Shown: in pieces, positions 1 through 64,000 of the stretch
How positions within the stretch are numbered: the first letter of the stretch is position 1
How the letters are laid out: each line of letters starts with the position of its first letter
NCBI RefSeq assembly: GCF_002954225.1
Contig: NZ_PPTH01000013.1
Coordinates: forward strand, 145,386-209,385
Length of the DNA stretch: 64,000 nt
Source: Arthrobacter ruber
Lineage (GTDB): Bacteria > Actinomycetota > Actinomycetes > Actinomycetales > Micrococcaceae
Direction of reading: 5' to 3'
Made by a program: the position numbers and the translations under genes
The notes under the pieces: generated by a model
Told to the model about the DNA's origin: nothing
Database searches by the model: none
The model's input: the letters and a program-made list of their open reading frames with translations, nothing else

Positions 1-28
1 CCCCCCCCCGATGGTCTGGACCCACCGC

Positions 29-997
29 CTAGCCCCACGGCCCCCGCCGCACGAGGTTCTCCGGCTCCCGGTCCTCGCCGAGCCGCTCGACCTGGCGCTT
101 GAGCAGCGCGAGGATCCTCGGCGGGAAGGCCTCCGTGTTGCCGCCCACGTGGGGCGTGATGATGACGCCGGGAGCACTCCAGAGCGGGTGGTCCGCCGGC
201 AGGGGCTCCGGGTCCACGACGTCGAGCGCCGCCCTGAGCCGCCCTGCCCCGACCTCGCGGGTCAGGGCGTCGGTGTCCACGACGGCGCCGCGGGCCACGT
301 TCACGACCAGCGCACCGTCCGGCAGCGCCGCGAGCACCTCCGCACCGATGAGACCCCGCGTGGCGTCGGTGAGGGGGGTGATCACGACGACGACGTCGTG
401 GTGCGGGGCGAGGGCGACGAGCTCGTCGCTGCCGTGCACGTGGCCCTGTTCGTCGTCGCGCGCGGAGCTGCCCACGCGCGTCACCTCCGCCTCGAAGGTG
501 ACCAGGCGGCGCCGGATCTCCTCGCCGATCCCGCCGACACCCACGAGCAGCACGCGGCGGTCCGCCAGGCCCGGGTACCGGGCGCCGTGCCACCGGCCCT
601 CGGCCTGCTGCCGCACGGCGTCGTCGAGTCCCCGCAGCGAGGCCAGGGCCAGCCCGACGGCGAGCTCGGCGGTCGCCGCCGCATGGACGCCCGCCGCCGT
701 CGCGATGGCCACGTCCGGTCCCACCAGGTCGGCGACGCCGTCGTACCCCGTGGACTGCGTCTGCACGAGCCTGAGGTTCGGGGCGGCCTCGAGCGCGCCG
801 TCGAGGTGGGCCCGGCCGGTGTAGGGCAGGACGGCGGCATCGAGCGTGGCCAGGTCCAGGCCGGCGGGCGGGGTCGCGAAGTCCCAGAGGACGACGTCGA
901 CCGCCGGGGACGCGTCGGCGAGCGCGTCGCGGAGGTCGGCGGACGGGACGCTGAGGATCCGGACGGTCTGGTGGGCGGCTGCGGCGGAGGTCGTCAT
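29..997 (-). CDS. D-isomer specific 2-hydroxyacid dehydrogenase
   Basis: NAD(P)-dependent reduction of a 2-oxoacid to a D-2-hydroxyacid, or the reverse; the substrate cannot be told from sequence. The 322-residue protein has the Rossmann dinucleotide motif GVGGIG at about residues 153-158. The family's catalytic triad is visible as Arg236 (NVARG), Glu264 (DPEPLP) and His283 (TPHVGG). Length fits the family. The ATG at 997 is preceded on the minus strand by TAGGCT and six bases, so the mRNA is probably leaderless. It is transcribed divergently from the sugar dehydrogenase at 1096. Family assignment is firm; glyoxylate/hydroxypyruvate reductase-like activity is a guess. Confidence 0.9.
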   Translation of the reverse strand: MTTSAAAAHQTVRILSVPSADLRDALADASPAVDVVLWDFATPPAGLDLATLDAAVLPYTGRAHLDGALEAAPNLRLVQTQSTGYDGVADLVGPDVAIATAAGVHAAATAELAVGLALASLRGLDDAVRQQAEGRWHGARYPGLADRRVLLVGVGGIGEEIRRRLVTFEAEVTRVGSSARDDEQGHVHGSDELVALAPHHDVVVVITPLTDATRGLIGAEVLAALPDGALVVNVARGAVVDTDALTREVGAGRLRAALDVVDPEPLPADHPLWSAPGVIITPHVGGNTEAFPPRILALLKRQVERLGEDREPENLVRRGPWG

Positions 998-1003
998 GCC
1001 GCC

Positions 1004-1009
1004 AGCCTA
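1004..1009 (-). promoter_or_regulatory. -10 box for leaderless 2-hydroxyacid dehydrogenase mRNA
   Basis: On the minus strand TAGGCT is followed by six bases (GGCGGC) and the ATG at 997. This matches the TAnnnT -10 consensus at the distance expected when transcription starts at the start codon. No separate Shine-Dalgarno sequence is apparent. Confidence 0.5.
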
Positions 1010-1083
1010 GAGGCACCCTGCGCCCGTCGGCGCGGTGGTGCGTCCGCGGTCCCGGTGGATGGACACCCCTCCGGCCCCGGGCC

Positions 1084-1089
1084 TAGGGT
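1084..1089 (+). promoter_or_regulatory. -10 box for leaderless sugar dehydrogenase mRNA
   Basis: TAGGGT is followed by six bases and the ATG at 1096, the same geometry as the divergent gene. The intervening CGGAGC could also act as a weak ribosome binding site, so leaderless status is inferred. Confidence 0.45.
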
Positions 1090-1095
1090 CGGAGC

Positions 1096-2244
1096 ATGCC
1101 AGCCGCACGACGGCCACCTGCGCTCCTCCTCGCCCGGACCCTGCCCGCCGCAGCCCTGCTGCTGGCCGGGACCGGCTGCACGGCCGGGTCGTCGGGACCG
1201 GAGCCCGTGTACGCGGGCGCATCCGCCACTGCCCCCACGGCCCCTGCCGGTGCGGACGCCCCTCCCGCGGGGCTTCCGGATCTCACCCATGCCGGTGAGG
1301 CCGCCACGGGGCTCGGTCTCCCGTGGTCCGTGGTGGTCCTGGGCGACGGCGACCTGGTGGTCTCGGACCGCGGGTCCGGCCGGATCACGCGGGTCGGCGG
1401 TGGGACCTCCGAGGTCATCGGCAGCATCCCCGAGGCGGCATCCGCGACCGGCGAGGGAGGCCTGCTCGGACTGGCGGTGAGCGCCCCGGGCTCCGGGGCC
1501 GGTACGCCGGACGCGCCGCCCGACGCGCTGTACGCCTACTACACCTCGCCCTCGGACAACCGGGTGGTACGGATCCCCTGGACCGGTGGGCGGCTCGGGA
1601 CCCCTGAGCCGATCCTGACCGGCATCCCGAAGGCGGAGATCCACAACGGCGGGCGGCTCGCCTTCGGTCCGGACGGCCACCTCTACGTCGGCACCGGGGA
1701 CGCGGGGGTCCGTGCCGCGGCGCAGGACCCGGCGACCCTCGGGGGGAAGATCCTGCGGATCACGGCCGACGGCGGCATCCCGGCCGACAACCCGACGCCC
1801 GGCTCACCGGTGTACAGTCTGGGCCACCGCAACGTGCAGGGGCTCGGCTGGGACTCCGCGGGCAGGCTCTGGGCCTCGGAGTTCGGCCCGGAGGTCGACG
1901 ACGAGCTGAACCTCGTGACGCCCGGCGGGAACTACGGCTGGCCGGAGGTCACGGGCGCACCGGGCGATGCCCGGTACACCGACGCCCAGGTGGTCTGGCC
2001 GTCCACCGCGACGTCGTCACCGAGCGGCATGGCGATCCTCGACGACGTCGCCTACATCGGGGGCCTGCGGGGCCAGCGCCTCTGGCAGGTCCCGCTCCGT
2101 GACGGCATCGCCGGGATGCCGGTCAGCCACTTCGACGGGCAGTACGGGCGGCTGCGGGACGTGGCGGCCGGAGTGGACGGCGGACTGCTCGTGGCCACCA
2201 ACGAGTCCGGTGGCGGGCGGATCCTCCGGGTGGCCCGGCAGTGA
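1096..2244 (+). CDS. PQQ-dependent sugar dehydrogenase family lipoprotein (glucose/sorbosone dehydrogenase fold)
   Basis: Predicted exported beta-propeller oxidoreductase of the GSDH family, 382 residues. The N-terminus has Arg residues, a hydrophobic stretch and a lipobox-like LAGTGC with Cys at residue 28, followed by a Ser/Pro/Ala-rich linker, so it is probably a membrane-anchored lipoprotein. Family motifs seen in order are IHNGGRLAFGPDG, LYVGTGD, GHRNVQG, SEFGPEVDDELN and GGNYGWPE. These include the conserved His and Asp positions around the cofactor and calcium sites of soluble glucose dehydrogenases. Many actinobacterial members have an unknown sugar substrate, and whether this one binds PQQ is inferred. 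It stands alone upstream of tRNA-Lys. Confidence 0.87.
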   Translation: MPAARRPPALLLARTLPAAALLLAGTGCTAGSSGPEPVYAGASATAPTAPAGADAPPAGLPDLTHAGEAATGLGLPWSVVVLGDGDLVVSDRGSGRITRVGGGTSEVIGSIPEAASATGEGGLLGLAVSAPGSGAGTPDAPPDALYAYYTSPSDNRVVRIPWTGGRLGTPEPILTGIPKAEIHNGGRLAFGPDGHLYVGTGDAGVRAAAQDPATLGGKILRITADGGIPADNPTPGSPVYSLGHRNVQGLGWDSAGRLWASEFGPEVDDELNLVTPGGNYGWPEVTGAPGDARYTDAQVVWPSTATSSPSGMAILDDVAYIGGLRGQRLWQVPLRDGIAGMPVSHFDGQYGRLRDVAAGVDGGLLVATNESGGGRILRVARQ

Positions 2245-2251
2245 TGCGGCA

Positions 2252-2326
2252 CCCGGTTTCATGTTTCGGCCGAAGTGCTGGTAGAGTTTCATGCTGTTGC
2301 GGATGACCGAACCGGGTGAAACCGGG
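2252..2326. repeat. 10-bp inverted repeat upstream of tRNA-Lys
   Basis: CCCGGTTTCA (2252-2261) and its exact complement TGAAACCGGG (2317-2326) flank the likely tRNA promoter. A TAGAGT -10-like box lies at 2282-2287 between the arms. The 55-base separation makes a simple hairpin unlikely; the function is unknown. Confidence 0.4.
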
Positions 2327-2340
2327 AGGAAAAACGCCAC

Positions 2341-2413
2341 GCACCTCTAGCTCAATTGGCAGAGCAATTGACTCTTAATCAATGGGTTTCGGGTTCAAGT
2401 CCCGAGGGGTGCA
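2341..2413 (+). tRNA. tRNA-Lys (anticodon CTT)
   Basis: A 73-base cloverleaf can be folded by hand. The acceptor arm GCACCTC pairs with GGGGTGC, followed by discriminator A. The D stem is GCTC/GAGC. The anticodon stem ATTGA/TCAAT encloses loop CTCTTAA with anticodon CTT. The T arm is TCGGG-TTCAAGT-CCCGA. It decodes AAG, the dominant Lys codon in GC-rich genomes. CCA is not encoded (the next bases are CAT). Confidence 0.97.
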
Positions 2414-2419
2414 CATCGG

Positions 2420-2459
2420 ATCCCCGTCCTCCAGGTCTCGCCGCCTGGGAGGCGGGGAT
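2420..2459 (+). terminator. Terminator hairpin after tRNA-Lys
   Basis: ATCCCCGTCCTCCAGG pairs almost completely, with G-U wobbles, with CCTGGGAGGCGGGGAT across a short loop, followed by TCGTT. It begins seven bases after the mature tRNA end. The T-run is weak, as is common in high-GC genomes. Confidence 0.6.
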
Positions 2460-2593
2460 TCGTTCATGTCCGGGCCCTTCTCCCGGTCGTACCGCCGTGC
2501 GACGGCCCGGATCAGCGACAACCGGGCCCCACCGTCGCACCGCCGCGCAGGCTCCACGGCCCGCGCTCCGGTCCGCCCCGTGGAGCCCGGGCC

Positions 2594-2599
2594 TACGAT
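2594..2599 (+). promoter_or_regulatory. -10 box for leaderless mRNA of the 2606 gene
   Basis: TACGAT, six bases, then the GTG start at 2606. The geometry matches the other leaderless candidates in this window and decides the start codon, since no Shine-Dalgarno sequence precedes it. Confidence 0.5.
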
Positions 2600-2605
2600 G
2601 GACGC

Positions 2606-3304
2606 GTGAACGAAATCCTGTCCTTCGCCGGCAGCTACTGGTGGCTCGTCTTCCCGCTGTCGGGCGTGTTCGCGATCTGGGGCAGGTCGTGGTCCGAGGC
2701 CACGGAGCGGCGGCACCGGCGCAAGGTGGAGATGTACCGCCTGAAGCACCCCGGGGAGCTGCACGGCGCGCACGCCCAGCCCGACGCCGTCCCCGGCCGG
2801 CCGGGTGGTCGCGAACGCGATGTCCGGCATGTGGAGCGCATGCACGACGAGGTCGACCGCAAGTGGTTGGCCTACGAGCTCGACGCGGCGAAGCTGATCG
2901 ACTACCCGACCATGACGGACGTGCGGGAACCGCTCACGGTCGCGTTCCTCCGGGCCAAGCGCGTGGCCGACTCGCTGCGCCCGCAGGACCCCTCCACGAT
3001 GTCCTCCGAGGACCTCGACGCCTACCGGTCCGCGGTCACCTCGTACGACGTCGCGTTCCAGATCGCCGAGACCGAGGCCCGGCGCGTGAGGGCCAGCGGC
3101 TTCAGCCCCGAGGAACGGCAGCGCCTGGAGACGGCACGCAAGCTCGTCACCGTCGCGATCGACGGCGCCGCCACCGCCGCCGAGCGCCAGACGGCCTACC
3201 GACGCGCGCGGCGCGAGCTGGACGGCCTGATCGTCCTGCCCGACGCCACCATCAGCAATCTCGAGGAGAGGATCGCCGGCGCGATCGACCAGCGCCGATC
3301 CTGA
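2606..3304 (+). CDS. Hypothetical protein with one N-terminal membrane segment
   Basis: 232 residues of a family I do not recognise. Residues about 5-25 form a single hydrophobic segment rich in Trp and Phe (SYWWLVFPLSGVFAIWG). A basic stretch and then a long, highly charged, probably helical cytoplasmic part follow, with many Arg, Glu and Ala in heptad-like spacing. That suggests a membrane-tethered coiled-coil or helical bundle protein. It begins with GTG directly after a TACGAT -10 box. It lies alone between tRNA-Lys and the VOC gene, so context does not suggest a role. Confidence 0.8.
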   Translation: MNEILSFAGSYWWLVFPLSGVFAIWGRSWSEATERRHRRKVEMYRLKHPGELHGAHAQPDAVPGRPGGRERDVRHVERMHDEVDRKWLAYELDAAKLIDYPTMTDVREPLTVAFLRAKRVADSLRPQDPSTMSSEDLDAYRSAVTSYDVAFQIAETEARRVRASGFSPEERQRLETARKLVTVAIDGAATAAERQTAYRRARRELDGLIVLPDATISNLEERIAGAIDQRRS

Positions 3305-3411
3305 TCACCGGGACCATCGGGAGCAACCCGCCCGACGCTGCGCCTCCGGTGACCCTCGAGTGACCCTTCGGTCGGTCATCGGCGGGCCTTCCCTGCAGGT
3401 CCTGCCTGGAC

Positions 3412-3417
3412 CATAAT
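3412..3417 (+). promoter_or_regulatory. Possible -10 box for the VOC gene
   Basis: CATAAT lies about 55 bases upstream of the ATG at 3471. It is the most AT-rich hexamer in the gap between the two genes. No convincing -35 box was found. Confidence 0.3.
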
Positions 3418-3470
3418 CGCTCGTGTCACCACGAAGGCATGGCGCAGGCCCCCGGCAGAGAGCGGACATC

Positions 3471-3929
3471 ATGGCAGCGACGATCAACACGTACCTGAAC
3501 TTCAAGGACACCGCCCGGGAGGCGATGGACTTCTACCAGTCCGTGTTCGGTGGCGAGCTGCAGCGCAGCACGTTCGCCGACTTCCAGCTCAGCGAGGATC
3601 CTGCGGAGCAGCACAAGATCATGCACTCGATGCTCACCACGCCGTCGGGACAGGTGCTCATGGCCGCGGACACACCCGACAGCATGGAGTACACGCCGCC
3701 GGCCGGTCACTCCGTGTCGATCAGCGGCGACGACGAGACGGAGCTCCGCGGGTACTGGGACGCACTCGCCGGCAGCGGCACCGAGATCCTGCCCCTCGCC
3801 CTCGCGCCGTGGGGCGACAGCTTCGGCATGTGCGTCGATCGTTTCGGTGTGAGCTGGATGGTCAGCATCGCCGCGGCACCCGCCGGGGACGCGGCGACCG
3901 CTCGGCCGGCCGACGTCGCCGGGGTCTGA
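3471..3929 (+). CDS. VOC/glyoxalase-superfamily protein (PhnB-like)
   Basis: 152-residue protein of the vicinal oxygen chelate superfamily, PhnB / 3-demethylubiquinone methyltransferase-like branch. It opens with the typical beta strand INTYLNF and the helix AMDFYQSVFGG, followed by the second beta-alpha module ending in SFGMCVDRFGVSWMV. The start at 3471 is chosen over an upstream in-frame GTG at 3423 because the conserved domain begins immediately after the ATG and a GAGAGCGGA sequence precedes it. The substrate is unknown; PhnB-like proteins are often of undefined function and should not be taken as phosphonate enzymes. Confidence 0.87.
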   Translation: MAATINTYLNFKDTAREAMDFYQSVFGGELQRSTFADFQLSEDPAEQHKIMHSMLTTPSGQVLMAADTPDSMEYTPPAGHSVSISGDDETELRGYWDALAGSGTEILPLALAPWGDSFGMCVDRFGVSWMVSIAAAPAGDAATARPADVAGV

Positions 3930-3945
3930 ACCCACGACCCGAGGG

Positions 3946-4125
3946 TCAGGCCCGCGGGTCGGCGCCGAAGCCGGGTGTCGGCTCGTCCGGCGTGGAGAGG
4001 GTCACCATGGCCTCCTCGATGCGCTCGTGGTCTTCGGTGTCGTGTTCGAGGCGTGCGTCGCGTCGTTCCTCACCGCTGTCCCCCCGGTAGTGCCGACGAC
4101 GGCGGCGCGCCGGATGGAGCGCCAC
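3946..4125 (-). CDS. Possible small basic/acidic protein (59 aa), uncertain
   Basis: An open frame on the minus strand from a GTG at 4125 to TGA at 3946 encodes 59 residues. The N-terminus is Arg-rich, the middle is highly charged with many Glu, Asp, Arg and His (DTEDHERIEEAM), and the end is PTPGFGADPRA. Third codon positions are mostly G or C, like real genes here, and it runs parallel to the DUF2795 gene just upstream. No ribosome binding site is visible and I recognise no family, so this may be a chance frame. It would fill an otherwise empty 209-bp gap. Confidence 0.3.
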   Translation of the reverse strand: MALHPARRRRRHYRGDSGEERRDARLEHDTEDHERIEEAMVTLSTPDEPTPGFGADPRA

Positions 4126-4138
4126 CGTCGTCCATGGC

Positions 4139-4327
4139 CTACTTGGACGCTTCCTTGTTCACGTCCGTGGGCGAGTCGAACTCGCGGTCGGGCAGGTTGC
4201 CCAGCGTCTCGAGGACCGACTCGTCGGCGCCCTTGTCCTGGGCGTGCTTGACGAGGTCCTCCTTGGAGGCCGGGTACTCCATGCCGCCCAGTGCCTTCTG
4301 GATGTCGATCGGACTCGGATCTGCCAT
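4139..4327 (-). CDS. DUF2795 domain protein
   Basis: 62-residue protein matching the small DUF2795 family: the start PIDIQKALGGMEYPASKEDLV and the helical end with a conserved LPDREFDSPTDV segment are typical. The ATG at 4327 is preceded by AAGGAG at good spacing, which fixes the start. Function is unknown; the family is common in actinobacteria. It lies 56 bp after the GT2 gene in the same direction and could be co-transcribed with the aldehyde dehydrogenase-hldE-GT2 unit, but having its own strong ribosome binding site makes a functional link uncertain. Confidence 0.85.
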   Translation of the reverse strand: MADPSPIDIQKALGGMEYPASKEDLVKHAQDKGADESVLETLGNLPDREFDSPTDVNKEASK

Positions 4328-4383
4328 GTCGTGCTCCTTCGTGTCGGTTCGATTCCTGTGGTGCCCCCGTGGCGGGCGCACCG

Positions 4384-5247
4384 TCACTGGCCCAGGATCA
4401 CCCGGGCAGCGTCTGTGGCACGGTCGGTCACCGTGGTGGGCGCCTCGAGGTGGACGGCGCCGGACGGGATGATGCCCGCCCCGCCGTAGCGTTCCATGAC
4501 GCGCCACTGGGCGGCGACGTCCTCCCCGGCGTGCGCGGGCGGCAGGCGGTCCCAGAAGTCGAAGCCGCCGCAGTCCACGAGGGCCTCCCGGTCGAACAGG
4601 ACGCACCCTCCCACCCACGCGACGCGGTACAGCCTCCACCCGCCGGGCGGGATGCCGAGGTCGGCGGCGGCGTGCGCCAGGTTGGCGGCGTTGTGCAGCG
4701 GCCAGCGGGCGAAGCCCTCGGTGCCCGGGCGGACGCGTTCGGGCACCACCTCGTTCTCCGGCCACAGCGCCAGTGCGGTCCGCTCGTGGGGCCTGCGGTC
4801 GCCGAGGTAGGACAGGCCCTGGACCGCGGAGCCCACGAAGCCGCAGCCGGCCTCCCGCAGCGCCCTGCACATGCGGTCCAGCGAGCCGGGTTCGAGCCAG
4901 ACGTCGTCGTCGAGGAAGAGGACCAGTGGCGCGCGTGCCAGCCCCAGCAGGTAGTGCCGGTGCTCGGCGAGTCCCTTCCGCGGCAGGTGCCGTTCGAGCC
5001 GCACCTGGCGTCCCTGGGCCTCGAGGACGCGCACCATGGCCCGGACGGCGGGCTGGATGAAAGAGGCGGCATCGCCGTCGGTCTGGTCGCTGACGATCAC
5101 CCGGAAGGCGACCCCCTCCTGCGCCGCGAGGCCCGCGAGCGTCACGGCCAGCTCCGCCGGGCGCCCGAAGGACGGGATCAGCACGTCCACCGCGGGCTCG
5201 TCCGCGGTGGCGTCCAGTGCCCACTCCCCCGACCAGCGCGGGCTCAC
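4384..5247 (-). CDS. Family 2 glycosyltransferase
   Basis: 287-residue inverting glycosyltransferase with a GT-A fold. It starts with the nucleotide-binding strand VDVLIPSFGRP and carries the metal-binding acidic motif FLDDDVWLEPGSL (about residues 112-124). A later GGFDFWDRLPPAHAGEDV segment supplies the likely catalytic base region. No membrane helices are seen, so it probably acts at the cytoplasmic face on a lipid- or protein-linked acceptor. Its GTG start overlaps the hldE stop as GTGA, so the two are translationally coupled and the sugar donor may be the ADP-heptose made next door (inference). Confidence 0.85.
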   Translation of the reverse strand: MSPRWSGEWALDATADEPAVDVLIPSFGRPAELAVTLAGLAAQEGVAFRVIVSDQTDGDAASFIQPAVRAMVRVLEAQGRQVRLERHLPRKGLAEHRHYLLGLARAPLVLFLDDDVWLEPGSLDRMCRALREAGCGFVGSAVQGLSYLGDRRPHERTALALWPENEVVPERVRPGTEGFARWPLHNAANLAHAAADLGIPPGGWRLYRVAWVGGCVLFDREALVDCGGFDFWDRLPPAHAGEDVAAQWRVMERYGGAGIIPSGAVHLEAPTTVTDRATDAARVILGQ

Positions 5248-6806
5248 GTCACGTCACCGCCGAGCGGCATGGACCGGATCCTGCGGACCACCGCCGCCGT
5301 GGAACGCTCAGGGACGTAGTCGAGGATGCTGACCCTGCCCCCGCAGGCCTCGACGGCGGGTGTCTCCTCGAGCATCTGCGCGGTGTAGTCGCCGCCCTTC
5401 GCGTACACGTCCGGTTTCAGCAGGTCGATCAGCGGCACCAGGGTGTCCGTGGCGAAGACGGTGACGTAGTCCACGCAGCTCAGGGACGCGATGATGCCCG
5501 CCCGGTCCGCGATCGGGTTGATGGGACGGTCGGGGCCCTTGAGCCTGCGCACGCCGGCGTCGTCGTTCAGCGCGACCACCAGCACGTCGCCGAGCTGCTT
5601 GGCCTGGTTGAGCGAGCGGGTGTGTCCGCGGTGCAGCACGTCGAAGCAGCCGTTCGTCAGGACGATCCGCTTCCCCGCGGCGCGGTCCTCCGCCACCCTG
5701 CGCAGGAGCTCGTCCGTGTCCAGCGCCGTGTCCGCGGCCTGCTGCAGGTGGCCCGTGAGGTCTGCCGTCGTGCACACGGAGGTCCCCGGGCGGTGGACGA
5801 CGACGTCCGCGGCGGCCTGGGCGAGGTCGAGGCTCGTTGTCAGCGGCAGCCCGGCGGCCCTCGCGGCGGTGAGGCTCGCGACGAAGGTGTCCCCCGCCCC
5901 CGAGGCCTGCCGTTCCGTGGCCGGCCGGGCCCAGGTCCGGTGTTCCTCGCCGTCCTGCCCCAGCAGCACGGTCCCGTCCCGGTCCAGGGTCACGACGACG
6001 GCGCCGGCATTCGTGGCCGCGAGCAGCTCGCCGCTGCGGGCGGTGACGGCCGCGGCCCTGTCCATACGGGCGTCGAGGCGCGCACCGAGCACCTGGGCGG
6101 CCTCCTGCGCGTTCGGCGTCACGATGTCCGGGCCCAGCGCGGACCACGCCGCGGTGTCGTGCGCGTCCACGACGACGAGCGTCCCGGGGTCGAGGGTGGA
6201 CGCCTGCGCGAGCGTCGCGCGGACCTCCCCGCCGAGCGCGCCGGAGCCGTAGTCGCACACCATGACGGCGCCCGCGCCCGCGACGGCGTCGGGGATGGTG
6301 GCAGCGAGCGCGGCGGCGGCCGCTGCGGGGATCTCCTCGGGCGTGTCGTCGAGGCGGAGCATGACCTGGTCGCCGCCGAGGATCCGGTACTTGGTGGTGG
6401 TGCCGACGCGCGGGTCCTGCAGCAGGTGCGTGGTGTCCACGCCGGCGTCCTCGAGGATGCCGCGCAGCCGCCTCCCGGCGTCGTCGGTGCCGATCAGGCC
6501 GCACATGCGGACGCGGGCACCGAGCGCGGCGAGGTTCATCGCCGTGTTCGCCGCGCCCCCGGCGGCGTACTCGCGCCGGGTGATGTCCACCACCGGGGCC
6601 GGCGCCTCGCGACAGAACCGTTCGATGGTGCCGCTCCACCAGCCGTCCAGCATGGCGTCACCGATCACGGTGACGAGCGGGGCCCGGTCGGCGATGGCGG
6701 CCGGGACCCACGCCGCGAGGCCGCGGACCTCCGAGAGGTCGAGCGCCACCTCGTCGCCACCGGCGGCAGCGGCACCCGGGTGGTCCTGCACCGCGTCGTC
6801 CGTCAT
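5244..6806 (-). CDS. hldE: Bifunctional heptose-7-phosphate kinase / heptose-1-phosphate adenylyltransferase, copy 1
   Basis: 520-residue HldE-type fusion. Residues about 45-345 are a PfkB-type kinase: the AGGAANTAMN motif (82-91) contacts sugar, and GAGDTF (303-308) carries the catalytic Asp. Residues about 380-515 are a cytidylyltransferase-like domain with TNGCFD, HRGH (392-395) and KGGDY (470-474). In the known pathway the kinase makes D-glycero-beta-D-manno-heptose 1,7-bisphosphate and the second domain makes ADP-heptose after GmhB removes the 7-phosphate. All key motifs are intact. The ATG overlaps the aldehyde dehydrogenase stop (ATGA) and the stop overlaps the GT2 start (GTGA). Confidence 0.88.
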   Translation of the reverse strand: MTDDAVQDHPGAAAAGGDEVALDLSEVRGLAAWVPAAIADRAPLVTVIGDAMLDGWWSGTIERFCREAPAPVVDITRREYAAGGAANTAMNLAALGARVRMCGLIGTDDAGRRLRGILEDAGVDTTHLLQDPRVGTTTKYRILGGDQVMLRLDDTPEEIPAAAAAALAATIPDAVAGAGAVMVCDYGSGALGGEVRATLAQASTLDPGTLVVVDAHDTAAWSALGPDIVTPNAQEAAQVLGARLDARMDRAAAVTARSGELLAATNAGAVVVTLDRDGTVLLGQDGEEHRTWARPATERQASGAGDTFVASLTAARAAGLPLTTSLDLAQAAADVVVHRPGTSVCTTADLTGHLQQAADTALDTDELLRRVAEDRAAGKRIVLTNGCFDVLHRGHTRSLNQAKQLGDVLVVALNDDAGVRRLKGPDRPINPIADRAGIIASLSCVDYVTVFATDTLVPLIDLLKPDVYAKGGDYTAQMLEETPAVEACGGRVSILDYVPERSTAAVVRRIRSMPLGGDVT

Positions 6807-8215
6807 GCGCCCGCCTGCGGGGGCGCGCTGAGGTGGACCACCTTGACGAGGGCGAACTCGTCGAGCAGTTCGGGCCCGTAGCCGAAGCCCGCGCCGCTGA
6901 TGCCGCGGGGCTGGGCGGCGCCGCCGGGCGCACCGCCGAAGACGGCGTTGACCTTGACCGTGCCGACGGCCAGACCGGCGATGGCCCGCTGCGCGTGGGC
7001 GATGCCGGCCGTGAGCACCGAGGCGGCAAGACCGTAGGGCCCGCTCGCGGCCAGGCGCAGTCCCTCGTCGAAGCTGTCCACGACGGTCACGGGCGCCACC
7101 GGGCCGAAGGTCTCCTCCGTCATGACCGTCATGGCGTCGGTGCAGGAGGCGAGGACCGTTGCGGGATAGTGGGCACCGGGGCCCTCCGGCACGGCACCAC
7201 CCTCGAGGCAGGTCGCCCCGAGGCCGATCGCCTCCGCGACCTGCCCGTCGACGAGGTCGCGCATCGCGCGGTCCACGAGCGGCTGCCGGTCGTCCTCCGC
7301 GTTGCGCTTCCGTGCCTCCTCGACGAGGGCGGCGAGGAAGGGCTCGGCGATGGCCCGGTGCACGTAGATGCGTTCCACGGACGTGCAGATCTGGCCGCTG
7401 TTGGCGAAGGCACCGAGTGCTGCCTGGCCGGCCGCCCACACCGGGTCCACGTCGGCGTCGACGATCAGGGGGTCGTTGCCGCCGTTCTCCCGGATGACGT
7501 GCGCGCCGGTGAGCGCCGCGGCGCGGGCGATGCGCGCCCCGGTGGCACTGGAGCCCACGTGGGCGAAGACGTCCACGCCGGTCTCCATGGTGATCATCTG
7601 CCCCACGCCGGCTCCGCCGGTCAGGGTGGTGAGGACACCGTCGGGGAAAGCGGGCTGCAGCAGGCGCCCGAGCAGCTCGCCCACGTGGGGGCACCGTTCG
7701 CTGGGCTTGTGGATGACGGCATTGCCCGTGACGAGCGCGGCTCCGATGAGTCCGGCGGCCACGGCCACGGGGTCGTTCCAGGGCGTCAGGAGCACGGCGA
7801 CCCCGCGCGGCTCGGCGACGGTGTAGTCGGTGGCGGTGACGGCTCCGCGCAGGCTCAGCCCGCGGTGCACCGGACCGAGTTCGGCGTACTGCTCGAGCGT
7901 GGAGATCCCGGCCTCGATGCCGCCGAGCGCGTCCGCGAGCGGCTTGCCGGTCTCCCGCACGTTCAGTTCCGCGAGTTCGCGGGCTCCGTCCCGGAGGGCT
8001 GCGGCGGCGCGCCGCAGGGCCGCGCCGCGGTCGGCGGGACTCGTGGCAGCCCATTCGGGCTGCACGGTCCGTGCCAGGGTGACGGCCAGGGCCACCTGCT
8101 CACGGGCGGCGCAGGGCAGCGTGCCCACCTCGCTGCCGTCCCGGGGGTCGGTGATGGTGATGGTGTCGTCGTCCTGCACATCAAGCAGGGTGGGTGCCTG
8201 GGAGTTGATGGACAT
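6803..8215 (-). CDS. Aldehyde dehydrogenase family protein
   Basis: 470-residue NAD(P)-dependent aldehyde dehydrogenase. The catalytic Cys277 (SGQICTS) and general base Glu243 (ENGGNDP) are 34 residues apart, exactly as in the family, and the PWNDP (about 145-149) and HKPSE (169-173) motifs of the cofactor pocket are present. The usual ELGG reads ENGG here, a mild variant. The start at 8215 is chosen over an upstream ATG at 8245 because AAGGAG lies five bases before it. It heads a unit with hldE and GT2, so it may oxidise a sugar-derived aldehyde used in the same glycan, but the substrate is unknown. Confidence 0.85.
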   Translation of the reverse strand: MSINSQAPTLLDVQDDDTITITDPRDGSEVGTLPCAAREQVALAVTLARTVQPEWAATSPADRGAALRRAAAALRDGARELAELNVRETGKPLADALGGIEAGISTLEQYAELGPVHRGLSLRGAVTATDYTVAEPRGVAVLLTPWNDPVAVAAGLIGAALVTGNAVIHKPSERCPHVGELLGRLLQPAFPDGVLTTLTGGAGVGQMITMETGVDVFAHVGSSATGARIARAAALTGAHVIRENGGNDPLIVDADVDPVWAAGQAALGAFANSGQICTSVERIYVHRAIAEPFLAALVEEARKRNAEDDRQPLVDRAMRDLVDGQVAEAIGLGATCLEGGAVPEGPGAHYPATVLASCTDAMTVMTEETFGPVAPVTVVDSFDEGLRLAASGPYGLAASVLTAGIAHAQRAIAGLAVGTVKVNAVFGGAPGGAAQPRGISGAGFGYGPELLDEFALVKVVHLSAPPQAGA

Positions 8216-8348
8216 TGCGCTCCTTGATGTCGTCTGCTCGTTCACCGCGGCACGTCCTGGCGCCGGCTACTGGTCCCGTACCCGCCTCCCGCGCTTTCAC
8301 ACAGGGCGCCCGCCGTTTTCTGCACTCCGTCCGCACGGTCGTCAGCAC

Positions 8349-8357
8349 GCTTAGCAT
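8349..8357 (+). promoter_or_regulatory. Candidate -10 box and GCTTAGCA motif upstream of GT9
   Basis: TAGCAT at 8352-8357 could be a -10 box for the glycosyltransferase at 8471. It overlaps GCTTAGCA (8349-8356), an octamer also found inside the palindrome upstream of the sigma factor gene (18489-18496). The 255-bp divergent gap must also hold the aldehyde dehydrogenase promoter, which I could not place. Confidence 0.35.
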
Positions 8358-8470
8358 ATGGTGGCAGGAGGAGGAGGAGCAGCGGGTCTCCTGCGCCCGG
8401 CGAAGGCATTGACAGCGCCGCCGGCGGCACGGCCCGCGGCATCCGCGACGACACGGACGGGGAGCGATTC

Positions 8471-9628
8471 ATGCGGCAGGGAGACACCACGACGGCGGAT
8501 TTCGGCGGGCGGCAGGACACCGCGAGATCGGTGGGGCCCGTGCTCGCGCCGTTCGAGGGCGTCCGCAGGATCGCCGTGCTGCGCGGAGGCGGCCTGGGTG
8601 ACCTCATGTTCGCGATGCCCGCCCTCGCGGCCCTGAAGGACCGCTACCCGGACGCCTCCATCACCCTCCTGGGCATGCCGGGGCACGCGGCGTTGCTGGG
8701 CGGCCGGCCCGGTCCGGTGTCCGAGGTCCTGGAGCTGCCCGTCTCCCCCGGTGTCCGCCCCGGCGAGGAGGATCCCGACGCCGTGGACCGGTTCTTCGCC
8801 GGCCTCCACGGGACCTTCGACCTCGCGGTGCAGCTGCACGGCGGAGGTCGCAACTCCAACCCCTTCCTGCTGCGCCTCGGGGCCCGCCACACCATCGGGA
8901 CCCGGACGCCCGACGCCGTGGCGCTCGAGCGGACCATCCCGTACGTCTACTACCAGCACGAGGTGTTCCGCGCCCTGGAGGTGGTGGGCCTGGCAGGCGC
9001 CGTGCCGCGGGATCTCGAGCCGCGCGTGGAGGTGCTGCCCGGCGAGGTGGAGCGCGCTGCGCAGCTGACCGGCGCCCGCCCGGTGGTCGCGCTGCACCCC
9101 GGCGCCACGGATCCGCGCCGGCGGTGGCCGTCGTCGTCGTTCGCGGAGGTCGCCGTGCGCGCCGCGGCGGACGGGTGCGAGGTCGTGGTGGTCGGGGATG
9201 CCACGGACGTGCCGATGGCTGAGGAGATCGTCCGGCTGGCGCACGAGGCGGCTCCTGCGGCGGACGTCCGGTCGCTCGCGGGACGACTGACGCTCGGAGA
9301 ACTGAGCGGTGTGCTGGACCGCAGCGCGGTGATGGTCGGCAACGACAGCGGGCCCCGGCACCTGGCCCAGGCGGTCGGCACGCCGACGGTCGGCGTCTAC
9401 TGGATCGGCAACGTCATCAACGCCGGGGCGATGGGGCGCAGCCTCCACCGCGTGCACTTCTCGTGGGTGGCGCAGTGCCCGGTGTGCGGCGTGGACGTCA
9501 GGCAGGTGGGCTGGACGGCCGAACGCTGCGAGCACGATGACTCGTTCGTCGCGGCCGTCCAGCCCGATGCCGTCTACGCGGACGTGGCCGAACTCAGGGC
9601 CACGAGCCTTCTTCTGCGTGGGCGATGA
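8471..9628 (+). CDS. Family 9 glycosyltransferase (heptosyltransferase-like), copy 1
   Basis: 385-residue GT-B enzyme of family GT9, whose best-known members transfer heptose from ADP-heptose. Signatures are the N-terminal LRGGGLGDLMFAMPAL strand-loop-helix, the mid-protein VALHPGATDPRRRWP donor-site loop, and the C-terminal VGNDSGPRHLAQAVGTPTVGVYW motif. A Cys-containing segment near the end (QCPVCGVDVRQ) is unusual for heptosyltransferases and could bind a metal or be a lineage feature. GGGGAG precedes the ATG. It is transcribed opposite to both flanking heptose operons, and its last 35 bases overlap the converging SDR gene. Confidence 0.85.
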   Translation: MRQGDTTTADFGGRQDTARSVGPVLAPFEGVRRIAVLRGGGLGDLMFAMPALAALKDRYPDASITLLGMPGHAALLGGRPGPVSEVLELPVSPGVRPGEEDPDAVDRFFAGLHGTFDLAVQLHGGGRNSNPFLLRLGARHTIGTRTPDAVALERTIPYVYYQHEVFRALEVVGLAGAVPRDLEPRVEVLPGEVERAAQLTGARPVVALHPGATDPRRRWPSSSFAEVAVRAAADGCEVVVVGDATDVPMAEEIVRLAHEAAPAADVRSLAGRLTLGELSGVLDRSAVMVGNDSGPRHLAQAVGTPTVGVYWIGNVINAGAMGRSLHRVHFSWVAQCPVCGVDVRQVGWTAERCEHDDSFVAAVQPDAVYADVAELRATSLLLRGR

Positions 9629-10328
9629 CCATCTCGCGGATCTCACAGCTCTTGGGCTGTGAGAGCGCGAAGAGGATCGCCTCGGCCACGCGCTCGGGAT
9701 CGTTGAGGCGGGAATCGTCTTGCGGCTTGTACTGCTCGTCGCGGTCGTCGAAGAACCGGGTCTTCATGCCGCCGGGGATGATCGTGGTGACGCCGATCTG
9801 GCCGGCGGTCTCCGCGGCGAGGGCCTGCGTGAAGCCCATGACCCCGAACTTCGAGGCGCAGTAGGCCGTCGCGTCGCCCACGGCCTTGATGCCGAGCGTC
9901 GAGGCGATGGTGACCACGCGGCCGTGCGTCTGCTTCAGGTAGGGCAGGGCGGCACGCGCGGTGGACGCGGTGCCCATGAGGTTCACGCCGATCACCATCT
10001 CCCACTGGTCCGCGGGCACGGTGTCGAGCGCCCCGCACCGGTCGATCCCGGCCGCGGTCACGACGGCGTCCAGGCCGCCCAGGGTCTCCGCGGCCTCACG
10101 GACCGCCGCCTCCACGGCCCCGCGGTCGGCGACGTCCACCTCGAAGGCCTTGACGCCGCTCACGCGGCTGATGTCGCGGTCCAGGACCACGGGGGTGCCA
10201 CCGGCCTTGATGACGCCCTGAACGATGGCCGCGCCGAGGCCCGAGCCCCCGCCCGTCACCAGGACACGTCCCGGGTTGTACCCGGCGCCTGCCGGGGCTG
10301 CTGCCGGTTGTGCTGTGTTCTCGGTCAT
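9594..10328 (-). CDS. Classical short-chain dehydrogenase/reductase
   Basis: 244-residue SDR with the cofactor motif TGGGSGLG (25-32), active-site Ser143, Tyr156 and Lys160 (YCASK), and the PGG turn after strand six. The ATG is preceded by AAAGGA. It is the last gene of the gmhB-to-hldE unit, 63 bp beyond the hldE stop and separated from it by a 9-bp hairpin. It is too short and of the wrong subfamily to be the ADP-heptose epimerase HldD. It may modify the sugar or an acceptor, but the substrate is not evident. The 3' end overlaps the GT9 gene by 35 bp. Confidence 0.85.
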   Translation of the reverse strand: MTENTAQPAAAPAGAGYNPGRVLVTGGGSGLGAAIVQGVIKAGGTPVVLDRDISRVSGVKAFEVDVADRGAVEAAVREAAETLGGLDAVVTAAGIDRCGALDTVPADQWEMVIGVNLMGTASTARAALPYLKQTHGRVVTIASTLGIKAVGDATAYCASKFGVMGFTQALAAETAGQIGVTTIIPGGMKTRFFDDRDEQYKPQDDSRLNDPERVAEAILFALSQPKSCEIREMVIAHAEEGSWP

Positions 10329-10358
10329 GCTGTTCCTTTCGTGGTGTCGCTCCCGGCC

Positions 10359-10390
10359 GTTCTGCAGGGCCGGGCGCTGGTCTGCAGAAC
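10359..10390 (-). promoter_or_regulatory. 9-bp hairpin between hldE copy 2 and the SDR gene
   Basis: GTTCTGCAG (10359-10367) and CTGCAGAAC (10382-10390) are perfect inverted repeats around a 14-base GC-rich loop. They begin one base after the hldE stop. No T-run follows on the minus strand, so it may be an attenuator, an RNA processing or stability element, or a weak terminator that lowers SDR expression. Confidence 0.4.
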
Positions 10391-10391
10391 G

Positions 10392-11756
10392 TCAGCCCAC
10401 GCGGGCGAGCGCTGCTGCAAGCTTCGTGGTGGAGCGGGCCGGGATGTACGGGACGGTGACGGTCCTGCCACCCCAGCTGCTCACGAGGGCGGCCTCGGGC
10501 AGGTCCTCGGCGGCGTAGTCCCCGCCCTTGACCCAGATGTCGGGCTGGAGGCGGGAGATGGCGTTCTCGGGCGTCGACTCGCCGAACACGAGGACGGCGT
10601 CCACGCACTCGAGGGCGGAGAGCAGTTCGGCGCGGTCCTCCTGCTTGATGATGGGCCGGCTCTCGCCCTTCAGTCCCCGCACCGACTCGTCCGAGTTGAG
10701 GAGGACGATCAGGCAGTCGCCGAGCTGCCGTGCGGCCGCGAGCGTGCGGGCGTGGCCGGCGTGGAGGAGGTCGAAGCATCCGCCCGTCGCGACCACGGTG
10801 CCCCCGGCCTCCCGGGTGCGGCGTGCGACCTCGAGGGCGTCGATACCGTCGACGGGCAGCTGCTGCGGAGCCTCCAGGCGCCGGCCCATCGCGCCCACGC
10901 CGCCGGAGGCGAGGAAGCGCGCCGCGGCGTCGGTGGCCTGCTGGGCGGCCGCGTCGATCGGGTCCCCGGCGGCCAGGCCGAGGGCGAGCGCCGAGGCGAA
11001 GCGGTCCCCCGCACCGCACGGATCGCCGGCGCTGACGCGGGGTGCCGGGACCACCTGGGGCAGGAGTCCGGCTGCGGCCACGAGGGCGCCGTGTTCGCCC
11101 ATCGTGACGAGGACGGCCCGGCTGCGCCAGGCGGCCAGCAGGACGTCGGCGGCGGCCGCGGCGGCGCGCGTGCCCGAGCCCTGCACGTCGGCGAACCGGA
11201 GGGCCTCGCCGAGGTTGGGGGTCACGGCGGCGACGCCGGGCACGGGCTGCGCGCCGGACGGGTGGGGGTCCCAGACCACGGGGACGGAGGCGGCGAGGTC
11301 CTCGAGGCGTGCCCGCAGCGACTCCTCGGCGAGCAGCCCCCGGCCGTAGTCCGCGGCGATGATCGCATCCGCGCCGTCGAGCGCCGCCAGCATCTCCGCG
11401 GTGCAGCCGGGGGCGGGGGGCGGGGCGCATCCCTCGTCGAAGCGCACCACGGGCTGGCCGGAAGCCCGCACCCGCGTCTTGACGGGGGTCGGGGCGCCGG
11501 AGGGACCGGCGACGACGTCGATGCCGTCGAGCTCGGCGCGGAGCAGCCCCGCGGCGTCGTCGTCCCCGAGGACCGTCACGAGGACGGCCTCGTGGCCGTC
11601 GGCCTCGAGCATGCGGGCCACCAGGCCCGCTCCACCGGCGCGGCGCCGGACGGTGTCGACGTCCACGACGGGCACGGGCGCGTCGGGCGACAGGCGCCCT
11701 GCCCCGCCCGAGAGATCGGTGTCGAGCAGGACGTCGCCCACCACCACGATCCTCAT
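10392..11756 (-). CDS. hldE: HldE-like bifunctional kinase/nucleotidyltransferase, copy 2
   Basis: 454 residues, the same two-domain order as copy 1: PfkB-type kinase (about 1-290) and cytidylyltransferase domain (about 318-450) with TGGCFD, HAGH (332-335) and KGGDY (410-414). The catalytic GAGD (248-251) is present. The first PfkB signature, however, reads AGGAGLVARM where copy 1 has AGGAANTAMN, so the Asn expected to contact the sugar is missing. The kinase half may therefore be altered or weak while the nucleotidyltransferase half looks complete. The ATG overlaps the gmhA stop as ATGA, placing it in the core operon. Two HldE genes in one cluster is unusual. Confidence 0.82.
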   Translation of the reverse strand: MRIVVVGDVLLDTDLSGGAGRLSPDAPVPVVDVDTVRRRAGGAGLVARMLEADGHEAVLVTVLGDDDAAGLLRAELDGIDVVAGPSGAPTPVKTRVRASGQPVVRFDEGCAPPPAPGCTAEMLAALDGADAIIAADYGRGLLAEESLRARLEDLAASVPVVWDPHPSGAQPVPGVAAVTPNLGEALRFADVQGSGTRAAAAAADVLLAAWRSRAVLVTMGEHGALVAAAGLLPQVVPAPRVSAGDPCGAGDRFASALALGLAAGDPIDAAAQQATDAAARFLASGGVGAMGRRLEAPQQLPVDGIDALEVARRTREAGGTVVATGGCFDLLHAGHARTLAAARQLGDCLIVLLNSDESVRGLKGESRPIIKQEDRAELLSALECVDAVLVFGESTPENAISRLQPDIWVKGGDYAAEDLPEAALVSSWGGRTVTVPYIPARSTTKLAAALARVG

Positions 11757-12472
11757 CGCTGCTCCTCCTGCCGGCGGCGCAGCACTTCGGCGTCGAAGGC
11801 CCGGCAGATGGCGTGGAGGGCGATCAGGTGGCCCTCCTGGGCGTTGGCGGACTGCGCGTCGACCGCGACGAAGTCGTCCACCCGCTCCGTCAGCGGATTC
11901 GGGCCCGCCCCCGTGAGCGCCCACGTGGTGATCCCCGCGGCGCGGGCGGCGTCGGCGGCGTGCAGCAGGTTGGGGCTCTTGCCGCTCGTGCTCAGGAGCA
12001 CGAGGATGTCGCCCTCGCGTCCATGGGCGCTCACCTGCCGGGCGAACACGCGGTCGAACCCGTAGTCGTTGGCGATGGCCGTGACCGCCGAGCTCTCGGC
12101 GTGGAGCGAGATGGCCGAGAACGGCTCGCGCTCGCCGTCGAACCGGCCCACGAGCTCCGCAGTGAGGTGCTGCGCCTCGGCGGCGGACCCGCCGTTGCCG
12201 GCGGCGAGCAGGCGCTGGCCGGCCATGAGCCGGTCCGCCATCTCCACACCCCAGCCGGCGAGTGTGCCGACGTTCTGCAGCAAGGACTCGACGGCCGGGG
12301 CGACCGAGCGCAGGTGGTCCGTCACGATGCGCCGCGAGTCCGCCTCCGGGTTCGCCGGGCTCCCGGCCGCGCCGGGTGCCTGGGGGTGCCTACTGCGCAC
12401 GTGCGCCGCGGTGCCGGCGGCGGTGGTCCTGTCCGCGGATACCTCGGTGATGTCGGTGGTCTCAGTGGTCAC
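11753..12472 (-). CDS. gmhA: Sedoheptulose-7-phosphate isomerase (phosphoheptose isomerase)
   Basis: First step of heptose synthesis: isomerises sedoheptulose 7-phosphate to D-glycero-D-manno-heptose 7-phosphate in the cytoplasm. 239 residues with a SIS fold. GNGGSAAEAQH (92-102), Glu106, HAESSAV (124-130), NDYGF (135-139), the phosphate loop STSGKS (161-166) and the C-terminal QEGHLIALH (212-220) match GmhA substrate and metal sites. About 45 residues of extra Ala/Thr-rich N-terminus precede the domain. The GTG start is chosen because it forms a GTGA overlap with the upstream glycosyltransferase. DiaA-like SIS proteins are an alternative, but the neighbours argue strongly for GmhA. Confidence 0.85.
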   Translation of the reverse strand: MTTETTDITEVSADRTTAAGTAAHVRSRHPQAPGAAGSPANPEADSRRIVTDHLRSVAPAVESLLQNVGTLAGWGVEMADRLMAGQRLLAAGNGGSAAEAQHLTAELVGRFDGEREPFSAISLHAESSAVTAIANDYGFDRVFARQVSAHGREGDILVLLSTSGKSPNLLHAADAARAAGITTWALTGAGPNPLTERVDDFVAVDAQSANAQEGHLIALHAICRAFDAEVLRRRQEEQR

Positions 12473-13761
12473 AGTGCCCTGCCTCCCGTGCTCTCGAGTC
12501 GACGCGCGGCGCTCCGCCGCGCTGTGGCCGGTTCTGCGGGCGCTGCCGCGCCCAGGGCCGTCTGGTATGCCTTCTCCGTGTCGGCGGCGATGCGGCTCCA
12601 CGAGTAGCGGGCCTTCACGCGCCGGTAGCCGTTGTCGCCGAGCTCCGCGGCCCACTCCGGGTCCGAGACCACCTCGGCGATGGCGGCCGCGATGGCGGCC
12701 GGGTCCTGGGGCGGCACGTGGAGGCCGGTCTTGCCGTCCACCACGGTGTCCACGAGTCCGCCGACGGCGGCGGCGATCACGGGGACGCCGCACCCCATCG
12801 CCTCGAGCGGCACGATGCCGAACGGCTCGTACCACGGCGCGCACACGACGGCGTCGGCGCTGCGCAGGACGGCCGGCATCTCAGCGCGGGACACCTGGCC
12901 CCGCAGCACCACGCGGTCCTCCACCCCGAGCTCGGCGGCGAGCGCACGCAGGCGCCGGGCCTCCGGGTCGCCGTCAAGCCCCGCAGTGGTGCCCGGGCCG
13001 CCCACGATGACGAGTTCGACGTCGTCACGGCCGGTGGCGGCGAGCTCGCGCATCGCGCGGATGACGAGGTCCATGCCCTTGCGGGGCACGAGCCTCCCGA
13101 CGCTCACGATGCGGTGGGCCCTGCCGCGCTCCTCGACGGGTCCCTGCGGGGTGAACAGCCCGAGGTCCACGCCGCAGGGGGCGATCGAGACGCGGCTGCC
13201 GGGGATGCCCATGGCCTTGAGCTCGAAGACCTCGTCGGAGCAGGTCGCGACCACGCGGTCGGCGCTGCGGCCCACCATGGCCTCGAGCATGAGGCGCTCG
13301 GACGGGCTGGTGTCCTCCCCGCCCTGGTGGCGGCGCTTGACCGTCCCCAGGGCGTGGAAGGTCTGGACGACCTGCACGGGCCGGCCGGCACTGCGGGACT
13401 GGCGGGCGGCGTCGAGGGCGGCGATGCCGGACATCCAGAAGTGCCCGTGCACGATGTCGGGGGCGTCCTCGCCCCAGTCCCCGACGATGCCCTCTGCGAA
13501 CTCGCTCATGTAGGGCAGCAGCATGTCCTTCGGGACGCTCTGCACGGGGCCCGCGGTGATGTGCACCACCTCGAGCCGGGGGTCGGTGCGGACACGGTCC
13601 GGCAGGGCGGGATCGTCGCGGCGCGTGTACACCGTGACGTCGTGTCCCCGGCGCGCGAGGGCGAGGGACAGCTCGGCCACGTGGACGTTCTGCCCGCCGG
13701 CATCGACGCCCCCGAGGGCCGCGAGCGGGCTGGCATGCTCAGACACCATCGATATCCTCAC
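12469..13761 (-). CDS. Family 4 glycosyltransferase (GT-B)
   Basis: 430-residue retaining glycosyltransferase. The N-terminal domain has the glycine-rich acceptor loop GGVDAGGQNVHV typical of MshA and sucrose-phosphate synthase relatives. The C-terminal donor domain has VGRLVPRKGMD and the EX7E motif in EPFGIVPLEAMGCGVP. A disordered Ala/Arg-rich tail closes it. The GTG start at 13761 has GAAAGGA upstream and overlaps the stop of the preceding gene. MshA itself is possible by similarity, but its place inside a heptose operon favours a glycan-assembly role. Confidence 0.85.
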   Translation of the reverse strand: MRISMVSEHASPLAALGGVDAGGQNVHVAELSLALARRGHDVTVYTRRDDPALPDRVRTDPRLEVVHITAGPVQSVPKDMLLPYMSEFAEGIVGDWGEDAPDIVHGHFWMSGIAALDAARQSRSAGRPVQVVQTFHALGTVKRRHQGGEDTSPSERLMLEAMVGRSADRVVATCSDEVFELKAMGIPGSRVSIAPCGVDLGLFTPQGPVEERGRAHRIVSVGRLVPRKGMDLVIRAMRELAATGRDDVELVIVGGPGTTAGLDGDPEARRLRALAAELGVEDRVVLRGQVSRAEMPAVLRSADAVVCAPWYEPFGIVPLEAMGCGVPVIAAAVGGLVDTVVDGKTGLHVPPQDPAAIAAAIAEVVSDPEWAAELGDNGYRRVKARYSWSRIAADTEKAYQTALGAAAPAEPATARRSAARRLESTGGRAL

Positions 13762-14759
13762 TGCGCTTTCCTTTCTGTTGCCGCCGGGACCCGGTGCCGC
13801 AGGGGCTCGCGCGTCAGGACGTCGTCCCAGTCGGCGAGGAAACGGGCCAGTCCGTAGCGTGCGAGTGCTGCTTCCCGTGCGGCCAGTCCCCGCGTCCTGG
13901 CCTCGTCGGGATCGTCGATGAGGCGGGACGCCATCCGGACGAGGTCCTCGATGCTGGTCGAGATCGCCCCGGCCTCCGGCGGTACCGCGCGTGCGGCCTC
14001 CGTGGTCGCGAGCGCCAGCACGGGGAGCCCCACGTGCATGGCCTCCAGGAGCGAGAGCCCGAGCGAGGTCCACCGCAGCGGGTGCACGTAGGCACGCGAC
14101 CGGCCCAGGCGGGCGTGCAGTTCCCTCATGGGCAGGTCGCCGCCGATGCGCAGCTCGCCGGGACCGAGGTCCAGCGTGTCCGCGAGACGGTCCGTGCCCA
14201 TGCCGAAGACCTCCAGGGGTGCGACGCCGGCGAAGCGCGGCAGCAGGTCGGTGCCGGTGATGCGCCCGCGCCGCACGGGCTCGTTGACGACGGCGGCCAG
14301 CTGCTCGAGCTCCCCCGTGTAGAGGTAGCCGGGGTCGACGATGCCGTGCTCGATCACCGTGGTCCTCGCGACGCCGCTGTCCCAGAACAGCTCGTTGAAG
14401 TGGGTCACGTGCACCACGGGGATGTCCGTCTGTTCCGCGAGGGGATGCACCGTGCCCACGATGTCGCGGCGTGGCGTGTTGTGCTCGAGGAAAACGGCCG
14501 GCAGGTCCCGGCCGGGCGTGCGTCCGAGGAGCCGCTCGCACTCGGCGATCTCCTCGACGCGCTGCAGGACGACGACGTCGATGTCGGCGTCCGCCAGGTC
14601 CTGCGGCGCCACCTCCACGACGGACGCCGGCCAGTCCCGCCCGGCCCGGCCCAGTCCCCACGGACCGCCCTCGGGCGTGGTGGGCAGCACGTAGGTGTGG
14701 GACCCTCGCACGAAGGCGTCGGTCCACCCTCCGTGGACGTGCCATAACAGGATCCTCAT
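13758..14759 (-). CDS. Glycosyltransferase, GT4-like
   Basis: 333 residues. It opens with MRILLWHVHGGW and ends in a GT-B donor domain with the SLLEAMHVGLPVLAL motif, which carries the family's conserved Glu, followed by a typical C-terminal helix. The mid-region HNTPRRDIVGT and VTHFNELFW segments resemble uncharacterised actinobacterial glycosyltransferases found with heptose genes. No signal peptide or membrane helix. ATG overlaps the GT9 stop (ATGA) and its own stop overlaps the next GT4 start (GTGA), so it sits mid-operon. Donor and acceptor unknown. Confidence 0.82.
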   Translation of the reverse strand: MRILLWHVHGGWTDAFVRGSHTYVLPTTPEGGPWGLGRAGRDWPASVVEVAPQDLADADIDVVVLQRVEEIAECERLLGRTPGRDLPAVFLEHNTPRRDIVGTVHPLAEQTDIPVVHVTHFNELFWDSGVARTTVIEHGIVDPGYLYTGELEQLAAVVNEPVRRGRITGTDLLPRFAGVAPLEVFGMGTDRLADTLDLGPGELRIGGDLPMRELHARLGRSRAYVHPLRWTSLGLSLLEAMHVGLPVLALATTEAARAVPPEAGAISTSIEDLVRMASRLIDDPDEARTRGLAAREAALARYGLARFLADWDDVLTREPLRHRVPAATERKAQ

Positions 14760-15859
14760 CGGTTTCCCCTCGTTGTTCTGCGGCCGTCGGTGCGGCCGAT
14801 GCTACGGCGTGAGCCCAGTGACGATACTCCGGAACCGAGCCGGAGGACGGCGTCCACCACGTCCTCCGGGGAGACGGTGGACAGGCAGGGGTGGCCCTGG
14901 ACGGGGCAGATCCTGGCCCTGCTGAGGGCGCACGCCGCGCTCTGGTCCCCGAGGAGCTCCACGGGGACGCGGTACGGCGCCCAGCGGATTGCGGGGACCA
15001 CGGGCGAGAAGAGGCAGACCACGGGGGTGCCCACGGCCGCCGCCAGGTGCGCCGGGCCGGTGTTCCCCGTGATGACCACGGATGCTCCCGCGATGACCGA
15101 TCCCAGGGTCGCCAGGTCCGTCCGGCCCCCGAGATCGAGCGCCTCCGGCCCGGCGACGGTGGAGGTGAGATCCGTCTCGCTCGGTCCGCCGGTGACGACC
15201 ACGCGGAACCCTGCAGCGGTGAGGAGTTCCACGGCGGCCGCGTGGTGGAGCGGCGGCCAGGCGCGGGCCGGGACCGACGCCCCGGGATGGACGACGACGT
15301 ACGGACCCTTCCCCACGAGGTCGGAGGAATCGGCGAGGCCGGTGACCTGCAGCCGGCCGTCGTCGCCCGGCGGGAGGGCATACCCCGCGGCCTCCGCGAT
15401 GCCGAGGGCGCGCTCGGCCTCGGGCTGGTCCTCGGGGAAGTCCTCGCCGGGCTTGAGCCGCACGTCGAGGAGGGATCCGGCGTAGTCGACGGACGCGCCG
15501 GCGATCCGGCGCACCCCGGCGAGCCGGAGCAGCAGGGCGAGCGGCAGCGGCGACTGGTGGAACGAGGTCAGCAGGACCGCCTCGTCCACGTCCAGGTCGA
15601 CCACCGTCTCGTGCAGCGCTCCGACCAGCTCGGGCGTGGGCTCGGGCGGCGGGTCGACGATCCAGGGGGCCGACCACACGGCGACGTCGACGACGCCCGG
15701 GAGCAGCCGTGCGGCGGCGGCTCCCTGCGGCCCGCACAGCATGACGACGTCGTTCGGGGAGTCGCCGTGGTCGCCGGCGGCGACGGCGCGGACGGCCGGT
15801 CCGGCGAGCAGGACGTCGCCGGCACTGTCGAGGCGCGCGACGAGGACGCGCCGCCTCAC
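14756..15859 (-). CDS. Family 9 glycosyltransferase (heptosyltransferase-like), copy 2
   Basis: About 367 residues of the GT9 family. The N-terminal VARLDSAGDVLLAGPAVRA, the central VVHPGASVPARAWPP loop and the C-terminal GNTGPAHLAAAVGTPVVCLF are the hallmark motifs of heptosyltransferases. A Cys-containing segment, CALSRARICPVQGHPC, near the end corresponds in position to the one in the 8471 GT9. I chose the GTG at 15859 because it overlaps the gmhB stop as GTGA like every junction in this operon; an in-frame GTG at 15874 would add five residues. Probable role: adding heptose from ADP-heptose to a surface glycan. Confidence 0.86.
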   Translation of the reverse strand: MRRRVLVARLDSAGDVLLAGPAVRAVAAGDHGDSPNDVVMLCGPQGAAAARLLPGVVDVAVWSAPWIVDPPPEPTPELVGALHETVVDLDVDEAVLLTSFHQSPLPLALLLRLAGVRRIAGASVDYAGSLLDVRLKPGEDFPEDQPEAERALGIAEAAGYALPPGDDGRLQVTGLADSSDLVGKGPYVVVHPGASVPARAWPPLHHAAAVELLTAAGFRVVVTGGPSETDLTSTVAGPEALDLGGRTDLATLGSVIAGASVVITGNTGPAHLAAAVGTPVVCLFSPVVPAIRWAPYRVPVELLGDQSAACALSRARICPVQGHPCLSTVSPEDVVDAVLRLGSGVSSLGSRRSIGRTDGRRTTRGNR

Positions 15860-16404
15860 GGTGTCTCCGCCCACAGCGTCGCGACGGCCTCGGCGAGGTC
15901 CCCTGCGACGGCCGGAGCAGCGCGGATCTCGTCCTCGAGCGTGATGTCCGTCGGCACGAGCACGCCGCGCGCGCCGGCGGCCGCCGCGGCGCCCATGTCC
16001 GCCCCGATGTCACCGATCACCGCGACGTCGGAGGGGTCGAGGTCCAGCCGGGCGCTCGCGGCGAGGACCATGCCGGGACCGGGCTTGCGGCACGCGCAGC
16101 CGTCGTCGGCTCCGTGGGGGCACACCTCCCAGACCGCGAAGGGACCGAGCAGCTCCTCCACCCGGGCGTTGACGGCGTCGACCTGCTCCCGCGTGACGAA
16201 GCCGCGGGCGATCCCCGACTGGTTGGTGACGACGCCCACCGGGATGCCGCGCAGGCGCAGTCCGTCGAGGACCTCCCGTGCGCCCGGCATGGGCTGCACG
16301 AGCGAGGGGTTCCCGTTGTACGGGACGTCCACGACGATGGTCCCGTCGCGGTCGAACAGGACCGCCCTGGGAGCTGTCCGTGGACGATCGGCCGAAGTGT
16401 GCAT
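15856..16404 (-). CDS. gmhB: D-glycero-beta-D-manno-heptose 1,7-bisphosphate 7-phosphatase
   Basis: Third step of the pathway: removes the 7-phosphate of heptose 1,7-bisphosphate. 182 residues, a HAD-family HisB/GmhB-type phosphatase. Nucleophile Asp18 and acid/base Asp20 are in FDRDGT; VTNQSG is motif II (about 59-64); Cys95, His97, Cys103 and Cys105 (CPHGADDGCACRKP) form the zinc-binding loop that marks GmhB; Lys107 and GDIGAD supply motifs III and IV. It is the first gene of a six-gene chain with 4-bp overlaps, and its ATG faces the divergent GT9 gene across a 142-bp promoter region. Confidence 0.9.
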   Translation of the reverse strand: MHTSADRPRTAPRAVLFDRDGTIVVDVPYNGNPSLVQPMPGAREVLDGLRLRGIPVGVVTNQSGIARGFVTREQVDAVNARVEELLGPFAVWEVCPHGADDGCACRKPGPGMVLAASARLDLDPSDVAVIGDIGADMGAAAAAGARGVLVPTDITLEDEIRAAPAVAGDLAEAVATLWAETP

Positions 16405-16410
16405 AGTGGC

Positions 16411-16437
16411 TTAGTTCCCGGGAAGAAGCAGTACTAA
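16411..16437. promoter_or_regulatory. Imperfectly spaced inverted repeat between gmhB and the divergent GT9
   Basis: TTAGT (16411-16415) and ACTAA (16433-16437) lie in the AT-richest part of the divergent promoter region. GGCTTAGT here resembles the GCTTAGCA octamer at 8349 and 18489. It could be a shared regulator site or simply overlapping promoter elements. Confidence 0.25.
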
Positions 16438-16546
16438 ACACTTTCCGCCGAACTTCTTCTCCTGCTGCTCCTCCGGTTCCTTCCCGCCGCCCCGCCCCCG
16501 GACGCCCGTACCGGGACGCGGAGGAACCTCTGGCAGGATGATCGGC

Positions 16547-17557
16547 ATGACTTCCGAGGGCTCCACCGCCGCGATCGACCAGCCCGCCCCCACCGCTTCC
16601 GTGCGCATCCCGGCGTCCACTCCCGCCCCCGACGGCCGCCCGGAGATCCTCGCGCTGCGCGCGCTGAAGCTCGGCGACCTCCTCGTCGCGGTGCCTGCGC
16701 TCAAGGGCCTGCGCCGCGCCTTCCCCGAGCACCGGATCCTCTACGCGGCCCAGGAATGGCTGCGGCCCATCGTGGGCCTCACCGACGCCATCGACGACCT
16801 CCTGCCGACGCACGGCCTCGACGACCCGCTGCCCATCGAGCACGGACGGATCGACCTCGCCGTGAACCTGCACGGCAGCGGCGGCGAGAGCAGGGCACGC
16901 CTCGAGGAGATCGGCGCGAAGCGGCGCATGGGCCACCGCTCACCCGGCTGGGACGGACCCGAGTGGCGTGACGGCATCCTCGAACGCGAGCGCTGGGCCT
17001 CCCTGGTCAGCTGGCACGGCGTCCCCGCGGACCCGCTGGACTGCCGCCTGCGGGTGCCCGAGGGAAGCAGCCCGGCACCGGACGCCGTCGTCGTCCACGT
17101 CGGCGCGGCCTACGGCAGCCGCCTCTGGCCCGTGGACCGCTTCGCCGAGGTGGCGCGCACCCTGGCCGCCGCAGGGCACCGGGTCCTGTTCACGGGCAGC
17201 GGCAAGGAGCGCCCCCGGGCACTCGCCGTCGCCGATGCCGCGGACCTGCCCGAGGACACGGTGGCGGCGGGAGAGCTGCCGCTGGACCGCTTCGCCGCGC
17301 TGATCGCCGGCGCGTCCCTCGTGATCTCCGCCGACACCGGAGCCGCGCACCTGGCCTCGGCCTACACCCGCCCGTCGGTGATCCTGTTCGGCCCGGCGCC
17401 CGCCTCGGAGTGGGGACCGCCGCCCGGACCGCACACGGTGCTGACCGACGAGTCGCTGCGCCTCGGGGAGACCTTCTCGCCCACCCCGGACCCGGCCCTG
17501 ATGGCGGTCACGGTGGAGCAGGTGCTCGCCGCCGCGGCCGACCACGGCATCTCCTAG
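16547..17557 (+). CDS. Family 9 glycosyltransferase (heptosyltransferase-like), copy 3
   Basis: 336 residues of the GT9 family with LRALKLGDLLVAVPALKGL at the N-terminus, VVVHVGAAYGSRLWP in the donor loop and ISADTGAAHLASAYTRPSVILFGP near the C-terminus. Unlike the other two copies it lacks the Cys-rich segment. The ATG at 16547 is preferred to the in-frame ATG at 16538 because CAGGAT (16534-16539) plus seven bases gives the local leaderless pattern; the difference is three residues. It is transcribed away from the core operon and probably completes the same glycan. Confidence 0.85.
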   Translation: MTSEGSTAAIDQPAPTASVRIPASTPAPDGRPEILALRALKLGDLLVAVPALKGLRRAFPEHRILYAAQEWLRPIVGLTDAIDDLLPTHGLDDPLPIEHGRIDLAVNLHGSGGESRARLEEIGAKRRMGHRSPGWDGPEWRDGILERERWASLVSWHGVPADPLDCRLRVPEGSSPAPDAVVVHVGAAYGSRLWPVDRFAEVARTLAAAGHRVLFTGSGKERPRALAVADAADLPEDTVAAGELPLDRFAALIAGASLVISADTGAAHLASAYTRPSVILFGPAPASEWGPPPGPHTVLTDESLRLGETFSPTPDPALMAVTVEQVLAAAADHGIS

Positions 17558-17585
17558 GACGCAGGCCGGACGTCACAGGGCCTCG

Positions 17586-17613
17586 GGCCAGGGTTTTCAG
17601 GCCAGGGTTTTCA
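17586..17613. repeat. 14-bp tandem duplication across the sigma factor stop codon
   Basis: GGCCAGGGTTTTCA occurs twice in direct tandem, followed by a partial third copy (GGCCA). The TCA of the second unit is the sigma gene stop (TGA on the minus strand), so the duplication gives a spare stop 14 bases later. Confidence 0.7.
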
Positions 17614-18435
17614 GGCCATTCGCGGCCGCGCCACCTGGACCGGCGCGGACGGGACGCCGAGCAGCCTCTTCTGCAGCTTCACCAGGATCCGCGCCAGGCT
17701 CCGCGACACCTGCATCTGCGACATCCCGAGCTCGTCGCCGATGCCCTGCTGGGTCTGCTCCATGAAGTACCGGCGGTAGAGGAGCTCCTTCTCGCCGGCG
17801 TCGAGCTCGTTCACGGCGCTGCGCAGCGAGATCATGTCGTCGCTGCGCTCGATGCCGTTGGAGTCGCTCGCGAGCGTGTCGGCCCAGGTGCGGCCCTCGA
17901 ACGGTGCGTCGAGCGAGTCGGGGCGCAGGCTCGAGTGGGAGGCCTGCGCTTCGAGGATCTTCCTCTCGGGCCACCCCAGTTCCAGTCCCAGTTCCCGCGC
18001 GGTGGGTTCGCGTCGGAGGCGCTGCGCCATCGCGGGAGCCGCGCGGGCGATCTCCGTGCGGAGGTCCTGGACGTCCCGTGGCGGGCGGACCACCCAGCAG
18101 GAGTCCCTGAGGTAACGCTTGATCTCACCGTTGATCGTGGGTACGGCGAAGGAGGCGAACGGAACGCCGAGGGTGGCATCGAAACGCTGGACCGCCTTGA
18201 TGAGTCCGAGGTAGGCGACCTGCCGGATGTCGGAGGCCTCCGGCCCCGAGGACGCGAAGGAGCGGGCCACGGACTCGGCGATCTCCATGTGCCGCAGGGC
18301 GATGTCGTCCTGCAGCGCAGCCTTCAGGGGACGACCGGGGCCTGTGCCACCCGTCGGATGACCGACGGGTTCGACCGAGGCGGCATGCGCCGGCAGGGCG
18401 TCCCGGATCGGCTCGGGGGCGGCGGTGCTCTGCAT
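17611..18435 (-). CDS. SigB/SigF/SigG-family RNA polymerase sigma factor
   Basis: 274-residue alternative sigma factor with regions 2, 3 and 4. Region 2 reads GLIKAVQRFDATLGVPFASFAVPTI, region 3 begins near EIKRYLRD and includes the VRPPRDVQDL segment typical of the SigB group, and region 4 is the helix-turn-helix QQGIGDELGMSQMQVSRSLARIL. Members direct general stress or sporulation-type regulons and are usually held by an anti-sigma factor; none is encoded nearby. The ATG at 18435 follows GGAG at six bases. The N-terminal about 35 residues are low complexity. A perfect 15-bp palindrome lies 50 bp upstream. Confidence 0.88.
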   Translation of the reverse strand: MQSTAAPEPIRDALPAHAASVEPVGHPTGGTGPGRPLKAALQDDIALRHMEIAESVARSFASSGPEASDIRQVAYLGLIKAVQRFDATLGVPFASFAVPTINGEIKRYLRDSCWVVRPPRDVQDLRTEIARAAPAMAQRLRREPTARELGLELGWPERKILEAQASHSSLRPDSLDAPFEGRTWADTLASDSNGIERSDDMISLRSAVNELDAGEKELLYRRYFMEQTQQGIGDELGMSQMQVSRSLARILVKLQKRLLGVPSAPVQVARPRMA

Positions 18436-18484
18436 GCTGTTCTCCGTCAGGCGTTGGACACTCACGCTTCCCAACAAAACATCA

Positions 18485-18499
18485 GCGTGCTTAGCACGC
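18485..18499. promoter_or_regulatory. Perfect 15-bp palindrome upstream of the sigma factor gene
   Basis: GCGTGC-TTA-GCACGC is symmetrical apart from the central three bases and lies about 50 bp before the sigma ATG, where an operator or promoter element is expected. It contains GCTTAGCA, also seen at 8349. Confidence 0.5.
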
Positions 18500-18596
18500 A
18501 AGTGCCATCGCCGTCCTGACCGATTTCAGCAGGGGTCTTTCCTTTTCCTGCCGGCACAGGTAGTGGTATCCGGCGGGCGGAGGTGCCCCGGGCACG

Positions 18597-18624
18597 GAAA
18601 AGCCCCTTGCCGGAGGCAAGGGGC
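18597..18624 (-). terminator. Rho-independent terminator of the MarR gene
   Basis: GCCCCTTGCC and GGCAAGGGGC form a 10-bp perfect stem with a 3-base loop (18602-18624). On the minus strand it is followed by CTTTTCC. It lies 23 bases after the MarR stop. Confidence 0.85.
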
Positions 18625-18646
18625 CCGGGGGACGCGGCGCGGGGCG

Positions 18647-19156
18647 TCAGTTCAGAAGGGTGGCCGCGGGTCCGGACCCGCCAGGACCCTCGAGGGCCAC
18701 ACCCTCCTGCGCGCCGGCGCCCGACGCCGTCCAGTTCCAGCGCGGCGCGCCCAGTTCGCGGATGACGGTCTGGAGGTGCTTGCGCAGTTCCTCCGACACG
18801 AGTCCCCCGCCGGCGACGAGCGTGCGTTCGATGTCCTCGGCGGCGTCGAGGACCCGACGGCCCGCGGGTGAGATCGACACCATGTGCGAGCGCCGGTCGA
18901 GGTCGTTCCGCACCCGCGTCACGTGCCCCCTGGTCTCGAGCCGTGAGAGGGTCTTGCCCATCGTCTGCGCCTGCACGCGGACGATCTGCGCGAGGCTCGC
19001 CTGGGTCATCGCACCCTGGTCCGCGAGGACGCCGAGGGCGATCACGCCGGCGTGCGTGACGCCGATGTCGACCAGCCGCTCGTTCCACGCGTGCTCGACG
19101 AGGCGGGCCGCCGTCGTCAGCAGGCGACCCGTGGGCCATTGCTCCAGATCGGGCAT
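18647..19156 (-). CDS. MarR-family transcriptional regulator
   Basis: 169-residue winged-helix repressor. The recognition helix region TQASLAQIVRVQAQTMGKTLSRLETRG and the wing VRNDLDRRSHMVSISPAG with its DxR motif are clear, flanked by N- and C-terminal dimerisation helices. The C-terminal 30 residues are Gly/Ala-rich and probably disordered. I chose the ATG at 19156, where the conserved domain begins, over one at 19219. It is divergent from a peroxiredoxin gene and may repress it or itself in response to an oxidant or aromatic ligand, which is inference from position only. Confidence 0.87.
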   Translation of the reverse strand: MPDLEQWPTGRLLTTAARLVEHAWNERLVDIGVTHAGVIALGVLADQGAMTQASLAQIVRVQAQTMGKTLSRLETRGHVTRVRNDLDRRSHMVSISPAGRRVLDAAEDIERTLVAGGGLVSEELRKHLQTVIRELGAPRWNWTASGAGAQEGVALEGPGGSGPAATLLN

Positions 19157-19220
19157 AGAACCGTGCACTTCCTCTCGCTCGCAGACCCGGTGGCGGTCCT
19201 CGCCCCACGGGTCCTCCACC

Positions 19221-19227
19221 TATGATA
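19221..19227. promoter_or_regulatory. Overlapping divergent -10 boxes between MarR and Bcp
   Basis: TATGAT reads as a -10 box on the plus strand (19221-19226) and TATCAT on the minus strand (19222-19227). It is embedded in CTATGATAGCTAG, a partly symmetrical AT-rich island that would suit MarR binding. The upstream ATG at 19219 for MarR would lie inside this promoter, supporting the later start. Confidence 0.4.
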
Positions 19228-19321
19228 GCTAGGCCGGCCGGTCAGGTCCTCCCCGTCGCGTCCACGGACCCTGCGAGGAGGCGGAGCCGCCGCCCGAACC
19301 GTCAGAACCCCAGGAGTATGC

Positions 19322-19795
19322 ATGTCGCAACGACTAGCCGCCGGTGATCGTGCCCCCGACTTCACGCTGATGGACGCCGAGGGCAACAGTGTCGCCCTGT
19401 CCTCGCTCAGGGGCAGCCGGGTGGTGGTGTACTTCTATCCGGCCGCCGCGACGCCGGGGTGCACCACCGAGGCCTGCGACTTCCGGGACAATCTGGCCTC
19501 GCTCGCGGGGGCCGGCTACCGGGTGCTGGGGATCTCCCCCGACCCGGTCGGCAAGCTCGCGGCGTTCGCCGAGCAGGAGTCCCTGAACTTCCCGCTGCTC
19601 TCCGACGAGGACCACGCCGTCGCCGAGGCCTACGGCGCCTGGGGCGAGAAGAAGAACTACGGCAGGACCTACGAGGGACTCATCCGCTCGACGGTGGTCG
19701 TGGACGGCGAGGGGAATGTCGCCGTGGCACAGTACAACGTCCGGGCCACAGGCCACGTCGCCAAGCTGCGACGCGACCTCGGCATCGACCAGTAG
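19322..19795 (+). CDS. bcp: Peroxiredoxin, thioredoxin-dependent (Bcp/PrxQ type)
   Basis: 157-residue peroxide-reducing enzyme. Peroxidatic Cys47 lies in TPGCTTEAC and the resolving Cys52 follows five residues later, the hallmark of atypical two-Cys PrxQ/Bcp proteins. The fold begins with GDRAPDFTLMDAEG and continues through VLGISPDP. It detoxifies hydrogen peroxide and alkyl peroxides in the cytoplasm using thioredoxin. It faces a MarR regulator across 165 bp and precedes tRNA-Leu. Confidence 0.93.
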   Translation: MSQRLAAGDRAPDFTLMDAEGNSVALSSLRGSRVVVYFYPAAATPGCTTEACDFRDNLASLAGAGYRVLGISPDPVGKLAAFAEQESLNFPLLSDEDHAVAEAYGAWGEKKNYGRTYEGLIRSTVVVDGEGNVAVAQYNVRATGHVAKLRRDLGIDQ

Positions 19796-19860
19796 CCGGC
19801 GCCGGGGCCGTCACGGCGTTGGCGATACAGTAGGAACGGATGTCCCATCGGGACATCCGG

Positions 19861-19945
<85 letters not shown>

Positions 19946-20247
19946 TCAGCACCTCCGGCACCCATGGCCGGACGGGTGCCCAGAGCCCCGCCGGGCCGTG
20001 ACGCCCGGCGGGGCTCTTCCGTGCCCGCCAATAGTCGGGATTCCATCCTCGCGGGTCGGACGCCGTCGCCGAGGCCGGTGGGAGCGCAGCACATGGTCGG
20101 ATGTGCTCCGGAGAAGTCCCTGCAGAAAACGAACCCATCCACCCCCACGGGTCGTCCGAAGTATCTCCGAGACATCGACACGATGTGTTTCACCGCCACT
20201 CACCCACCACGGGCGCCCGCTGGGACGCCTTCTACGGAGGACAACTC
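19946..20247 (+). terminator. 302-bp gap: tRNA-Leu terminator, then fasciclin leader
   Basis: AGAGCCCCGCCGGGC (19982-19996) and GCCCGGCGGGGCTCT (20003-20017) form a 15-bp perfect stem with a six-base loop followed by TCC, a strong terminator for the tRNA. The remainder up to 20247 has no convincing gene; it should carry the fasciclin promoter and ends with a GGAGG ribosome binding site near 20236. Confidence 0.7.
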
Positions 20248-21006
20248 ATGGAAATCACCAAGCGCAGGAATCTCTCGATCCTCGGCATCGCAGCCATCTC
20301 GATGATGGGCCTCGCGGCCTGTGGCGGCGGCGACGAAGCGGCCTCGGAGTCCACCCCGAGCAGCTCCGCCAGCAGCATGGCGAGCGAGAGCAGCATGGCG
20401 AGCGAGAGCGGCATGGCGAGCGAGAGCGGCATGGCGAGCGAGTCGGCGTCGGCCGACGCCACTCCGAGCGCCTCGGCCTCCGCCGACGCCGCGATGGACC
20501 CAGCAGCCAACCTCGTGGGCCCCGGCTGCGCCGGGTACGCCGAGCAGGTCCCCTCCGGCGCCGGCTCCGTGGAGGGCATGGCCCTCGATCCCGTGACGAC
20601 CGCGGCATCGAACAACCCGATCCTGACCCAGCTGACCGCTGCGGTCACGGGCGGCATCAACCCCGACGTCGACCTCGTGGACACCCTCAACAGCGGCGAG
20701 TTCACCGTCTTCGCCCCCGTCGACACCGCCTTCGAGGCCCTGCCCGCCGAGGCCGTCGAGGGCCTGAAGACCGACACCGAGGGCCTCACCAGCATCCTCA
20801 CCTACCACGTGGTCCCCGGCAAGATCCAGCCCTCCGAGCTCATGGGCACCACGCAGACCACGGCGCAGGGCGCGACCCTCGAGGTCACCGGCTCCGGGGA
20901 CGCGCTCATGGTCAACGACGCCAACGTGATCTGCGGCGGCGTCCAGACCCAGAACGCCGTCGTCTACCTGGTGGACACCGTCCTCATGCCCCCCGCTGCC
21001 GGCTAG
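20248..21006 (+). CDS. Fasciclin (FAS1) domain lipoprotein
   Basis: 252-residue cell-surface protein. A signal peptide ends in lipobox LAAC (Cys25). A low-complexity linker follows (about 30-85) of Ser, Ala, Glu and Met built from an 18-bp tandem repeat encoding SMASES. The rest is one FAS1 domain: [17 protein letters not shown], the H1 box [15 protein letters not shown], the YHVVPGKI motif, and a final strand ending VDTVLMPP. Such mycobacterial MPT70/MPT83-like proteins take part in adhesion or matrix contact. The ATG is fixed by GGAGG upstream. The monocistronic unit ends at a hairpin at 21059. Confidence 0.92.
20374..20445 (+). repeat. Four tandem copies of an 18-bp coding repeat
   Basis: Units of (A/G)GCATGGCGAGCGAGAGC repeat head to tail four times, the last one diverging at its final three bases. 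They encode Ser/Gly-Met-Ala-Ser-Glu-Ser in the linker between the lipid anchor and the FAS1 domain. Confidence 0.9.
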
Positions 21007-21058
21007 GGACTGCTGACCACCCCGGCCCACCCCTCTGACGTGGCCCGGGGCACCGGAC

Positions 21059-21089
21059 GGACCCCCTCACCCTCGCGGTGAGGGGGTCC
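21059..21089 (+). terminator. Terminator hairpin after the fasciclin gene
   Basis: GGACCCCCTCACC pairs perfectly with GGTGAGGGGGTCC around a five-base loop. The following GTCCGTTCGTC has no clean T-run, so efficiency is uncertain. Confidence 0.65.
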
Positions 21090-21152
21090 GTCCGTTCGTC
21101 AGGGGGTGGCCGTCGGCCCCGATTCCTGCACGGCACGGACAGGGTCATCACC

Positions 21153-21158
21153 TAGACT
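21153..21158 (+). promoter_or_regulatory. -10 box upstream of the binding-protein gene
   Basis: TAGACT, the most frequent -10 hexamer in this window, lies 62 bases before the GTG at 21221. This gives a transcript with an ordinary leader. Confidence 0.45.
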
Positions 21159-21220
21159 TGGGCTTCCAGACACCCGGGTCCCGCTGGACCGGGCCCCCCT
21201 GCCATCGGAGACCGAAGCTC

Positions 21221-22990
21221 GTGAAGACCCCTGCCGCGCGCCGCATCCGCCACGGACGGGGCGCCCGCGGCATGGTCCCGCTGGCGACGGCACTGGTCAC
21301 CGCGGTCTCCCTCGTGGCCTGTACGGCCGGGGAGGTCACCCCGCCCCAGCCCACCCCCACCATGACCACCGCGGCCACCGGCACGTCCACCTTCACCTTC
21401 GGGACCGCGGCCGACCCCCGGACCCTCGATCCCGCACTGGCCAACGACACCGAGTCCTACCGCGTGACGCAGCAGATCCTCGAGGGACTGGTCGGCGTGG
21501 ACCCGCTCACCTCCGAGCCCACGGCACTGCTGGCGGAGTCCTGGGAGGAACAGGACTCCGGCCGGGCCTACGAGTTCACGCTCCGGCAGGGCGTCGTCTT
21601 CCACGACGGCCGGCCGTTCGACGCCCAGGCGGTCTGCGCCAACTTCGACCGCTGGTACACCATGCCCGCCGCCGCACGGACCGGCGCCCCCCACCTGCCC
21701 TTCGAGAACGTGTTCAAGGCCTTCTCCGACAATCCGGAGCTCAGCCTCTACGAGGGCTGTTCCGCGACCGGCGCCTACACCGCCACCCTGCGCCTGGCCG
21801 GCAGGATCACCGGCCTCATCCCGGCGCTCGCCGCCCCGGCCTTCGCCATGTCCTCCCCCGTCGCGCTGCAGGCCGGAGCGGCCGACACCCTCAGCGAGTC
21901 CCGGGAGGGCAACGCCGTCTCCCGCTACGGCCTGGCGCCGGTGGGGACGGGACCCTTCCGGTTCACCTCGTGGGAGCCGGGCGCCGTCGCACTCGCCTCC
22001 TCCCCGGACTACTGGGGCGACCGCGGCGAGGTCGAGGAAGTGCTCTTCACCACCATCCCGAACCCCGACTCCCGGGCCCGCGCCCTCACGTCGGGGCGGA
22101 TCGACGGCTACGACTTCGTCAGTGTCGACAGCGCCGTCGACCTCGCCCGCAACGGGCTCCAGTTCCTCCAGCGGGACCCCTACTCGGTGCTGTACCTCGG
22201 CATGAACGAGGCCTTCCCGGGCGTCGACGACCTCCTCTTCCGCCGCGCCGTCGCCCACGCCATCGACAAGGACGCCCTGATCGACGGCCGCTTCCTGAAC
22301 GGCACGAAGCCTGCCCGCCAGTTCATCCCGGAGAAGCTCGGTGTGAGCAACGAGACGGTGCAGGACTACGGGCACGATCTCGACCTCGCGAGGGAACTGC
22401 TGGAGGAATCCGGCTACGACGGGCGCGAACTGCCCTTCTACTACCCGCGCAACGTCTCCCGTGCGTACCTGCCGGCACCCGAGAAGGCCTACGCCGAGCT
22501 CAGCCGGCAGCTGACCGAGGCCGGTTTCAACATCCGGCCCGTACCGGTCGACTGGAGCGACGACTACGTGGCGACGGTCCAGGGATCCGGCGAGCGGGCC
22601 TTCCACCTCCTCGGCTGGAGCGGGAGCTACCAGGATCCCGACAACTTCGTCGGCGCGCTCTTCGGCGGCCGCAACCAGGAGTTCGCCTACGACGATCCGC
22701 AGCTGTTCAGCAAGATCAACCGGGCACGCGGACTGCCCGGCGGCGAGGACCGTACGGAGGCCTACGCCGACATCAGTGCACAGATCGCCAACAGGATCCC
22801 CGCCGTCCCGCTCGCCTTCCCCATCTCCGCCCTGGCGATGAGCGCGCGCGTGAGGACGTACCCCGTCAGCCCGGTGATGCACGAGGTCTTCAACCGCATC
22901 GACCTCGCGGACGCCGAGCCTCTTCCCGAGCCCTCCGGCCAGGGCGACGGGGACCCCGCTGATTTAGGGAGTGTCACTCCCAGCGGCTAG
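21221..22990 (+). CDS. ABC transporter substrate-binding lipoprotein, family 5 (peptide/oligopeptide type)
   Basis: 589-residue extracytoplasmic binding protein of the OppA/DppA/NikA class. A positively charged N-terminus and hydrophobic segment end in lipobox LVAC (Cys34). Family features include FGTAADPRTLDPA, a LTSEPTALLAESWEEQD segment, FHDGRPFDAQAV, and the late RRAVAHAIDKDALI helix. The GTG at 21221 follows GGAG and starts the signal peptide; an upstream ATG at 21158 would lie in the promoter. No permease or ATPase genes adjoin, so it is an orphan that must share a transporter encoded elsewhere. Confidence 0.88.
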   Translation: MKTPAARRIRHGRGARGMVPLATALVTAVSLVACTAGEVTPPQPTPTMTTAATGTSTFTFGTAADPRTLDPALANDTESYRVTQQILEGLVGVDPLTSEPTALLAESWEEQDSGRAYEFTLRQGVVFHDGRPFDAQAVCANFDRWYTMPAAARTGAPHLPFENVFKAFSDNPELSLYEGCSATGAYTATLRLAGRITGLIPALAAPAFAMSSPVALQAGAADTLSESREGNAVSRYGLAPVGTGPFRFTSWEPGAVALASSPDYWGDRGEVEEVLFTTIPNPDSRARALTSGRIDGYDFVSVDSAVDLARNGLQFLQRDPYSVLYLGMNEAFPGVDDLLFRRAVAHAIDKDALIDGRFLNGTKPARQFIPEKLGVSNETVQDYGHDLDLARELLEESGYDGRELPFYYPRNVSRAYLPAPEKAYAELSRQLTEAGFNIRPVPVDWSDDYVATVQGSGERAFHLLGWSGSYQDPDNFVGALFGGRNQEFAYDDPQLFSKINRARGLPGGEDRTEAYADISAQIANRIPAVPLAFPISALAMSARVRTYPVSPVMHEVFNRIDLADAEPLPEPSGQGDGDPADLGSVTPSG

Positions 22991-22992
22991 GC
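22967..22992 (+). promoter_or_regulatory. Palindrome and -10 box of the mqo promoter, inside the upstream gene
   Basis: GGGAGTG-T-CACTCCC (22967-22981) is a perfect 15-bp palindrome ending six bases before TAGGCT (22987-22992), a good -10 box for mqo. The palindrome covers the -35/spacer region, as a repressor operator would, and overlaps the last codons of the binding-protein gene (stop at 22990). Confidence 0.5.
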
Positions 22993-23026
22993 TTTCCCTG
23001 CTACGACCTCGCGACTGGAGACAACG

Positions 23027-24520
23027 TTGACCACTAGTAATCTGGGCACCCCTGCCAGGACCACCGACGTCGTGCTGATCGGCGGTGGGATCATGAGCGC
23101 CACACTCGGCGCCTTCCTCCGGCAGCTCCAGCCCGAATGGGACATCTCGCTCTTCGAGCGGCTCGACGTCGCCGGCCTCGAGAGCTCCGACCCCTGGAAC
23201 AACGCCGGCACGGGCCACTCCGCCCTCTGCGAGCTGAACTACTCCCCCGCGGGCAAGGACGGCTCCGTGGACCCGGCCAAGGCCGTCGCCATCAACGAGC
23301 AGTTCCAGGTGTCACGGCAGTTCTGGTCGCACCTGGTGTCCGAGGGGCACATCGGCGACCCGCGCAGCTTCATCAACCCCGTGCCGCACATGAGCTTCGT
23401 CTGGGGCCAGGCGAACGCCCAGTACCTGCGCAGGCGCTACGAGGCACTGAGCCCGCAGCCGCTGTTCAACACCATGGAGCACAGCGAGGACCACGACACC
23501 ATCGCCGGCTGGACGCCACTGGTCATGAAGGGCCGCAACCCGTCCCAGCCCGTCGCGGCGTCCCGGGTCGAGGGCGGCACCGACGTTGACTTCGGTGCCC
23601 TGACCCGCCAGCTCACCGGTTACCTCGAGGGCACCGGCGTCGACCTCCACTACGGCTTCGACGTGCTCGACGTCGCCCGCGCCACCGACGGCCGCTGGGA
23701 CGTCAAGATTAAGAACAGGGCCACCGGGGCGTCCAGCACCGTGACCACGAGATTCGTCTTCATCGGCGCCGGTGGCGGCGCCCTGCACCTGCTGCAGCGC
23801 AGCGGCATCCCCGAGGGCCGCGGCTTCGCGGGCTTCCCCGTCTCCGGCCAGTTCCTGCGGTGCACCGACGCGGAGCTTGTCAGCCAGCACAACGCCAAGG
23901 TCTACGGCCAGGCGTCCGTGGGCGCCCCGCCCATGTCCGTGCCGCACCTCGACACGCGCTTCGTCCAGGGCGAGCGCTCCCTGCTCTTCGGGCCCTACGC
24001 CGGGTTCTCGACGAAATTCCTCAAGCGGGGCTCCTACCTGGACCTGCCCTCGTCCATCAGGCCCTCCAACCTCGTGCCGATGCTGGCGGTCGGCAAGGAC
24101 AACATGTCCCTGACGAAGTACCTCATCACCGAGGTGCTGAAGAACCGCGACGCCAAGAACGAGTCGCTCAACGAGTTCCTCCCGAGCGCGGACGGCAGCA
24201 GCTGGGAACTGATCTCGGCGGGTCAGCGTGTGCAGGTCATCAAGAAGGCCCCGAAGAAAGGCGGCGTACTGCAGTTCGGCACCGAGGTCATCACCTCCTC
24301 GGACGGCTCGGTGGGAGCCCTGTTGGGAGCATCCCCCGGCGCCTCCACGGCCGCCCCGATCATGGTCGAACTGCTCAAGCGCTGTTTCCCGGCCAAGATC
24401 GCCGACTGGGAGCCGAAGCTCAAGGAGATGCTGCCCGGCTACGGAGTCAAGCTCAACGAGAACCCGTCCCTGGCCTCCGAGGTGCAGTCGCTCACCGACC
24501 GGGTCCTCAAACTCAAGTAA
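23027..24520 (+). CDS. mqo: Malate:quinone oxidoreductase
   Basis: Membrane-associated FAD enzyme that oxidises malate to oxaloacetate and passes electrons to menaquinone in the TCA cycle. 497 residues, the usual length. The FAD-binding start [17 protein letters not shown], the motif [18 protein letters not shown] and the C-terminal [15 protein letters not shown] are characteristic. It starts with TTG at 23027 preceded by GGAG, which fits the family's N-terminus. A palindrome overlaps its promoter. The RND gene follows after 51 bp in the same direction, possibly read through. Confidence 0.95.
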
Positions 24521-24571
24521 CGACGGCGGTCCCGGCCCGCGGGGCGCCCGCCAGCATCGAAGGCAGGTCCC

Positions 24572-27500
24572 TTGTTCCGTCTGGCCCAGCTCTCCCTCGG
24601 CAACCGTGCCCTGATCGCGCTCATCACCGTCTTCGCGTCGGTCTTCGGCGTGATCACGCTCGGGTCCCTCAAGCAGGAACTGATCCCCTCGCTCGAGTTC
24701 CCGCAGATCACGGTGCTGTCCGCCGTGCCGGGTGCCTCCCCGACGTACCTCGACCAGCAGGTCAGCGAACCGCTCGAGGCGGCGCTCAGCGGCGTCGAGG
24801 GGCTGGAGTCATCGTCGTCCACCTCGCGCACGGGCGTCTCTACCGTGAGCCTCGTCTTCGTGTACGGCACCGACCTCGACCGCGCGAGGGCACAGGTGGA
24901 CCGGGCCATCTCGACGGTCCGCCCCACGCTTCCCGAGGACGTGGAACCGCAGGCACTCGCCGGCAGCATCAGCGATCTGCCCATCGTGTTCATGGCGGTC
25001 TCGTCCGACCAGACCCTCAGTGAGCTCAACGGCGACCTCGCGCGGCTGACCGTCCCCCGGCTGCAGAAGATCGACGGCGTGCGGACCGCGGACGTCTCCG
25101 GCGGCACCACGCAGCACGTGGCGATCCTGCCGCGGGCCGGAGCGCTGGAGGGGGCCGGACTGACCGTCAGCGACCTCACCAGCACGCTCGAGGACAACGG
25201 CGCGCTCTTCCCGGTCGGCACCCTCGAGGAGGATCCCCGCTCGCTGACCATCCAGGCGGGCAGCCAGATCGGGTCGCTCGAGGACATCGAGGCCCTGCCG
25301 GTGCTCCCCTCGTCGTCGTCCTCCGGCGACACCGGTGGATCCGGCTCGGCGCAGCCCGGAGCCGCGACCGGCGGAGGGACGGCGCCCGGCGGCAGCGCAC
25401 CGGGCGCCTCCCCGGATGCGCCGGCCGGTACGTCAGCGCCCGCTTCGCCCGCGCCCGCGCGGGGCCCGGTCGCCACCATCGGCGGGATCGCCGACGTCCG
25501 CCTGGCCGACGACGAGGCCACCTCCGTCACGCGGACCAACGGGGTGGAGACGCTCGCCCTCTCGGTGACCAAGGTGCCCGACGGCGACACGGTGGAGATC
25601 TCCCAGCAGATCGTGGCCCTCGTCCCCGAGCTCGAGGCGGAGCTCGGCAACGCCGCGGACATCACGGTGGTGTTCGACCAGGCGCCGTTCATCGAGAGCA
25701 GCATCGACGACCTCACCACCGAGGGGATCCTGGGCCTCGGGTTCGCCGTGCTGATCATCCTCGTCTTCCTCCTCTCGGTCCGCTCCACGCTGGTGACCGC
25801 CATCTCCATCCCGCTGTCCCTGCTCATCACGTTCATCGGGCTTTACGCGGCGGGCTACTCCCTCAACCTGCTGACCCTCGGAGCACTGACGATCGCCATC
25901 GGGCGCGTGGTCGACGATTCCATCGTCGTGATCGAGAACATCAAGCGGCACCTCGGCTACGGCGAGGAGAAGCGCGAGGCCATCCTGACCGCGGTCCGGG
26001 AGGTCGCCGGGGCCATCACCGCCTCGACCCTCACCACCGTCGCCGTCTTCGCGCCGATCGGCTTCGTCGGCGGCCTCGCGGGCGAGCTCTTCCGCCCCTT
26101 CGCCGTCACGACGGGCATCGCGCTCCTGGCGTCCCTGGCCGTGTCGCTGACGATCATCCCGGTACTGGCCTACTGGTTCCTCCCCCGCACCGCGCCCTCC
26201 CGCCGGGGAGCACGCCACGCGGCGCCCGTGCCGGATGACGGCGCCCGGGAGGCCCCCGTACCCGAACGCCCGTCACTGCTCCAGCGTGGTTACCTGCCGA
26301 TCCTGACCGGGACACAGCGCCATCCCGTCGTCACGCTCGTCAGCGGGCTGATCGTGCTGGGCGCGACGGCGGCGATGGTCCCGTTCCTGCCCACGAACCT
26401 CCTCGGCGGTTCCGGGCAGAACAGCTTCTCCCTCACGCAGACCCTCCCGCCGGGCTCCAGCCTCGCGACCACCGCGGAGGCGGCCGGCCGCACCGAGGAG
26501 ATCTTGGCCGACAACCCCGAGATCAGGGACGTCCAGCTGACCGTCGGCAACGCGGAGGGGGGTTTCGCCGCCCAGTTCTCCGGCGGGGCCTCCGTGGCGA
26601 CCTTCACCGTCATCACCGACGAGGAGGCGGACCAGGAGACACTCCAGGAGTCGGTCCGCAAGGACCTCGAGGGACTGTCGGACGCCGGAAGCTTCTCCCT
26701 GTCGAGCCAGCAGGGCGGCTTCGGGACGTCCAGCACCATCGACGTGGACATCACCGCTCCCGCCGGCGAGGACCTCGAATCCGCGAACGCCGCCGTCCTC
26801 GACGGCATGCAGGGGCTCGAAGGTGCGGGCGAGGTCTCGAGCAACCTCTCCGCGGCATCGCCGCAGGTCCAGATCGACGTGGACCGGGCCGCCGCCGTCG
26901 CCGCGGGCCTCAGCGAGGGCCAGATCGCCGCGCTGCTGGGCGGCAGCATCAGCCCCGTCCCGGCCGGCTCCGTGCGGTTCGACGCCGACGACTTCCCGGT
27001 GCTGATCGGCGAGGGCACACGCATCACGAGCCTCGAGCAGCTCCGCACCCTCCAGGTCCCGGCGGCACGCGGGCCCGTCCCCCTGACCGACGTCGCCTCG
27101 GTGGAGGAGGTGCAGGTGCCGCTCTCCGTCACGAGCACGAACGGGGAGCGGACCGCCCGTGTCTCGATCACGCCGGCCGGGGACGACCTCGGCAGCCTGA
27201 CCACCGCCGTCACCGAACGGCTCGAGGACATCGACCTGCCCGCGGGTGCGACCGCCACGGTGGGCGGTGCCTCGACCCAGCAGGTGGAGTCCTTCGACCA
27301 GCTGTTCCTGGCGCTCTGGGCGGCCGTCGCGATCGTCTACGTCATCATGGTGGCCACGTTCAAGAGCCTCGTACAGCCCCTGATCCTGCTCGTGTCGATC
27401 CCCTTCGCGGCCACGGGCGCCATCGCCCTGCTGCTGATCACCCGGATCCCGCTCGGGCTGCCCTCGCTCATCGGCATGCTGATGCTCGTGGGCATCGTGG

Positions 27501-27832
27501 TGACGAACGCGATCGTGCTGATCGACCTCATCAACCAGTACCGCCTGCCGCGGAACGGGTCGCCGGGCCTGCCGGTCGCCGAGGCGATCCGCGAGGGTGC
27601 CCGCCAGCGGCTCCGGCCCATCCTCATGACGGCGCTGGCCACGATCTTCGCGCTCACCCCGATGGCCCTGGGCCTCACCGGCGAGGGCGGGTTCATCTCG
27701 CAGCCGCTGGCCGTCGTCGTGATCGGCGGGCTCGTCTCCTCGACGGCGCTCACGCTCGTCCTCGTCCCGGTCCTGTACCGGCTCGTCGAGGGGCGTCGCG
27801 AGGAACGGGCCCAGCGTCGGGCTGCCGCCTGA
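24572..27832 (+). CDS. RND-superfamily efflux transporter (AcrB/SwrC-like)
   Basis: 1086-residue proton-driven exporter of the HAE family as found in Gram-positives (SwrC/YerP-like). It begins with TTG in a short basic segment and TM1. A long extracytoplasmic loop follows, then TM2-TM6 from about residue 390, including the TM4 motif RVVDDSIVVIENI with two Asp of the proton relay. A second loop and TM7-TM12 complete the tandem repeat. Residues about 245-296 are a Gly/Ser/Pro/Ala-rich insertion not usual in the porter domain. No membrane-fusion protein gene adjoins. A MarR gene 99 bp downstream may regulate it, by position only. Confidence 0.9.
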   Translation: MFRLAQLSLGNRALIALITVFASVFGVITLGSLKQELIPSLEFPQITVLSAVPGASPTYLDQQVSEPLEAALSGVEGLESSSSTSRTGVSTVSLVFVYGTDLDRARAQVDRAISTVRPTLPEDVEPQALAGSISDLPIVFMAVSSDQTLSELNGDLARLTVPRLQKIDGVRTADVSGGTTQHVAILPRAGALEGAGLTVSDLTSTLEDNGALFPVGTLEEDPRSLTIQAGSQIGSLEDIEALPVLPSSSSSGDTGGSGSAQPGAATGGGTAPGGSAPGASPDAPAGTSAPASPAPARGPVATIGGIADVRLADDEATSVTRTNGVETLALSVTKVPDGDTVEISQQIVALVPELEAELGNAADITVVFDQAPFIESSIDDLTTEGILGLGFAVLIILVFLLSVRSTLVTAISIPLSLLITFIGLYAAGYSLNLLTLGALTIAIGRVVDDSIVVIENIKRHLGYGEEKREAILTAVREVAGAITASTLTTVAVFAPIGFVGGLAGELFRPFAVTTGIALLASLAVSLTIIPVLAYWFLPRTAPSRRGARHAAPVPDDGAREAPVPERPSLLQRGYLPILTGTQRHPVVTLVSGLIVLGATAAMVPFLPTNLLGGSGQNSFSLTQTLPPGSSLATTAEAAGRTEEILADNPEIRDVQLTVGNAEGGFAAQFSGGASVATFTVITDEEADQETLQESVRKDLEGLSDAGSFSLSSQQGGFGTSSTIDVDITAPAGEDLESANAAVLDGMQGLEGAGEVSSNLSAASPQVQIDVDRAAAVAAGLSEGQIAALLGGSISPVPAGSVRFDADDFPVLIGEGTRITSLEQLRTLQVPAARGPVPLTDVASVEEVQVPLSVTSTNGERTARVSITPAGDDLGSLTTAVTERLEDIDLPAGATATVGGASTQQVESFDQLFLALWAAVAIVYVIMVATFKSLVQPLILLVSIPFAATGAIALLLITRIPLGLPSLIGMLMLVGIVVTNAIVLIDLINQYRLPRNGSPGLPVAEAIREGARQRLRPILMTALATIFALTPMALGLTGEGGFISQPLAVVVIGGLVSSTALTLVLVPVLYRLVEGRREERAQRRAAA

Positions 27833-27872
27833 GGCCTCGCATCCGGCAGCGGCGCCGCGGAGGGGCGCCGCG

Positions 27873-27897
27873 TATACTTGATGCAAACACATCGATT
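27873..27897 (+). promoter_or_regulatory. -10 box and overlapping operator-like palindrome of the MarR gene
   Basis: TATACT (27873-27878) overlaps ACTTGATG-CAAACA-CATCGATT (27876-27897), an imperfect palindrome with six of eight paired positions and the size of a MarR site. Transcription would begin near 27885, after the in-frame ATG at 27881, which excludes that ATG as the start and supports 27932. Confidence 0.5.
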
Positions 27898-27931
27898 GCC
27901 GGGCCGACCGGCGGGAGGCCGGGCAGCAGCC

Positions 27932-28435
27932 ATGGGCGAGGAGTCGAACACCGCCGTCGGGCAGCCCGGGCGGGCTCACGACGGCGAGGGCACGGGTGCG
28001 TCGGTCCGGCAGGCGTCGGAGACCTGGGAGGCCCTCTTCCGTGCGCAGGTGGGCGTGATGCGCCGCATCCGGCAGGATCCCGCGTTCCGGGAACTGCCCA
28101 TCGGCGAGTACGACGTCCTGTTCAACCTCAGCCGGTGTCCCGGTGGCTGGACCCGCCTGAACGAACTCAACAACCACCTGCTGATCAGCCAGCCCAGCCT
28201 CAGCCGCATGGTGGACCGTCTCGAGGCGAGGAACCTCGTGCGCAGGCGCCCCGCCGAGAAGGACCACCGCGGCGTGGAGCTGGGGCTGACCGACGAGGGC
28301 AGGGCGCTGCAGCGACGGATCGGCTCGGCGCACGTCCACCGCATCCATGACGTGCTGGCTCCGGTCCTGGACCCCGCGGAGATGGACCAGCTGAAGGCCC
28401 TGACGGACAAGATCAACGCCGCCCTGGAGCGGTAG
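27932..28435 (+). CDS. MarR-family transcriptional regulator
   Basis: 167-residue winged-helix regulator. A 30-residue polar N-terminus precedes the dimerisation helix TWEALFRAQVGVMRRI. The core reads YDVLFNLSRCPGGWTRLNELNN, the recognition helix SQPSLSRMVDRLEARN and the wing RRRPAEKDHRGVELGLTDEG. The start at 27932 is chosen because earlier in-frame codons lie within the likely promoter; GGGAGG lies somewhat far upstream. It probably autoregulates through the palindrome over its -10 box and may control the RND pump in front of it. The ligand is unknown. Confidence 0.87.
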   Translation: MGEESNTAVGQPGRAHDGEGTGASVRQASETWEALFRAQVGVMRRIRQDPAFRELPIGEYDVLFNLSRCPGGWTRLNELNNHLLISQPSLSRMVDRLEARNLVRRRPAEKDHRGVELGLTDEGRALQRRIGSAHVHRIHDVLAPVLDPAEMDQLKALTDKINAALER

Positions 28436-28468
28436 CCCCGCCCCGGGAAGCGGCTGCAGGGCCGGCGG

Positions 28469-29272
28469 TCAGCGGAGGGCCAGGCGTTCGGCCGCATGAT
28501 CGACAGGCAGCTCGTCGACCGTCGCGGTCACCGTCAGGCCCGAGAGCTGCAGGGAACCGCCCACCGTGGAGACGAGCGCGGTGTCGGTCGCGTCCCTTCC
28601 CGTCGCGATGCGCAGCATCGAGGCACGTGGGGCGAGCCCCGTGGCATCCAGCAGGTGCCACGTGCCGTCCACCCACGCCTCGACGACGGCGTGGAAGTCC
28701 ATCGGGCTGAGACCCGGCGCGTACACGGAGGCGAGGCGGGCAGGGATGTCCCGGGCCCGCAGGAGCGCGATCACGAGGTGGGCGTAGTCGCGGCAGACGC
28801 CCCGGCGGGCGAGGAGGGTGTCCACCGCGCCGTCGGTGAACCCGGAGGAGCCCGGGACGTAGGAGAGCTCGGCCGCGACCCAGTCCCGCACGCCCTGCAT
28901 CAGGTCCACACCGCGGAGGTCGGGGAACTGCGCGTAGGCGGTGGGCAGGATCCTGTCCGACTCGCAGTAGCGGCTCGGCCGCACGTAGCGCACGAGGTCG
29001 ACGTCGTCCAGCGGCGCCGGGGCGGCGTTCCCCGTGACCTGCGCGCGGTAGCGCACGCGGATGGACGAGGCCCGCGGCGTGCGGAACACGTGCAGCCGCG
29101 TGCCGTCCCTGTCCTCGAGCGGGCGGAGCTCGGCCGGTTCACCGTCGATCAGCACGGCCAGCTCCTCCTCGACGGCCGTGTAGCTCCCCGGGGCGGCCAG
29201 GGCGATGGACAGGACGACCTCTGTACCCGCGATGGTCGTGGCATCGAGGTCGGCGGAGACGGTGCGCTGCAT
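28469..29272 (-). CDS. Transglutaminase-like family protein
   Basis: 267 residues with an N-terminal beta-rich domain (about 1-100, the bacterial transglutaminase-associated N-terminal region) and a papain-like transglutaminase core. The catalytic Cys is in RRGVCRDYAHL, His in DFHAVVEAWVDG and Asp in HLLDATG, so the triad is complete. No signal peptide, so it is cytoplasmic; family members may be proteases or amide-processing enzymes rather than cross-linkers. GGGAG precedes the ATG at nine bases. It converges on the MarR gene with a 33-bp gap. Confidence 0.88.
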   Translation of the reverse strand: MQRTVSADLDATTIAGTEVVLSIALAAPGSYTAVEEELAVLIDGEPAELRPLEDRDGTRLHVFRTPRASSIRVRYRAQVTGNAAPAPLDDVDLVRYVRPSRYCESDRILPTAYAQFPDLRGVDLMQGVRDWVAAELSYVPGSSGFTDGAVDTLLARRGVCRDYAHLVIALLRARDIPARLASVYAPGLSPMDFHAVVEAWVDGTWHLLDATGLAPRASMLRIATGRDATDTALVSTVGGSLQLSGLTVTATVDELPVDHAAERLALR

Positions 29273-29394
29273 GGTTCGTTGCTCCCGGTAGGTGGCAGGT
29301 CCGCCCCCAACTCTATGCTGGGGCGAGGGCGCACCATCAACGCCGGACGGGCACCACCGGACCCGGGCAGGAGCCCCGGGCAGGAGAGGAACAC

Positions 29395-30312
29395 ATGAGC
29401 GACTTCACAGCGGACTCGATCGGCGATCTGGGGGGACGGCGCGCGGTCATCACCGGTGCCAACAGCGGGCTGGGCCTGCAGACCGCCGTCGGACTCGCCC
29501 GGAAGGGCGCGCACGTGGTGCTGGCCTGCCGCAACGAGGAGCGCGGGCGGGGCGCCGAGGCGCGGGTGCGGTCCCTGAGCGGGAGCGGGGAGGTCGAGAT
29601 GCGCGTGCTCGACCTCGCGAGCCTCTCATCGGTCCGCGCGTTCGCCGCAGCCCTGGACGGGCCAGTGCACCTGCTCGTGAACAACGCGGGCGTCATGGCC
29701 ACGCCGAGGTCCACCACGGCGGACGGGTTCGAACTGCAGTTCGGCACCAATCACCTCGGTCATTTCGCGCTGACGGGCCTGCTGCTGCCGAACCTGCGCG
29801 CGGCAGGGTCCCCGCGCGTCGTCACTCTCTCGAGCATCGCCCACAGGCGGGGGCGCATCGACTTCGGGGACCTGCAGTCGGAGCGCCGGTACAGCCGGTG
29901 GGGTGCCTACGGCCAGAGCAAGATCGCGAACCTGTACTTCATGGTGGAGCTCGACCGCCGGGCGCGCGCCGCGGGCTGGGACCTCACCTCCGTGGCGGCG
30001 CACCCGGGGCTCGCCAACACGAACCTGACCGCCGGCATGCAGGCCCCGGTGCTCGACGCCTTCGGGGGCTTCCTCAAGCTCATGGGCCAGTCCGATGCCG
30101 CCGGCGCCCTGCCCACGCTGTACGCGGCGACGGCGCCCGATGTACGGGGCGGCGATTACTACGGCCCGTCCGGGCCCGGGGAGACCCGCGGCGCTCCCCG
30201 CCTCGTGGCCCCCGTGCCCCGCGTGCTCGACCAGGACATCGCGGTGCGGTTGTGGAACCGCAGCGCCGAACTGACCGGGGTGGACTACACGGCCCTGCGG
30301 CCCGCCGCCTGA
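29395..30312 (+). CDS. Short-chain dehydrogenase/reductase (retinol dehydrogenase/WWOX-like)
   Basis: 305-residue SDR with TGANSGLG near residues 20-27, NNAG in the fourth strand, the FELQFGTNHLGHFALT motif typical of the light-dependent protochlorophyllide reductase/WWOX-like branch, an active-site Ser in VVTLSSIAHR and the YGQSK catalytic pair. A strong AGGAGAGG precedes the ATG. The substrate is unknown. The paralogue at 47451 shares the FELQFGTNHLGH segment and overall length. It converges on a lipoprotein gene. Confidence 0.88.
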   Translation: MSDFTADSIGDLGGRRAVITGANSGLGLQTAVGLARKGAHVVLACRNEERGRGAEARVRSLSGSGEVEMRVLDLASLSSVRAFAAALDGPVHLLVNNAGVMATPRSTTADGFELQFGTNHLGHFALTGLLLPNLRAAGSPRVVTLSSIAHRRGRIDFGDLQSERRYSRWGAYGQSKIANLYFMVELDRRARAAGWDLTSVAAHPGLANTNLTAGMQAPVLDAFGGFLKLMGQSDAAGALPTLYAATAPDVRGGDYYGPSGPGETRGAPRLVAPVPRVLDQDIAVRLWNRSAELTGVDYTALRPAA

Positions 30313-30343
30313 CGCCCTGCCTGGTCTCCCGTCCGGCGTCCCG

Positions 30344-31117
30344 TCAGCCGGCCGGAGCGGGCTCCACGCGGACTGAACGGACCATCTCGCGGATGGTGGC
30401 GAACTCCGGGGTGTCGTAGTACGCCTCGGCTTCCCCGATCGTGCCGAAGGAGACCGTCCCCGGTCCGGTGTTCGCCGGAGCCTTCGGAGCCAGCACCTCG
30501 AGGTCGCCGAAGCTGAACCGCCCGAGGGCCTCGCCGCCCTGGACCGTGTTGGGAAGGGAACACGCGAGACCGTCAGCCCCGCCCACCTGGTCCGTGATGC
30601 CGTAGGAACCGAAGAAGCGGAATCCGGTGATGATCCGGACCACGAAGCGCGGTTCGATACCGGCGGCCGGCGCACCGCCGGTCGTGTCGAGGGGTTCGCT
30701 GCCGAGGACGTAGTACGGAGTGCGCTGCGCGTCGGGGCAGGGGTCCTCGGGCGCCAGGATGCCGGAGTGCAGCTCTGCGGCCGTGGTCCCCTCCGGCGTG
30801 CGGACGGCGTAGTGCAGCGAGTCCGGCGCATAGGCACCGGGCTCCGGCTCGAGCGGTTGCACGACCCACGCCTGCGGCAGCTCGAAGCTGATGAGCCGTC
30901 CGGGATCGGTGAACACCTTCCAGCCCTCGCGCGCCTGTCGCAGCGGCGCGGCGGCCGGCTCGGACGTCGGTGACGCGGTCGCCGACGCCGACGGGACTCC
31001 GCCGTCGTCGCCCTGCAGCGTGGAACACGACGGCAGCAGGAGGCCCACGAGCGCGGCGGCGAGGACGCCCTGCAGGACGCGACGGGTATCCCGCCCGCTG
31101 GTCGGTATCTGGTTCAT
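30344..31117 (-). CDS. Hypothetical lipoprotein
   Basis: 257 residues. The N-terminus has Arg residues and a hydrophobic run, with lipobox LLPSC at about residue 31, followed by a Ser/Thr/Ala/Pro linker and then a soluble domain beginning WKVFTDPGRLISFELPQAW. I recognise no named domain; the two-strand start resembles small extracellular stress-protein-like or PsbP-like folds, but this is a guess. GAGGGGAG precedes the ATG at 31117. It is the last gene in the direction of the nad locus, 35 bp after the desulfurase, but probably independent. Confidence 0.8.
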   Translation of the reverse strand: MNQIPTSGRDTRRVLQGVLAAALVGLLLPSCSTLQGDDGGVPSASATASPTSEPAAAPLRQAREGWKVFTDPGRLISFELPQAWVVQPLEPEPGAYAPDSLHYAVRTPEGTTAAELHSGILAPEDPCPDAQRTPYYVLGSEPLDTTGGAPAAGIEPRFVVRIITGFRFFGSYGITDQVGGADGLACSLPNTVQGGEALGRFSFGDLEVLAPKAPANTGPGTVSFGTIGEAEAYYDTPEFATIREMVRSVRVEPAPAG

Positions 31118-31152
31118 CTGCGCTCCCCTCCGGGCGGCTCGGTGCGGCCAGT

Positions 31153-32325
31153 CTAGGGTCCGGTCGCGCCGACGCAGGGGTATGCCGCGCCGAGCGACCG
31201 GACTGCGCGGACGGAGGCGACGACGGCCGCGGCCGCGCTCGCGAGCTCGTCGGAGCCTGTGTCGGAGGTCCATGAGAGACGCACGGCGGTGGAGGCGGTC
31301 TCCTCGTCCAGGCCGAGTGCCAGCAGCACCGGCGAGGGCTCCGTGGACCCGGCCGCGCAGGCGGACCCGCTCGAGCACACGATCCCCCGGCGCTCGAGTT
31401 CCAGCAGGACCGCCTCGCCGCTCACGCCGGGGAAGCAGAACGAGGCGAGGTTGGGCAGCCTCCGATCGGCGTCGCCCGTCAGGATCGCTCCGGGCACTCC
31501 GTCCAGGACGGTGGAGATGAAGGCGGCCCGTGCCCCGGCGGCCGTGACCGCGGTCCCCGGCAGGGCGCCCTGCGCGAGCTCCAGCGCCCGCGCGAGGCCC
31601 ACGGCACCGGCCACGTTCTCCGTGCCGGAGCGGCGTCCGCGCTCCTGCCCGCCGCCGTGCAGCACGGGTTCGCAGGGCGTCCCCGCCCGGAGGTACAGCA
31701 CTCCCGTGCCCTTCGGCGTCCCGAGCTTGTGCCCCGAGACGCTGAGGGCCGTGACGCCCAGGCCGTCCACCCCGAGGGGAAGCCAGCCCGCGGCCTGCAC
31801 GGCGTCGGAGTGGAAGGGGACGCCGGCGGCCCGGCACACCCCGGCCAGCGCGGCGAGGTCCTGCACGGTGCCCACCTCGTTGTTCGCGTACATCACGGTG
31901 CACAGGGTCGTGCTCTCCTCGAGCGCGGCGGCCAGCGCCGACGGGGAGACGACGCCGGTGGAGGACACGGGCAGCGTGGTGATGCGGAAGCCGTGGAAGC
32001 TGCGGAGGTAGTCGAGCACCTCCAGCACCGACGGGTGCTCGATGGCACTCGCCACGATGTGCCGCCCCCGCGGCGCGGCCAGGGCGAGCCCCTTGAGCGC
32101 GAGGTTGTTGGCCTCGGTGCCGCCCGAGGTGAAGACGATCTCCCCGGCCCGGCAGCCCAGCAGAGCGGCGATGCGTGCACGGGCGCGGGCCAACTCGGTC
32201 GCCGCGGCCTCGCCGTAGGTGTGGTGGCTCGAGGGGTTGCCGAACGTGGAGGTCAGCAGGGGCCACATCTCCTCGAGGACCTCACGCTTCGCGGGGGCCG
32301 TCGCGGCGGCGTCAAGGTAGATCAT
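31153..32325 (-). CDS. Cysteine desulfurase (NifS/IscS family)
   Basis: 390-residue PLP enzyme that takes sulfur from cysteine for Fe-S cluster assembly. The N-terminus IYLDAAATAPAKREVLEEM, the His of AIEHPSVLE, the PLP Lys in SGHKLGTPKGTG and the active-site Cys loop CSSGSACAAGS are all present. The ATG at 32325 overlaps the nadC stop by 14 bp. Desulfurases placed next to nadA are known to supply the NadA 4Fe-4S cluster, so that is its likely job here rather than general Fe-S or tRNA thiolation work (inference from context). Confidence 0.92.
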   Translation of the reverse strand: MIYLDAAATAPAKREVLEEMWPLLTSTFGNPSSHHTYGEAAATELARARARIAALLGCRAGEIVFTSGGTEANNLALKGLALAAPRGRHIVASAIEHPSVLEVLDYLRSFHGFRITTLPVSSTGVVSPSALAAALEESTTLCTVMYANNEVGTVQDLAALAGVCRAAGVPFHSDAVQAAGWLPLGVDGLGVTALSVSGHKLGTPKGTGVLYLRAGTPCEPVLHGGGQERGRRSGTENVAGAVGLARALELAQGALPGTAVTAAGARAAFISTVLDGVPGAILTGDADRRLPNLASFCFPGVSGEAVLLELERRGIVCSSGSACAAGSTEPSPVLLALGLDEETASTAVRLSWTSDTGSDELASAAAAVVASVRAVRSLGAAYPCVGATGP

Positions 32326-33265
32326 GGCCGCCGGTCCTGGAGCCGGGGCCGAAGTCCAGTCCGAGGTCGAGCGACCGGACGCTGTGGGTGAGGGCACCGG
32401 CGGAGATGAGGTCCACGCCGGTCGCCGCGATGGCCGGGACCGTGTCCAGCCGGACGTTGCCGCTGGCCTCGACCAGTGCCCGGCCGCCGATGCGGCGCAC
32501 TCCCTCCATCAGGTCGTCGAGGCCGAAGTTGTCGAGCATGACCGTGTCCACCCCGGCGGCGAGGACCGGCTCGAGCTGGTCCAGCCGGTCCACCTCGACC
32601 TCCACGTGCACGGTGTGCGGCACACGGGACCGCATGGCCAGCAGGGACTGCGTGAGGGCTGCCGGCCCGTCGACCGCGAGCAGGGCCAGGTGGTTGTCCT
32701 TGACCATCACGGCGTCGGACAGGCTGGAGCGGTGGTTGGAGCCGCCGCCGCACCGGACCGCCCAGCGCTCGAGCAGCCGGAGGCCGGGTGTCGTCTTGCG
32801 GGTGTCGGTGATGCGCGCCCCCGTGCCGGCCGCGGCGTCGACGAAGGCGCGCGTCATCGTGGCGATCCCGCTGAGCCGCTGGGCGATGTTGAGGGCCGTC
32901 CGTTCCGCGGTGAGGATCCCGGCCGCCGGTCCGCTGATCTCCGCGAGGACGGCACCGGCGTCGAACCGGGTACCGTCCACCTGCGGGAAGACCACGCGGA
33001 TGCGCGCGTCCGTGAGGCGCAGGGCGGCCTCGATGGCGGCGGTCCCGCAGAGGACGCCCGGCTCCCGTGCGGTGATGGTCGCCGTCGCCTCCAGGTCGGG
33101 GTCGATGAGTGCCTGGCAGGTGATGTCACCCCAGGGCGCATCCTCGGCGAGCGCGGCGGCGACGACCGCGTCGATCAGGTGCTGCGGTGGCACGGACGTG
33201 GACGCCGACGGGGACGACGGGCGGGGAACGGCGGGGGGTGTCGGGCTGATGACGGTCTCTGTCAT
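32312..33265 (-). CDS. nadC: Quinolinate phosphoribosyltransferase (decarboxylating)
   Basis: Third enzyme of de novo NAD synthesis: quinolinate plus PRPP to nicotinate mononucleotide. 317 residues; about 25 Pro/Ser-rich residues precede the conserved start. Motifs seen are LAEDAPWGDIT, LNIAQRLSGIATMTR, the substrate loop ITDTRKTTPGLRLLERWAVRCGGG with its catalytic Arg and Lys residues, HVEVEVDR, MLDNFG and EASGN. GGGAGAACGCC precedes the ATG, the same leader as nadA. It overlaps nadB by 4 bp and the desulfurase by 14 bp. Confidence 0.94.
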   Translation of the reverse strand: MTETVISPTPPAVPRPSSPSASTSVPPQHLIDAVVAAALAEDAPWGDITCQALIDPDLEATATITAREPGVLCGTAAIEAALRLTDARIRVVFPQVDGTRFDAGAVLAEISGPAAGILTAERTALNIAQRLSGIATMTRAFVDAAAGTGARITDTRKTTPGLRLLERWAVRCGGGSNHRSSLSDAVMVKDNHLALLAVDGPAALTQSLLAMRSRVPHTVHVEVEVDRLDQLEPVLAAGVDTVMLDNFGLDDLMEGVRRIGGRALVEASGNVRLDTVPAIAATGVDLISAGALTHSVRSLDLGLDFGPGSRTGGHDLP

Positions 33266-34914
33266 GGCGTTCTCCCTCGGGGGGCTCGGACGTAGGACCG
33301 GCTCGGGTCGGGCCGGTCGGGCGGGCTGGCGGGCTGGTCCGAGCGGAAGTGCGCTCCGCAGGACCTGACCCGGTTCGCGGCGGCATGAACGAGGAGGCGC
33401 GCGCACAGCAGCAGGTTGGCGTTCTCGGGATCCGCATCCACGCGGAAGGAGGCGAGGTGCTTGCGGGCGAGGTCCAGGCCCTCGCCCGTGCGCAGTAAGC
33501 CCGCGTGATCGGACATCAGCGCCTGCAGGTCCCGGCGCGTGAAGGCTTGCGTCGGGGCCGCCTCCGCTTCCAGATCCACCGGTTCGGCGTCGAAGACCGG
33601 CGCCGCTCCCCGGCCGGCGGCGATCGCCGCTGCACACCGTGCCCCGAAGACCACCCCCTCGAGCAGGCTGTTCGAGGCGAGCCGGTTGGCGCCGTGCACG
33701 CCCGTGCACGCCGCTTCACCAACGGCGAAGAGCCCGGGGACCGAGGTGCGGCCGTCCGTATCCGTCCTGACGCCGCCCATCCAGTAGTGCGCCGCAGGGA
33801 CCACGGGCACGGGGGCCGAGGACCAGTCGAGACCGTGCTGTGCGGTGAGCGCCGTGAGGGACGGGAAGCGCCCGGCCAGGAACGCACCACCGAGCGCCGT
33901 CGCGTCCAGGAAGACCTGCGGCGCCCGGTCCGTCGCCGCGCGTGAACGGTCGCGGGCGAGCCGGTCCGCGAGACCCCGCGCCACGACGTCGCGTGGGGCG
34001 AGGTCCCCGTCGGGGTGGTAGTCCGTCATGAACGCGCGCCCTGCGCCGTCGACGAGTCGGGCCCCCTCGCCACGCACCGCCTCCGAGAGGAGCGGGTTCC
34101 CCGGCACGTCGAGCGATGTCGGGTGGAACTGGAAGAACTCGAGGTCGGCGACCACGGCGCCGGCCCGCCAGGCCAGTGCCACGCCGTCACCCGTGGCGAC
34201 CGCGGGATTCGTGGTGTGCTCGAAGAGCTGCCCCGCGCCGCCCGTCGCCAGCACGACGGCGTCCGCGGTGATCCGCCCGGTTCCGTCGGCCGCGACCACC
34301 TCGACGCCCGTGGCGTGCGACGAGCCGTCGGGTGCGGCGTCGAGCAGCACCCGCGTCACGACGGTGTGCTCCAGCACGCGGAGATCGCCGTCGGCCCGGA
34401 CCGCGCCGAGGAGCGCGTCCACGAGCCCGGCTCCGGTCGTGTCGCCGCCGATGTGCAGGATCCTCGCCGCGAAGTGCGCCGACTCCCGGCCGAGGGCAGG
34501 CAGCGCGGTGGCACCGGCGGTGTCGAAGACCGCCCCCGAGTGCTCCAGCGCGGCGATCCCCTCCGCGGCTCCCTCACACAGGACGGCGACCGCGTCCGCA
34601 TCGGCCAGGCCGGCCCCGGCACGGAGCGTGTCGGCGATATGGGCCTGGACCGAATCGAGGACACTTGCCGGGCCTGCACCGCCGTCGGGCATCCCCGCAC
34701 CTGCCGGACGCGGCACGACGGCGGCGATACCGCCCTGGGCGTACTCGGTGTTGCTCTCGCCGAGCGGCCCCTTCGACACCAGGACCACCTCGGCCGTCGG
34801 GTCGAGGCGACGGAGCACCAGGGCTGTCTGCAGCCCTGCGATCCCCGCGCCGACGACCACGGTCCGCAGGCCCGGCGAACCGTTCCTCCCGCCCGAGGCA
34901 GGGACTGTCCTCAT
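33262..34914 (-). CDS. nadB: L-aspartate oxidase
   Basis: First step of NAD synthesis: oxidises L-aspartate to iminoaspartate using FAD. 550 residues. FAD-binding VVVGAGIAGLQTAL near residue 20, SNTEYAQGGIAAV, HIGGDTTG, the active-site Arg region SEAVRGEGARLV, HYWMGGVRTD, and the C-terminal GLFAVGEAACTGVHGANRLASNSLLEG follow the family throughout. The ATG overlaps the nadA stop (ATGA), coupling it to the enzyme that consumes its unstable product. A Pro/Arg-rich tail closes it. Confidence 0.95.
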   Translation of the reverse strand: MRTVPASGGRNGSPGLRTVVVGAGIAGLQTALVLRRLDPTAEVVLVSKGPLGESNTEYAQGGIAAVVPRPAGAGMPDGGAGPASVLDSVQAHIADTLRAGAGLADADAVAVLCEGAAEGIAALEHSGAVFDTAGATALPALGRESAHFAARILHIGGDTTGAGLVDALLGAVRADGDLRVLEHTVVTRVLLDAAPDGSSHATGVEVVAADGTGRITADAVVLATGGAGQLFEHTTNPAVATGDGVALAWRAGAVVADLEFFQFHPTSLDVPGNPLLSEAVRGEGARLVDGAGRAFMTDYHPDGDLAPRDVVARGLADRLARDRSRAATDRAPQVFLDATALGGAFLAGRFPSLTALTAQHGLDWSSAPVPVVPAAHYWMGGVRTDTDGRTSVPGLFAVGEAACTGVHGANRLASNSLLEGVVFGARCAAAIAAGRGAAPVFDAEPVDLEAEAAPTQAFTRRDLQALMSDHAGLLRTGEGLDLARKHLASFRVDADPENANLLLCARLLVHAAANRVRSCGAHFRSDQPASPPDRPDPSRSYVRAPRGRTP

Positions 34915-36194
34915 GGCCGGACCGCGAGCATCCGGTTCAACGCCACCCGGGCGGGTTCCGCGACGGAGTCGGGCACCGTGATGCGGTTGAGCACGTGCCC
35001 GTCGACGAGCCCCTCGAGCACCCACGCGAGGTAGCCGGGGTGAATGCGGTACATGGTGGAGCAGGGGCAGATGACAGGGTCGAGACAGAAGATGGTGTGC
35101 TCCGGATGCTGCGCGGCGAGCCGGTTCACCATGTTGATCTCCGTGCCGATCGCGAAGGTGCTGCCAGGCTCCGCCGCGGCGATGGCCTTCCGGATGTAGT
35201 CGGTGGAGCCGGACTCGTCGGCGGCATCGACCACGGGCATCGGGCACTCGGGATGCACGATCACCCGCACGCCGGGGAAGTCGGCGCGGGCTTTCTCGAT
35301 CTGCGCCACGGTGAAGCGCTTGTGCACCGAGCAGAAACCGTGCCAGAGGATCACGCGGGAGTCGTGCAGCGTCTGTTCGTCCGTGCCGCCCCAGGGCTTG
35401 CGAGGATTCCACATCGGCATCTGCCCGAGCGGCACGCCCATCGCCTTCGCCGTGTTGCGGCCGAGGTGCTGGTCGGGGAAGAAGAGCACGCGCCGGCCCC
35501 GCTCGAAGGCCCACTCGAGGACGGCAGCCGCGTTCGACGACGTGCACACGATCCCCCCGTTCTCCCCGCAGAAGCCCTTCAGGGCGGCCGAGGAGTTCAT
35601 GTACGTCACGGGGATCACGGGCAGCCGGCCGTCGGCGTCCGGCTCCGACCCGAACAGAGCGGTCAACTGGTCCCAGCACTCCGACACGGAGTCGATATCC
35701 GCCATGTCCGCCATCGAGCAGCCCGCCGCGAGGTTCGGCAGGACCACGGCCTGCTGCGGTGTGGACAGCATGTCGGCCGTCTCCGCCATGAAGTGGACGC
35801 CGCAGAAGATGATGGCCTCGGCGGCCGTCCGCTCGGTGGCGGCCCGCGCGAGCTGGTAACTGTCCCCCACGAAGTCGGCGTATCTCACCACCTCGTCACG
35901 CTGGTAGAAGTGCCCGAGGATCACGACGGACTCGCCCAGTGTGTTCTTCGCGGCGAGGATCCGGCGGTCGAGCTCCTCGGCCGGGGCGTTCCTGTACTCC
36001 TCCGGCAGGTCGCCCTGCCGCGGGGTCGTCGCCGGGGCCGGGTCCTGCACGGACGCCCCCGGCCCGTAACCGGGCAGCGGGAGGGCGTCGAACGCCCACG
36101 GCTCACGCACGAGGTCCGGCGAGCAGGTCCCCGGAGCTGCGCCGGTCCCGGCGGGGCCTCGCGCGAGGTCATGGATGGCGGTGGTGACGGACAT
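34911..36194 (-). CDS. nadA: Quinolinate synthase
   Basis: Condenses iminoaspartate with dihydroxyacetone phosphate to quinolinate using a 4Fe-4S cluster. 427 residues, of the long actinobacterial type. Cluster Cys candidates are in IIFCGVHFMAETADML, GGIVCTSSNAA and VICPCSTMYRIHPG. GHFYQRDEV and FFPDQHLGRNTA are further signatures. An ordinary ribosome binding site GGGAG precedes the ATG. It lies 117 bp after nrtR with no clear terminator or own promoter, so it may be in one transcript with nrtR, nadB, nadC and the desulfurase. Confidence 0.95.
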   Translation of the reverse strand: MSVTTAIHDLARGPAGTGAAPGTCSPDLVREPWAFDALPLPGYGPGASVQDPAPATTPRQGDLPEEYRNAPAEELDRRILAAKNTLGESVVILGHFYQRDEVVRYADFVGDSYQLARAATERTAAEAIIFCGVHFMAETADMLSTPQQAVVLPNLAAGCSMADMADIDSVSECWDQLTALFGSEPDADGRLPVIPVTYMNSSAALKGFCGENGGIVCTSSNAAAVLEWAFERGRRVLFFPDQHLGRNTAKAMGVPLGQMPMWNPRKPWGGTDEQTLHDSRVILWHGFCSVHKRFTVAQIEKARADFPGVRVIVHPECPMPVVDAADESGSTDYIRKAIAAAEPGSTFAIGTEINMVNRLAAQHPEHTIFCLDPVICPCSTMYRIHPGYLAWVLEGLVDGHVLNRITVPDSVAEPARVALNRMLAVRP

Positions 36195-36311
36195 GGCGTT
36201 CTCCCTGGGGGTGGGCTGTCGGGCTGTCGGGCTGCGGGGCCGGTCGTGGGGGTGACGGCGTCGATGAGGCAGCGTCGGGTGATCGTCGGGACGTATTCGG
36301 CACACCGCCCG

Positions 36312-37040
36312 TCACGAGGTCGGTCGGTCGTCCGCCGGTGTGCGGGCGGGCGGCGGTGCCTGCGCGTTCTGCCCGGTGTAGCGGTAGAGGCGGGGCGGCC
36401 GGTTGCGCCCGCCCTGGAGTACCTCGTCCGTCGCGGCGATGTCCCGTGCCGACCGGAGCTGGCGGCGGAAGTTGGCCGGATCGAGCGGCCGGCCGAGCAC
36501 GGCCTCGAAGACCCCTCGCAGCTGGGTGAGCGTGAACCGATCGCCCAGGAAGTGGTAGGCGACGGAGCCGTGCTCGATCCTGCCGTGCAGCCGCTCGAGG
36601 GCGTAGGCCACGATCTCGTCGTGGTCGAAGGCGAGGCCTGCCGCCTCGGACGCGCGGAACCAGCGGACGTTCTCCGATTCCCGCGCCAGGTCGGCCTGGT
36701 CGGGGCGGACGAGTGCCCAGTAGACGATGGACACGAGCCGCTGCGTGGCCGCCCGGTCGAGTCCACCGAAGGCGTAGAGCTGCTCGAGGTAGGTCGGCTC
36801 GAGGTCCGTCGTCTCCCTCAGGTTCCGCGCTGCTGCATCCTGCAGCGACTCGCTCCCACCGAGGGGTCCGCCGGGCAGCGCCCACTTCCCGAGGTGCGGT
36901 TGCCGGATCCTGCGGACGAGGGGTAGCCAGATCTCGGACCGGCCTGACCCGGGATCCGTGCGGAGCGCGAAGATGACCGTCGAGATCGCGAGGGCGGGTG
37001 CCTGGGCCTGCCGTTCCGTGACGTTGGCCGAGCCGTACAT
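36312..37040 (-). CDS. nrtR: NrtR, Nudix-related repressor of NAD synthesis genes
   Basis: 242 residues: an N-terminal Nudix-like ADP-ribose-binding domain (about 15-140) and a C-terminal winged-helix domain (about 145-225). The Nudix box is degenerate (GGPLGGSESLQDAAARNLRE, then TTDLE), losing metal-binding Glu residues, which is typical of NrtR regulators. The DNA-binding part includes FTLTQLRGVFEAVLG and FRRQLRSARDI. NrtR senses ADP-ribose as a signal of NAD turnover and represses nad or pnc genes. The ATG at 37040 follows AAGGA. A palindrome at its promoter suggests self-control. Confidence 0.9.
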   Translation of the reverse strand: MYGSANVTERQAQAPALAISTVIFALRTDPGSGRSEIWLPLVRRIRQPHLGKWALPGGPLGGSESLQDAAARNLRETTDLEPTYLEQLYAFGGLDRAATQRLVSIVYWALVRPDQADLARESENVRWFRASEAAGLAFDHDEIVAYALERLHGRIEHGSVAYHFLGDRFTLTQLRGVFEAVLGRPLDPANFRRQLRSARDIAATDEVLQGGRNRPPRLYRYTGQNAQAPPPARTPADDRPTS

Positions 37041-37077
37041 ACCCGATCCTTCCGTCCGAGGGGCGCGCCCTGTTCGG

Positions 37078-37092
37078 GTCAAGATGACTATA
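37078..37092 (-). promoter_or_regulatory. nrtR promoter with palindromic operator candidate
   Basis: On the minus strand TATAGT (37087-37092) is a good -10 box. GTCA-AGA-TGAC (37078-37088), a perfect 11-bp palindrome, overlaps it and the expected transcription start. This is where an NrtR site would repress the nrtR-nadABC transcript. Confidence 0.45.
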
Positions 37093-37280
37093 ACTTATGG
37101 GAGCGGCGGTCGACAGCCGGTCGTGATGCAGTGTCCGTACCGCCCGTCCCCGTCGCCGGGACCGCGTAACGTGCAGCCGAGGGGTTGCCCGATCCGGTCG
37201 GAGTGTCTAAAGTCACTGGCGTCGGCCCCCGGGCCGCGCGGCGGGGATGTGTTCAACGGTGCACATGTCTCTGCCGCCCT

Positions 37281-37286
37281 TACGAT
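37281..37286 (+). promoter_or_regulatory. -10 box for leaderless hydrolase mRNA
   Basis: TACGAT, seven bases, then ATG at 37294. The nearer in-frame ATG at 37285 overlaps the hexamer, so 37294 is the preferred start. Confidence 0.5.
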
Positions 37287-37293
37287 GGGACGC

Positions 37294-38091
37294 ATGGATC
37301 ACCACGCTGTTCACGCCGTCGAGGGGACCGATCCCCGCCTGTCCATCACCCGCAGCCTCCCGGACTCCCCCGCGCCCCTGCCGCCGGTCCTCCTGCTGCA
37401 CGGCTTCGGCTCGTCCTCCCGGCAGAACTGGATCGAGACGGGCTGGGTCCGTCTCCTGAATGATGCGGGCCGCGGCGTCGTCATGGTGGACCTCCCCGCA
37501 CACGGCGAAAGTGCGACGCCCGACGACGCCGGCGCCTACGCTCCCAGCCGCATCCGTGCCGACATCCTGCAGGCCCTGTTCGATGAGCGTGTCCTCCCTC
37601 TGCGCGGCGACGACCCGACCTCCGGCGTCGACATCATCGGCTACTCGCTGGGTTCCAGGCTGGCGTGGGAGTTCGGCGCCACCCAGCCCGAGACGGTGCG
37701 GAGGATGGTGCTGGGCGGACCGGGCACGGCGGACCCCCTCGCGGCCTTCGACCTCGAGGGCGCCGAGCGTTTCCTCGCCGGCGGAGCCCCTTCCCAGGAC
37801 CCGACGACCGCCGACCTCCTGCGGATGGCTCAGGCCGGCCCGCACGCCGACCTGCCCGCGCTTCTGGCGCTGGTCTCGGCCATCAAGACGGAACCGTTCG
37901 ACCCGCAGGGCGCCGTCCCGAAGATGCCGCTGCTCCTCGTCGCGGGGGACCAGGACGACTACGCCGTCGGCCTCGAGGACCTCACACGGTGGGCGCCGGA
38001 TGCGGTGGTCACCACACTGCCGGGCAGGAACCACACGAACGCGATCACCTCCCGGGTGTTCAAGGAGGCGGCACTCGCCTTCCTCGCATGA
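37294..38091 (+). CDS. Alpha/beta-fold hydrolase
   Basis: 265-residue serine hydrolase. The oxyanion segment LLLHGFGSSSRQNW, nucleophile elbow GYSLGSRL, an acidic residue region LLVAGDQDDYA and the late histidine in GRNHTNAI give a full Ser-Asp-His set. A short cap region rich in Ala, Asp and Leu lies between strands six and seven. No signal peptide. It is divergent from nrtR but shows no sign of belonging to NAD metabolism. The ester, amide or lactone substrate cannot be named. Confidence 0.88.
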   Translation: MDHHAVHAVEGTDPRLSITRSLPDSPAPLPPVLLLHGFGSSSRQNWIETGWVRLLNDAGRGVVMVDLPAHGESATPDDAGAYAPSRIRADILQALFDERVLPLRGDDPTSGVDIIGYSLGSRLAWEFGATQPETVRRMVLGGPGTADPLAAFDLEGAERFLAGGAPSQDPTTADLLRMAQAGPHADLPALLALVSAIKTEPFDPQGAVPKMPLLLVAGDQDDYAVGLEDLTRWAPDAVVTTLPGRNHTNAITSRVFKEAALAFLA

Positions 38092-38164
38092 CGGGACGCG
38101 GTGACGTGCGGTGAAGGTTCGGTAACGCGTGTCCGGCACACGCCGGGGCCGCACCGGTCGAGGC

Positions 38165-38170
38165 TATACT
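38165..38170 (+). promoter_or_regulatory. -10 box of the Ser/Thr kinase gene
   Basis: TATACT lies 68 bases before the kinase ATG, giving a leader of about 60 bases ending in GGGAGGACACGC. A 6-bp inverted repeat (GCGTGT/ACACGC, 38127-38143) lies at about the -45 region and could be a regulator site. Confidence 0.5.
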
Positions 38171-38238
38171 CGGAATTGATCAGCAGCCTTATGGCTGTGT
38201 GACGGTCGACCATCACAACCTGGCGCGGGAGGACACGC

Positions 38239-39204
38239 ATGCACGTGCTCCTTGCCGACCGTTATGAGACCACGGGTCTCCTCGGTGTCGGCGGCACCGC
38301 GTCGGTGTACCGCGCCGTCGATCGCACTCTGGGCCGCGACGTGGCGATCAAGATCTTCAACCCCACGACGTCCGACGACGACGACTACCGTCGCCAGCAC
38401 ACGGAGACGATGCTGCTGTCGACGCTGAACCATCCCGGTCTCGTGACGCTGCACGACGCCGGCATGCACGAGGACGAGGAGGGCCGTACCACGGGATTCC
38501 TCGTCATGGAACTCGTGGACGGCGAGGATCTGCGACACCTGCTCCGACGCGGGGCGCTTCCCGCGGAGGACGTCGCGCAGCTCGGAGCGGACCTGGCGGA
38601 CGCTCTCGCCTACATCCACTCCGAGGGTGTGGTGCACCGCGACGTGAAGCCCGCCAACATCCTGATGTTCCTCAGCACGGACAGCGGCACGCGCCTGTAT
38701 GCCAAACTCACGGACTTCGGGATCGCCCGCCTGGTGGAGGCCACCATGGCCACGGCGGTCGGCGCGACGATCGGCACCGCGAGCTACCTCAGCCCCGAGC
38801 AGGCAAGGAGTGATCCGCTCGACGAGCGCAGCGACATCTACTCCCTCGGCCTCGTACTCCTCGAGTGCCTGACCGGTGAGAAGGCGTTCCCGGGACCTGT
38901 GGTCGAGGCCGCACTGGCCCGTCTCCTGCGGGATCCCGAGGTGCCGGATTCGCTCGGTCCCGAGTGGGCGGACCTGCTGCGGCGCATGACGTCGAGGGAC
39001 CCTGCCGCGAGGCCCTTCGCGCATGATGTCGCGCTCCAGCTGCGCAGCCGCGACGACGATCACGCGCCGGCGCCCGTGGCCGCACCCTCCACCCGGGGGG
39101 CCAGCGGCTCCGAGTTCGTCCCGGCCGGCATGATCACCGGCGGTATCGTCGGGGGCAACGTGCGTCTCCCGGACCCGCCCCGCTACGCGCCCAGCATCAG
39201 CTGA
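38239..39204 (+). CDS. Soluble eukaryotic-type serine/threonine protein kinase
   Basis: 321 residues. The Gly-rich loop GVGGTASVY (16-24), ATP-anchoring Lys38 (VAIK), catalytic HRDVKPAN (133-140), DFG (159-161) and the P+1 loop GTASYLSPEQA (179-189) mark an active Hanks-type kinase. Unlike PknA/PknB types it has no membrane segment or PASTA domain; the last 50 residues are a Pro/Gly/Ala-rich tail. It is therefore cytoplasmic, with substrates unknown. GGGAGG precedes the ATG. Confidence 0.92.
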   Translation: MHVLLADRYETTGLLGVGGTASVYRAVDRTLGRDVAIKIFNPTTSDDDDYRRQHTETMLLSTLNHPGLVTLHDAGMHEDEEGRTTGFLVMELVDGEDLRHLLRRGALPAEDVAQLGADLADALAYIHSEGVVHRDVKPANILMFLSTDSGTRLYAKLTDFGIARLVEATMATAVGATIGTASYLSPEQARSDPLDERSDIYSLGLVLLECLTGEKAFPGPVVEAALARLLRDPEVPDSLGPEWADLLRRMTSRDPAARPFAHDVALQLRSRDDDHAPAPVAAPSTRGASGSEFVPAGMITGGIVGGNVRLPDPPRYAPSIS

Positions 39205-39225
39205 GCGCGGCAGGGCCGCTTCCGC

Positions 39226-39411
39226 CTACGAGGCGCCGCCGTCGTCCTCCTCGGGCTCGAAGTTGCTCGGCTCGTCGGTGGATCCCGCCGCGATGCCGTC
39301 GTCGCTCGCCGGGATCGTGCCCTCGGGACCCGCGCCCTGCGCGTCGTCGGTGCCCTCGTGGCCAGTACCGTCCTGGGTCGTGCCGTCGTGCTCGGTGCCT
39401 TCGGTGCTCAT
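39226..39411 (-). CDS. Small acidic, probably disordered protein (61 aa)
   Basis: 61 residues made mostly of Gly, Thr, Glu, Asp and Ser, with repeats of a Gly-Thr-(x)-His/Asp-(D/E)-Gly flavour (HDGTTQDGTGHEGTDD) and an acidic end FEPEEDDGG. AGGAGGACCC precedes the ATG, one of the best ribosome binding sites in the window, so translation is likely. No known family. It converges on the kinase gene with a 21-bp gap. It could be a highly charged stress or solvation protein; that is speculation. Confidence 0.65.
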   Translation of the reverse strand: MSTEGTEHDGTTQDGTGHEGTDDAQGAGPEGTIPASDDGIAAGSTDEPSNFEPEEDDGGAS

Positions 39412-39530
39412 GGGTCCTCCTGCAGCTGGGATGTCCTCCGATCCTATGCGCGGCAGCGCCGCGAGGACCAGCGCCGCCGGCTGGTAGCGCCCGTGCCTCG
39501 ATCGAGCTGCCGGCGCGGAGGGCGACGGTG

Positions 39531-40868
39531 CTACCTCCCGGGCACCGGAGCCCGGGTGGAGCCGCGGCCGCGCAGGGCGACGGCGGATGCGACGCCGAGG
39601 AGGAGCAGCACGCCGGCAGCGCAGGCGGGGACGCCCGCCGCTGCGGCCGGCCCCGCCGCTTCGGCGAGTGTTCCGGCCAGCGCCGAGCCGATCGCGGTAC
39701 CGGCGACGATGCCGCTCGCCAGGAGCGTCATGACGGTGCCGAGGCGGTGCGCGGGGGCGACCGCCGACCCGATCGAGAAGATGGTCACCATGGTCGGCCC
39801 GACGAAGAGTCCGAGGACGAGCAGCACCACGAGCATGGTGGGGATCGAACCCGGGAGGGCGAGGACCGCGGCGGCCGCCGCCATCGCGGCCGCGGAGGCG
39901 ATCCAGCGGCGGACATGGCTGAAGCGTGGGGACCAGTACGCCACGGACAGGGCGGCCACCGCCGAGCTCAGCCCCATCACCGCATACAGCAGGCCCGAGG
40001 ACTCGGTGGCGCCGAAGCGCCCGGCGAAGGCGGTGAGGAACGTCTGCGTCGAGCCGAAGAAGGTACCCATGGCGATCATCCCCACCACCGGGAGCAGGAC
40101 GGGCCACGCCCGGGACGGGCGGGCGGCGCCGCCGTCGGGCGCGTCTCCTCCGGACTCCGGGCGCGCGTCGCTGAAGGCCACCGTCCGGTGCACGGCGAAG
40201 GCGCTGACGAGCGTGATGGTGAGGGCGGCCGCAAGCGCCAACGGGAGCCACGGCGCGATCAGGCTGGCGAGCACACCGACCAGGGCGGGACCGAGGACGA
40301 ACGTCAGCTCGTCGGCCGTGCCCTCGTAGGACAGGGCCGTGTCCAGGTCGGAGCGGGGGCCGCGCCGCGTCATCGCCATCCAGCGGACCCTCGCCAGGGG
40401 ACCAATCTGCGGGCAGGTGAACCCCGTGGCGAATGCTGCGGCGAGGACGACGGCGAGCGGGCCGCCCGTGAAGCCGGTGCTGGTGAGGGTCGCGACCAGC
40501 AGCCCCGCGATGGCCAGGGTGTTGAGGATCGCCGAGACGAGCAGCACGATCCGCTGGCCGTGCTTGTCGGCGAGGACACCGAGGACGGGCGCCCCGAGGG
40601 CCGAGCCGATACCCACGGCCCCGGCGGCGAACCCTCCGGCGGCGTAGGAGCCGCTGGCGGTGGTGACGAGTGTCAGGGCACCGACTGTGAGCATGGCCAG
40701 AGGGAGCCGGGCGAAGAGGCCCACGACGAGGAAGGAGGTGCCGGCCAGACGCGGGAGGACCTCGAACCTGCCGAGGCGGGAGCGCCCGGTAGTGCTCGGG
40801 CGCGGCGCGGCGGATGATCCTGCGGACGGGAGGGAATCCGGCGATGCCGGTTCCGGGTTCTTGTACAT
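39531..40868 (-). CDS. Major facilitator superfamily transporter
   Basis: 445 residues with a 40-residue polar N-terminus and about 12 membrane helices. The loop between helices 2 and 3 reads GVLADKHGQRIVLL, a form of the MFS motif GxLaDrxGrr. A 45-residue cytoplasmic loop with Arg, Asp and Gly separates the two halves (near residues 215-245). GGAAAG precedes the ATG. Probably a drug or metabolite exporter of the DHA1-like type; substrate unknown. It has its own promoter region after the sbcC gene. Confidence 0.87.
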   Translation of the reverse strand: MYKNPEPASPDSLPSAGSSAAPRPSTTGRSRLGRFEVLPRLAGTSFLVVGLFARLPLAMLTVGALTLVTTASGSYAAGGFAAGAVGIGSALGAPVLGVLADKHGQRIVLLVSAILNTLAIAGLLVATLTSTGFTGGPLAVVLAAAFATGFTCPQIGPLARVRWMAMTRRGPRSDLDTALSYEGTADELTFVLGPALVGVLASLIAPWLPLALAAALTITLVSAFAVHRTVAFSDARPESGGDAPDGGAARPSRAWPVLLPVVGMIAMGTFFGSTQTFLTAFAGRFGATESSGLLYAVMGLSSAVAALSVAYWSPRFSHVRRWIASAAAMAAAAAVLALPGSIPTMLVVLLVLGLFVGPTMVTIFSIGSAVAPAHRLGTVMTLLASGIVAGTAIGSALAGTLAEAAGPAAAAGVPACAAGVLLLLGVASAVALRGRGSTRAPVPGR

Positions 40869-40940
40869 GGCGCTTTCCGGGTGCGTCGAACGCGCATCGT
40901 CCCCCCTCCCGATGCGCCCGACCCGGTAACGCCCACGAGT

Positions 40941-43900
40941 TTACACGCTGATGGGCTGTTCCACGAAGCGCAGGACCGATCCCTGCCGTCCCTTCACCAC
41001 CTGCAGCTGCGCGCCCACGCGCTGCTTGAGTTCGGGTACGTGACTCACGAGCCCGACCACGCGGCCCCCGCTCCGCAGGCCTTCGAGGGCGTCCATCACC
41101 TGTTCGAGCGCCTGGTCGTCGAGCGAGCCGAACCCCTCGTCGACGAAGAGGGTCTCGATGTCGAGTCCGCCCGCTTCCTGCTGGACGACGTCGGCCAGTC
41201 CGAGTGCCAGGGCCAGGGAGGCCATGAAGGACTCGCCCCCCGACAGCGTCGAGGTGTCCCGGCGGTTGCCGGTCCAGCCGTCGATCACGTTCAGCCCCAA
41301 TCCGGAGCGCCTGTTCCCCGCCGTGGCGTCGCTGTGGACCAGCTGGTACCGGCCGTCCGACATCTGCAGGAGCCGCTCCGTCGCCGCGGCGGCCACCTGC
41401 TCGAGCCGCGACGCGAGCACGTACGTCGCCAGCGACATCTTGTACAGGTTCTCCCCCGCGCCGCGCGCGGTGTCCGCCACGGCCTGGACCAGGTGCGCCC
41501 TCTCGCGCAGGGGCGCCGCGATCCGCTCGAGGTCCGCGAACTCCCGGGCGTAGGCGTCGAGCTGCGCGACCGACTGGCCGAGCACCTCCGCGGTGATCCC
41601 GGCACGGTGCGCCCGGGTCCGGAGCTCCTCGGCGAGAACGCCGGCCTGCTGCTCGTCGTCCTCCGAGGGCGGCTCGACGCCGTCCTGCTCGTCACGGAGA
41701 CCCGCCCGGATGGCGTCGTCGTCCCACGCCGCATCGAGGCGGTGTCCGCGCACCTCGTGCTCCCGGATCGCGTGCGCGATGGGGCCGTAGTGGTCCTCCG
41801 GCAGCAGGGCCGCGCGCGCCTCCTGCGCGTCAGCGAAGGGCGTGGCCCGCAGCGCCTCGTCCAGGCGCCGGGCGATGTCCGTCCGGCGGTCCACAGCGCG
41901 CGCCAGGTCGTCGGTGGCGTCGCGGAGACCCTGGAGCTCGTCGTGTGCCCGCTGCACCTGGGCGATGCGGTCCGCGAGCGATCGCGCCCCCGACCGGAGG
42001 CCTGCGAGCCGCTGCTCGAGGTCCTCCTCCTGCTCGAGGAGCGAGGACCTGCGCGATTCCGCCGCGGAACGCTCCTCCCTCAGCAGGTCCCGCGTCCTGC
42101 AGGCCTGGTCCTCCTCCTCGACGGCCTTCCGCACGCGCTCCTCGACGGCCGAGTATTCGGCGGAGGCCGCCTCGGCCGCCTCCACCTTCGCCCGGGCGGT
42201 GCGGATGGTGGCCGCAGCGTCCTCCGGCGAGGAGTCGCCGCCCCTGGCTGCGAGGTCGGCGACCTCCAGCCGCACCCCGTCCAGCGCCTCCCGGGCATCG
42301 TGCAGGCTCCTCTCGGCCTGGGCCTGCAGGCGACGGGCGGCCTGCTCCTCCTCGAGAGTGACGCGGTTCCCGCCGGGCGATGCCACGGGTGACGGGTGGT
42401 CGCTGCTGCCGCACACCGGGCACGGCTGCCCGTCCTCGAGCTGCTCGGCGAGTTCCTCCGCGGCCTGCTCGAGGCGGAGCTGCAGCTTCTCGAGCCACTC
42501 CGCCTTCAGCCGAAGGAACCGCTCGGAAGCCTCGGCGTTGGCCGTGTCCGCCGCGGCCCGGCGGTCCGAGGCCGCCCGGTACTGCCGCACGACGTCCTCG
42601 GCGGTCACGGCTGCCGCGAGATCGGCCCGCAGGTGCGCCACCCCGTCGGCGGCGCGGCGGAGCGGTTCGAGGCTCTCGGTGTCGGTGGCGCGTCGGCGCT
42701 GAAGCCGTGCGATGCGCCCGACCGTGTCCTCGAGGCGCGCGTCGAGGCTGCCGGCCTCCGTGACCAGTGCCCGCAGGGCCGATCGCACGTCCAGCAGCCG
42801 CTGCTCGTCCGGGAGGGCGGCACGGAGGATCCCGAGCGCGGACGAGGCCGCAGCGCACGCGTCGGTGAGCGCCTCGCGCCGGAACCCACCGTCGGCGGAC
42901 GGGTCCCACTCGAGGTGGTCCGCCGCGGTGTCGTTCCGCAGCAGGCGCTGGAGAGCCTCCCGGTGCAGGGACCCCGCCCGGTCCACCGTCACCGCTGCCT
43001 CGTCGTCGAGCCCCAGCAGGGCCGCCAGTCCCTGTGCCTGGTCGGACCGGCGCACCGACTCGGACAGGCGCCCGATCTCCTCGGCCCGCCCCTCATGATC
43101 AGCTCGCTGCACCCTCAGCTGTGCGAGGGCCTCGAAGCGACTGCGCCGTCGCCGCACCTCCGCCAGTGCGCCGTCCGCGAGGGAGCTCCGCTCCGCGAGC
43201 TCGGTGACGTCGAGGGCCGCCTCGTCCCGGCGCACGGAGAGGGCGTCGATCATGGCCTGGATCGACGCTGCCCGGTCGACGGCGGACCCCGTCTCGGCAT
43301 CGGTGTCCGGTGCGGCGAGGTCATGGCGCTCGGCCTCGTCGACGGCGCGGAGGTAGAGGTGCCGCTGCTTCCCCTCCTGGTCCGCGAGCTCCCGGGCGGT
43401 CCGGTGGCTCTCCGCCGTGAACAGTGTCTCGAGGGTCTCGAAGCGCGTGGTCGAGAAGAGTCTCTGCAGCAGGTCCCGCCGTGATGCGGCGTCAGCCCGG
43501 AGGAAGGCCGCGAACTCTCCCTGCGGCAGCATCACCACCTTGGTGAACTGTTCCTTGTCCATGCCGAGCAGGGTGCGCAGCTCCAGGCCCGCCTCGTCGT
43601 TGCGGGCCGACTTCTGCACCCAGTCGGCGCCGATGTGCTCGCTGAGGAGCGTGTTCGCCTGTTCCGTCGTGGTGCCGGTGCCGCGCCGTGACGGCCGTTC
43701 CCATGCCGGAGACCGCTCGACCCGGAAACGCCGGCCACCCACGGAGAACTCGAGGATGACCTGCGGGGCCACCGACTCGGCCGCGTGGTCGCTGCGGAGT
43801 CTCTTCGCCGCCTGGCGTGCGCCGGGCACCGAGCCGTAGAGCGCGAAGCACACGGCATCGAGCACGCTCGACTTGCCGGCGCCGGTGGGTCCGTTGAGGA

Positions 43901-43994
43901 GGAACAGGCCCTGGGCCGACAGGGCGTCGAAGTCCACGCTCTGCCGGTCGGCGAACGGCCCGAACGCCTGGATCTCGAGGCGGTGCAGTCTCAT
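40941..43994 (-). CDS. sbcC: Exonuclease subunit SbcC (SMC-like ATPase)
   Basis: 1017-residue partner of SbcD in the ATP-dependent hairpin and double-strand end nuclease. Walker A NGPTGAGKSSVLDAVCFALYG lies at about residues 34-54; the Q-loop segment VMLPQGEFAAFLRA follows; two long coiled-coil arms flank the zinc hook CPVC near residue 525; the C-terminal ATPase half has LSGGESFMASLALALGLADV and Walker B ETLFVDEGFGSLD. Both coiled coils are rich in Ala, Arg and Glu. The ATG is nine bases after the sbcD stop, so the pair is co-transcribed. Confidence 0.95.
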   Translation of the reverse strand: MRLHRLEIQAFGPFADRQSVDFDALSAQGLFLLNGPTGAGKSSVLDAVCFALYGSVPGARQAAKRLRSDHAAESVAPQVILEFSVGGRRFRVERSPAWERPSRRGTGTTTEQANTLLSEHIGADWVQKSARNDEAGLELRTLLGMDKEQFTKVVMLPQGEFAAFLRADAASRRDLLQRLFSTTRFETLETLFTAESHRTARELADQEGKQRHLYLRAVDEAERHDLAAPDTDAETGSAVDRAASIQAMIDALSVRRDEAALDVTELAERSSLADGALAEVRRRRSRFEALAQLRVQRADHEGRAEEIGRLSESVRRSDQAQGLAALLGLDDEAAVTVDRAGSLHREALQRLLRNDTAADHLEWDPSADGGFRREALTDACAAASSALGILRAALPDEQRLLDVRSALRALVTEAGSLDARLEDTVGRIARLQRRRATDTESLEPLRRAADGVAHLRADLAAAVTAEDVVRQYRAASDRRAAADTANAEASERFLRLKAEWLEKLQLRLEQAAEELAEQLEDGQPCPVCGSSDHPSPVASPGGNRVTLEEEQAARRLQAQAERSLHDAREALDGVRLEVADLAARGGDSSPEDAAATIRTARAKVEAAEAASAEYSAVEERVRKAVEEEDQACRTRDLLREERSAAESRRSSLLEQEEDLEQRLAGLRSGARSLADRIAQVQRAHDELQGLRDATDDLARAVDRRTDIARRLDEALRATPFADAQEARAALLPEDHYGPIAHAIREHEVRGHRLDAAWDDDAIRAGLRDEQDGVEPPSEDDEQQAGVLAEELRTRAHRAGITAEVLGQSVAQLDAYAREFADLERIAAPLRERAHLVQAVADTARGAGENLYKMSLATYVLASRLEQVAAAATERLLQMSDGRYQLVHSDATAGNRRSGLGLNVIDGWTGNRRDTSTLSGGESFMASLALALGLADVVQQEAGGLDIETLFVDEGFGSLDDQALEQVMDALEGLRSGGRVVGLVSHVPELKQRVGAQLQVVKGRQGSVLRFVEQPISV

Positions 43995-44003
43995 GTGCGC
44001 GTC

Positions 44004-45167
44004 CTAACGTTCGTGGGCGAGGCTCAGGGCGGCGTCCACCGTGAACCGGACGAGCGCCTGCTCCTCCGGTGAGGGCGTCCGGCCGCGCACATGGTCGAGG
44101 AAGCCGCAGCAGATGTCGGCGTCGTCCTTGGCTCCGGCGATCCGCTCGCTGTACGTCCGGACGTCGTCGCGCTGCCCCCCCTCGGGGGCGAAGGCGAGGA
44201 CGAGGGTGTCCGGGAACCGCGTCCTCAGCCGCTCCATGGCGCGCGCAGGGCGTTCGCGGTCGGTGAGCGTGATGTGGCAGTACGCGTCCTCGGCCCACTC
44301 GAGGTCCGTGCGCGCCAGGAGGTCGTCGATGGTCCCGGAGAGGACCGCGAGGTTCCGCGGGGCGGGCCACTCGACGGCCCGTACGTCGCGTACGCCGTCG
44401 GCGTCGACCTCCAGGAGCCACCCGCCCTTGTTCTGGTCCACCTCCGAGAAGGAGTAGGCGATCGGTGAGCCCGAGTACCGCACGTTCTCGGAGAGCTTCT
44501 GCCGGCCGTGCAGGTGGCCGAGCGCGCTGTAGTCGAACCCGTCGAACAGCGAGAGCGGGACGGCCCCGAGCCCGCCGATGGCGAGGTCGCGTTCGCTGTC
44601 CGAGGGGGCTCCCCCGGCGGCGAAGGTGTGCGCCATGACGATGGACACGACGCGCCGGCCCGCCGTCCGCCGTGCGAGGTCCTCGCGGACGCGCTCCAGG
44701 GCGGCACCGGTCACGGCCGTGTGGGTGCCGGCCTCAGCCTGCAGTCCCCCGGCGACGACGCGCGGTTCCAGGTAGGGGATGCCGTAGACGGCGAGTTCGG
44801 CGTCGTCCCCGAGAAGCCAGGTCACCGGGACCGCGATGTCCTCGATACGCGTGCGCAGATGCACTCCCCCACGGGCGAGGAGACGCCCACCGAAGCCGAG
44901 CCGCGTCGCGGAGTCATGGTTCCCGCTGGTGATGACCACCTGCGCGCCGGCCACCGCGAGCCGGTCCAGTGCGTCGTCGAGCAGTGACACGACGTCGACG
45001 GCGGGGAGCGCGCGGTCGTAGACGTCGCCCGCCACGAGGACGACGTCCACGGCCTCCTCGCGCACGGTCTTCTCGAGGCTGTCGATGAAGATGCGCTGGG
45101 CGTCCAGCGTCCCGGTGCCGTGGAAGGAGCGGCCCAGGTGCCAGTCGGATGTGTGGAGGATCCTCAT
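44004..45167 (-). CDS. sbcD: Exonuclease subunit SbcD
   Basis: 387-residue metallophosphoesterase nuclease, the Mre11 counterpart. Metal-binding motifs are in order: HTSDWHLGRSFHG, LVAGDVYDRALP, TSGNHDSATRLGFGG, MAHTFAAGGAPSDSERDLAIGG and LGHLHGRQ. The C-terminal capping region follows. The ATG at 45167 is preceded on the minus strand by TAGCGT and seven bases, the leaderless pattern; no ribosome binding site is seen. It heads the sbcD-sbcC operon for repair of hairpins and blocked ends. Confidence 0.95.
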   Translation of the reverse strand: MRILHTSDWHLGRSFHGTGTLDAQRIFIDSLEKTVREEAVDVVLVAGDVYDRALPAVDVVSLLDDALDRLAVAGAQVVITSGNHDSATRLGFGGRLLARGGVHLRTRIEDIAVPVTWLLGDDAELAVYGIPYLEPRVVAGGLQAEAGTHTAVTGAALERVREDLARRTAGRRVVSIVMAHTFAAGGAPSDSERDLAIGGLGAVPLSLFDGFDYSALGHLHGRQKLSENVRYSGSPIAYSFSEVDQNKGGWLLEVDADGVRDVRAVEWPAPRNLAVLSGTIDDLLARTDLEWAEDAYCHITLTDRERPARAMERLRTRFPDTLVLAFAPEGGQRDDVRTYSERIAGAKDDADICCGFLDHVRGRTPSPEEQALVRFTVDAALSLAHER

Positions 45168-45174
45168 GATTTTC

Positions 45175-45180
45175 ACGCTA
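45175..45180 (-). promoter_or_regulatory. -10 box for leaderless sbcD mRNA
   Basis: TAGCGT, seven bases (GAAAATC), ATG at 45167 on the minus strand. Confidence 0.5.
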
Positions 45181-45231
45181 CCGCCGCACGCCGACATTCG
45201 CCGGATCAGCGCGGCGGCCTCGGGAACGGTG

Positions 45232-46260
45232 CTAGCGCACCGGCCCGGAGGTCCCGGTTGCGTCACCCGACGACGGCGGCACATCGGTGCCCGGCCTGTC
45301 GAAGAACGACGCCGCATCGCCTGCCGACGCGCTGCCGCGCGGTGCCGGCTGGCCGTCGACGGGCGCGGCGTACTGCGCATCCAGGGCGGTGTCCTGCCCG
45401 GCGGTGCGGGTGTCGTGGCCGTCGATGTCGGCCGCCGGCACGGCGGCGGTCCCGACGGACTCGACGGACTCGACGGACTCGACGGACGAGTCCCGGGCCT
45501 GCGCCGGCGCATCGATGCTGCGGAAGAGCAGCCCCGCGATCAGGCCGCCGACCAGGGGCGCCGCCCAGAACAGCCACAGCTGCTCGAGGGCCCACGACTC
45601 GGCGAAGACGGCCGACGCGGTGGCGCGGACGGGGTTGATGCCGCCGTTGGTCACGGGCAGCAGGAACGAGAGCAGGCCCGCATAGATCAGGCCGACGGCG
45701 AACGGCGCGATGTCGCGCCGGACGCGCCGCGACGTCGCGCCGAGGAAGACCGCCACCACGAGGGCCGCGGCGACCACCTCGAGCAGGAAGGCGCTGGTCA
45801 GGGGGAACTGCGCCGCGGAGTGCTCACCGAAGCCGTTGGCGGAGGAGCTGAAGAAGCCACGGATGCCGGTCAGCTGCGCGTTGGCGCTGAGCGTCAGCCA
45901 GATGAGCCCGGACGCGGCGAGGGCGCCCAGCACCTGGGCCACTACGTAGGGCACCACGGACTTCCATCCGGTCCGGCCGGCCACCGCCGAGCCGATGGTG
46001 ATGGCCGGGTTGAAGTGGCCGCCGGAGATGTAGCCGAAGGCGATCATCGCTGCGATGACGGCGAAGCCGAACACGAGGGTGGGCTGCAGCGCGGTCTCCG
46101 TGGCCAGCATGGTGGCACCGAGACCCGCGAGGATCACGAGGAACGAACCGGCACCCTCGGCGATGGAACGGGCCAGGAGGCCGGGGGTCCGCACGTCGTC
46201 GGACGTGCCGACGCGGACGGCGCCGGCCGTAGCTCCGGTGTGTGGCGTGGAAGAGGTCAT
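45232..46260 (-). CDS. Aquaporin/MIP-family channel with long C-terminal tail
   Basis: 342-residue channel for water, glycerol or small neutral solutes. Six membrane helices and two half-helices are readable: the first signature is HFNPAITIG (NPA at 84-86), and the second is GGINPVRATAS, where NPA has become NPV (209-211) followed by the conserved Arg212. Residues 250-342 are a polar tail with SVE repeats (259-269), much longer than in typical aquaporins. The start is placed at 46260, since an upstream frame back to 46362 has no channel features. Monocistronic, divergent from the 46398 gene. Confidence 0.9.
   Translation of the reverse strand: MTSSTPHTGATAGAVRVGTSDDVRTPGLLARSIAEGAGSFLVILAGLGATMLATETALQPTLVFGFAVIAAMIAFGYISGGHFNPAITIGSAVAGRTGWKSVVPYVVAQVLGALAASGLIWLTLSANAQLTGIRGFFSSSANGFGEHSAAQFPLTSAFLLEVVAAALVVAVFLGATSRRVRRDIAPFAVGLIYAGLLSFLLPVTNGGINPVRATASAVFAESWALEQLWLFWAAPLVGGLIAGLLFRSIDAPAQARDSSVESVESVESVGTAAVPAADIDGHDTRTAGQDTALDAQYAAPVDGQPAPRGSASAGDAASFFDRPGTDVPPSSGDATGTSGPVR
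45454..45489. repeat. 9-bp tandem repeat in the aquaporin tail
   Basis: GACGGACTC repeats four times (the last copy ends GACGGACGA). It encodes Ser-Val-Glu repeats in the cytoplasmic tail, and copy number could vary between strains. Confidence 0.9.
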
Positions 46261-46385
46261 GGAGGCGCAATCCTTCGGTCGTGCGGGAGTCGGTCCGGCG
46301 GTGCACCGCACCGCCGACAAGCCTTCCATCCTAGTCTGCACGGCGGCTGGGAGGACAGGCACGGTTCGTCCGGTACGGGCTTCCC

Positions 46386-46391
46386 TAGACT
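46386..46391 (+). promoter_or_regulatory. -10 box for leaderless mRNA of the 46398 gene
   Basis: TAGACT, six bases (GGAGGG), GTG at 46398. The GGAGGG is too close to the GTG to serve as an ordinary ribosome binding site. Confidence 0.5.
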
Positions 46392-46397
46392 GGAGGG

Positions 46398-47447
46398 GTG
46401 ACGACCGACAGCACCGAGAGCAGCACGACGGAGAATCCCACCCCGGCGGACACCACGCCCGCGGACTACGAGGACCGGGTGCTGGGATGCCTGCTCGGGG
46501 TGATGGCGGGTGACGCCTACGGCGTCCTGGTCGTCGCCGGGGACGATCCCTCCGCCGCCCTGACGGACCCTGCGGCGCTCGCCGTCTCGGACGCGACCCA
46601 GCTGACGCTGTACACCGTGGACGGCCTCACCGAGGCACTGGAGTGGGCCAACGACGGCGTCGCGGCGGACGAGACGGCCTGCCTGTGGCTCGCCTACCTG
46701 CGCTGGCTGAACCGGCAGGGTGAGCACCTCCCCGCGAGCGCGCCCGCACCGCCCCCGCGGTGGCTGGACCGGCAGGAGGACCTGCTGCCGGTCCACGACG
46801 CAGACCCCGAGACCGTGACCGCACTGCTCACCGGCGCGATGGGGACACGGTCCCGGCCGCTCAACCCCCTGGCGTCGGGCCCCGGGGCCCTGATGCGCTC
46901 CGCCCCCTTCGGTCTGGTACCCCGCATCCCCGCGAGCATGGTCGAACGGCTGACCGTCGACACCGCGGCCCTCACCCACGGCTCCGCCGCCGCACGGAAC
47001 ACCGCGGCCCTCTTCAGCGGCGTCGTGCGCGCACTCGCGATCGAGGGCGTCGACCTCGCCGGAGCCGTCGATGCCGCACGCGGGGAGGAACACCGCCTCG
47101 CCGTGGGCGCCCACGTGGGCGGGAGCACCGACGGCAGTGCCGTGGCCGGCGGACCTCCGGACGGCGGACCGACGGCGGCGGGAACCTTCGAGGCGGCGCT
47201 GCAGGCCGTGCTGGAGGGGGCATCGGCGGGCTCGCCCCGCGAGCACCTGGCGGCGGCCCTCGCCCACGCGGCGGCAGCCGGCCGGCCCGACGCCTCGCCC
47301 GTGATCGCCGCCTCCGTGGCGGGCGCGATCGTCGGCGCCCTCCACGGCACGCAGGCCCTCCCGCCGGCCCTCCTCGATGCCCCCGGGGTCCCCGGCGTCG
47401 TCCGGACTCTGGCGCGGACCCTGCTCGCCGCGACCACGGGCGCCTGA
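46398..47447 (+). CDS. Degenerate ADP-ribosylglycohydrolase-family protein
   Basis: 349 residues with the overall layout of the ADP-ribosylglycohydrolase (DraG/ARH) family: GCLLGVMAGDAYG (30-42), the helix LYTVDGLTEALEWANDGVAADE, and MRSAPFGLVPRIP. The metal-binding sites are eroded: the usual SDDTQMT reads SDATQLT (64-70), and the C-terminal GDSDS/GDTDT-type motif is reduced to GRPDAS (295-300) before the retained VAGAIVGALHG helix. It is probably catalytically dead, or uses another site; it may still bind ADP-ribose or a relative. It is followed after 3 bp by an SDR, suggesting one operon. Confidence 0.8.
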   Translation: MTTDSTESSTTENPTPADTTPADYEDRVLGCLLGVMAGDAYGVLVVAGDDPSAALTDPAALAVSDATQLTLYTVDGLTEALEWANDGVAADETACLWLAYLRWLNRQGEHLPASAPAPPPRWLDRQEDLLPVHDADPETVTALLTGAMGTRSRPLNPLASGPGALMRSAPFGLVPRIPASMVERLTVDTAALTHGSAAARNTAALFSGVVRALAIEGVDLAGAVDAARGEEHRLAVGAHVGGSTDGSAVAGGPPDGGPTAAGTFEAALQAVLEGASAGSPREHLAAALAHAAAAGRPDASPVIAASVAGAIVGALHGTQALPPALLDAPGVPGVVRTLARTLLAATTGA

Positions 47448-47450
47448 GGG

Positions 47451-48413
47451 ATGCGTTCCACGTCCCACTCCCCCGGTGCCCATCCCGGGTCCGTGTCCGG
47501 CTGGGACCCGACGAACCTCCCCCCGCTCACCGGGCGGCGCGTCCTCGTGACCGGCGGCAACGCGGGCCTCGGCTATTTCGCCTGCGAGCAGCTCGCGGCG
47601 GCGGGCGCGAGCGTGGTCATGGCCTCGCGCAACAGCGAGAAGGCCGGGCGTGCCATCGGTGCCATCCGCGCCCGGCATCCCCGCGCGGACGTGACCTTCC
47701 AGCCGCTGGACCTGGCCGACCTGTCCTCGGTGCGGACCGCCGCCGCGGCGATCGCCGAGGGGCCGCCCCTGAGCGGGCTGCTCGCGAACGCCGGCGTGGT
47801 GGGTTCTGCGGAGCGGCGGAGCACGTCGGACGGCTTCGAGCTGCAGTTCGGCACCAACCACCTCGGCCACTACGCCCTGATCGCCCTGCTCCTGCCGACC
47901 CTCGCAGCCTCCGGGACGCGGATCGTTCACCTCGGCAGCATCAGCCATAGATGGGCGCGGCTGACGCCGTCAGCCCTGCAGCCGTCGACGTACCGCAACG
48001 GGCGCGCCTATGCCACGTCGAAGCTCGCGGTGATGGCGTTCGGCTTCGAGCTGGCGCGGCGCCTGGCCCTGACCACCAGTGCGGCGACGAGCGTCGTCGC
48101 CCACCCCGGGTTCGCCCTGGGCATGTTCACCCCGGAGCGGCCGGGGATCGACGCGCACCGGCCGGCTGCCTCGTGGAAGCGTCGCGTCATGGAGCCGGTG
48201 GCGCAGGGCAAGGATCACGGCGCCTGGCCGCTCGTGCGGGCCGCGGTCGACGCCGGCGTCCCGAACGGCGCCTACTGCGGCCCCGACGGCTGGTTCCAGC
48301 TCAAGGGGCGGCCGGGCCTGGTGCCGGCGAAGCCCGCCGCGCGCGAGAGCAACGCCGCGTCGAGGCTCATCGAGCTGTCGGCCTCCCTGACGGATGTCCC
48401 ACTGCGCTTCTGA
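47451..48413 (+). CDS. Short-chain dehydrogenase/reductase (WWOX-like), second copy
   Basis: 320-residue SDR with TGGNAGLG near residues 34-41, the LANAG motif, FELQFGTNHLGHYAL, the active-site Ser in HLGSISHRW and the catalytic pair YATSK. It resembles the SDR at 29395 in the same motifs and length. The ATG lies three bases after the ADP-ribosylglycohydrolase-like gene stop with no good ribosome binding site of its own, so translation is probably coupled. Substrate unknown. Confidence 0.87.
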   Translation: MRSTSHSPGAHPGSVSGWDPTNLPPLTGRRVLVTGGNAGLGYFACEQLAAAGASVVMASRNSEKAGRAIGAIRARHPRADVTFQPLDLADLSSVRTAAAAIAEGPPLSGLLANAGVVGSAERRSTSDGFELQFGTNHLGHYALIALLLPTLAASGTRIVHLGSISHRWARLTPSALQPSTYRNGRAYATSKLAVMAFGFELARRLALTTSAATSVVAHPGFALGMFTPERPGIDAHRPAASWKRRVMEPVAQGKDHGAWPLVRAAVDAGVPNGAYCGPDGWFQLKGRPGLVPAKPAARESNAASRLIELSASLTDVPLRF

Positions 48414-48428
48414 GCGGTGCTGCGCGGG

Positions 48429-49421
48429 TTACTGGCTGTCCGCGGGCCACCGTCCGCCGGTCATCTGCAGGAACTCGGCCTCCGAGAGGACCTCGATCGC
48501 CTGACCCCGCTCGTGCAGTTCCAGCACACGCCGGGCCTTGCCCGTCACACGTCCGTTGCGCAGGTCCGAGGCGACGAATCCGTCGCCGACCACGAGGACG
48601 GTGGTCCTGCGTGTGACGGAACTGGCGGGCTGGGCGCCGAGCCGCGCCGCGCGCTCCTTGGCCTGCGGGCGCGGGATGCCGAGATTCCCGGTGAAGACCA
48701 CGGTCTGTCCGTAGAGCGGGTGGCGCGGATCGGCCTGGGCGTTGGCGTGCGGGTTCTCGCCCTCCTCGGGCCAGCCGGCCCAGCCCGTCGGGGACGTTCC
48801 GCGGCCCAGCGCCGTCCGGGTGGCCTTCGAGAGCTCATCCACCCCCGGCGCGTACGGCTCGGCCCGGGACAGCAGGAGGTCGTGGTGTCCGAGCACCTCC
48901 TCCACACTCGGGGCGTCGTGCCGGCGGGCGATGTCGAGCATGATGCCCGCGCAGGCGCGGGCGTCCTCGACGGCGTCGTGGTGATTGACCAGCGGGACAC
49001 CGGCGGCCTCCGCGACGAAGGGCAGGGAGTAGGAGGGCAGTGAGTAGCTCCTGCGCGAGAGCAGGACGGTGCAGGCGTAGTCCCATGCCGGCCCGGCGAG
49101 CGCGGAGACCTCGAGGGCCGAGCGGATGACGCCGAGGTCGAAGGCGGCATTGTGCGCCACGAGGACGTCGGACCCGATGAAGCCGCCGATCTCGGGGAAC
49201 AGCTCCCCGAACCGCGGGGCGTCCTCGACCATGCCGGCCGTGATGCCGTGGATCGCGATGTTGCGGGAATCGAAGTGATCGTGCCCGGCTGGTGGACGCA
49301 TCAGCCAGAAGGCCTCCTCCACGACCCGGCCGTCCCGGACCTTCGTGAGCCCGACGGCGCAGGGGGATCCGCGGAAGCCGTTCGCTGTCTCGAAGTCGAT
49401 GGCCGTGAACGCGATTCCCAC
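48429..49421 (-). CDS. DnaQ-type 3'-5' exonuclease with C-terminal BRCT domain
   Basis: 330 residues. The N-terminal DEDDh exonuclease (about 1-165) shows AIDFET (Asp9, Glu11), HNAAFDLG, and HHDAVEDARAC with its His and Asp. After a linker, the C-terminal part (about 235-320) is a BRCT domain, beginning QTVVFTGNLG and including TTVLVVGDG, as found at the end of NAD-dependent DNA ligases. This suggests recruitment to a repair site. The GTG at 49421 follows TAAACT by six bases. It converges on the SDR with a 15-bp gap. Confidence 0.9.
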   Translation of the reverse strand: MGIAFTAIDFETANGFRGSPCAVGLTKVRDGRVVEEAFWLMRPPAGHDHFDSRNIAIHGITAGMVEDAPRFGELFPEIGGFIGSDVLVAHNAAFDLGVIRSALEVSALAGPAWDYACTVLLSRRSYSLPSYSLPFVAEAAGVPLVNHHDAVEDARACAGIMLDIARRHDAPSVEEVLGHHDLLLSRAEPYAPGVDELSKATRTALGRGTSPTGWAGWPEEGENPHANAQADPRHPLYGQTVVFTGNLGIPRPQAKERAARLGAQPASSVTRRTTVLVVGDGFVASDLRNGRVTGKARRVLELHERGQAIEVLSEAEFLQMTGGRWPADSQ

Positions 49422-49427
49422 CCGATG

Positions 49428-49433
49428 AGTTTA
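49428..49433 (-). promoter_or_regulatory. -10 box for leaderless exonuclease-BRCT mRNA
   Basis: TAAACT, six bases (CATCGG), GTG at 49421 on the minus strand. Confidence 0.5.
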
Positions 49434-49511
49434 CCGCCGCCCGCCCGTGCACCGGGCCCGCGTTCATGTAACGTTCACCGCGGCCCCGATGCGTCCCCCG
49501 GGGAACGGTCC

Positions 49512-49517
49512 TATCCT
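49512..49517 (+). promoter_or_regulatory. -10 box for leaderless HAD gene mRNA
   Basis: TATCCT, five bases (GAACC), ATG at 49523. No ribosome binding site is seen. Confidence 0.4.
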
Positions 49518-49522
49518 GAACC

Positions 49523-50215
49523 ATGGTTCCAATCAGCAGCTCCCCACGGTGGTATCTCATCGACTACGGGAACGTCGTCTCCACCGCGCCCACGCCCCAG
49601 GACTGGGAGTTGCTTGCGGAGGCCACAGGCGTGCAGAACCTGCAGGACCCGGCCTCCACCTACTGGCGGCACCGCTTCGCGTACGACGCCGGGACTCTTC
49701 CGCCGGAGGAGTACTGGTCGCTGGTGTGCGGCGAGCGCGTGGAGCACGTGAGGGCAGCCTGGCTCGACGTCCTCGACGGCAACCAGTGGTCGCACCCGAA
49801 CCTCGAGACGCTGGACGTCCTGGAGGACCTGGAGGCGCGGGGCGGACACCTGGCGCTGCTCTCGAACATGCCGGCGCCCATGGTCGCCCAGTTGTCCCAT
49901 GCTCCGTGGACGAGGCTCTTCTCCCGCCTCTTCTTCAGTTCGTCGCTCGGGCTCGTCAAGCCCTCGTCCGCCATCTTCGAGCACGTCCTGGCGGAGCTCG
50001 GCGTCGACCCGGCCGCGGTGACCCTCGTCGACGACGCCCCGGCGAACATCGCCGCTGCACGCGCCCTCGGGATCGACGCCCGCCTCTTCGATGCGTCGTC
50101 GGACCTGTCCCGCGTCCTGTTGCAGCCGGCGGGCGTCCCGGCGGATCCCATGCCGTCGGCGGTCGTCGCGGGTCCTGCCGTCAGCCGGCCGGTGCCGGAG
50201 CCCGCCCGGGAGTGA
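49523..50215 (+). CDS. HAD-superfamily hydrolase (YihX-like)
   Basis: 230 residues. Motif I is LIDYGNVV, in which the second Asp of the usual DxD is Gly, as is common in the YihX-like group. Motif II is LLSNMP, motif III the Lys of LGLVKPS, and motif IV LVDDAPANIAAARALG. The helical cap sits between motifs I and II. It is probably a phosphatase for a sugar or other small phosphate. The 3' end overlaps the converging GNAT gene by 35 bp. The C-terminal 30 residues are Pro/Ala-rich. Confidence 0.87.
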   Translation: MVPISSSPRWYLIDYGNVVSTAPTPQDWELLAEATGVQNLQDPASTYWRHRFAYDAGTLPPEEYWSLVCGERVEHVRAAWLDVLDGNQWSHPNLETLDVLEDLEARGGHLALLSNMPAPMVAQLSHAPWTRLFSRLFFSSSLGLVKPSSAIFEHVLAELGVDPAAVTLVDDAPANIAAARALGIDARLFDASSDLSRVLLQPAGVPADPMPSAVVAGPAVSRPVPEPARE

Positions 50216-50885
50216 GGAAGGCCAGCACCTCGGGCGCTCCGTCGACATGCGCGCTCCAGTCCGGCCGCGCGAAGTCCTCGCGCGCGAGCAGCAGGTTCTG
50301 CTGCGTCTGCACCTCACCCGGGCGGGCCTCGACGAGCGCAGTCCCGTTGGGCACGTAGCCCAGGCGCCGCGAGACCCCGAGCGAGGCGGCGTTCCAGTCG
50401 GCGGCGCTCGACACCGCCGACGTCGCCCCGAGGTGGTCGAAGGCGAACTGCAGCACCGCGGCCCTCATCTCGGTGCCGAGGCCGCGCCCGTGCACCGGAC
50501 GTGTCAGCCACGACCCCGATTCGACGCGTCGCAGCAGCGGGAAGCGCCGCGCCATCAGGTCCTGGACACCGACGACACGGCCCTCGTGCAGCACGGCGAA
50601 GTTGATCGTCCAGTCCTCGGGCGAGACACCGACGCGGGTCCTCCACTGGTGCCGCACCGTCTCCGTGACGAGGACGTCGCGGGGTGCGTCCGTCCAGGGG
50701 ACGCTGAACGGCATCTCGGCCGGATCGTGGACCCCCGCGAGCACGGCGTCCACCAGCTCCGGCAGGTGCCCGTCGCGGACGGGCGTGAGGACGAGGCGGG
50801 GCGTGGTGATGACGAGCCCGAACAGCGGCCATACACGGACCAGCGGGTCGGTGGTCCCTCCCGCTGCCTGTGCGGGACCGGTCAC
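50181..50885 (-). CDS. GNAT-family N-acetyltransferase (RimJ/RimL type)
   Basis: 234 residues beginning with the typical ITTPRLVLTPVRDGH strand-helix. The acetyl-CoA pyrophosphate loop region is RPVHGRGLGTEMRAAVLQFAF (a variant of the R/QxxGxG/A motif), followed by NAASLGVSRRLGY. It acetylates an amine on a protein N-terminus, antibiotic or small molecule; the target is unknown. The GTG at 50885 overlaps the DedA stop as GTGA. It is the last gene of the rph-rdgB-DedA direction. Confidence 0.88.
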   Translation of the reverse strand: MTGPAQAAGGTTDPLVRVWPLFGLVITTPRLVLTPVRDGHLPELVDAVLAGVHDPAEMPFSVPWTDAPRDVLVTETVRHQWRTRVGVSPEDWTINFAVLHEGRVVGVQDLMARRFPLLRRVESGSWLTRPVHGRGLGTEMRAAVLQFAFDHLGATSAVSSAADWNAASLGVSRRLGYVPNGTALVEARPGEVQTQQNLLLAREDFARPDWSAHVDGAPEVLAFLTPGRAPAPAG

Positions 50886-51580
50886 CGGACCCGTTTCTGG
50901 GCGCGGTACTTGCGTACCTTGGTCACGACGAAATAGACCGCGAACAGCACGACGGCGATGATCACGATCTTCTGGAAGGTGTCCGCGTACTGCTCGACGA
51001 TGTGCCAGCTCTCGCCCAGGTAGAACCCCGCCATCACGAAGATGGTGTTCCAGATCAGGCTGCCGGCCGTGGTGAGCAGCAGGAACTTGCCCAGGGGCAT
51101 GCGCTCGATCCCGGCGGGGATCGAGACCAGACTCCGGAAGAGCGGGATCATCCGCCCGAAGAAGACCGCACGGTAGCCGTGCCGGTCGAACCAGGCCTCC
51201 ACCTTGTCCACGTCCTCGAGGTCGATGAGCGGGACCCTGGCCACGAGCCGCCTCATGCGGTCGCGTCCGAGCCACGCACCGAGCGCGTACAGCACATAGG
51301 CGCCGACGACCGAGCCCAGCGTGGTCCACAGGATCGCCTCGAACAGCGAGAAGTTGCCGCGGCTCGCGGTGAACCCTGCCAGCGGCAGGATCACTTCGCT
51401 CGGCAGCGGCGGGAAGAGGTTCTCCAGCGCGATGGCCAGGCCGGCGCCGGGCGCGCCGATGGTCTCCATCAGGTTCACGGCCCAGTCGGTGACGGCGCCG
51501 AGGGCAGAACCGTCCGACGTCGTGGTCGCCGTCGCGACGTTGACCGCCTGCGCGGCCTGGACTGTCTGGATGATGCTCAC
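50882..51580 (-). CDS. DedA-family membrane protein
   Basis: 232 residues with about five membrane or re-entrant helices. The family signature region is ENLFPPLPSEVILPLAG near residue 53, followed by SVVGAYVLYALGAWLGRD and the GRMIPLFRSLVSIPAG motif with its conserved Arg. DedA proteins act in membrane lipid homeostasis, with members now shown to flip undecaprenyl phosphate or phosphatidylethanolamine; which lipid applies here is unknown. A short basic tail (KVRKYRAQKRVR) lies in the cytoplasm. It starts with GTG. Confidence 0.92.
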   Translation of the reverse strand: MSIIQTVQAAQAVNVATATTTSDGSALGAVTDWAVNLMETIGAPGAGLAIALENLFPPLPSEVILPLAGFTASRGNFSLFEAILWTTLGSVVGAYVLYALGAWLGRDRMRRLVARVPLIDLEDVDKVEAWFDRHGYRAVFFGRMIPLFRSLVSIPAGIERMPLGKFLLLTTAGSLIWNTIFVMAGFYLGESWHIVEQYADTFQKIVIIAVVLFAVYFVVTKVRKYRAQKRVR

Positions 51581-51603
51581 GGTGGTATCCGTCCCTGGTC
51601 TGG

Positions 51604-51621
51604 GCCGCCCCGGTGGGCGGC
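51604..51621 (-). terminator. Hairpin between rdgB and dedA
   Basis: GCCGCCC and GGGCGGC form a perfect 7-bp stem with a CGGT loop. No T-run follows on the minus strand, so it may be a weak terminator or an RNA stability element. Confidence 0.4.
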
Positions 51622-51631
51622 TCGCGTGCTG

Positions 51632-51676
51632 TGCTTGTTCGTCTGGTGCTTGTACGTCTGGTGCTTGTTCGTCTGC
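51632..51676. repeat. Three tandem 15-bp repeats after rdgB
   Basis: TGCTTGTTCGTCTGG occurs three times head to tail, with one base changed in the second unit and the last base in the third. It begins six bases beyond the rdgB stop, in the untranslated gap before dedA, and is AT-richer than its surroundings. Confidence 0.9.
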
Positions 51677-51682
51677 TGCGTG

Positions 51683-52321
51683 CTACCGCAGTGCGTCGAT
51701 GAGGTGCGGCAGCAGTGCCCGGAAGGCGATGCCCCGGTGGCTGATGGCGTTCTTCTCCTCCGGGGCGAGCTCCGCGCAGCTCCTGTCGAGGCCCTCCGGC
51801 ACGAGGACGGGGTCGTAGCCGAAACCTCCCGCACCGCGTGGGGCCGTCAGCAGTGTGCCGCGCAGTTCGCCGCGCTCGGTGCGGCCGGCGCCGGGAGCGC
51901 CGACGGTTCCACGCGGATGCGCGAGGGCTGCGGCGCAGACGAAGGCCGCGCCCCGCCGTTCGTGCGGGATGTCGGCGAGCTGGGCCAGGAGGAGTGCGAG
52001 GTTCGCGGCGTCGTCGCCGTGCCGTCCGCACCAGCGCGCCGAGAAGATGCCGGGCGCCCCGCCGAGCACGTCCACGGCGAGTCCGGAGTCGTCGGCGACG
52101 GCGAGCAGCCCGGTGGAGTCCGCCACCTGCTCCGCCTTCAGCAGCGCGTTCTCCTCGAAGGTCACGCCGCTCTCCACCACGTCCGGGGCACCCGCGGCGG
52201 CCGCGTCGATGACCTGCGTGTCGACGTCGAGCCCCGGCACCTGTCCGCGCAGCAGCTCGCGCAGCTCGCGCAGCTTGCCGGGATTGCGCGTGGCGAGGAC
52301 GAGCCGTGGCGCGTCAGCCAC
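51683..52321 (-). CDS. rdgB: Non-canonical purine NTP pyrophosphatase (XTP/dITP)
   Basis: Removes ITP, dITP and XTP from the nucleotide pool. 212 residues. The N-terminal substrate loop [27 protein letters not shown], the catalytic [22 protein letters not shown] and the C-terminal [13 protein letters not shown] and [10 protein letters not shown] are all standard. The GTG at 52321 overlaps the rph stop by 8 bp, the common rph-rdgB arrangement. Confidence 0.95.
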
Positions 52322-53102
52322 CCTGGGAGTCCCGGAGCGTGTCGACCTGGATCTGCGCGAGCTGCGCGGTGCCGAGCAGCGCGAGGTCCAGCAGGGCGTC
52401 GAGTTCCGCACGGTCGAACGGCGCGCCCTCGGCCGTGCCCTGGACCTCGACGAACGTGCCGGATCCGGTGACGACGACGTTCATGTCCGTCTCGGCGCGC
52501 ACGTCCTCCACGTAGGGCAGGTCGAGCATGGGGACGCCGTCGATGATGCCCACGCTGATGGCGGCCACGGTGTCGGTGAGCGGGTTCGCCGATGCGGGGA
52601 TGAGCTTCTTGTCCTTCGCGTAGCGGATGGCGTCGGCGAGGGCCACATAGGCGCCGGTGATCGCGGCGGTCCGTGTGCCGCCGTCGGCCTGCAGGACGTC
52701 GCAGTCGAGGACGATGGTGTTCTCCCCGAGCGCCTTCATGTCGATGATCGATCGCAGCGAACGGCCGATCAGGCGTGAGATCTCGTGGGTCCTGCCGCCG
52801 ATCCGGCCCTTGACCGACTCGCGGTCGGAGCGCGTGTTCGTGGCGCGCGGGAGCATGGCGTACTCGGCGGTCACCCAGCCCTTGCCCTCGCCCTTGAGCC
52901 AGCGCGGCACACCGCTGGTCAGGCTCGCCGTGCAGAGCACGCGGGTGTTCCCGAACTCGATGAGGGCCGACCCCTCGGCCTGCTTGGACCAGCCGCGCGT
53001 GATGCTGATGTTGCGCAGCTGGTCGGGCGTCCTGCCGTCGGCACGCAGCACGGGGGTGGTGTTGCCGGCGGTGGGTGCGGGCGTGGGATTCGCGGAGGTC
53101 AT
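52314..53102 (-). CDS. rph: Ribonuclease PH
   Basis: Phosphate-dependent 3' exoribonuclease that trims tRNA precursors. 262 residues with about 18 extra residues before the conserved [35 protein letters not shown], the RNA-contacting [23 protein letters not shown] segment, and [21 protein letters not shown] with the phosphate-site Arg and catalytic Asp follow. The ATG at 53102 follows TAGACT by seven bases, so the mRNA is probably leaderless. The earlier frame back to 53156 is not used. Confidence 0.95.
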
Positions 53103-53109
53103 GATTTCC

Positions 53110-53115
53110 AGTCTA
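53110..53115 (-). promoter_or_regulatory. -10 box for leaderless rph-rdgB mRNA
   Basis: TAGACT, seven bases (GGAAATC), ATG at 53102 on the minus strand. Confidence 0.55.
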
Positions 53116-53174
53116 GACGGGAGCACCTGGGAGGACGCCCGGGGATCCGGGACCACGCACCGGCCCCGGATGCG

Positions 53175-53972
53175 TCAGACCGTGTAGGAGACGCCCGCGA
53201 CGGCGACGGCGAGGTGCCCGTCGTAGCTCTCCCTGGCCTCGCCGACGGCCACGTTCGCGTCGTTCCACACCGGCAGGTGCGTCAGCAGCAGCCGCTTGGC
53301 CGATGCCCGGGTCGCCACGTCCCCCGCCCGCTTGCCGGTGAGGTGCACCCCGGTGATGGCGTCGTCGCGGCCCTCGTGGAAGGCCGCCTCGCACAGGAAG
53401 ACGTCGGCGTCCTTGGCCGCGTCCACCAGCCCGTCGCACGCGTCGGTGTCGCCCGAGTAGGTCAGGATGTGGGGCCGGGTCTCGCCCCCGGCATCGGCCT
53501 CGGTCACCTCGACCCGCAGCGCGTACGCCTCCTCGATGGGGTGCAGGACCCGGTAGGGCGTGATCGTGAAGGGCCCCAGGGACACCGCCGACCGGTCCTC
53601 CCACGACCGGAAGTCGAAGTCCTCGTGCATCCCCGGATCCGGATCGAGGCCGTACGCGCTCGCCATCCGGTCCGCTGTCGCGGCCGGTCCCCAGACGGGG
53701 ATGCGGGGCAGCCCCCAGCCGGACGGGTCCCAGTGGACTGCCACGTGCAGGCCGCAGAGGTCCATGCAGTGGTCGGGATGCAGGTGGGAGAGGAACACGG
53801 CGTCGATCTCGCGCAGGTCCATGTACCGCTGGAGGGCACCGAGCGATCCGTTGCCCAGGTCGAGGAGGATCCGCCACGTGCGGCCCTCCCACTCGGCGCT
53901 GAGGAGGTAGCAGGAGGCCGGGGACTGCGGGCCGGGGAAGGATCCGCTGCAGCCGACGATGGTGAGCTTCAT
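53175..53972 (-). CDS. MBL-fold metal-dependent hydrolase (RNase Z/cAMP phosphodiesterase-like)
   Basis: 265 residues. Zinc ligands are visible in [13 protein letters not shown] (HxHxDH), a later His region [15 protein letters not shown], the bridging Asp of [14 protein letters not shown], and [11 protein letters not shown] / LLTHLPVW. The start [20 protein letters not shown] is typical of actinobacterial proteins in the rph-murI locus sometimes labelled cyclic nucleotide-degrading. Its exact substrate is unknown. The ATG overlaps the murI stop as ATGA, so the two are co-translated. Confidence 0.9.
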
Positions 53973-54877
53973 GCGGGCGGGAACCCGGCGGCGATCATCT
54001 CGGGCGTGATCCGCGCGAGGCTGCCGGTCGGATACTGCGCGGCCACATGGTCCACGTGCTGGACGCTGAGCACCTCGGGCCCCAGGAACCGGCGTGCCAG
54101 CACCTCGAAGCCGGCGGCGTCGCCCGTCGCGATGAAACGGTGCGCCCCGGGTGCCGTGCCGTCCCGCTCGAGGTCGTGGGAGACGAGCGCGCGGTACACG
54201 TCCTTGGCGGTCTCCTCGGCGCTCGACACCAGGGTCACGGCATCACCCATGACGTAGGAGATGACGCCGGTCAGCAGCGGATAGTGGGTGCAGCCGAGCA
54301 CGAGCGTGTCCACACCCGCGTCCTTCAGCGGCGCGAGGTACTCCTCGGCCGTCCTCAGGAGGGCAGGGCCGCCGGTGATCCCGGCCTCCACGAACTCGAC
54401 GAAGGCCGGGCAGGCCACGGAGGTGACCTCGAGGTGCGGGGCGGCGGCGAAGGTGTCGTCGTAGGCCCGGGACCCCACGGTGGCGCTCGTGCCGATGACC
54501 CCGATCCGGCCCGAGCGGGTGGAGGCGACGGCCCGGCGGACGGCCGGCTGGATGACCTCGATCACGGGGATGCCGTACCGGGCGGTGTAGCGTTCCCGCG
54601 CATCGCGGAGCACCGCGGCCGACGCCGAGTTGCACGCGATGACGAGGAGCTTCACGCCAGAGTCGACCAGCTCGTCCATGACGCCGAGCGCATGGGCTCG
54701 GACACGCGCGATCGGCAGGGGTCCGTAGGGCCCGTTCGCCGTGTCACCGACGTACATGATCGATTCGTGGGGCAGCTGGTCGATGACGGCTCGCGCGACG
54801 GTCAGTCCCCCGACGCCGGAGTCGAAGATGCCGATGGGCGCTTCGCTGCGGTCGGTGTTCGCTGGCTCTGGGCTCAT
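53969..54877 (-). CDS. murI: Glutamate racemase
   Basis: Supplies D-glutamate for peptidoglycan. 302 residues. [15 protein letters not shown] with its Asp-Ser, [11 protein letters not shown], the first catalytic Cys in [10 protein letters not shown] and the second in [11 protein letters not shown], about 110 residues later, are all intact. AGAGGATC precedes the ATG. TAGTCT at 54887-54892 is a likely -10 box, giving a very short leader. Confidence 0.96.
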
Positions 54878-54959
54878 GATCCTCTGAGACTAGAACGTGC
54901 CGCCCGCGAAAACTATTCATCGGCCCGTGGGGTGTGTCACAGCCCTCCACCGGTGCGCG

Positions 54960-55535
54960 TCAGCGCTCCAGCCGAGCCGCTTTCAGCATGGCTTGCACGA
55001 GGGACTCCTGGAGCCAGGTGATGAAGTTGTAGACGAGCGCGAGGTAGGACTCCACGTCGTCGACGTCCTCGGAGTCCGCGATGTCGTGCAGCCGTTCGGC
55101 GTCCTCCTCCGTCTCGATGCTGAGCCGGTCGGCGAGGACGAGGCGGACGTCGTTGAGCGCCTGTGCGAGGAGCCGTGCCTGCTCGGAACCGAGGGTGATG
55201 GGATTCGTCTCGATCACCAGGGCGCTGCTGCGCAGGGCGCCGATCTTCTGCTCGCGCAGCGACCGCTCGGTCAGGCGGCGGAAGGCGAGCGCCTCGTCGT
55301 CGTCGCCGCGGACGGCATCGGGCAGGAGGCGGCGGACGGCTGAGTCGTCGGGCGCCGTCGCCTCGGCGTCCGCACCGGACATGCCCACGAGCGCCGCCAG
55401 CGGGTCGTCGCCGGGCTCCGTCTCGGGCTCGAGCATGGAGATGACGTCCTCGAGCAGCGCGCCGAGCAGGCGCGCCTCACCGGGTTCCAGCGCGCCGGTG
55501 ATGCCGCGGCGCGTCGATTTGAACGGTTTTGCCAT
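54960..55535 (-). CDS. DUF2017 family protein
   Basis: 191 residues of the actinobacterial DUF2017 family, normally encoded next to clpS as here. Mostly helical and acidic, with the N-terminal LEPGEARLLGALLEDVISML helix and the C-terminal LALVYNFITWLQESLVQAML. No catalytic motif. The gene begins nine bases after the clpS stop, so they form an operon. A role in ClpS-ClpP proteolysis is suggested only by this conserved neighbourhood. Confidence 0.88.
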   Translation of the reverse strand: MAKPFKSTRRGITGALEPGEARLLGALLEDVISMLEPETEPGDDPLAALVGMSGADAEATAPDDSAVRRLLPDAVRGDDDEALAFRRLTERSLREQKIGALRSSALVIETNPITLGSEQARLLAQALNDVRLVLADRLSIETEEDAERLHDIADSEDVDDVESYLALVYNFITWLQESLVQAMLKAARLER

Positions 55536-55544
55536 GGGGTGGGC

Positions 55545-55853
55545 TTACTCGCTTCCGATTTTCTCGAAGGTGGCCCACAGCCCGTACGAGTGCAGCGCCA
55601 CGGTGTCCTGTTCCACTTTCTCGCGGCTGCCGGAGACGACGGCGGAGCGGCCCTGTTCGTGGACCTCGAGCATCAGCGTGCGGGCCTTCGCCTCGCTGTA
55701 GCCGAAGTAGGACTGGAAGACGTAGCTCACGTAGCTCATGAGGTTCACGGGATCGTTCCAGACGACGACCACCCAGGGCTGGTCCAGGTCGGTCTTCTCG
55801 GTCGTCCGCACCTCTTCCAGGGTGTCGGTGCCGGTTGCAAAGCCTACGGTCAT
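55545..55853 (-). CDS. clpS: ATP-dependent Clp protease adaptor
   Basis: 102 residues. Binds ClpA/ClpC and hands over N-degron substrates. After a disordered N-terminus of about 25 residues, WVVVVWNDPVNLMSYVSYVFQ, the helix YSEAKARTLMLEVHEQGR (with the His that contacts the N-degron) and a C-terminal strand define the fold. The ATG at 55853 follows TAGAAT by six bases; the GAGGGG between them may also help initiation. It is divergent from pncB across 77 bp. Confidence 0.95.
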   Translation of the reverse strand: MTVGFATGTDTLEEVRTTEKTDLDQPWVVVVWNDPVNLMSYVSYVFQSYFGYSEAKARTLMLEVHEQGRSAVVSGSREKVEQDTVALHSYGLWATFEKIGSE

Positions 55854-55859
55854 CCCCTC

Positions 55860-55865
55860 ATTCTA
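55860..55865 (-). promoter_or_regulatory. -10 box for leaderless clpS mRNA
   Basis: TAGAAT, six bases (GAGGGG), ATG at 55853 on the minus strand. Confidence 0.5.
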
Positions 55866-55917
55866 GGTCGCATCCCCACTGCCCGCTGTCCGGGTACTCA
55901 CACCCCGGGCGCCCCGC

Positions 55918-55923
55918 TATCGT
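55918..55923 (+). promoter_or_regulatory. -10 box for leaderless pncB mRNA
   Basis: TATCGT, seven bases (TTCAAGG), GTG at 55931. This selects the GTG start over longer in-frame alternatives. Confidence 0.5.
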
Positions 55924-55930
55924 TTCAAGG

Positions 55931-57298
55931 GTGATCAATGCCCCCACCGAACCGCCCGCCGCCGGTGCGGCGCCTCCCGCCACGACCATGCCGAACAGTG
56001 CGCTCTTCACCGACCAGTACGAGCTCACGATGCTGCAGGCCTCCCTGCACTCGGGGGCGGCACATCGCCGCTCCGTGTTCGAGGCCTTCGCCCGCCGGCT
56101 CCCGGCCGGGCGGCGGTACGGCGTCGTCGCCGGGACGGGGCGCCTGCTCGAGGCGCTGGCGACCTTCCGGTTCGACGACGCGCAGCTGGCGTTCCTCAGC
56201 GACCACCGCATCGTCGACGACACCACCCTCTCCTGGCTGGCGGACTTCCGGTTCACGGGTTCCATCTCGGGCTACGCGGAGGGCGAGGCGTACTTCCCAA
56301 ACTCGCCGATCCTGACGGTGGAGTCCACCTTCGCCGAGGCCTGCATCCTCGAGACGCTCGTGCTGTCGATCCTCAACCACGACAGCGCCATAGCCTCCGC
56401 GGCCTCGCGTATGACCGGTGCGGCCGCCGGGCGCCCGTGCATCGAGATGGGTTCGCGCCGCACGCACGAGGAGGCCGCCGTCGCCTGCGCGCGTGCCGCG
56501 ATCATCGGTGGCTTCGCGAGCACCTCCAACCTCGAGGCCGGCCGCCGGTACGGCCTGCCGACCGTCGGCACCGCCGCGCACTCCTTCACGCTCCTCCACG
56601 ACTCCGAACGCGCCGCGTTCGAGGCGCAGGTCGCAGCCCTGGGACGGGGCACCTCGCTCCTCGTGGACACCTACGACGTCGAGCAGGGCGTCCGCACGGC
56701 CGTGGAGGTGGCCGGCCCCGAGCTCGGCGCCGTCCGCCTGGACTCCGGCGACCTCGTGGCGCAGGCCCGCTGGGTGCGGCAGCTCCTCGACGACCTCGGC
56801 AACCACACCACCAGGATCGTGGTGACGTCCGACCTCGACGAGTTCGCCATCGGCCTCCTCGCCTCGGCCCCGGTCGATTCCTACGGTATCGGCACGTCGC
56901 TGGTCACCGGCTCCGGTGCGCCGACGGCGGGCATGGTCTACAAGCTCGTGAGCCGGCAGGACGACTCCGGCGCGTTCGTCCCCGTGGCGAAGGCCGCGAA
57001 GAACAAGGCGTCCGTCGGCGGACTCAAGCACGCCCTGCGCCGCCGCGACGAGCACGGGGTGGCCCAGGCGGAGATCGTGGGCATCGGGATCACGCCCGGC
57101 GACGACGGCGACGACCGCCCGCTGATGCAGCAGTTCGTGCGCGACGGCGTCGTCCTGCCCGGCTGGACCGGGCCCGAGGCGGTCCTGCGGGCCGCCGGGC
57201 AGCACGCCCGTTCCATCGCCGAGCTGCCCGGAGCCGTCCGGCGCCTGCAGCGCGGCGAACCCGTCATACCCACCGAGTACGAGGAGGCAGCACCGTGA
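55931..57298 (+). CDS. pncB: Nicotinate phosphoribosyltransferase
   Basis: NAD salvage: nicotinate plus PRPP to nicotinate mononucleotide, with ATP hydrolysis. 455 residues. ALFTDQYELTML near residue 23, the active-site His region in GSRRTHEEAAVACARAAIIGGF, GTAAHSFTLLHDSE, VRLDSGDL and SYGIGTSLVTG are family landmarks. It starts with GTG behind a -10 box. It overlaps pncA as GTGA, so the two salvage enzymes are made together. NrtR, encoded 19 kb away, is a possible regulator, though no palindrome matching the nrtR one was seen here. Confidence 0.95.
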   Translation: MINAPTEPPAAGAAPPATTMPNSALFTDQYELTMLQASLHSGAAHRRSVFEAFARRLPAGRRYGVVAGTGRLLEALATFRFDDAQLAFLSDHRIVDDTTLSWLADFRFTGSISGYAEGEAYFPNSPILTVESTFAEACILETLVLSILNHDSAIASAASRMTGAAAGRPCIEMGSRRTHEEAAVACARAAIIGGFASTSNLEAGRRYGLPTVGTAAHSFTLLHDSERAAFEAQVAALGRGTSLLVDTYDVEQGVRTAVEVAGPELGAVRLDSGDLVAQARWVRQLLDDLGNHTTRIVVTSDLDEFAIGLLASAPVDSYGIGTSLVTGSGAPTAGMVYKLVSRQDDSGAFVPVAKAAKNKASVGGLKHALRRRDEHGVAQAEIVGIGITPGDDGDDRPLMQQFVRDGVVLPGWTGPEAVLRAAGQHARSIAELPGAVRRLQRGEPVIPTEYEEAAP

Positions 57299-57918
57299 CG
57301 CGAGCACTGATCATCGTGGATGTGCAGAACGATTTCTGCGAGGGCGGGTCCCTCGCCGTGCAGGGTGGCGCGCAGGTCGCAGCCGCGATCAGCGACCACA
57401 TCGATGAGCAGGCCGGCTCCTACGACTACGTCGTCGCGACGCAGGACTGGCACATCGATCCGGGGGCGCATTTCTCCGAGGACCCCGACTTCGTGGACTC
57501 CTGGCCTGTCCACTGCGTCGCCGACACCAAGGGATCCGACTTCCACCGGGACCTCGACACCGAGAGCATCGACGCCGTGTTCCGCAAGGGGCAGTTCGAG
57601 GCCGCGTACTCGGGCTTCGAGGGTGTCAAGGCGCCCGACGACGAAGTGCCCACGGGTGAGCAGAAACTCGGCGGCGGGGCGGTCGACCCCGACGAGGACC
57701 CGATGACCCTCGACGACTGGCTGCAGGACCACGAGGTGGACGACGTCGTGATCGCCGGGCTCGCCACCGACTACTGCGTGCGGGCCACCGCGCTCGACGC
57801 ACTCCAGGCGGGGTACGCGGTGTCCGTGCTCACCGACCTCACGCGGGGCGTGCACGAGGACAGGTCGGAGCAGACCCTGGACGAACTCGAGGCCGCAGGC
57901 ATCGAACTGGTGCGCTAG
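57295..57918 (+). CDS. pncA: Nicotinamidase (isochorismatase-like)
   Basis: Converts nicotinamide to nicotinate for the PncB next to it. 207 residues, the usual length. The catalytic triad is Asp in IIVDVQNDFCEGG, Lys in VFRKGQF and Cys in GLATDYCVRATALDA; metal-binding Asp and His residues are in ATQDWHIDPGAHF. GTG start overlapping the pncB stop. Followed after 12 bp by a strong terminator. Confidence 0.94.
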   Translation: MTRALIIVDVQNDFCEGGSLAVQGGAQVAAAISDHIDEQAGSYDYVVATQDWHIDPGAHFSEDPDFVDSWPVHCVADTKGSDFHRDLDTESIDAVFRKGQFEAAYSGFEGVKAPDDEVPTGEQKLGGGAVDPDEDPMTLDDWLQDHEVDDVVIAGLATDYCVRATALDALQAGYAVSVLTDLTRGVHEDRSEQTLDELEAAGIELVR

Positions 57919-57930
57919 AACCGGATGCAC

Positions 57931-57963
57931 GAGGGCCGGGCTGGTACGTCCAGCCCGGCCCTC
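57931..57963. terminator. Bidirectional terminator between pncA and the helicase gene
   Basis: GAGGGCCGGGCTGG pairs perfectly with CCAGCCCGGCCCTC over a five-base loop (14-bp stem), followed by GTTCTGT on the plus strand. It lies between two converging genes and can serve both. Confidence 0.75.
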
Positions 57964-57982
57964 GTTCTGTGTCCGCGCAGCG

Positions 57983-59761
57983 CTACTTCTTGCCGATGAA
58001 CCAGTCCTGCAGCTTCTGCAGGCGGCGCTGGAGCTGGTCCTCGTCGGCCTGGGCCACGGCCGGGCCGCCGCACTGCCGGCGCAGCTCTGTGTGCACCTGG
58101 CCGTGGGGCATGCCCGTCCGGGCGGCCCACGCCGAGACGTTCTTCGCGAGTTGCCCACGCAGTTCGGTGAGCTGCCGGTGGTCCACCACGAGCGGCTCGG
58201 CGGCCGCGGCCGCCGTCGGGCGTGTCTTGCGGCGTGACTGCTGCTCCTGCTGGCGCTGGCGCAGGAGCTGGCCCACCTGGTCGGCGTCGAGCAGCCCGGG
58301 GATGCCGAGGAAGTCGAGTTCTTCGTCGCTACCCATCTCACCACCGGTCCCGAACTCGCCGCCGTCGAACAGGACGCGGTCGAAGGACGCCTGTGACTCG
58401 AGCGCCTCGAACTTCTGCTTGGTCAGCGAATCCGACGCCTTGTCCTCGCGGTTCGCAGCCTCCATCAGCGCGTCCTCGAGGCCGAACCCCTCGTCGTCCT
58501 TCTCCGGGCGGTCGAGGGCGTGGTCGCGTTCGAGTTCGAGCTGGTTCGCCAGGGCCATGAGGTTCGGCACGGACGGCAGGAAGATCGACGCCGTCTCGCC
58601 ACGCCGTCGGGCACGAACGTAGCGTCCGACGGCCTGGGCGAAGAACAGCGGGGTCGCGGTGGACGTCGCGTAGACGCCGACGGCGAGGCGCGGGACGTCC
58701 ACGCCCTCGGACACCATGCGCACCGCCACCATCCAGCGCTTGTCCCCTGCGGAGAACTCCTCGATCTTCGAGGAGGCCTTCGCGTCGTCGGACAGGATCA
58801 CCGTCGGGGACTCCCCCGTGATGCGCTTGAGCTGGCCCGCATAGGCGCGGGCGTCGTCGTGGTCCGTCGCGATGACGAGGCCCCCGGCGTCGTGCACGGT
58901 GCGGCGCACCTCGGTGAGGCGCTTGTCGGCGGCGGCGAGGACCGCGGGGATCCACTCGCCGGCCGGGTTGAGTGCCGTCCGCCAGGCCTGGGCCGTGATG
59001 TCCTTCGTCACCGCGGCCTCACCCAGCGATGCCGCCATCTCCTCCCCACCGCTGGTGCGCCAGCGCATCTGGCCGGAGTACGCCATGAACATGACGGGCC
59101 GGACCACGTGGTCGCGGAGGGCCTGGCCGTAGCCGTAGGTGTAGTCGGCGCGTGAACGGCGGATCCCGTCGCGGTCCTCGGCGTACTCGACGAAGGGGAT
59201 GGCCGCGGTGTCCGAGCGGAAGGGCGTCCCTGTGAGCGCGAGGCGGCGTGCCGCGGGTTCGAAGGCCTCGCGGATGCCGTCGCCCCACGAGAGAGCGTCG
59301 CCGCCGTGGTGGATCTCGTCGAGGATCACGAGGGTGCGGGCGGCCTCCGTCTTCGCGCGGTGCAGCATCGGCTTGCTGGCCACCTGGGCGTAGGTCACGG
59401 CCACGCCGATGAACGCACCGCCGTGGCGACCGTCGGCGTTCTTGAAGTTGGGGTCGATCGCAAGGCCCACCTTCGCGGCCGCGTCCGCCCACTGGCGCTT
59501 GAGGTGGTCGGTGGGCGCGACGATCGTGATGCGGTTGATGACGCCGCGATCGACGAGCTCGGTCGCCACCCGGAGGGCGAAGGTCGTCTTGCCGGCACCC
59601 GGGGTGGCCACCGCGAGGAAATCGCTCGGGGACTCCCGGAAATACTTCTCCAGCGCTTCGCTCTGCCACTGGCGCAGCTTGGGGGCGGTCCCCCAGGCTG
59701 CGCGCTCCGGATATGCGGGGGGCAGGGCTGCGCCGGCACCGAACAGGGTGTCACTACTCAC
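57983..59761 (-). CDS. DEAD/DEAH-box superfamily 2 helicase
   Basis: 592-residue ATP-dependent helicase or translocase. Walker A VATPGAGKTTFAL (about 51-63), motif Ia IVAPTDHLKRQW, DEIH box ILDEIHHGGD, motif III LTGTPFRSD, and in the second RecA domain VRMVSEGVDVPRLAVGVYAT and QAVGRYVRARR with arginine fingers. A C-terminal helical region of about 200 residues is rich in Gln, Glu and Arg. Related to RadD/UvrB-like helicases of uncertain role. The GTG start overlaps the MFS gene stop (GTGA). Confidence 0.92.
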   Translation of the reverse strand: MSSDTLFGAGAALPPAYPERAAWGTAPKLRQWQSEALEKYFRESPSDFLAVATPGAGKTTFALRVATELVDRGVINRITIVAPTDHLKRQWADAAAKVGLAIDPNFKNADGRHGGAFIGVAVTYAQVASKPMLHRAKTEAARTLVILDEIHHGGDALSWGDGIREAFEPAARRLALTGTPFRSDTAAIPFVEYAEDRDGIRRSRADYTYGYGQALRDHVVRPVMFMAYSGQMRWRTSGGEEMAASLGEAAVTKDITAQAWRTALNPAGEWIPAVLAAADKRLTEVRRTVHDAGGLVIATDHDDARAYAGQLKRITGESPTVILSDDAKASSKIEEFSAGDKRWMVAVRMVSEGVDVPRLAVGVYATSTATPLFFAQAVGRYVRARRRGETASIFLPSVPNLMALANQLELERDHALDRPEKDDEGFGLEDALMEAANREDKASDSLTKQKFEALESQASFDRVLFDGGEFGTGGEMGSDEELDFLGIPGLLDADQVGQLLRQRQQEQQSRRKTRPTAAAAAEPLVVDHRQLTELRGQLAKNVSAWAARTGMPHGQVHTELRRQCGGPAVAQADEDQLQRRLQKLQDWFIGKK

Positions 59762-61215
59762 GCCGGGACAGTACCTTCCATTGACTTGCTGGGGGTGAGG
59801 CCGGGGCCTTCATCGGATGACCTGGCCCCTCTCAGACCCGAAACTATACCTGCTGCCGTGAACACCCACAGAGCGAGCCAGATCGCAACGAACGTGGGCA
59901 CGTGTCCCGGATCGGCGGGATCGCGCAGGAGCGCGAACAGGGCACCGGCACCGGCCGTTCCGGCGACCCCGCCCAGCTGGTCGGAGATCTGCAGGGCGGC
60001 CGAGTTGCGCCCCTGCTCGGTGGTCGGCGACAGTTTCAGCACCAGCACCGACGTGCTCGACAGCGTCATCCCCATGGCGAAACCCGAGAGTCCCCACACC
60101 ACGGCGAGCACCCACAGTGGCGCTTCGACCGCCGTCGCAAGGGCGAAGCCGCCGAGCGAGAGCGAGAGGATCGAGGAGCCGGCGACGAGCAGCCACTGCC
60201 GCTTGAACGTCACACGCGCCTGGACGTAGGACCCGGCGCTCCAGCCGAGTGCGCCGGCACTCAGGGTGAGGCCGGCGGTCCCGGGGTCGATCTCCCGCGA
60301 ACTCGCCAGCATGAGCGGGATGAAGGCCTCGGTACCGAAGAAGGCCACATTCACAAGGCCGCGTGTCGCGATGATGCTCGGTAGCCCGCGGCCGAGGACC
60401 AGGGTGCCCTTGGGCAGGAGTGCCGGCAGGACGAACAGGGCGACCACGACGCCGGCCGCGGCCAGGAGGGCGAGCCCGGTGACGGTCCCGGCGTCGGGAT
60501 CCTGCGTGTCGGCGAGCCGGACCACCGCCCATTGGGCCACGAAGACGCCACCGGCCAGGGCGAGGCCGCGCAGGACCCGCGCTCTCGCCGAACCGGCCTC
60601 GTTCGAATCCAGCGGCCCGAGCTCCCTCGTCTTGGGCCATACGATCACGACGGCGGCGAGGACCACGGGCGCGGCACCGAGGAACACCCAGCGCCATCCG
60701 AACTGCTGCGTGACGAAACCCGCGACCACCGGTCCGATCAGGGCCGGCAGCACCCATGCGGCGGCGAGCCAGCCGAACACCACCGGCTGGGCCCGCTGCG
60801 GGAAGGAGCGCCCGATGACGACGTACACCGCCACGATCATGGCGCCACCGCCCAGTCCGGACACCGCACGGCCCACCGTGACGAGCCAGAAGTCGGACGC
60901 CACTCCCGCCACCAGCAGGCCGAGGATCATGAGGGTCATCCCGACGGCGAGCGCGGGCCGGGGACCCTTGCGGTCGCACCACGAGCCGGCGACGACGGTG
61001 CCCAGCAGGGATGCCGTCAGGTACATGGAGAACGCGAGGCCGTAGCTCGCTTCGCCGGAGAGCTCACGGGCCACGGAGGGCATTGCGGTGATGACGGCCA
61101 TCGCCTCGAAGGCCGCGCAGGTGATGATCGCGAGGATGCCGATGGTGAGGGGGCGCAGCTCGGGCGTCATCACGCCGGCTGACTTCTTCGTGGCCGTTCT
61201 GGCGGTCTTGCTCAT
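59758..61215 (-). CDS. MFS transporter, DHA2-like drug exporter
   Basis: 485 residues with about 14 membrane helices. The helix 2-3 loop GSWCDRKGPRPALAVG is the MFS signature, and the helix 5 antiporter-like motif region VLPALIGPVVAGFV suits the drug:proton antiporter family 2. A basic N-terminus (TARTATKKSAG) faces the cytoplasm. The substrate is unknown. Coupled by a 4-bp overlap to the helicase gene, an arrangement with no obvious functional reason. Confidence 0.88.
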   Translation of the reverse strand: MSKTARTATKKSAGVMTPELRPLTIGILAIITCAAFEAMAVITAMPSVARELSGEASYGLAFSMYLTASLLGTVVAGSWCDRKGPRPALAVGMTLMILGLLVAGVASDFWLVTVGRAVSGLGGGAMIVAVYVVIGRSFPQRAQPVVFGWLAAAWVLPALIGPVVAGFVTQQFGWRWVFLGAAPVVLAAVVIVWPKTRELGPLDSNEAGSARARVLRGLALAGGVFVAQWAVVRLADTQDPDAGTVTGLALLAAAGVVVALFVLPALLPKGTLVLGRGLPSIIATRGLVNVAFFGTEAFIPLMLASSREIDPGTAGLTLSAGALGWSAGSYVQARVTFKRQWLLVAGSSILSLSLGGFALATAVEAPLWVLAVVWGLSGFAMGMTLSSTSVLVLKLSPTTEQGRNSAALQISDQLGGVAGTAGAGALFALLRDPADPGHVPTFVAIWLALWVFTAAGIVSGLRGARSSDEGPGLTPSKSMEGTVPA

Positions 61216-61460
61216 GGCACCTGGTGTTCTACTGGGGTCTGCTCATGCGTGGCCGGCGTGGCCGTGGCTCGCCGGTGTTCCTCGGTCAGCGGCGCACCGA
61301 GCCACCCCGAGGGGTGCGACTGTGCCGACGTGTCGGATGGCCATGTGCCTCGCGCAGATCGGCATGACATGAACCAGCCCTTCACCCTGTGGAGCTCCAG
61401 GACCTGCAACGGACCCCTGGGGCGCATGCTCCCGCGGTCGGGCGTGCTACTGCCCGGTTG
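61216..61460. other. 245-bp gap without a recognised gene
   Basis: Both strands were read for RNA genes and small proteins. A 71-residue minus-strand frame here lacks a ribosome binding site and any recognisable features. The stretch should hold the MFS promoter and the end of the DUF3039 transcript; no clear terminator was found. Confidence 0.4.
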
Positions 61461-61760
61461 TCAGCTCTTGGGGTCGTCGTTGCCCGGACGCAGGCCGTTG
61501 TAGATCTCTTTGCATTCGGGGCACACGGGGAATTTCTCCGGGTCGCGGCCCGGTGTCCACACCTTGCCGCAGAGGGCGATCACGGGCTCGCCGGTGAAGG
61601 CCGACTCCATGATCTTCTCCTTGCGCACGTAGTGCGCGAAGCGCTCGGCGTCACCGGGCTCGACCTCCTGACGCACTTCCTCCCGTTCGATGGTTGCCGT
61701 GGAGCCGCCGGTGCCGGGGTCGAGGGGATCGTTGGCGAAGGGATCTGCAGGCATAGTCAT
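61461..61760 (-). CDS. DUF3039 zinc-ribbon-like protein
   Basis: 99 residues of the actinobacterial DUF3039 family. A disordered N-terminus precedes FAHYVRKEKIMESAFTGEPVIALCGKVW and PVCPECKEIYNGL; the His, Cys and CPEC residues probably bind zinc. The ATG at 61760 follows TAGACT by six bases, while a second ATG at 61754 is in frame; the promoter geometry favours the first. Function unknown; it is widely conserved in actinobacteria, which supports a basic cellular role. Confidence 0.92.
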   Translation of the reverse strand: MTMPADPFANDPLDPGTGGSTATIEREEVRQEVEPGDAERFAHYVRKEKIMESAFTGEPVIALCGKVWTPGRDPEKFPVCPECKEIYNGLRPGNDDPKS

Positions 61761-61766
61761 GACCCC

Positions 61767-61772
61767 AGTCTA
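61767..61772 (-). promoter_or_regulatory. -10 box for leaderless DUF3039 mRNA
   Basis: TAGACT, six bases (GGGGTC), ATG at 61760 on the minus strand. Confidence 0.55.
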
Positions 61773-61897
61773 TCGCCCGTCCGCGCAGGGCCCCCGGCGG
61801 AAGTTCTGAGTATCCAATTCCTTTCTCCGGAATATCCCGCATCGACTCAACGAATTACTTCAACTCGCCTCCTGGATTGCATTCGTAAGGCCCCCGA

Positions 61898-61903
61898 TAG
61901 TGT
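61898..61903 (+). promoter_or_regulatory. Possible promoter of the DUF222/HNH gene
   Basis: TAGTGT is a candidate -10 box with TTGCAT at 61877-61882 as a possible -35 (15-base spacer, slightly short). The stretch 61800-61890 is clearly more AT-rich than the genes around it. Confidence 0.35.
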
Positions 61904-61928
61904 CGGTGGCGGGGTCGATGATGGAGGC

Positions 61929-63371
61929 ATGAGAACGGGTGCCGAGTATCGGACGGAATGCGAGCGGATCGACGCACGCATACTGTCCCTCAACGCCGAG
62001 AAAGCCCGCATCGACGCCGATATGGCAGCCGCCACCGAGGAACTGCGTGTACTTCTCGAAGACCAGTTCTTCGATTACCAGTCCGGCGCGCAATCCGGTG
62101 GGGAATCCGGTCGACAATCCGATCAGCACGGCACCAGGCGACGCCGCACGAATCTGGCGGATACGACCGCCGCAACCGAGCTGGCATGTCTGCTGCGGAT
62201 CTCCGAACGAGCCGCTCATCGCCTCGTGCAATACTCCGCGGTCCTGGTCAACTACCAGCCGAGAACCCTCCAGGCCCTCCGCGAGGGAACCATCTCCTGG
62301 GCACATGCGACCACCGTCGTGCACGAATGCGAGGGGCTGCCCGCAGGCGCGGCCGCCCTGCTCGAGGATCAACTCCTCCCACTGGCCGCGGACACCACCC
62401 CCAGCCGCCTGTCCGCCAGGGCACGCTCACTACGCACGCGGCTGGACCCCGAGCCCCTCCTCGACCGGGCTGCCACCGCCGCATCCCGTCGCCGCGTGGA
62501 CATCGAACCCGATCACGACGCGATGGCCTGGCTGCACGTGTACCTGTCCGCCACCGATGCCACCGCCATCGACACCCGCCTGAACCTGACCGCCCGTACG
62601 CTGCAGACTCCCACCGAGCACCGCACCCTGCCCCAGCTACGCGCCGATGTCCTCACCGACCTGCTGATCTCCGGAGACGGCCGCCCCGGCACCACCGCCT
62701 GCCAGGGCGCTGGTGCCGGGACCGGGTCGGACACGGGGGCTGGTGCGGATGCGGGTAGTGCGAGTACGGGCGCCAGCTCCGGGGCCTGTGCTGGGGTGGC
62801 AGCCGGGGCTGGAAGGATCAGGGCCCACGTCAATGTCACCGTCCCGGTGCTGACGCTGCTCGGCGTGGACGACGCCCCGGCCGATCTCGAAGGCTACGGA
62901 CCCATTCCCGCCGATATCGCCCGGCGGCTGGCAGCCCACGCGCCCTCGTTCACACGCCTGCTCACCCATCCCGAAACCGGGGCCGTGCTCAGCGTCGGCC
63001 GCACCACCTACAGCGTCCCTGCGGACTTGAAGGCCTGGCTCCGGGTCCGCGATCAAACCTGCCGCCACCCCGGCTGCACCATCCCGGCCTCCCGCTGCGA
63101 ACTCGACCACACCGTGCCCTGGTCCCATGGCGGACCCACCAGCTATGACAATCTTGCGCACCTGTGCCGCAAGCACCACAAGCTCAAGAGCGAAGGCATC
63201 TGGCGCTACACCCAGGATCCCCGGGATGCGCTGGACACCGGGAACACTCCTGCCGGTCAGAACGCCCTCGGCACACAGGACACCCGAGACCGACAACCAT
63301 CCGGTCGACTCACCGCCATCTCACCCACCGGCCGCGTCTACACCAGCGACCCCGTACCCCCGCCGTTCTGA
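61929..63371 (+). CDS. DUF222 and HNH endonuclease domain protein (13E12-type repeat family)
   Basis: 480 residues. A coiled-coil start (AEKARIDADMAAATEELRVLL) leads into the helical DUF222 domain (about 75-330). The C-terminal HNH domain follows: CRHPGC and ASRCELDHTVPWSHGG with the catalytic His, then NLAHLCRKHHKLKSEG. Between them, residues about 257-295 are an inserted Gly/Ala/Ser/Thr low-complexity run. These proteins occur in many copies in actinobacterial genomes and behave like selfish or mobile-associated genes, but cutting activity is rarely shown. GGAGG sits only one base before the ATG, so the start is uncertain. Confidence 0.88.
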   Translation: MRTGAEYRTECERIDARILSLNAEKARIDADMAAATEELRVLLEDQFFDYQSGAQSGGESGRQSDQHGTRRRRTNLADTTAATELACLLRISERAAHRLVQYSAVLVNYQPRTLQALREGTISWAHATTVVHECEGLPAGAAALLEDQLLPLAADTTPSRLSARARSLRTRLDPEPLLDRAATAASRRRVDIEPDHDAMAWLHVYLSATDATAIDTRLNLTARTLQTPTEHRTLPQLRADVLTDLLISGDGRPGTTACQGAGAGTGSDTGAGADAGSASTGASSGACAGVAAGAGRIRAHVNVTVPVLTLLGVDDAPADLEGYGPIPADIARRLAAHAPSFTRLLTHPETGAVLSVGRTTYSVPADLKAWLRVRDQTCRHPGCTIPASRCELDHTVPWSHGGPTSYDNLAHLCRKHHKLKSEGIWRYTQDPRDALDTGNTPAGQNALGTQDTRDRQPSGRLTAISPTGRVYTSDPVPPPF

Positions 63372-63425
63372 TCCCTGCCGGCAACCACCTGTAGCCGTCG
63401 GCCAGCGGTCATCACCGGCAACCAC

Positions 63426-64000
63426 TCAGCGGGTAGGCGGCTGGCAGCCGATCCCGGTGGGGTTCTCCAGGCAGTCCTGGCTCACCTGATGTCCCTGCGT
63501 GCGCCAGATACTCATGAGATGCGGCGCCGAGACCACGGCGGCCTCTCCGGCGACCGGCTGGAAAGGCCCGCCGTCGACCGAATAATCCCCGGCGAAGAAC
63601 GTGGTCACTGTTACCTGGAAGTCCCCCGTCTTGGCGTACCGGTGACTCGTCGGCGTCTGCGTATCGAACCCATTGCCCGGCACCGGACCGCCAGGGCTGG
63701 TGGTGCGTACGGTCGTGCCATCGCCGTACTCCCACAGATACGCGACCGGACGGGCCATGAGCACGACATCGGCGTCCTGGAACTCGAACGCGAACTCCTG
63801 CTCCGCAGCCTGAGCCCACAAGTTCGAGTGCGCGTTGCGCAGCCCGAAATTCGCGGGCTGCGACAGGACCGTCGCCGCAAGCACCGGCTGCTTCTGGAAC
63901 TCCTCCACCGTGATCACCACCGGCACTTCCGCGGGCACGAATCCGGCCTCCACGGGCGCGACCGGCGGCTCGCCGGGATACATGCAGGAAGTCCTACCCG
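63426..64000 (-). CDS. PKD-domain protein, 5' end beyond the window
   Basis: At least 185 residues are visible and the frame stays open to the window edge, so the true start, probably with a signal peptide, lies outside. The first in-window Met is at 63983. VITVEEFQKQPV and a PKD-like core, YLWEYGDGTTVRTTSPGG to TSHRYAKTGDFQVTVTTFF, are present, as in other Micrococcaceae secreted PKD proteins. The C-terminus holds a Cys pair (SQDCLENPTGIGCQ) that may form a disulfide, consistent with export. PKD domains mediate protein or carbohydrate contact at the surface. Confidence 0.75.
   Translation of the reverse strand, partial: GRTSCMYPGEPPVAPVEAGFVPAEVPVVITVEEFQKQPVLAATVLSQPANFGLRNAHSNLWAQAAEQEFAFEFQDADVVLMARPVAYLWEYGDGTTVRTTSPGGPVPGNGFDTQTPTSHRYAKTGDFQVTVTTFFAGDYSVDGGPFQPVAGEAAVVSAPHLMSIWRTQGHQVSQDCLENPTGIGCQPPTR

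Follow-up and report, generated by a model that had tools for sequence, protein, structure and literature searches.

A lineage-specific version of the actinobacterial cell wall glycan cluster in Arthrobacter ruber, with two HldE paralogues and an adjacent SigB-type sigma factor gene

Heptose chemistry is best known from the core of Gram-negative lipopolysaccharide (LPS), the inner core of which relies on GmhA-HldE-GmhB-HldD and WaaC/WaaF. In Streptomyces, ADP-heptose feeds the antibiotics septacidin and hygromycin B (Tang et al. 2018, as cited in PMC10221265). The closest described relative of the locus reported here is the "putative cell wall glycan" (cwg) operon of S. coelicolor, SCO6179-6190 (Hong et al. 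2002, as cited in PMC6767563), which is induced by vancomycin and sigmaE (PMC6767563). The human innate receptor ALPK1 is activated by NDP-heptoses, and why so many organisms that lack LPS make them has been raised as an open question (PMC11573728). In the literature searched we found no report on the isolation of a cwg-type glycan, and searches on heptose in the cell walls of Arthrobacter and its relatives returned nothing on the cluster outside Streptomyces. A report on an Actinoplanes exopolysaccharide was discarded as a parallel, because it involves no heptose genes.

We analyzed a stretch of 64,000 nucleotides from A. ruber (contig NZ_PPTH01000013.1, positions 145,386 to 209,385; referred to as the window). 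The host belongs to the Micrococcaceae; its HldE2 is 83-91% identical to that of its closest named relatives, which are Arthrobacter sp. SX1312, A. agilis and A. echini. The cluster comprises operon 1 (gmhB-GT9b-GT4b-GT4a-gmhA-hldE2-SDR) with GT9c divergent from it, and operon 2 (ALDH-hldE1-GT2-DUF2795) with GT9a divergent. For the coordinates see Table 1. A previous sequence-only reading of this DNA had listed GmhA, GmhB, HldE, three GT9, two GT4-like and one GT2 glycosyltransferase, an aldehyde dehydrogenase and an SDR; all of these were recovered in place by significant profile matches. It had overlooked the second, full-length HldE (HldE1), the sigma factor gene and the DUF2795 gene, and the cluster extends further than it had noted, down to 4139 (the DUF2795 ORF, which overlaps the stop codon of the GT2 gene) and up to 18501 (the sigma gene). 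A plasmid origin was rejected, since no plasmid record has the cluster in common.

Table 1. Features of the cluster in window coordinates, with predicted functions and profile matches or promoter motifs.
Feature	Position	Strand	Evidence
DUF2795 protein, 82 aa; final gene of operon 2	4139..4387	-	PF11387, E 2.3e-23
GT2 glycosyltransferase, operon 2	4384..5247	-	PF00535, E 7e-11
HldE1, bifunctional heptose-7-P kinase / heptose-1-P nucleotidyltransferase	5244..6806	-	PRK11316, TIGR02198, TIGR02199
Aldehyde dehydrogenase (ALDH), leads operon 2	6803..8245	-	PF00171, E 3e-105
SigB-like promoter, operon 2	8278..8302	-	GTGTGAA-N12-GGGTAC
GT9a, heptosyltransferase-family protein, divergent from operon 2	8471..9628	+	PF01075, E 3.5e-28
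Short-chain dehydrogenase/reductase (SDR), closes operon 1	9594..10328	-	PF00106, E 6e-40
HldE2 (cwgI type), bifunctional heptose kinase / nucleotidyltransferase	10392..11756	-	PRK11316
GmhA, sedoheptulose-7-phosphate isomerase (cwgH type)	11753..12472 (start tentative)	-	TIGR00441, E 1e-42
GT4a, MshA-like GT4 glycosyltransferase (cwgG type)	12469..13761	-	TIGR03449, PF00534
GT4b glycosyltransferase (cwgF type)	13758..14759	-	PF00534, E 8e-9
GT9b, heptosyltransferase-family protein (cwgE type)	14756..15874	-	PF01075, E 1e-22
GmhB, heptose 1,7-bisphosphate 7-phosphatase (cwgD type), leads operon 1	15856..16404	-	PRK08942, E 4e-33
SigB-like promoter, operon 1	16414..16439	-	GTTT-N16-GGGAAC
GT9c, heptosyltransferase-family protein (cwgJ type), divergent from operon 1	16538..17557	+	PF01075, E 2.7e-21; TIGR02193, 86 bits
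SigB/SigF/SigG-type sigma factor	17611..18501	-	TIGR02980, 204 bits

For a comparison with cwg, the published cwgA promoter (PMC6767563) was located with one mismatch in two Streptomyces genomes. In one of them (locus L139) the promoter's end and the cwgA start codon are exactly 147 bp apart, the published distance, which identifies the locus as cwg. The promoter is followed by twelve genes (epimerase, carbamoyltransferase, GT2, GmhB, GT9, GT4, GT4, GmhA, HldE, GT9, GT2, GT2), accompanied by a divergent deacetylase, and the gene identities agree with the cwg annotations in PMC5839063. The window has the same order from cwgD (GmhB) through cwgE (GT9), cwgF/cwgG (GT4) and cwgH (GmhA) to cwgI (HldE2). 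The counterpart of cwgJ is GT9c (44% identical in L139), which is divergent in the window but lies within the operon in Streptomyces. The epimerase cwgA, the carbamoyltransferase cwgB and the GT2 genes cwgC, cwgK and cwgL have no counterparts among the cluster genes of the window, the only exception being the GT2 of operon 2, and the cluster is therefore a variant of the cwg type and not "the cwg operon". The Arthrobacter version in turn adds the SDR, the module ALDH-HldE1-GT2-DUF2795 and GT9a, and a SigB-like promoter with an adjacent SigB-type sigma gene replaces the sigmaE promoter of Streptomyces. No sigmaE-type promoter (AAC-N15-19-CGTC) was found upstream of gmhB or of the ALDH gene in the window.

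Many families of the class have the core GmhB-GT9-GT4-GT4-GmhA-HldE-(SDR)-GT9 in conserved order, and the SDR is kept outside Streptomyces. Of the 198 genomes sampled from the class, 45 match the HldE adenylyltransferase domain, as do 36 of 39 from the genus, which contradicts the earlier statement that Gram-positive examples are few. Nor is it supported that the arrangement is wholly undescribed, since the core has the gene set and order of Streptomyces cwgD-J. We read the cluster as a version of actinobacterial cwg specific to this lineage, neither rare nor wholly undescribed; the second HldE and the wiring to a sigma factor are what set the Arthrobacter version apart as unusual.

The NDP-heptose route is complete: isomerase, kinase, phosphatase and nucleotidyltransferase are all encoded with their catalytic motifs and linked to three glycosyltransferases of the heptosyltransferase family. 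GmhA, the sole strong copy in genome-wide profile searches, has the phosphoheptose isomerases 5i01 and 1tk9 as its best solved relatives and keeps the segments AE-(L/M)-x-GRF and Q-E-x-H-x(4)-H. Among solved structures GmhB is closest to 4pnh, a D,D-heptose 1,7-bisphosphate phosphatase, and it keeps the motif CPH-x(4-5)-C-x-CRKP. GT9a, GT9b and GT9c are the only GT9 genes of the genome (PF01075, E 3e-21 to 3e-28). For most cluster proteins the scores do not reach the NCBIfam equivalog cut-offs of the Gram-negative enzymes, so we infer their exact substrates. With the LPS inner core the locus has the isomerase, kinase, phosphatase and adenylyltransferase families and GT9 in common; it differs in its two HldE paralogues, a monoderm host and the lack of an LPS acceptor. 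An HldD-dependent L,D-heptose was rejected, because no epimerase in the genome exceeds the cut-off (best TIGR02197 match 90 bits, cut-off 275). No guanylyltransferase-type nucleotidyltransferase of the GDP-heptose (HddA/HddC) route was found among the cluster genes and, unlike in that route, both HldE kinases carry a fused TIGR02199-type domain.

We propose that the cluster encodes a stress-regulated pathway for a predicted heptose-containing cell-envelope glycan or glycolipid (probability roughly 0.7). In this pathway GmhA would isomerize sedoheptulose 7-phosphate, the kinase domain of HldE would add a phosphate at C1, GmhB would remove the one at C7, and the C-terminal domain of HldE would attach the nucleotide, yielding NDP-activated D-glycero-D-manno-heptose as the cytoplasmic product. 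The three GT9 enzymes would then transfer the heptose, GT4a, GT4b and GT2 might attach other sugars or prime the acceptor, and SDR and ALDH could modify the sugar or the aglycone. The heptose would finally be built into a glycan or glycolipid of the cell envelope. The envelope glycan suggested earlier is still the most economical reading of the genes, although we infer the surface location, since genes for a flippase, a polymerase and a ligase are missing from the cluster and none of its proteins has a clear transmembrane segment.

The same features would fit a soluble heptose oligosaccharide or small molecule, intracellular or secreted, such as a stress-protective glycoside or a secondary metabolite. 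No exporter was found among the cluster genes either, and the best family of GT4a is that of MshA, the maker of a soluble glycosyl-inositol, at a score below the cut-off (TIGR03449, 248 bits; cut-off 462). The supply of septacidin and hygromycin B likewise involves ADP-heptose in a Gram-positive actinobacterium, as is predicted here. In those cases, however, the heptose enters an antibiotic, whereas the Arthrobacter locus combines six glycosyltransferases with conserved chromosomal synteny, and the biosynthetic core of any known antibiotic is absent. The cwg-type core is kept over many families, unlike patchy secondary metabolism, and the Streptomyces homologue responds to cell-wall antibiotics via sigmaE. 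We regard a soluble product as unlikely and prefer the envelope glycan.

The two HldE proteins differ in their resemblance to characterized enzymes. HldE1 matches PRK11316 with 363 bits, TIGR02198 with 232 bits and TIGR02199 with 177 bits; HldE2 matches PRK11316 over both domains with a lower score (277 bits, E 2.5e-82) and reaches 150 bits for the kinase profile TIGR02198. The nearest solved structure to the HldE1 kinase is HldA (4e84), and HldA (4e84/4e8z) is also the top fold match of the HldE2 AlphaFold model. In the HldE tree the actinobacterial proteins form two clades, both apart from E. coli HldE, and HldE1 is a clade of its own (support 0.99). The occurrence of HldE1 is nested in that of HldE2 (16/16); among the 198 sampled genomes HldE1 is never found without the core HldE.

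It is improbable, in our view, that HldE2 and its neighbors act on another sugar phosphate (a heptose isomer or a hexose) and that HldE1 alone makes canonical ADP-heptose. The sugar substrate of HldE2 could differ, because in 87 of 89 members, including that of the window, Leu replaces the Asn of the PfkB motif GGAAN, a residue present in HldA, in E. coli HldE and in HldE1; in addition, Gly replaces the Asn of the nucleotidyltransferase motif TNGxFD in 89/89, which HldE1 keeps, and the kinase score is the weaker of the two. Yet the catalytic motifs GAGD and HxGH are intact in nearly all members of both clades, and it is HldE2, not HldE1, that always accompanies GmhA and GmhB and stands alone in Streptomyces-type clusters. 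HldE2 also resembles the STTR5-type heptose nucleotidyltransferases (PMC11573728, PMC11461863), with Arg at the STTR5 position in 80/89 members (consensus GRSTT); the window protein differs from them in reading YIPARSTT instead of (F/L)xxGRSTT, still with the STTR5 Arg. Tentatively, the heptose pathway might be extended to two ancient paralogues that share one GmhA/GmhB supply and yield two activated heptoses, ADP-heptose from HldE1 and a CDP/UDP-heptose or another heptose isomer from HldE2, for separate GT9s and a heptose-rich envelope glycan, under a leaderless transcript and a dedicated SigB-family sigma factor. An origin as a relic of the LPS core, or by recent acquisition from a Gram-negative bacterium, for which the familiarity of this chemistry from LPS might speak, is highly improbable given the host-like composition of the cluster genes (GC3 about 0.9), the separation of both clades from E. 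coli HldE and the conservation of the cluster through the genus.

The cluster apparently has its own stress sigma factor. The adjacent gene matches TIGR02980 with 204 bits, below the cut-off of 234 but the best score in the genome (next 130), and its product, the presumed regulator of the cluster, contains regions 2, 3 and 4 (PF04542, PF04539, PF04545) and falls into the SigB/SigF/SigG subfamily. This adjacency is kept in 48 named loci. GTTT-N15/16-GGGAAC precedes gmhB in 43 of these, compared with 2 of 29 loci without the sigma gene, and the spacer (15-16) and the position are fixed across 44 loci. Within the Microbacteriaceae alone the numbers are 7/8 and 2/14 (Fisher p = 0.0015), although the loci are mutually related, so that p-values overstate their independence. 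GTTTAG-N14-19-GGGAAC occurs a single time in the entire 3.66 Mb genome. The -10 box lies 9-10 nt ahead of the gmhB ATG, at 9 nt in the window, which implies a leaderless mRNA. The usual SigB -10 element is GGGTAC/T; GGGAAC departs from it, which counts against a SigB-type reading. For operon 2 the promoter motif is the sole match in the window (none in 100 shuffles) and is present at 18/27 orthologous loci that have the sigma gene next to them versus 2/23 that do not. Operon 1, and probably operon 2, would be transcribed from SigB-type promoters by the neighboring sigma factor, and a glycan controlled in this way would probably be made under stress.

The nested HldE1 and the sigma factor with its near-unique promoter provide direct genetic handles, and a cwg core present across many families, together with the tightly wired version of soil Arthrobacter, offers simple, non-filamentous hosts for isolating the glycan. 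Inserts between the two modules in other Arthrobacter genomes encode CstA, an ArsA ATPase or haem uptake; this cargo is unrelated and was rejected as a clue to the product.

A profile search of the cluster confirmed the genes listed by an earlier sequence-only reading and added three that it had missed, namely hldE1, a DUF2795 gene and a sigma gene. Two operons can be recognized, each with a divergently transcribed gene for a heptosyltransferase-family protein (GT9c and GT9a). In operon 1 neighbouring starts and stops overlap throughout, except at the junction to the short-chain dehydrogenase/reductase (SDR); those of adjacent genes in operon 2 overlap as well. The codon composition of the cluster genes is that of the host.

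Features of the putative heptose cluster and of other regions of the window
Feature	Position	Strand	Remarks
DUF2795 ORF, 82 aa	4139-4387	-	operon 2; overlaps GT2 stop codon
GT2	4384-5247	-	operon 2
hldE1	5244-6806	-	operon 2
ALDH	6803-8245	-	operon 2
Operon 2 candidate promoter	8278-8302		GTGTGAA-N12-GGGTAC
GT9a	8471-9628	+	divergent from operon 2
SDR	9594-10328	-	operon 1
hldE2	10392-11756	-	operon 1
gmhA	11753-12472	-	operon 1
GT4a	12469-13761	-	operon 1
GT4b	13758-14759	-	operon 1
GT9b	14756-15874	-	operon 1
gmhB	15856-16404	-	operon 1
GT9c	16538-17557	+	divergent from operon 1
SigB/F-type sigma gene	17611-18501		after GT9c; profile match
RND transporter, 1086 aa	24572-27832	+	AcrB/AcrD type, PF00873
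SbcC/SbcD-like pair	40941-45512	-	
ResIII-type helicase protein	57983-59761	-	PF04851

GmhA aligns with solved phosphoheptose isomerases, GmhB with solved heptose bisphosphate phosphatases. Both bifunctional kinase/nucleotidyltransferase paralogues, HldE1 and HldE2, can be aligned with a solved cytidylyltransferase-type domain and with HldA from Burkholderia cenocepacia. HldA also came out as the solved structure nearest to the HldE2 AlphaFold model (mean pLDDT 83.7). Strong matches in the whole genome amount to one GmhA and two HldE, both in the cluster, the only GT9 proteins are the cluster's three, and no HldD scored above the cut-off. An NDP-D-glycero-D-manno-heptose route would thus be encoded once, by this cluster. 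Since most of its proteins score below the equivalog cut-offs set for Gram-negative enzymes, the substrates remain putative. No clear transmembrane segment was found among the cluster proteins; a single borderline hydrophobic stretch in the aldehyde dehydrogenase (ALDH) was read as belonging to the catalytic fold.

Published annotations of the Streptomyces coelicolor cell wall glycan (cwg) operon led us to suspect the same gene set there: cwgD is a "dehydratase", cwgH a phosphoheptose isomerase and cwgI a bifunctional synthase (PMC5839063). The product of cwgE is annotated as a transferase and elsewhere as a putative heptosyltransferase. The published cwgA promoter (PMC6767563) was searched for in 150 genomes of a genus suspected to be Streptomyces; it was found in two, G488 and G505, each time with one mismatch. 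In G488 the promoter ends exactly 147 bp from the start codon, which is the published distance, and is followed by genes for an epimerase, a carbamoyltransferase, GT2, GmhB, GT9, GT4, GT4, GmhA, HldE2, GT9, GT2 and GT2; a polysaccharide deacetylase gene lies divergently on the promoter's other side. Judged by promoter and gene match, on which the label "Streptomyces" also rests, this is the 12-gene cwg operon with its neighbour sco6178. In G505 (locus L138, ~1578-4622) the cwgA-type σE promoter is kept and followed by GT2 and one GT4; the heptose genes are absent, and cwg has apparently decayed or been rewired.

The core order GmhB-GT9b-GT4b-GT4a-GmhA-HldE2-(SDR)-GT9c is kept in loci of the genus, family and class. 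Of 39 genomes in the genus, 36 gave an HldE nucleotidyltransferase match, and 32 have two strong copies; the corresponding counts of matches are 44/151 for the family and 45/198 for the class. Heptose chemistry thus cannot be called rare among Actinobacteria, contrary to the earlier view that Gram-positive examples are few; the conservation of gene set and order that it had proposed to look for within the family was found for the core. Named relatives include Arthrobacter, Pseudarthrobacter, Paenarthrobacter, Sinomonas, Curtobacterium, Rathayibacter, Clavibacter, Microbacterium, Agromyces, Brevibacterium, Lentzea and Saccharothrix, the nearest HldE2 proteins being those of Arthrobacter sp. SX1312 (91% identity), A. 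agilis (89%) and A. echini (83%). Extra genes separate the two modules in six loci, yet both modules are retained; the inserts in three of these comprise CstA, an ArsA ATPase, an oxidoreductase, haem uptake and HtaA. Eight loci from Arthrobacter, Pseudarthrobacter and Paenarthrobacter lack both GT9a and GT9c and keep both HldE.

The HldE tree splits into two clean clades, HldE1 (56 sequences, support 0.99) and HldE2 (89 sequences, support 0.82). Both are about as distant from each other as from E. coli HldE (roughly 35% identity), and both retain the catalytic GAGD and HxGH motifs. In HldE2 the Asn of the kinase motif GGAAN is replaced by Leu (87/89) and that of the nucleotidyltransferase motif TNGxFD by Gly (89/89); the STTR5 position is Arg in 80/89, a residue tied to CTP and UTP use (PMC11573728). 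In HldE1 both Asn residues are intact, and the STTR5 position is occupied by His or Arg. Among the 198 class genomes HldE2 is present in 44, and all 16 with a strong HldE1 kinase match also contain HldE2, which argues that HldE1 depends on the core. Most simply, the same GmhA and GmhB would supply a second branch. Across loci, HldE1 may or may not be accompanied by ALDH and GT2.

Upstream of gmhB lies a candidate promoter, GTTT-N16-GGGAAC, whose -10 box is 9 nt from the ATG. Of 48 named loci with an adjacent sigma gene, 43 contain this element, against 2 of 29 without (shuffle expectation 2.8/77), and within Microbacteriaceae the figures are 7/8 and 2/14, respectively; the loci are related, so that p-values of the association overstate independence. 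In none of 44 loci does the spacer fall outside 15-16, and their -10 box nearly always lies 9-10 nt ahead of the first ATG or GTG. GTTTAG-N14-19-GGGAAC occurs exactly once in the window's own genome, and the adjacent sigma factor is the genome's best SigB/F/G match. Together, these observations point to a stress sigma factor that, if not dedicated to the cluster, is at any rate closely linked to it; the predicted promoter would give a leaderless transcript. The operon 2 element shows a similar, weaker trend (18/27 with an adjacent sigma gene, 2/23 without). Streptomyces cwg, in contrast, is controlled by σE (PMC6767563).

The cluster contains no export or ligation genes, so that the location of its product is deduced from the Streptomyces precedent and the glycosyltransferase content, which suggest the cell envelope; the main rival is that a soluble glycoside is made instead. 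The best-supported reading is a stress-regulated variant of cwg leading to a heptose-containing cell-envelope glycan or glycolipid. The earlier suggestion of a heptose-containing product that may be undescribed in this group holds in part: systems of this kind are known (cwg and ADP-heptose in Streptomyces), and what is new here is the class-wide breadth of the core, the second HldE module with its nested distribution, and the wiring to a sigma factor, none of which was described in the open-access literature, to which our search was confined.

Elsewhere in the window, the RND transporter, here in a monoderm actinobacterium, adjoins a malate:quinone oxidoreductase. The SbcC/SbcD-like pair combines an AAA_23/SbcC Walker B protein with a calcineurin-like phosphoesterase, and the ResIII-type helicase possibly belongs to a restriction or defence system.
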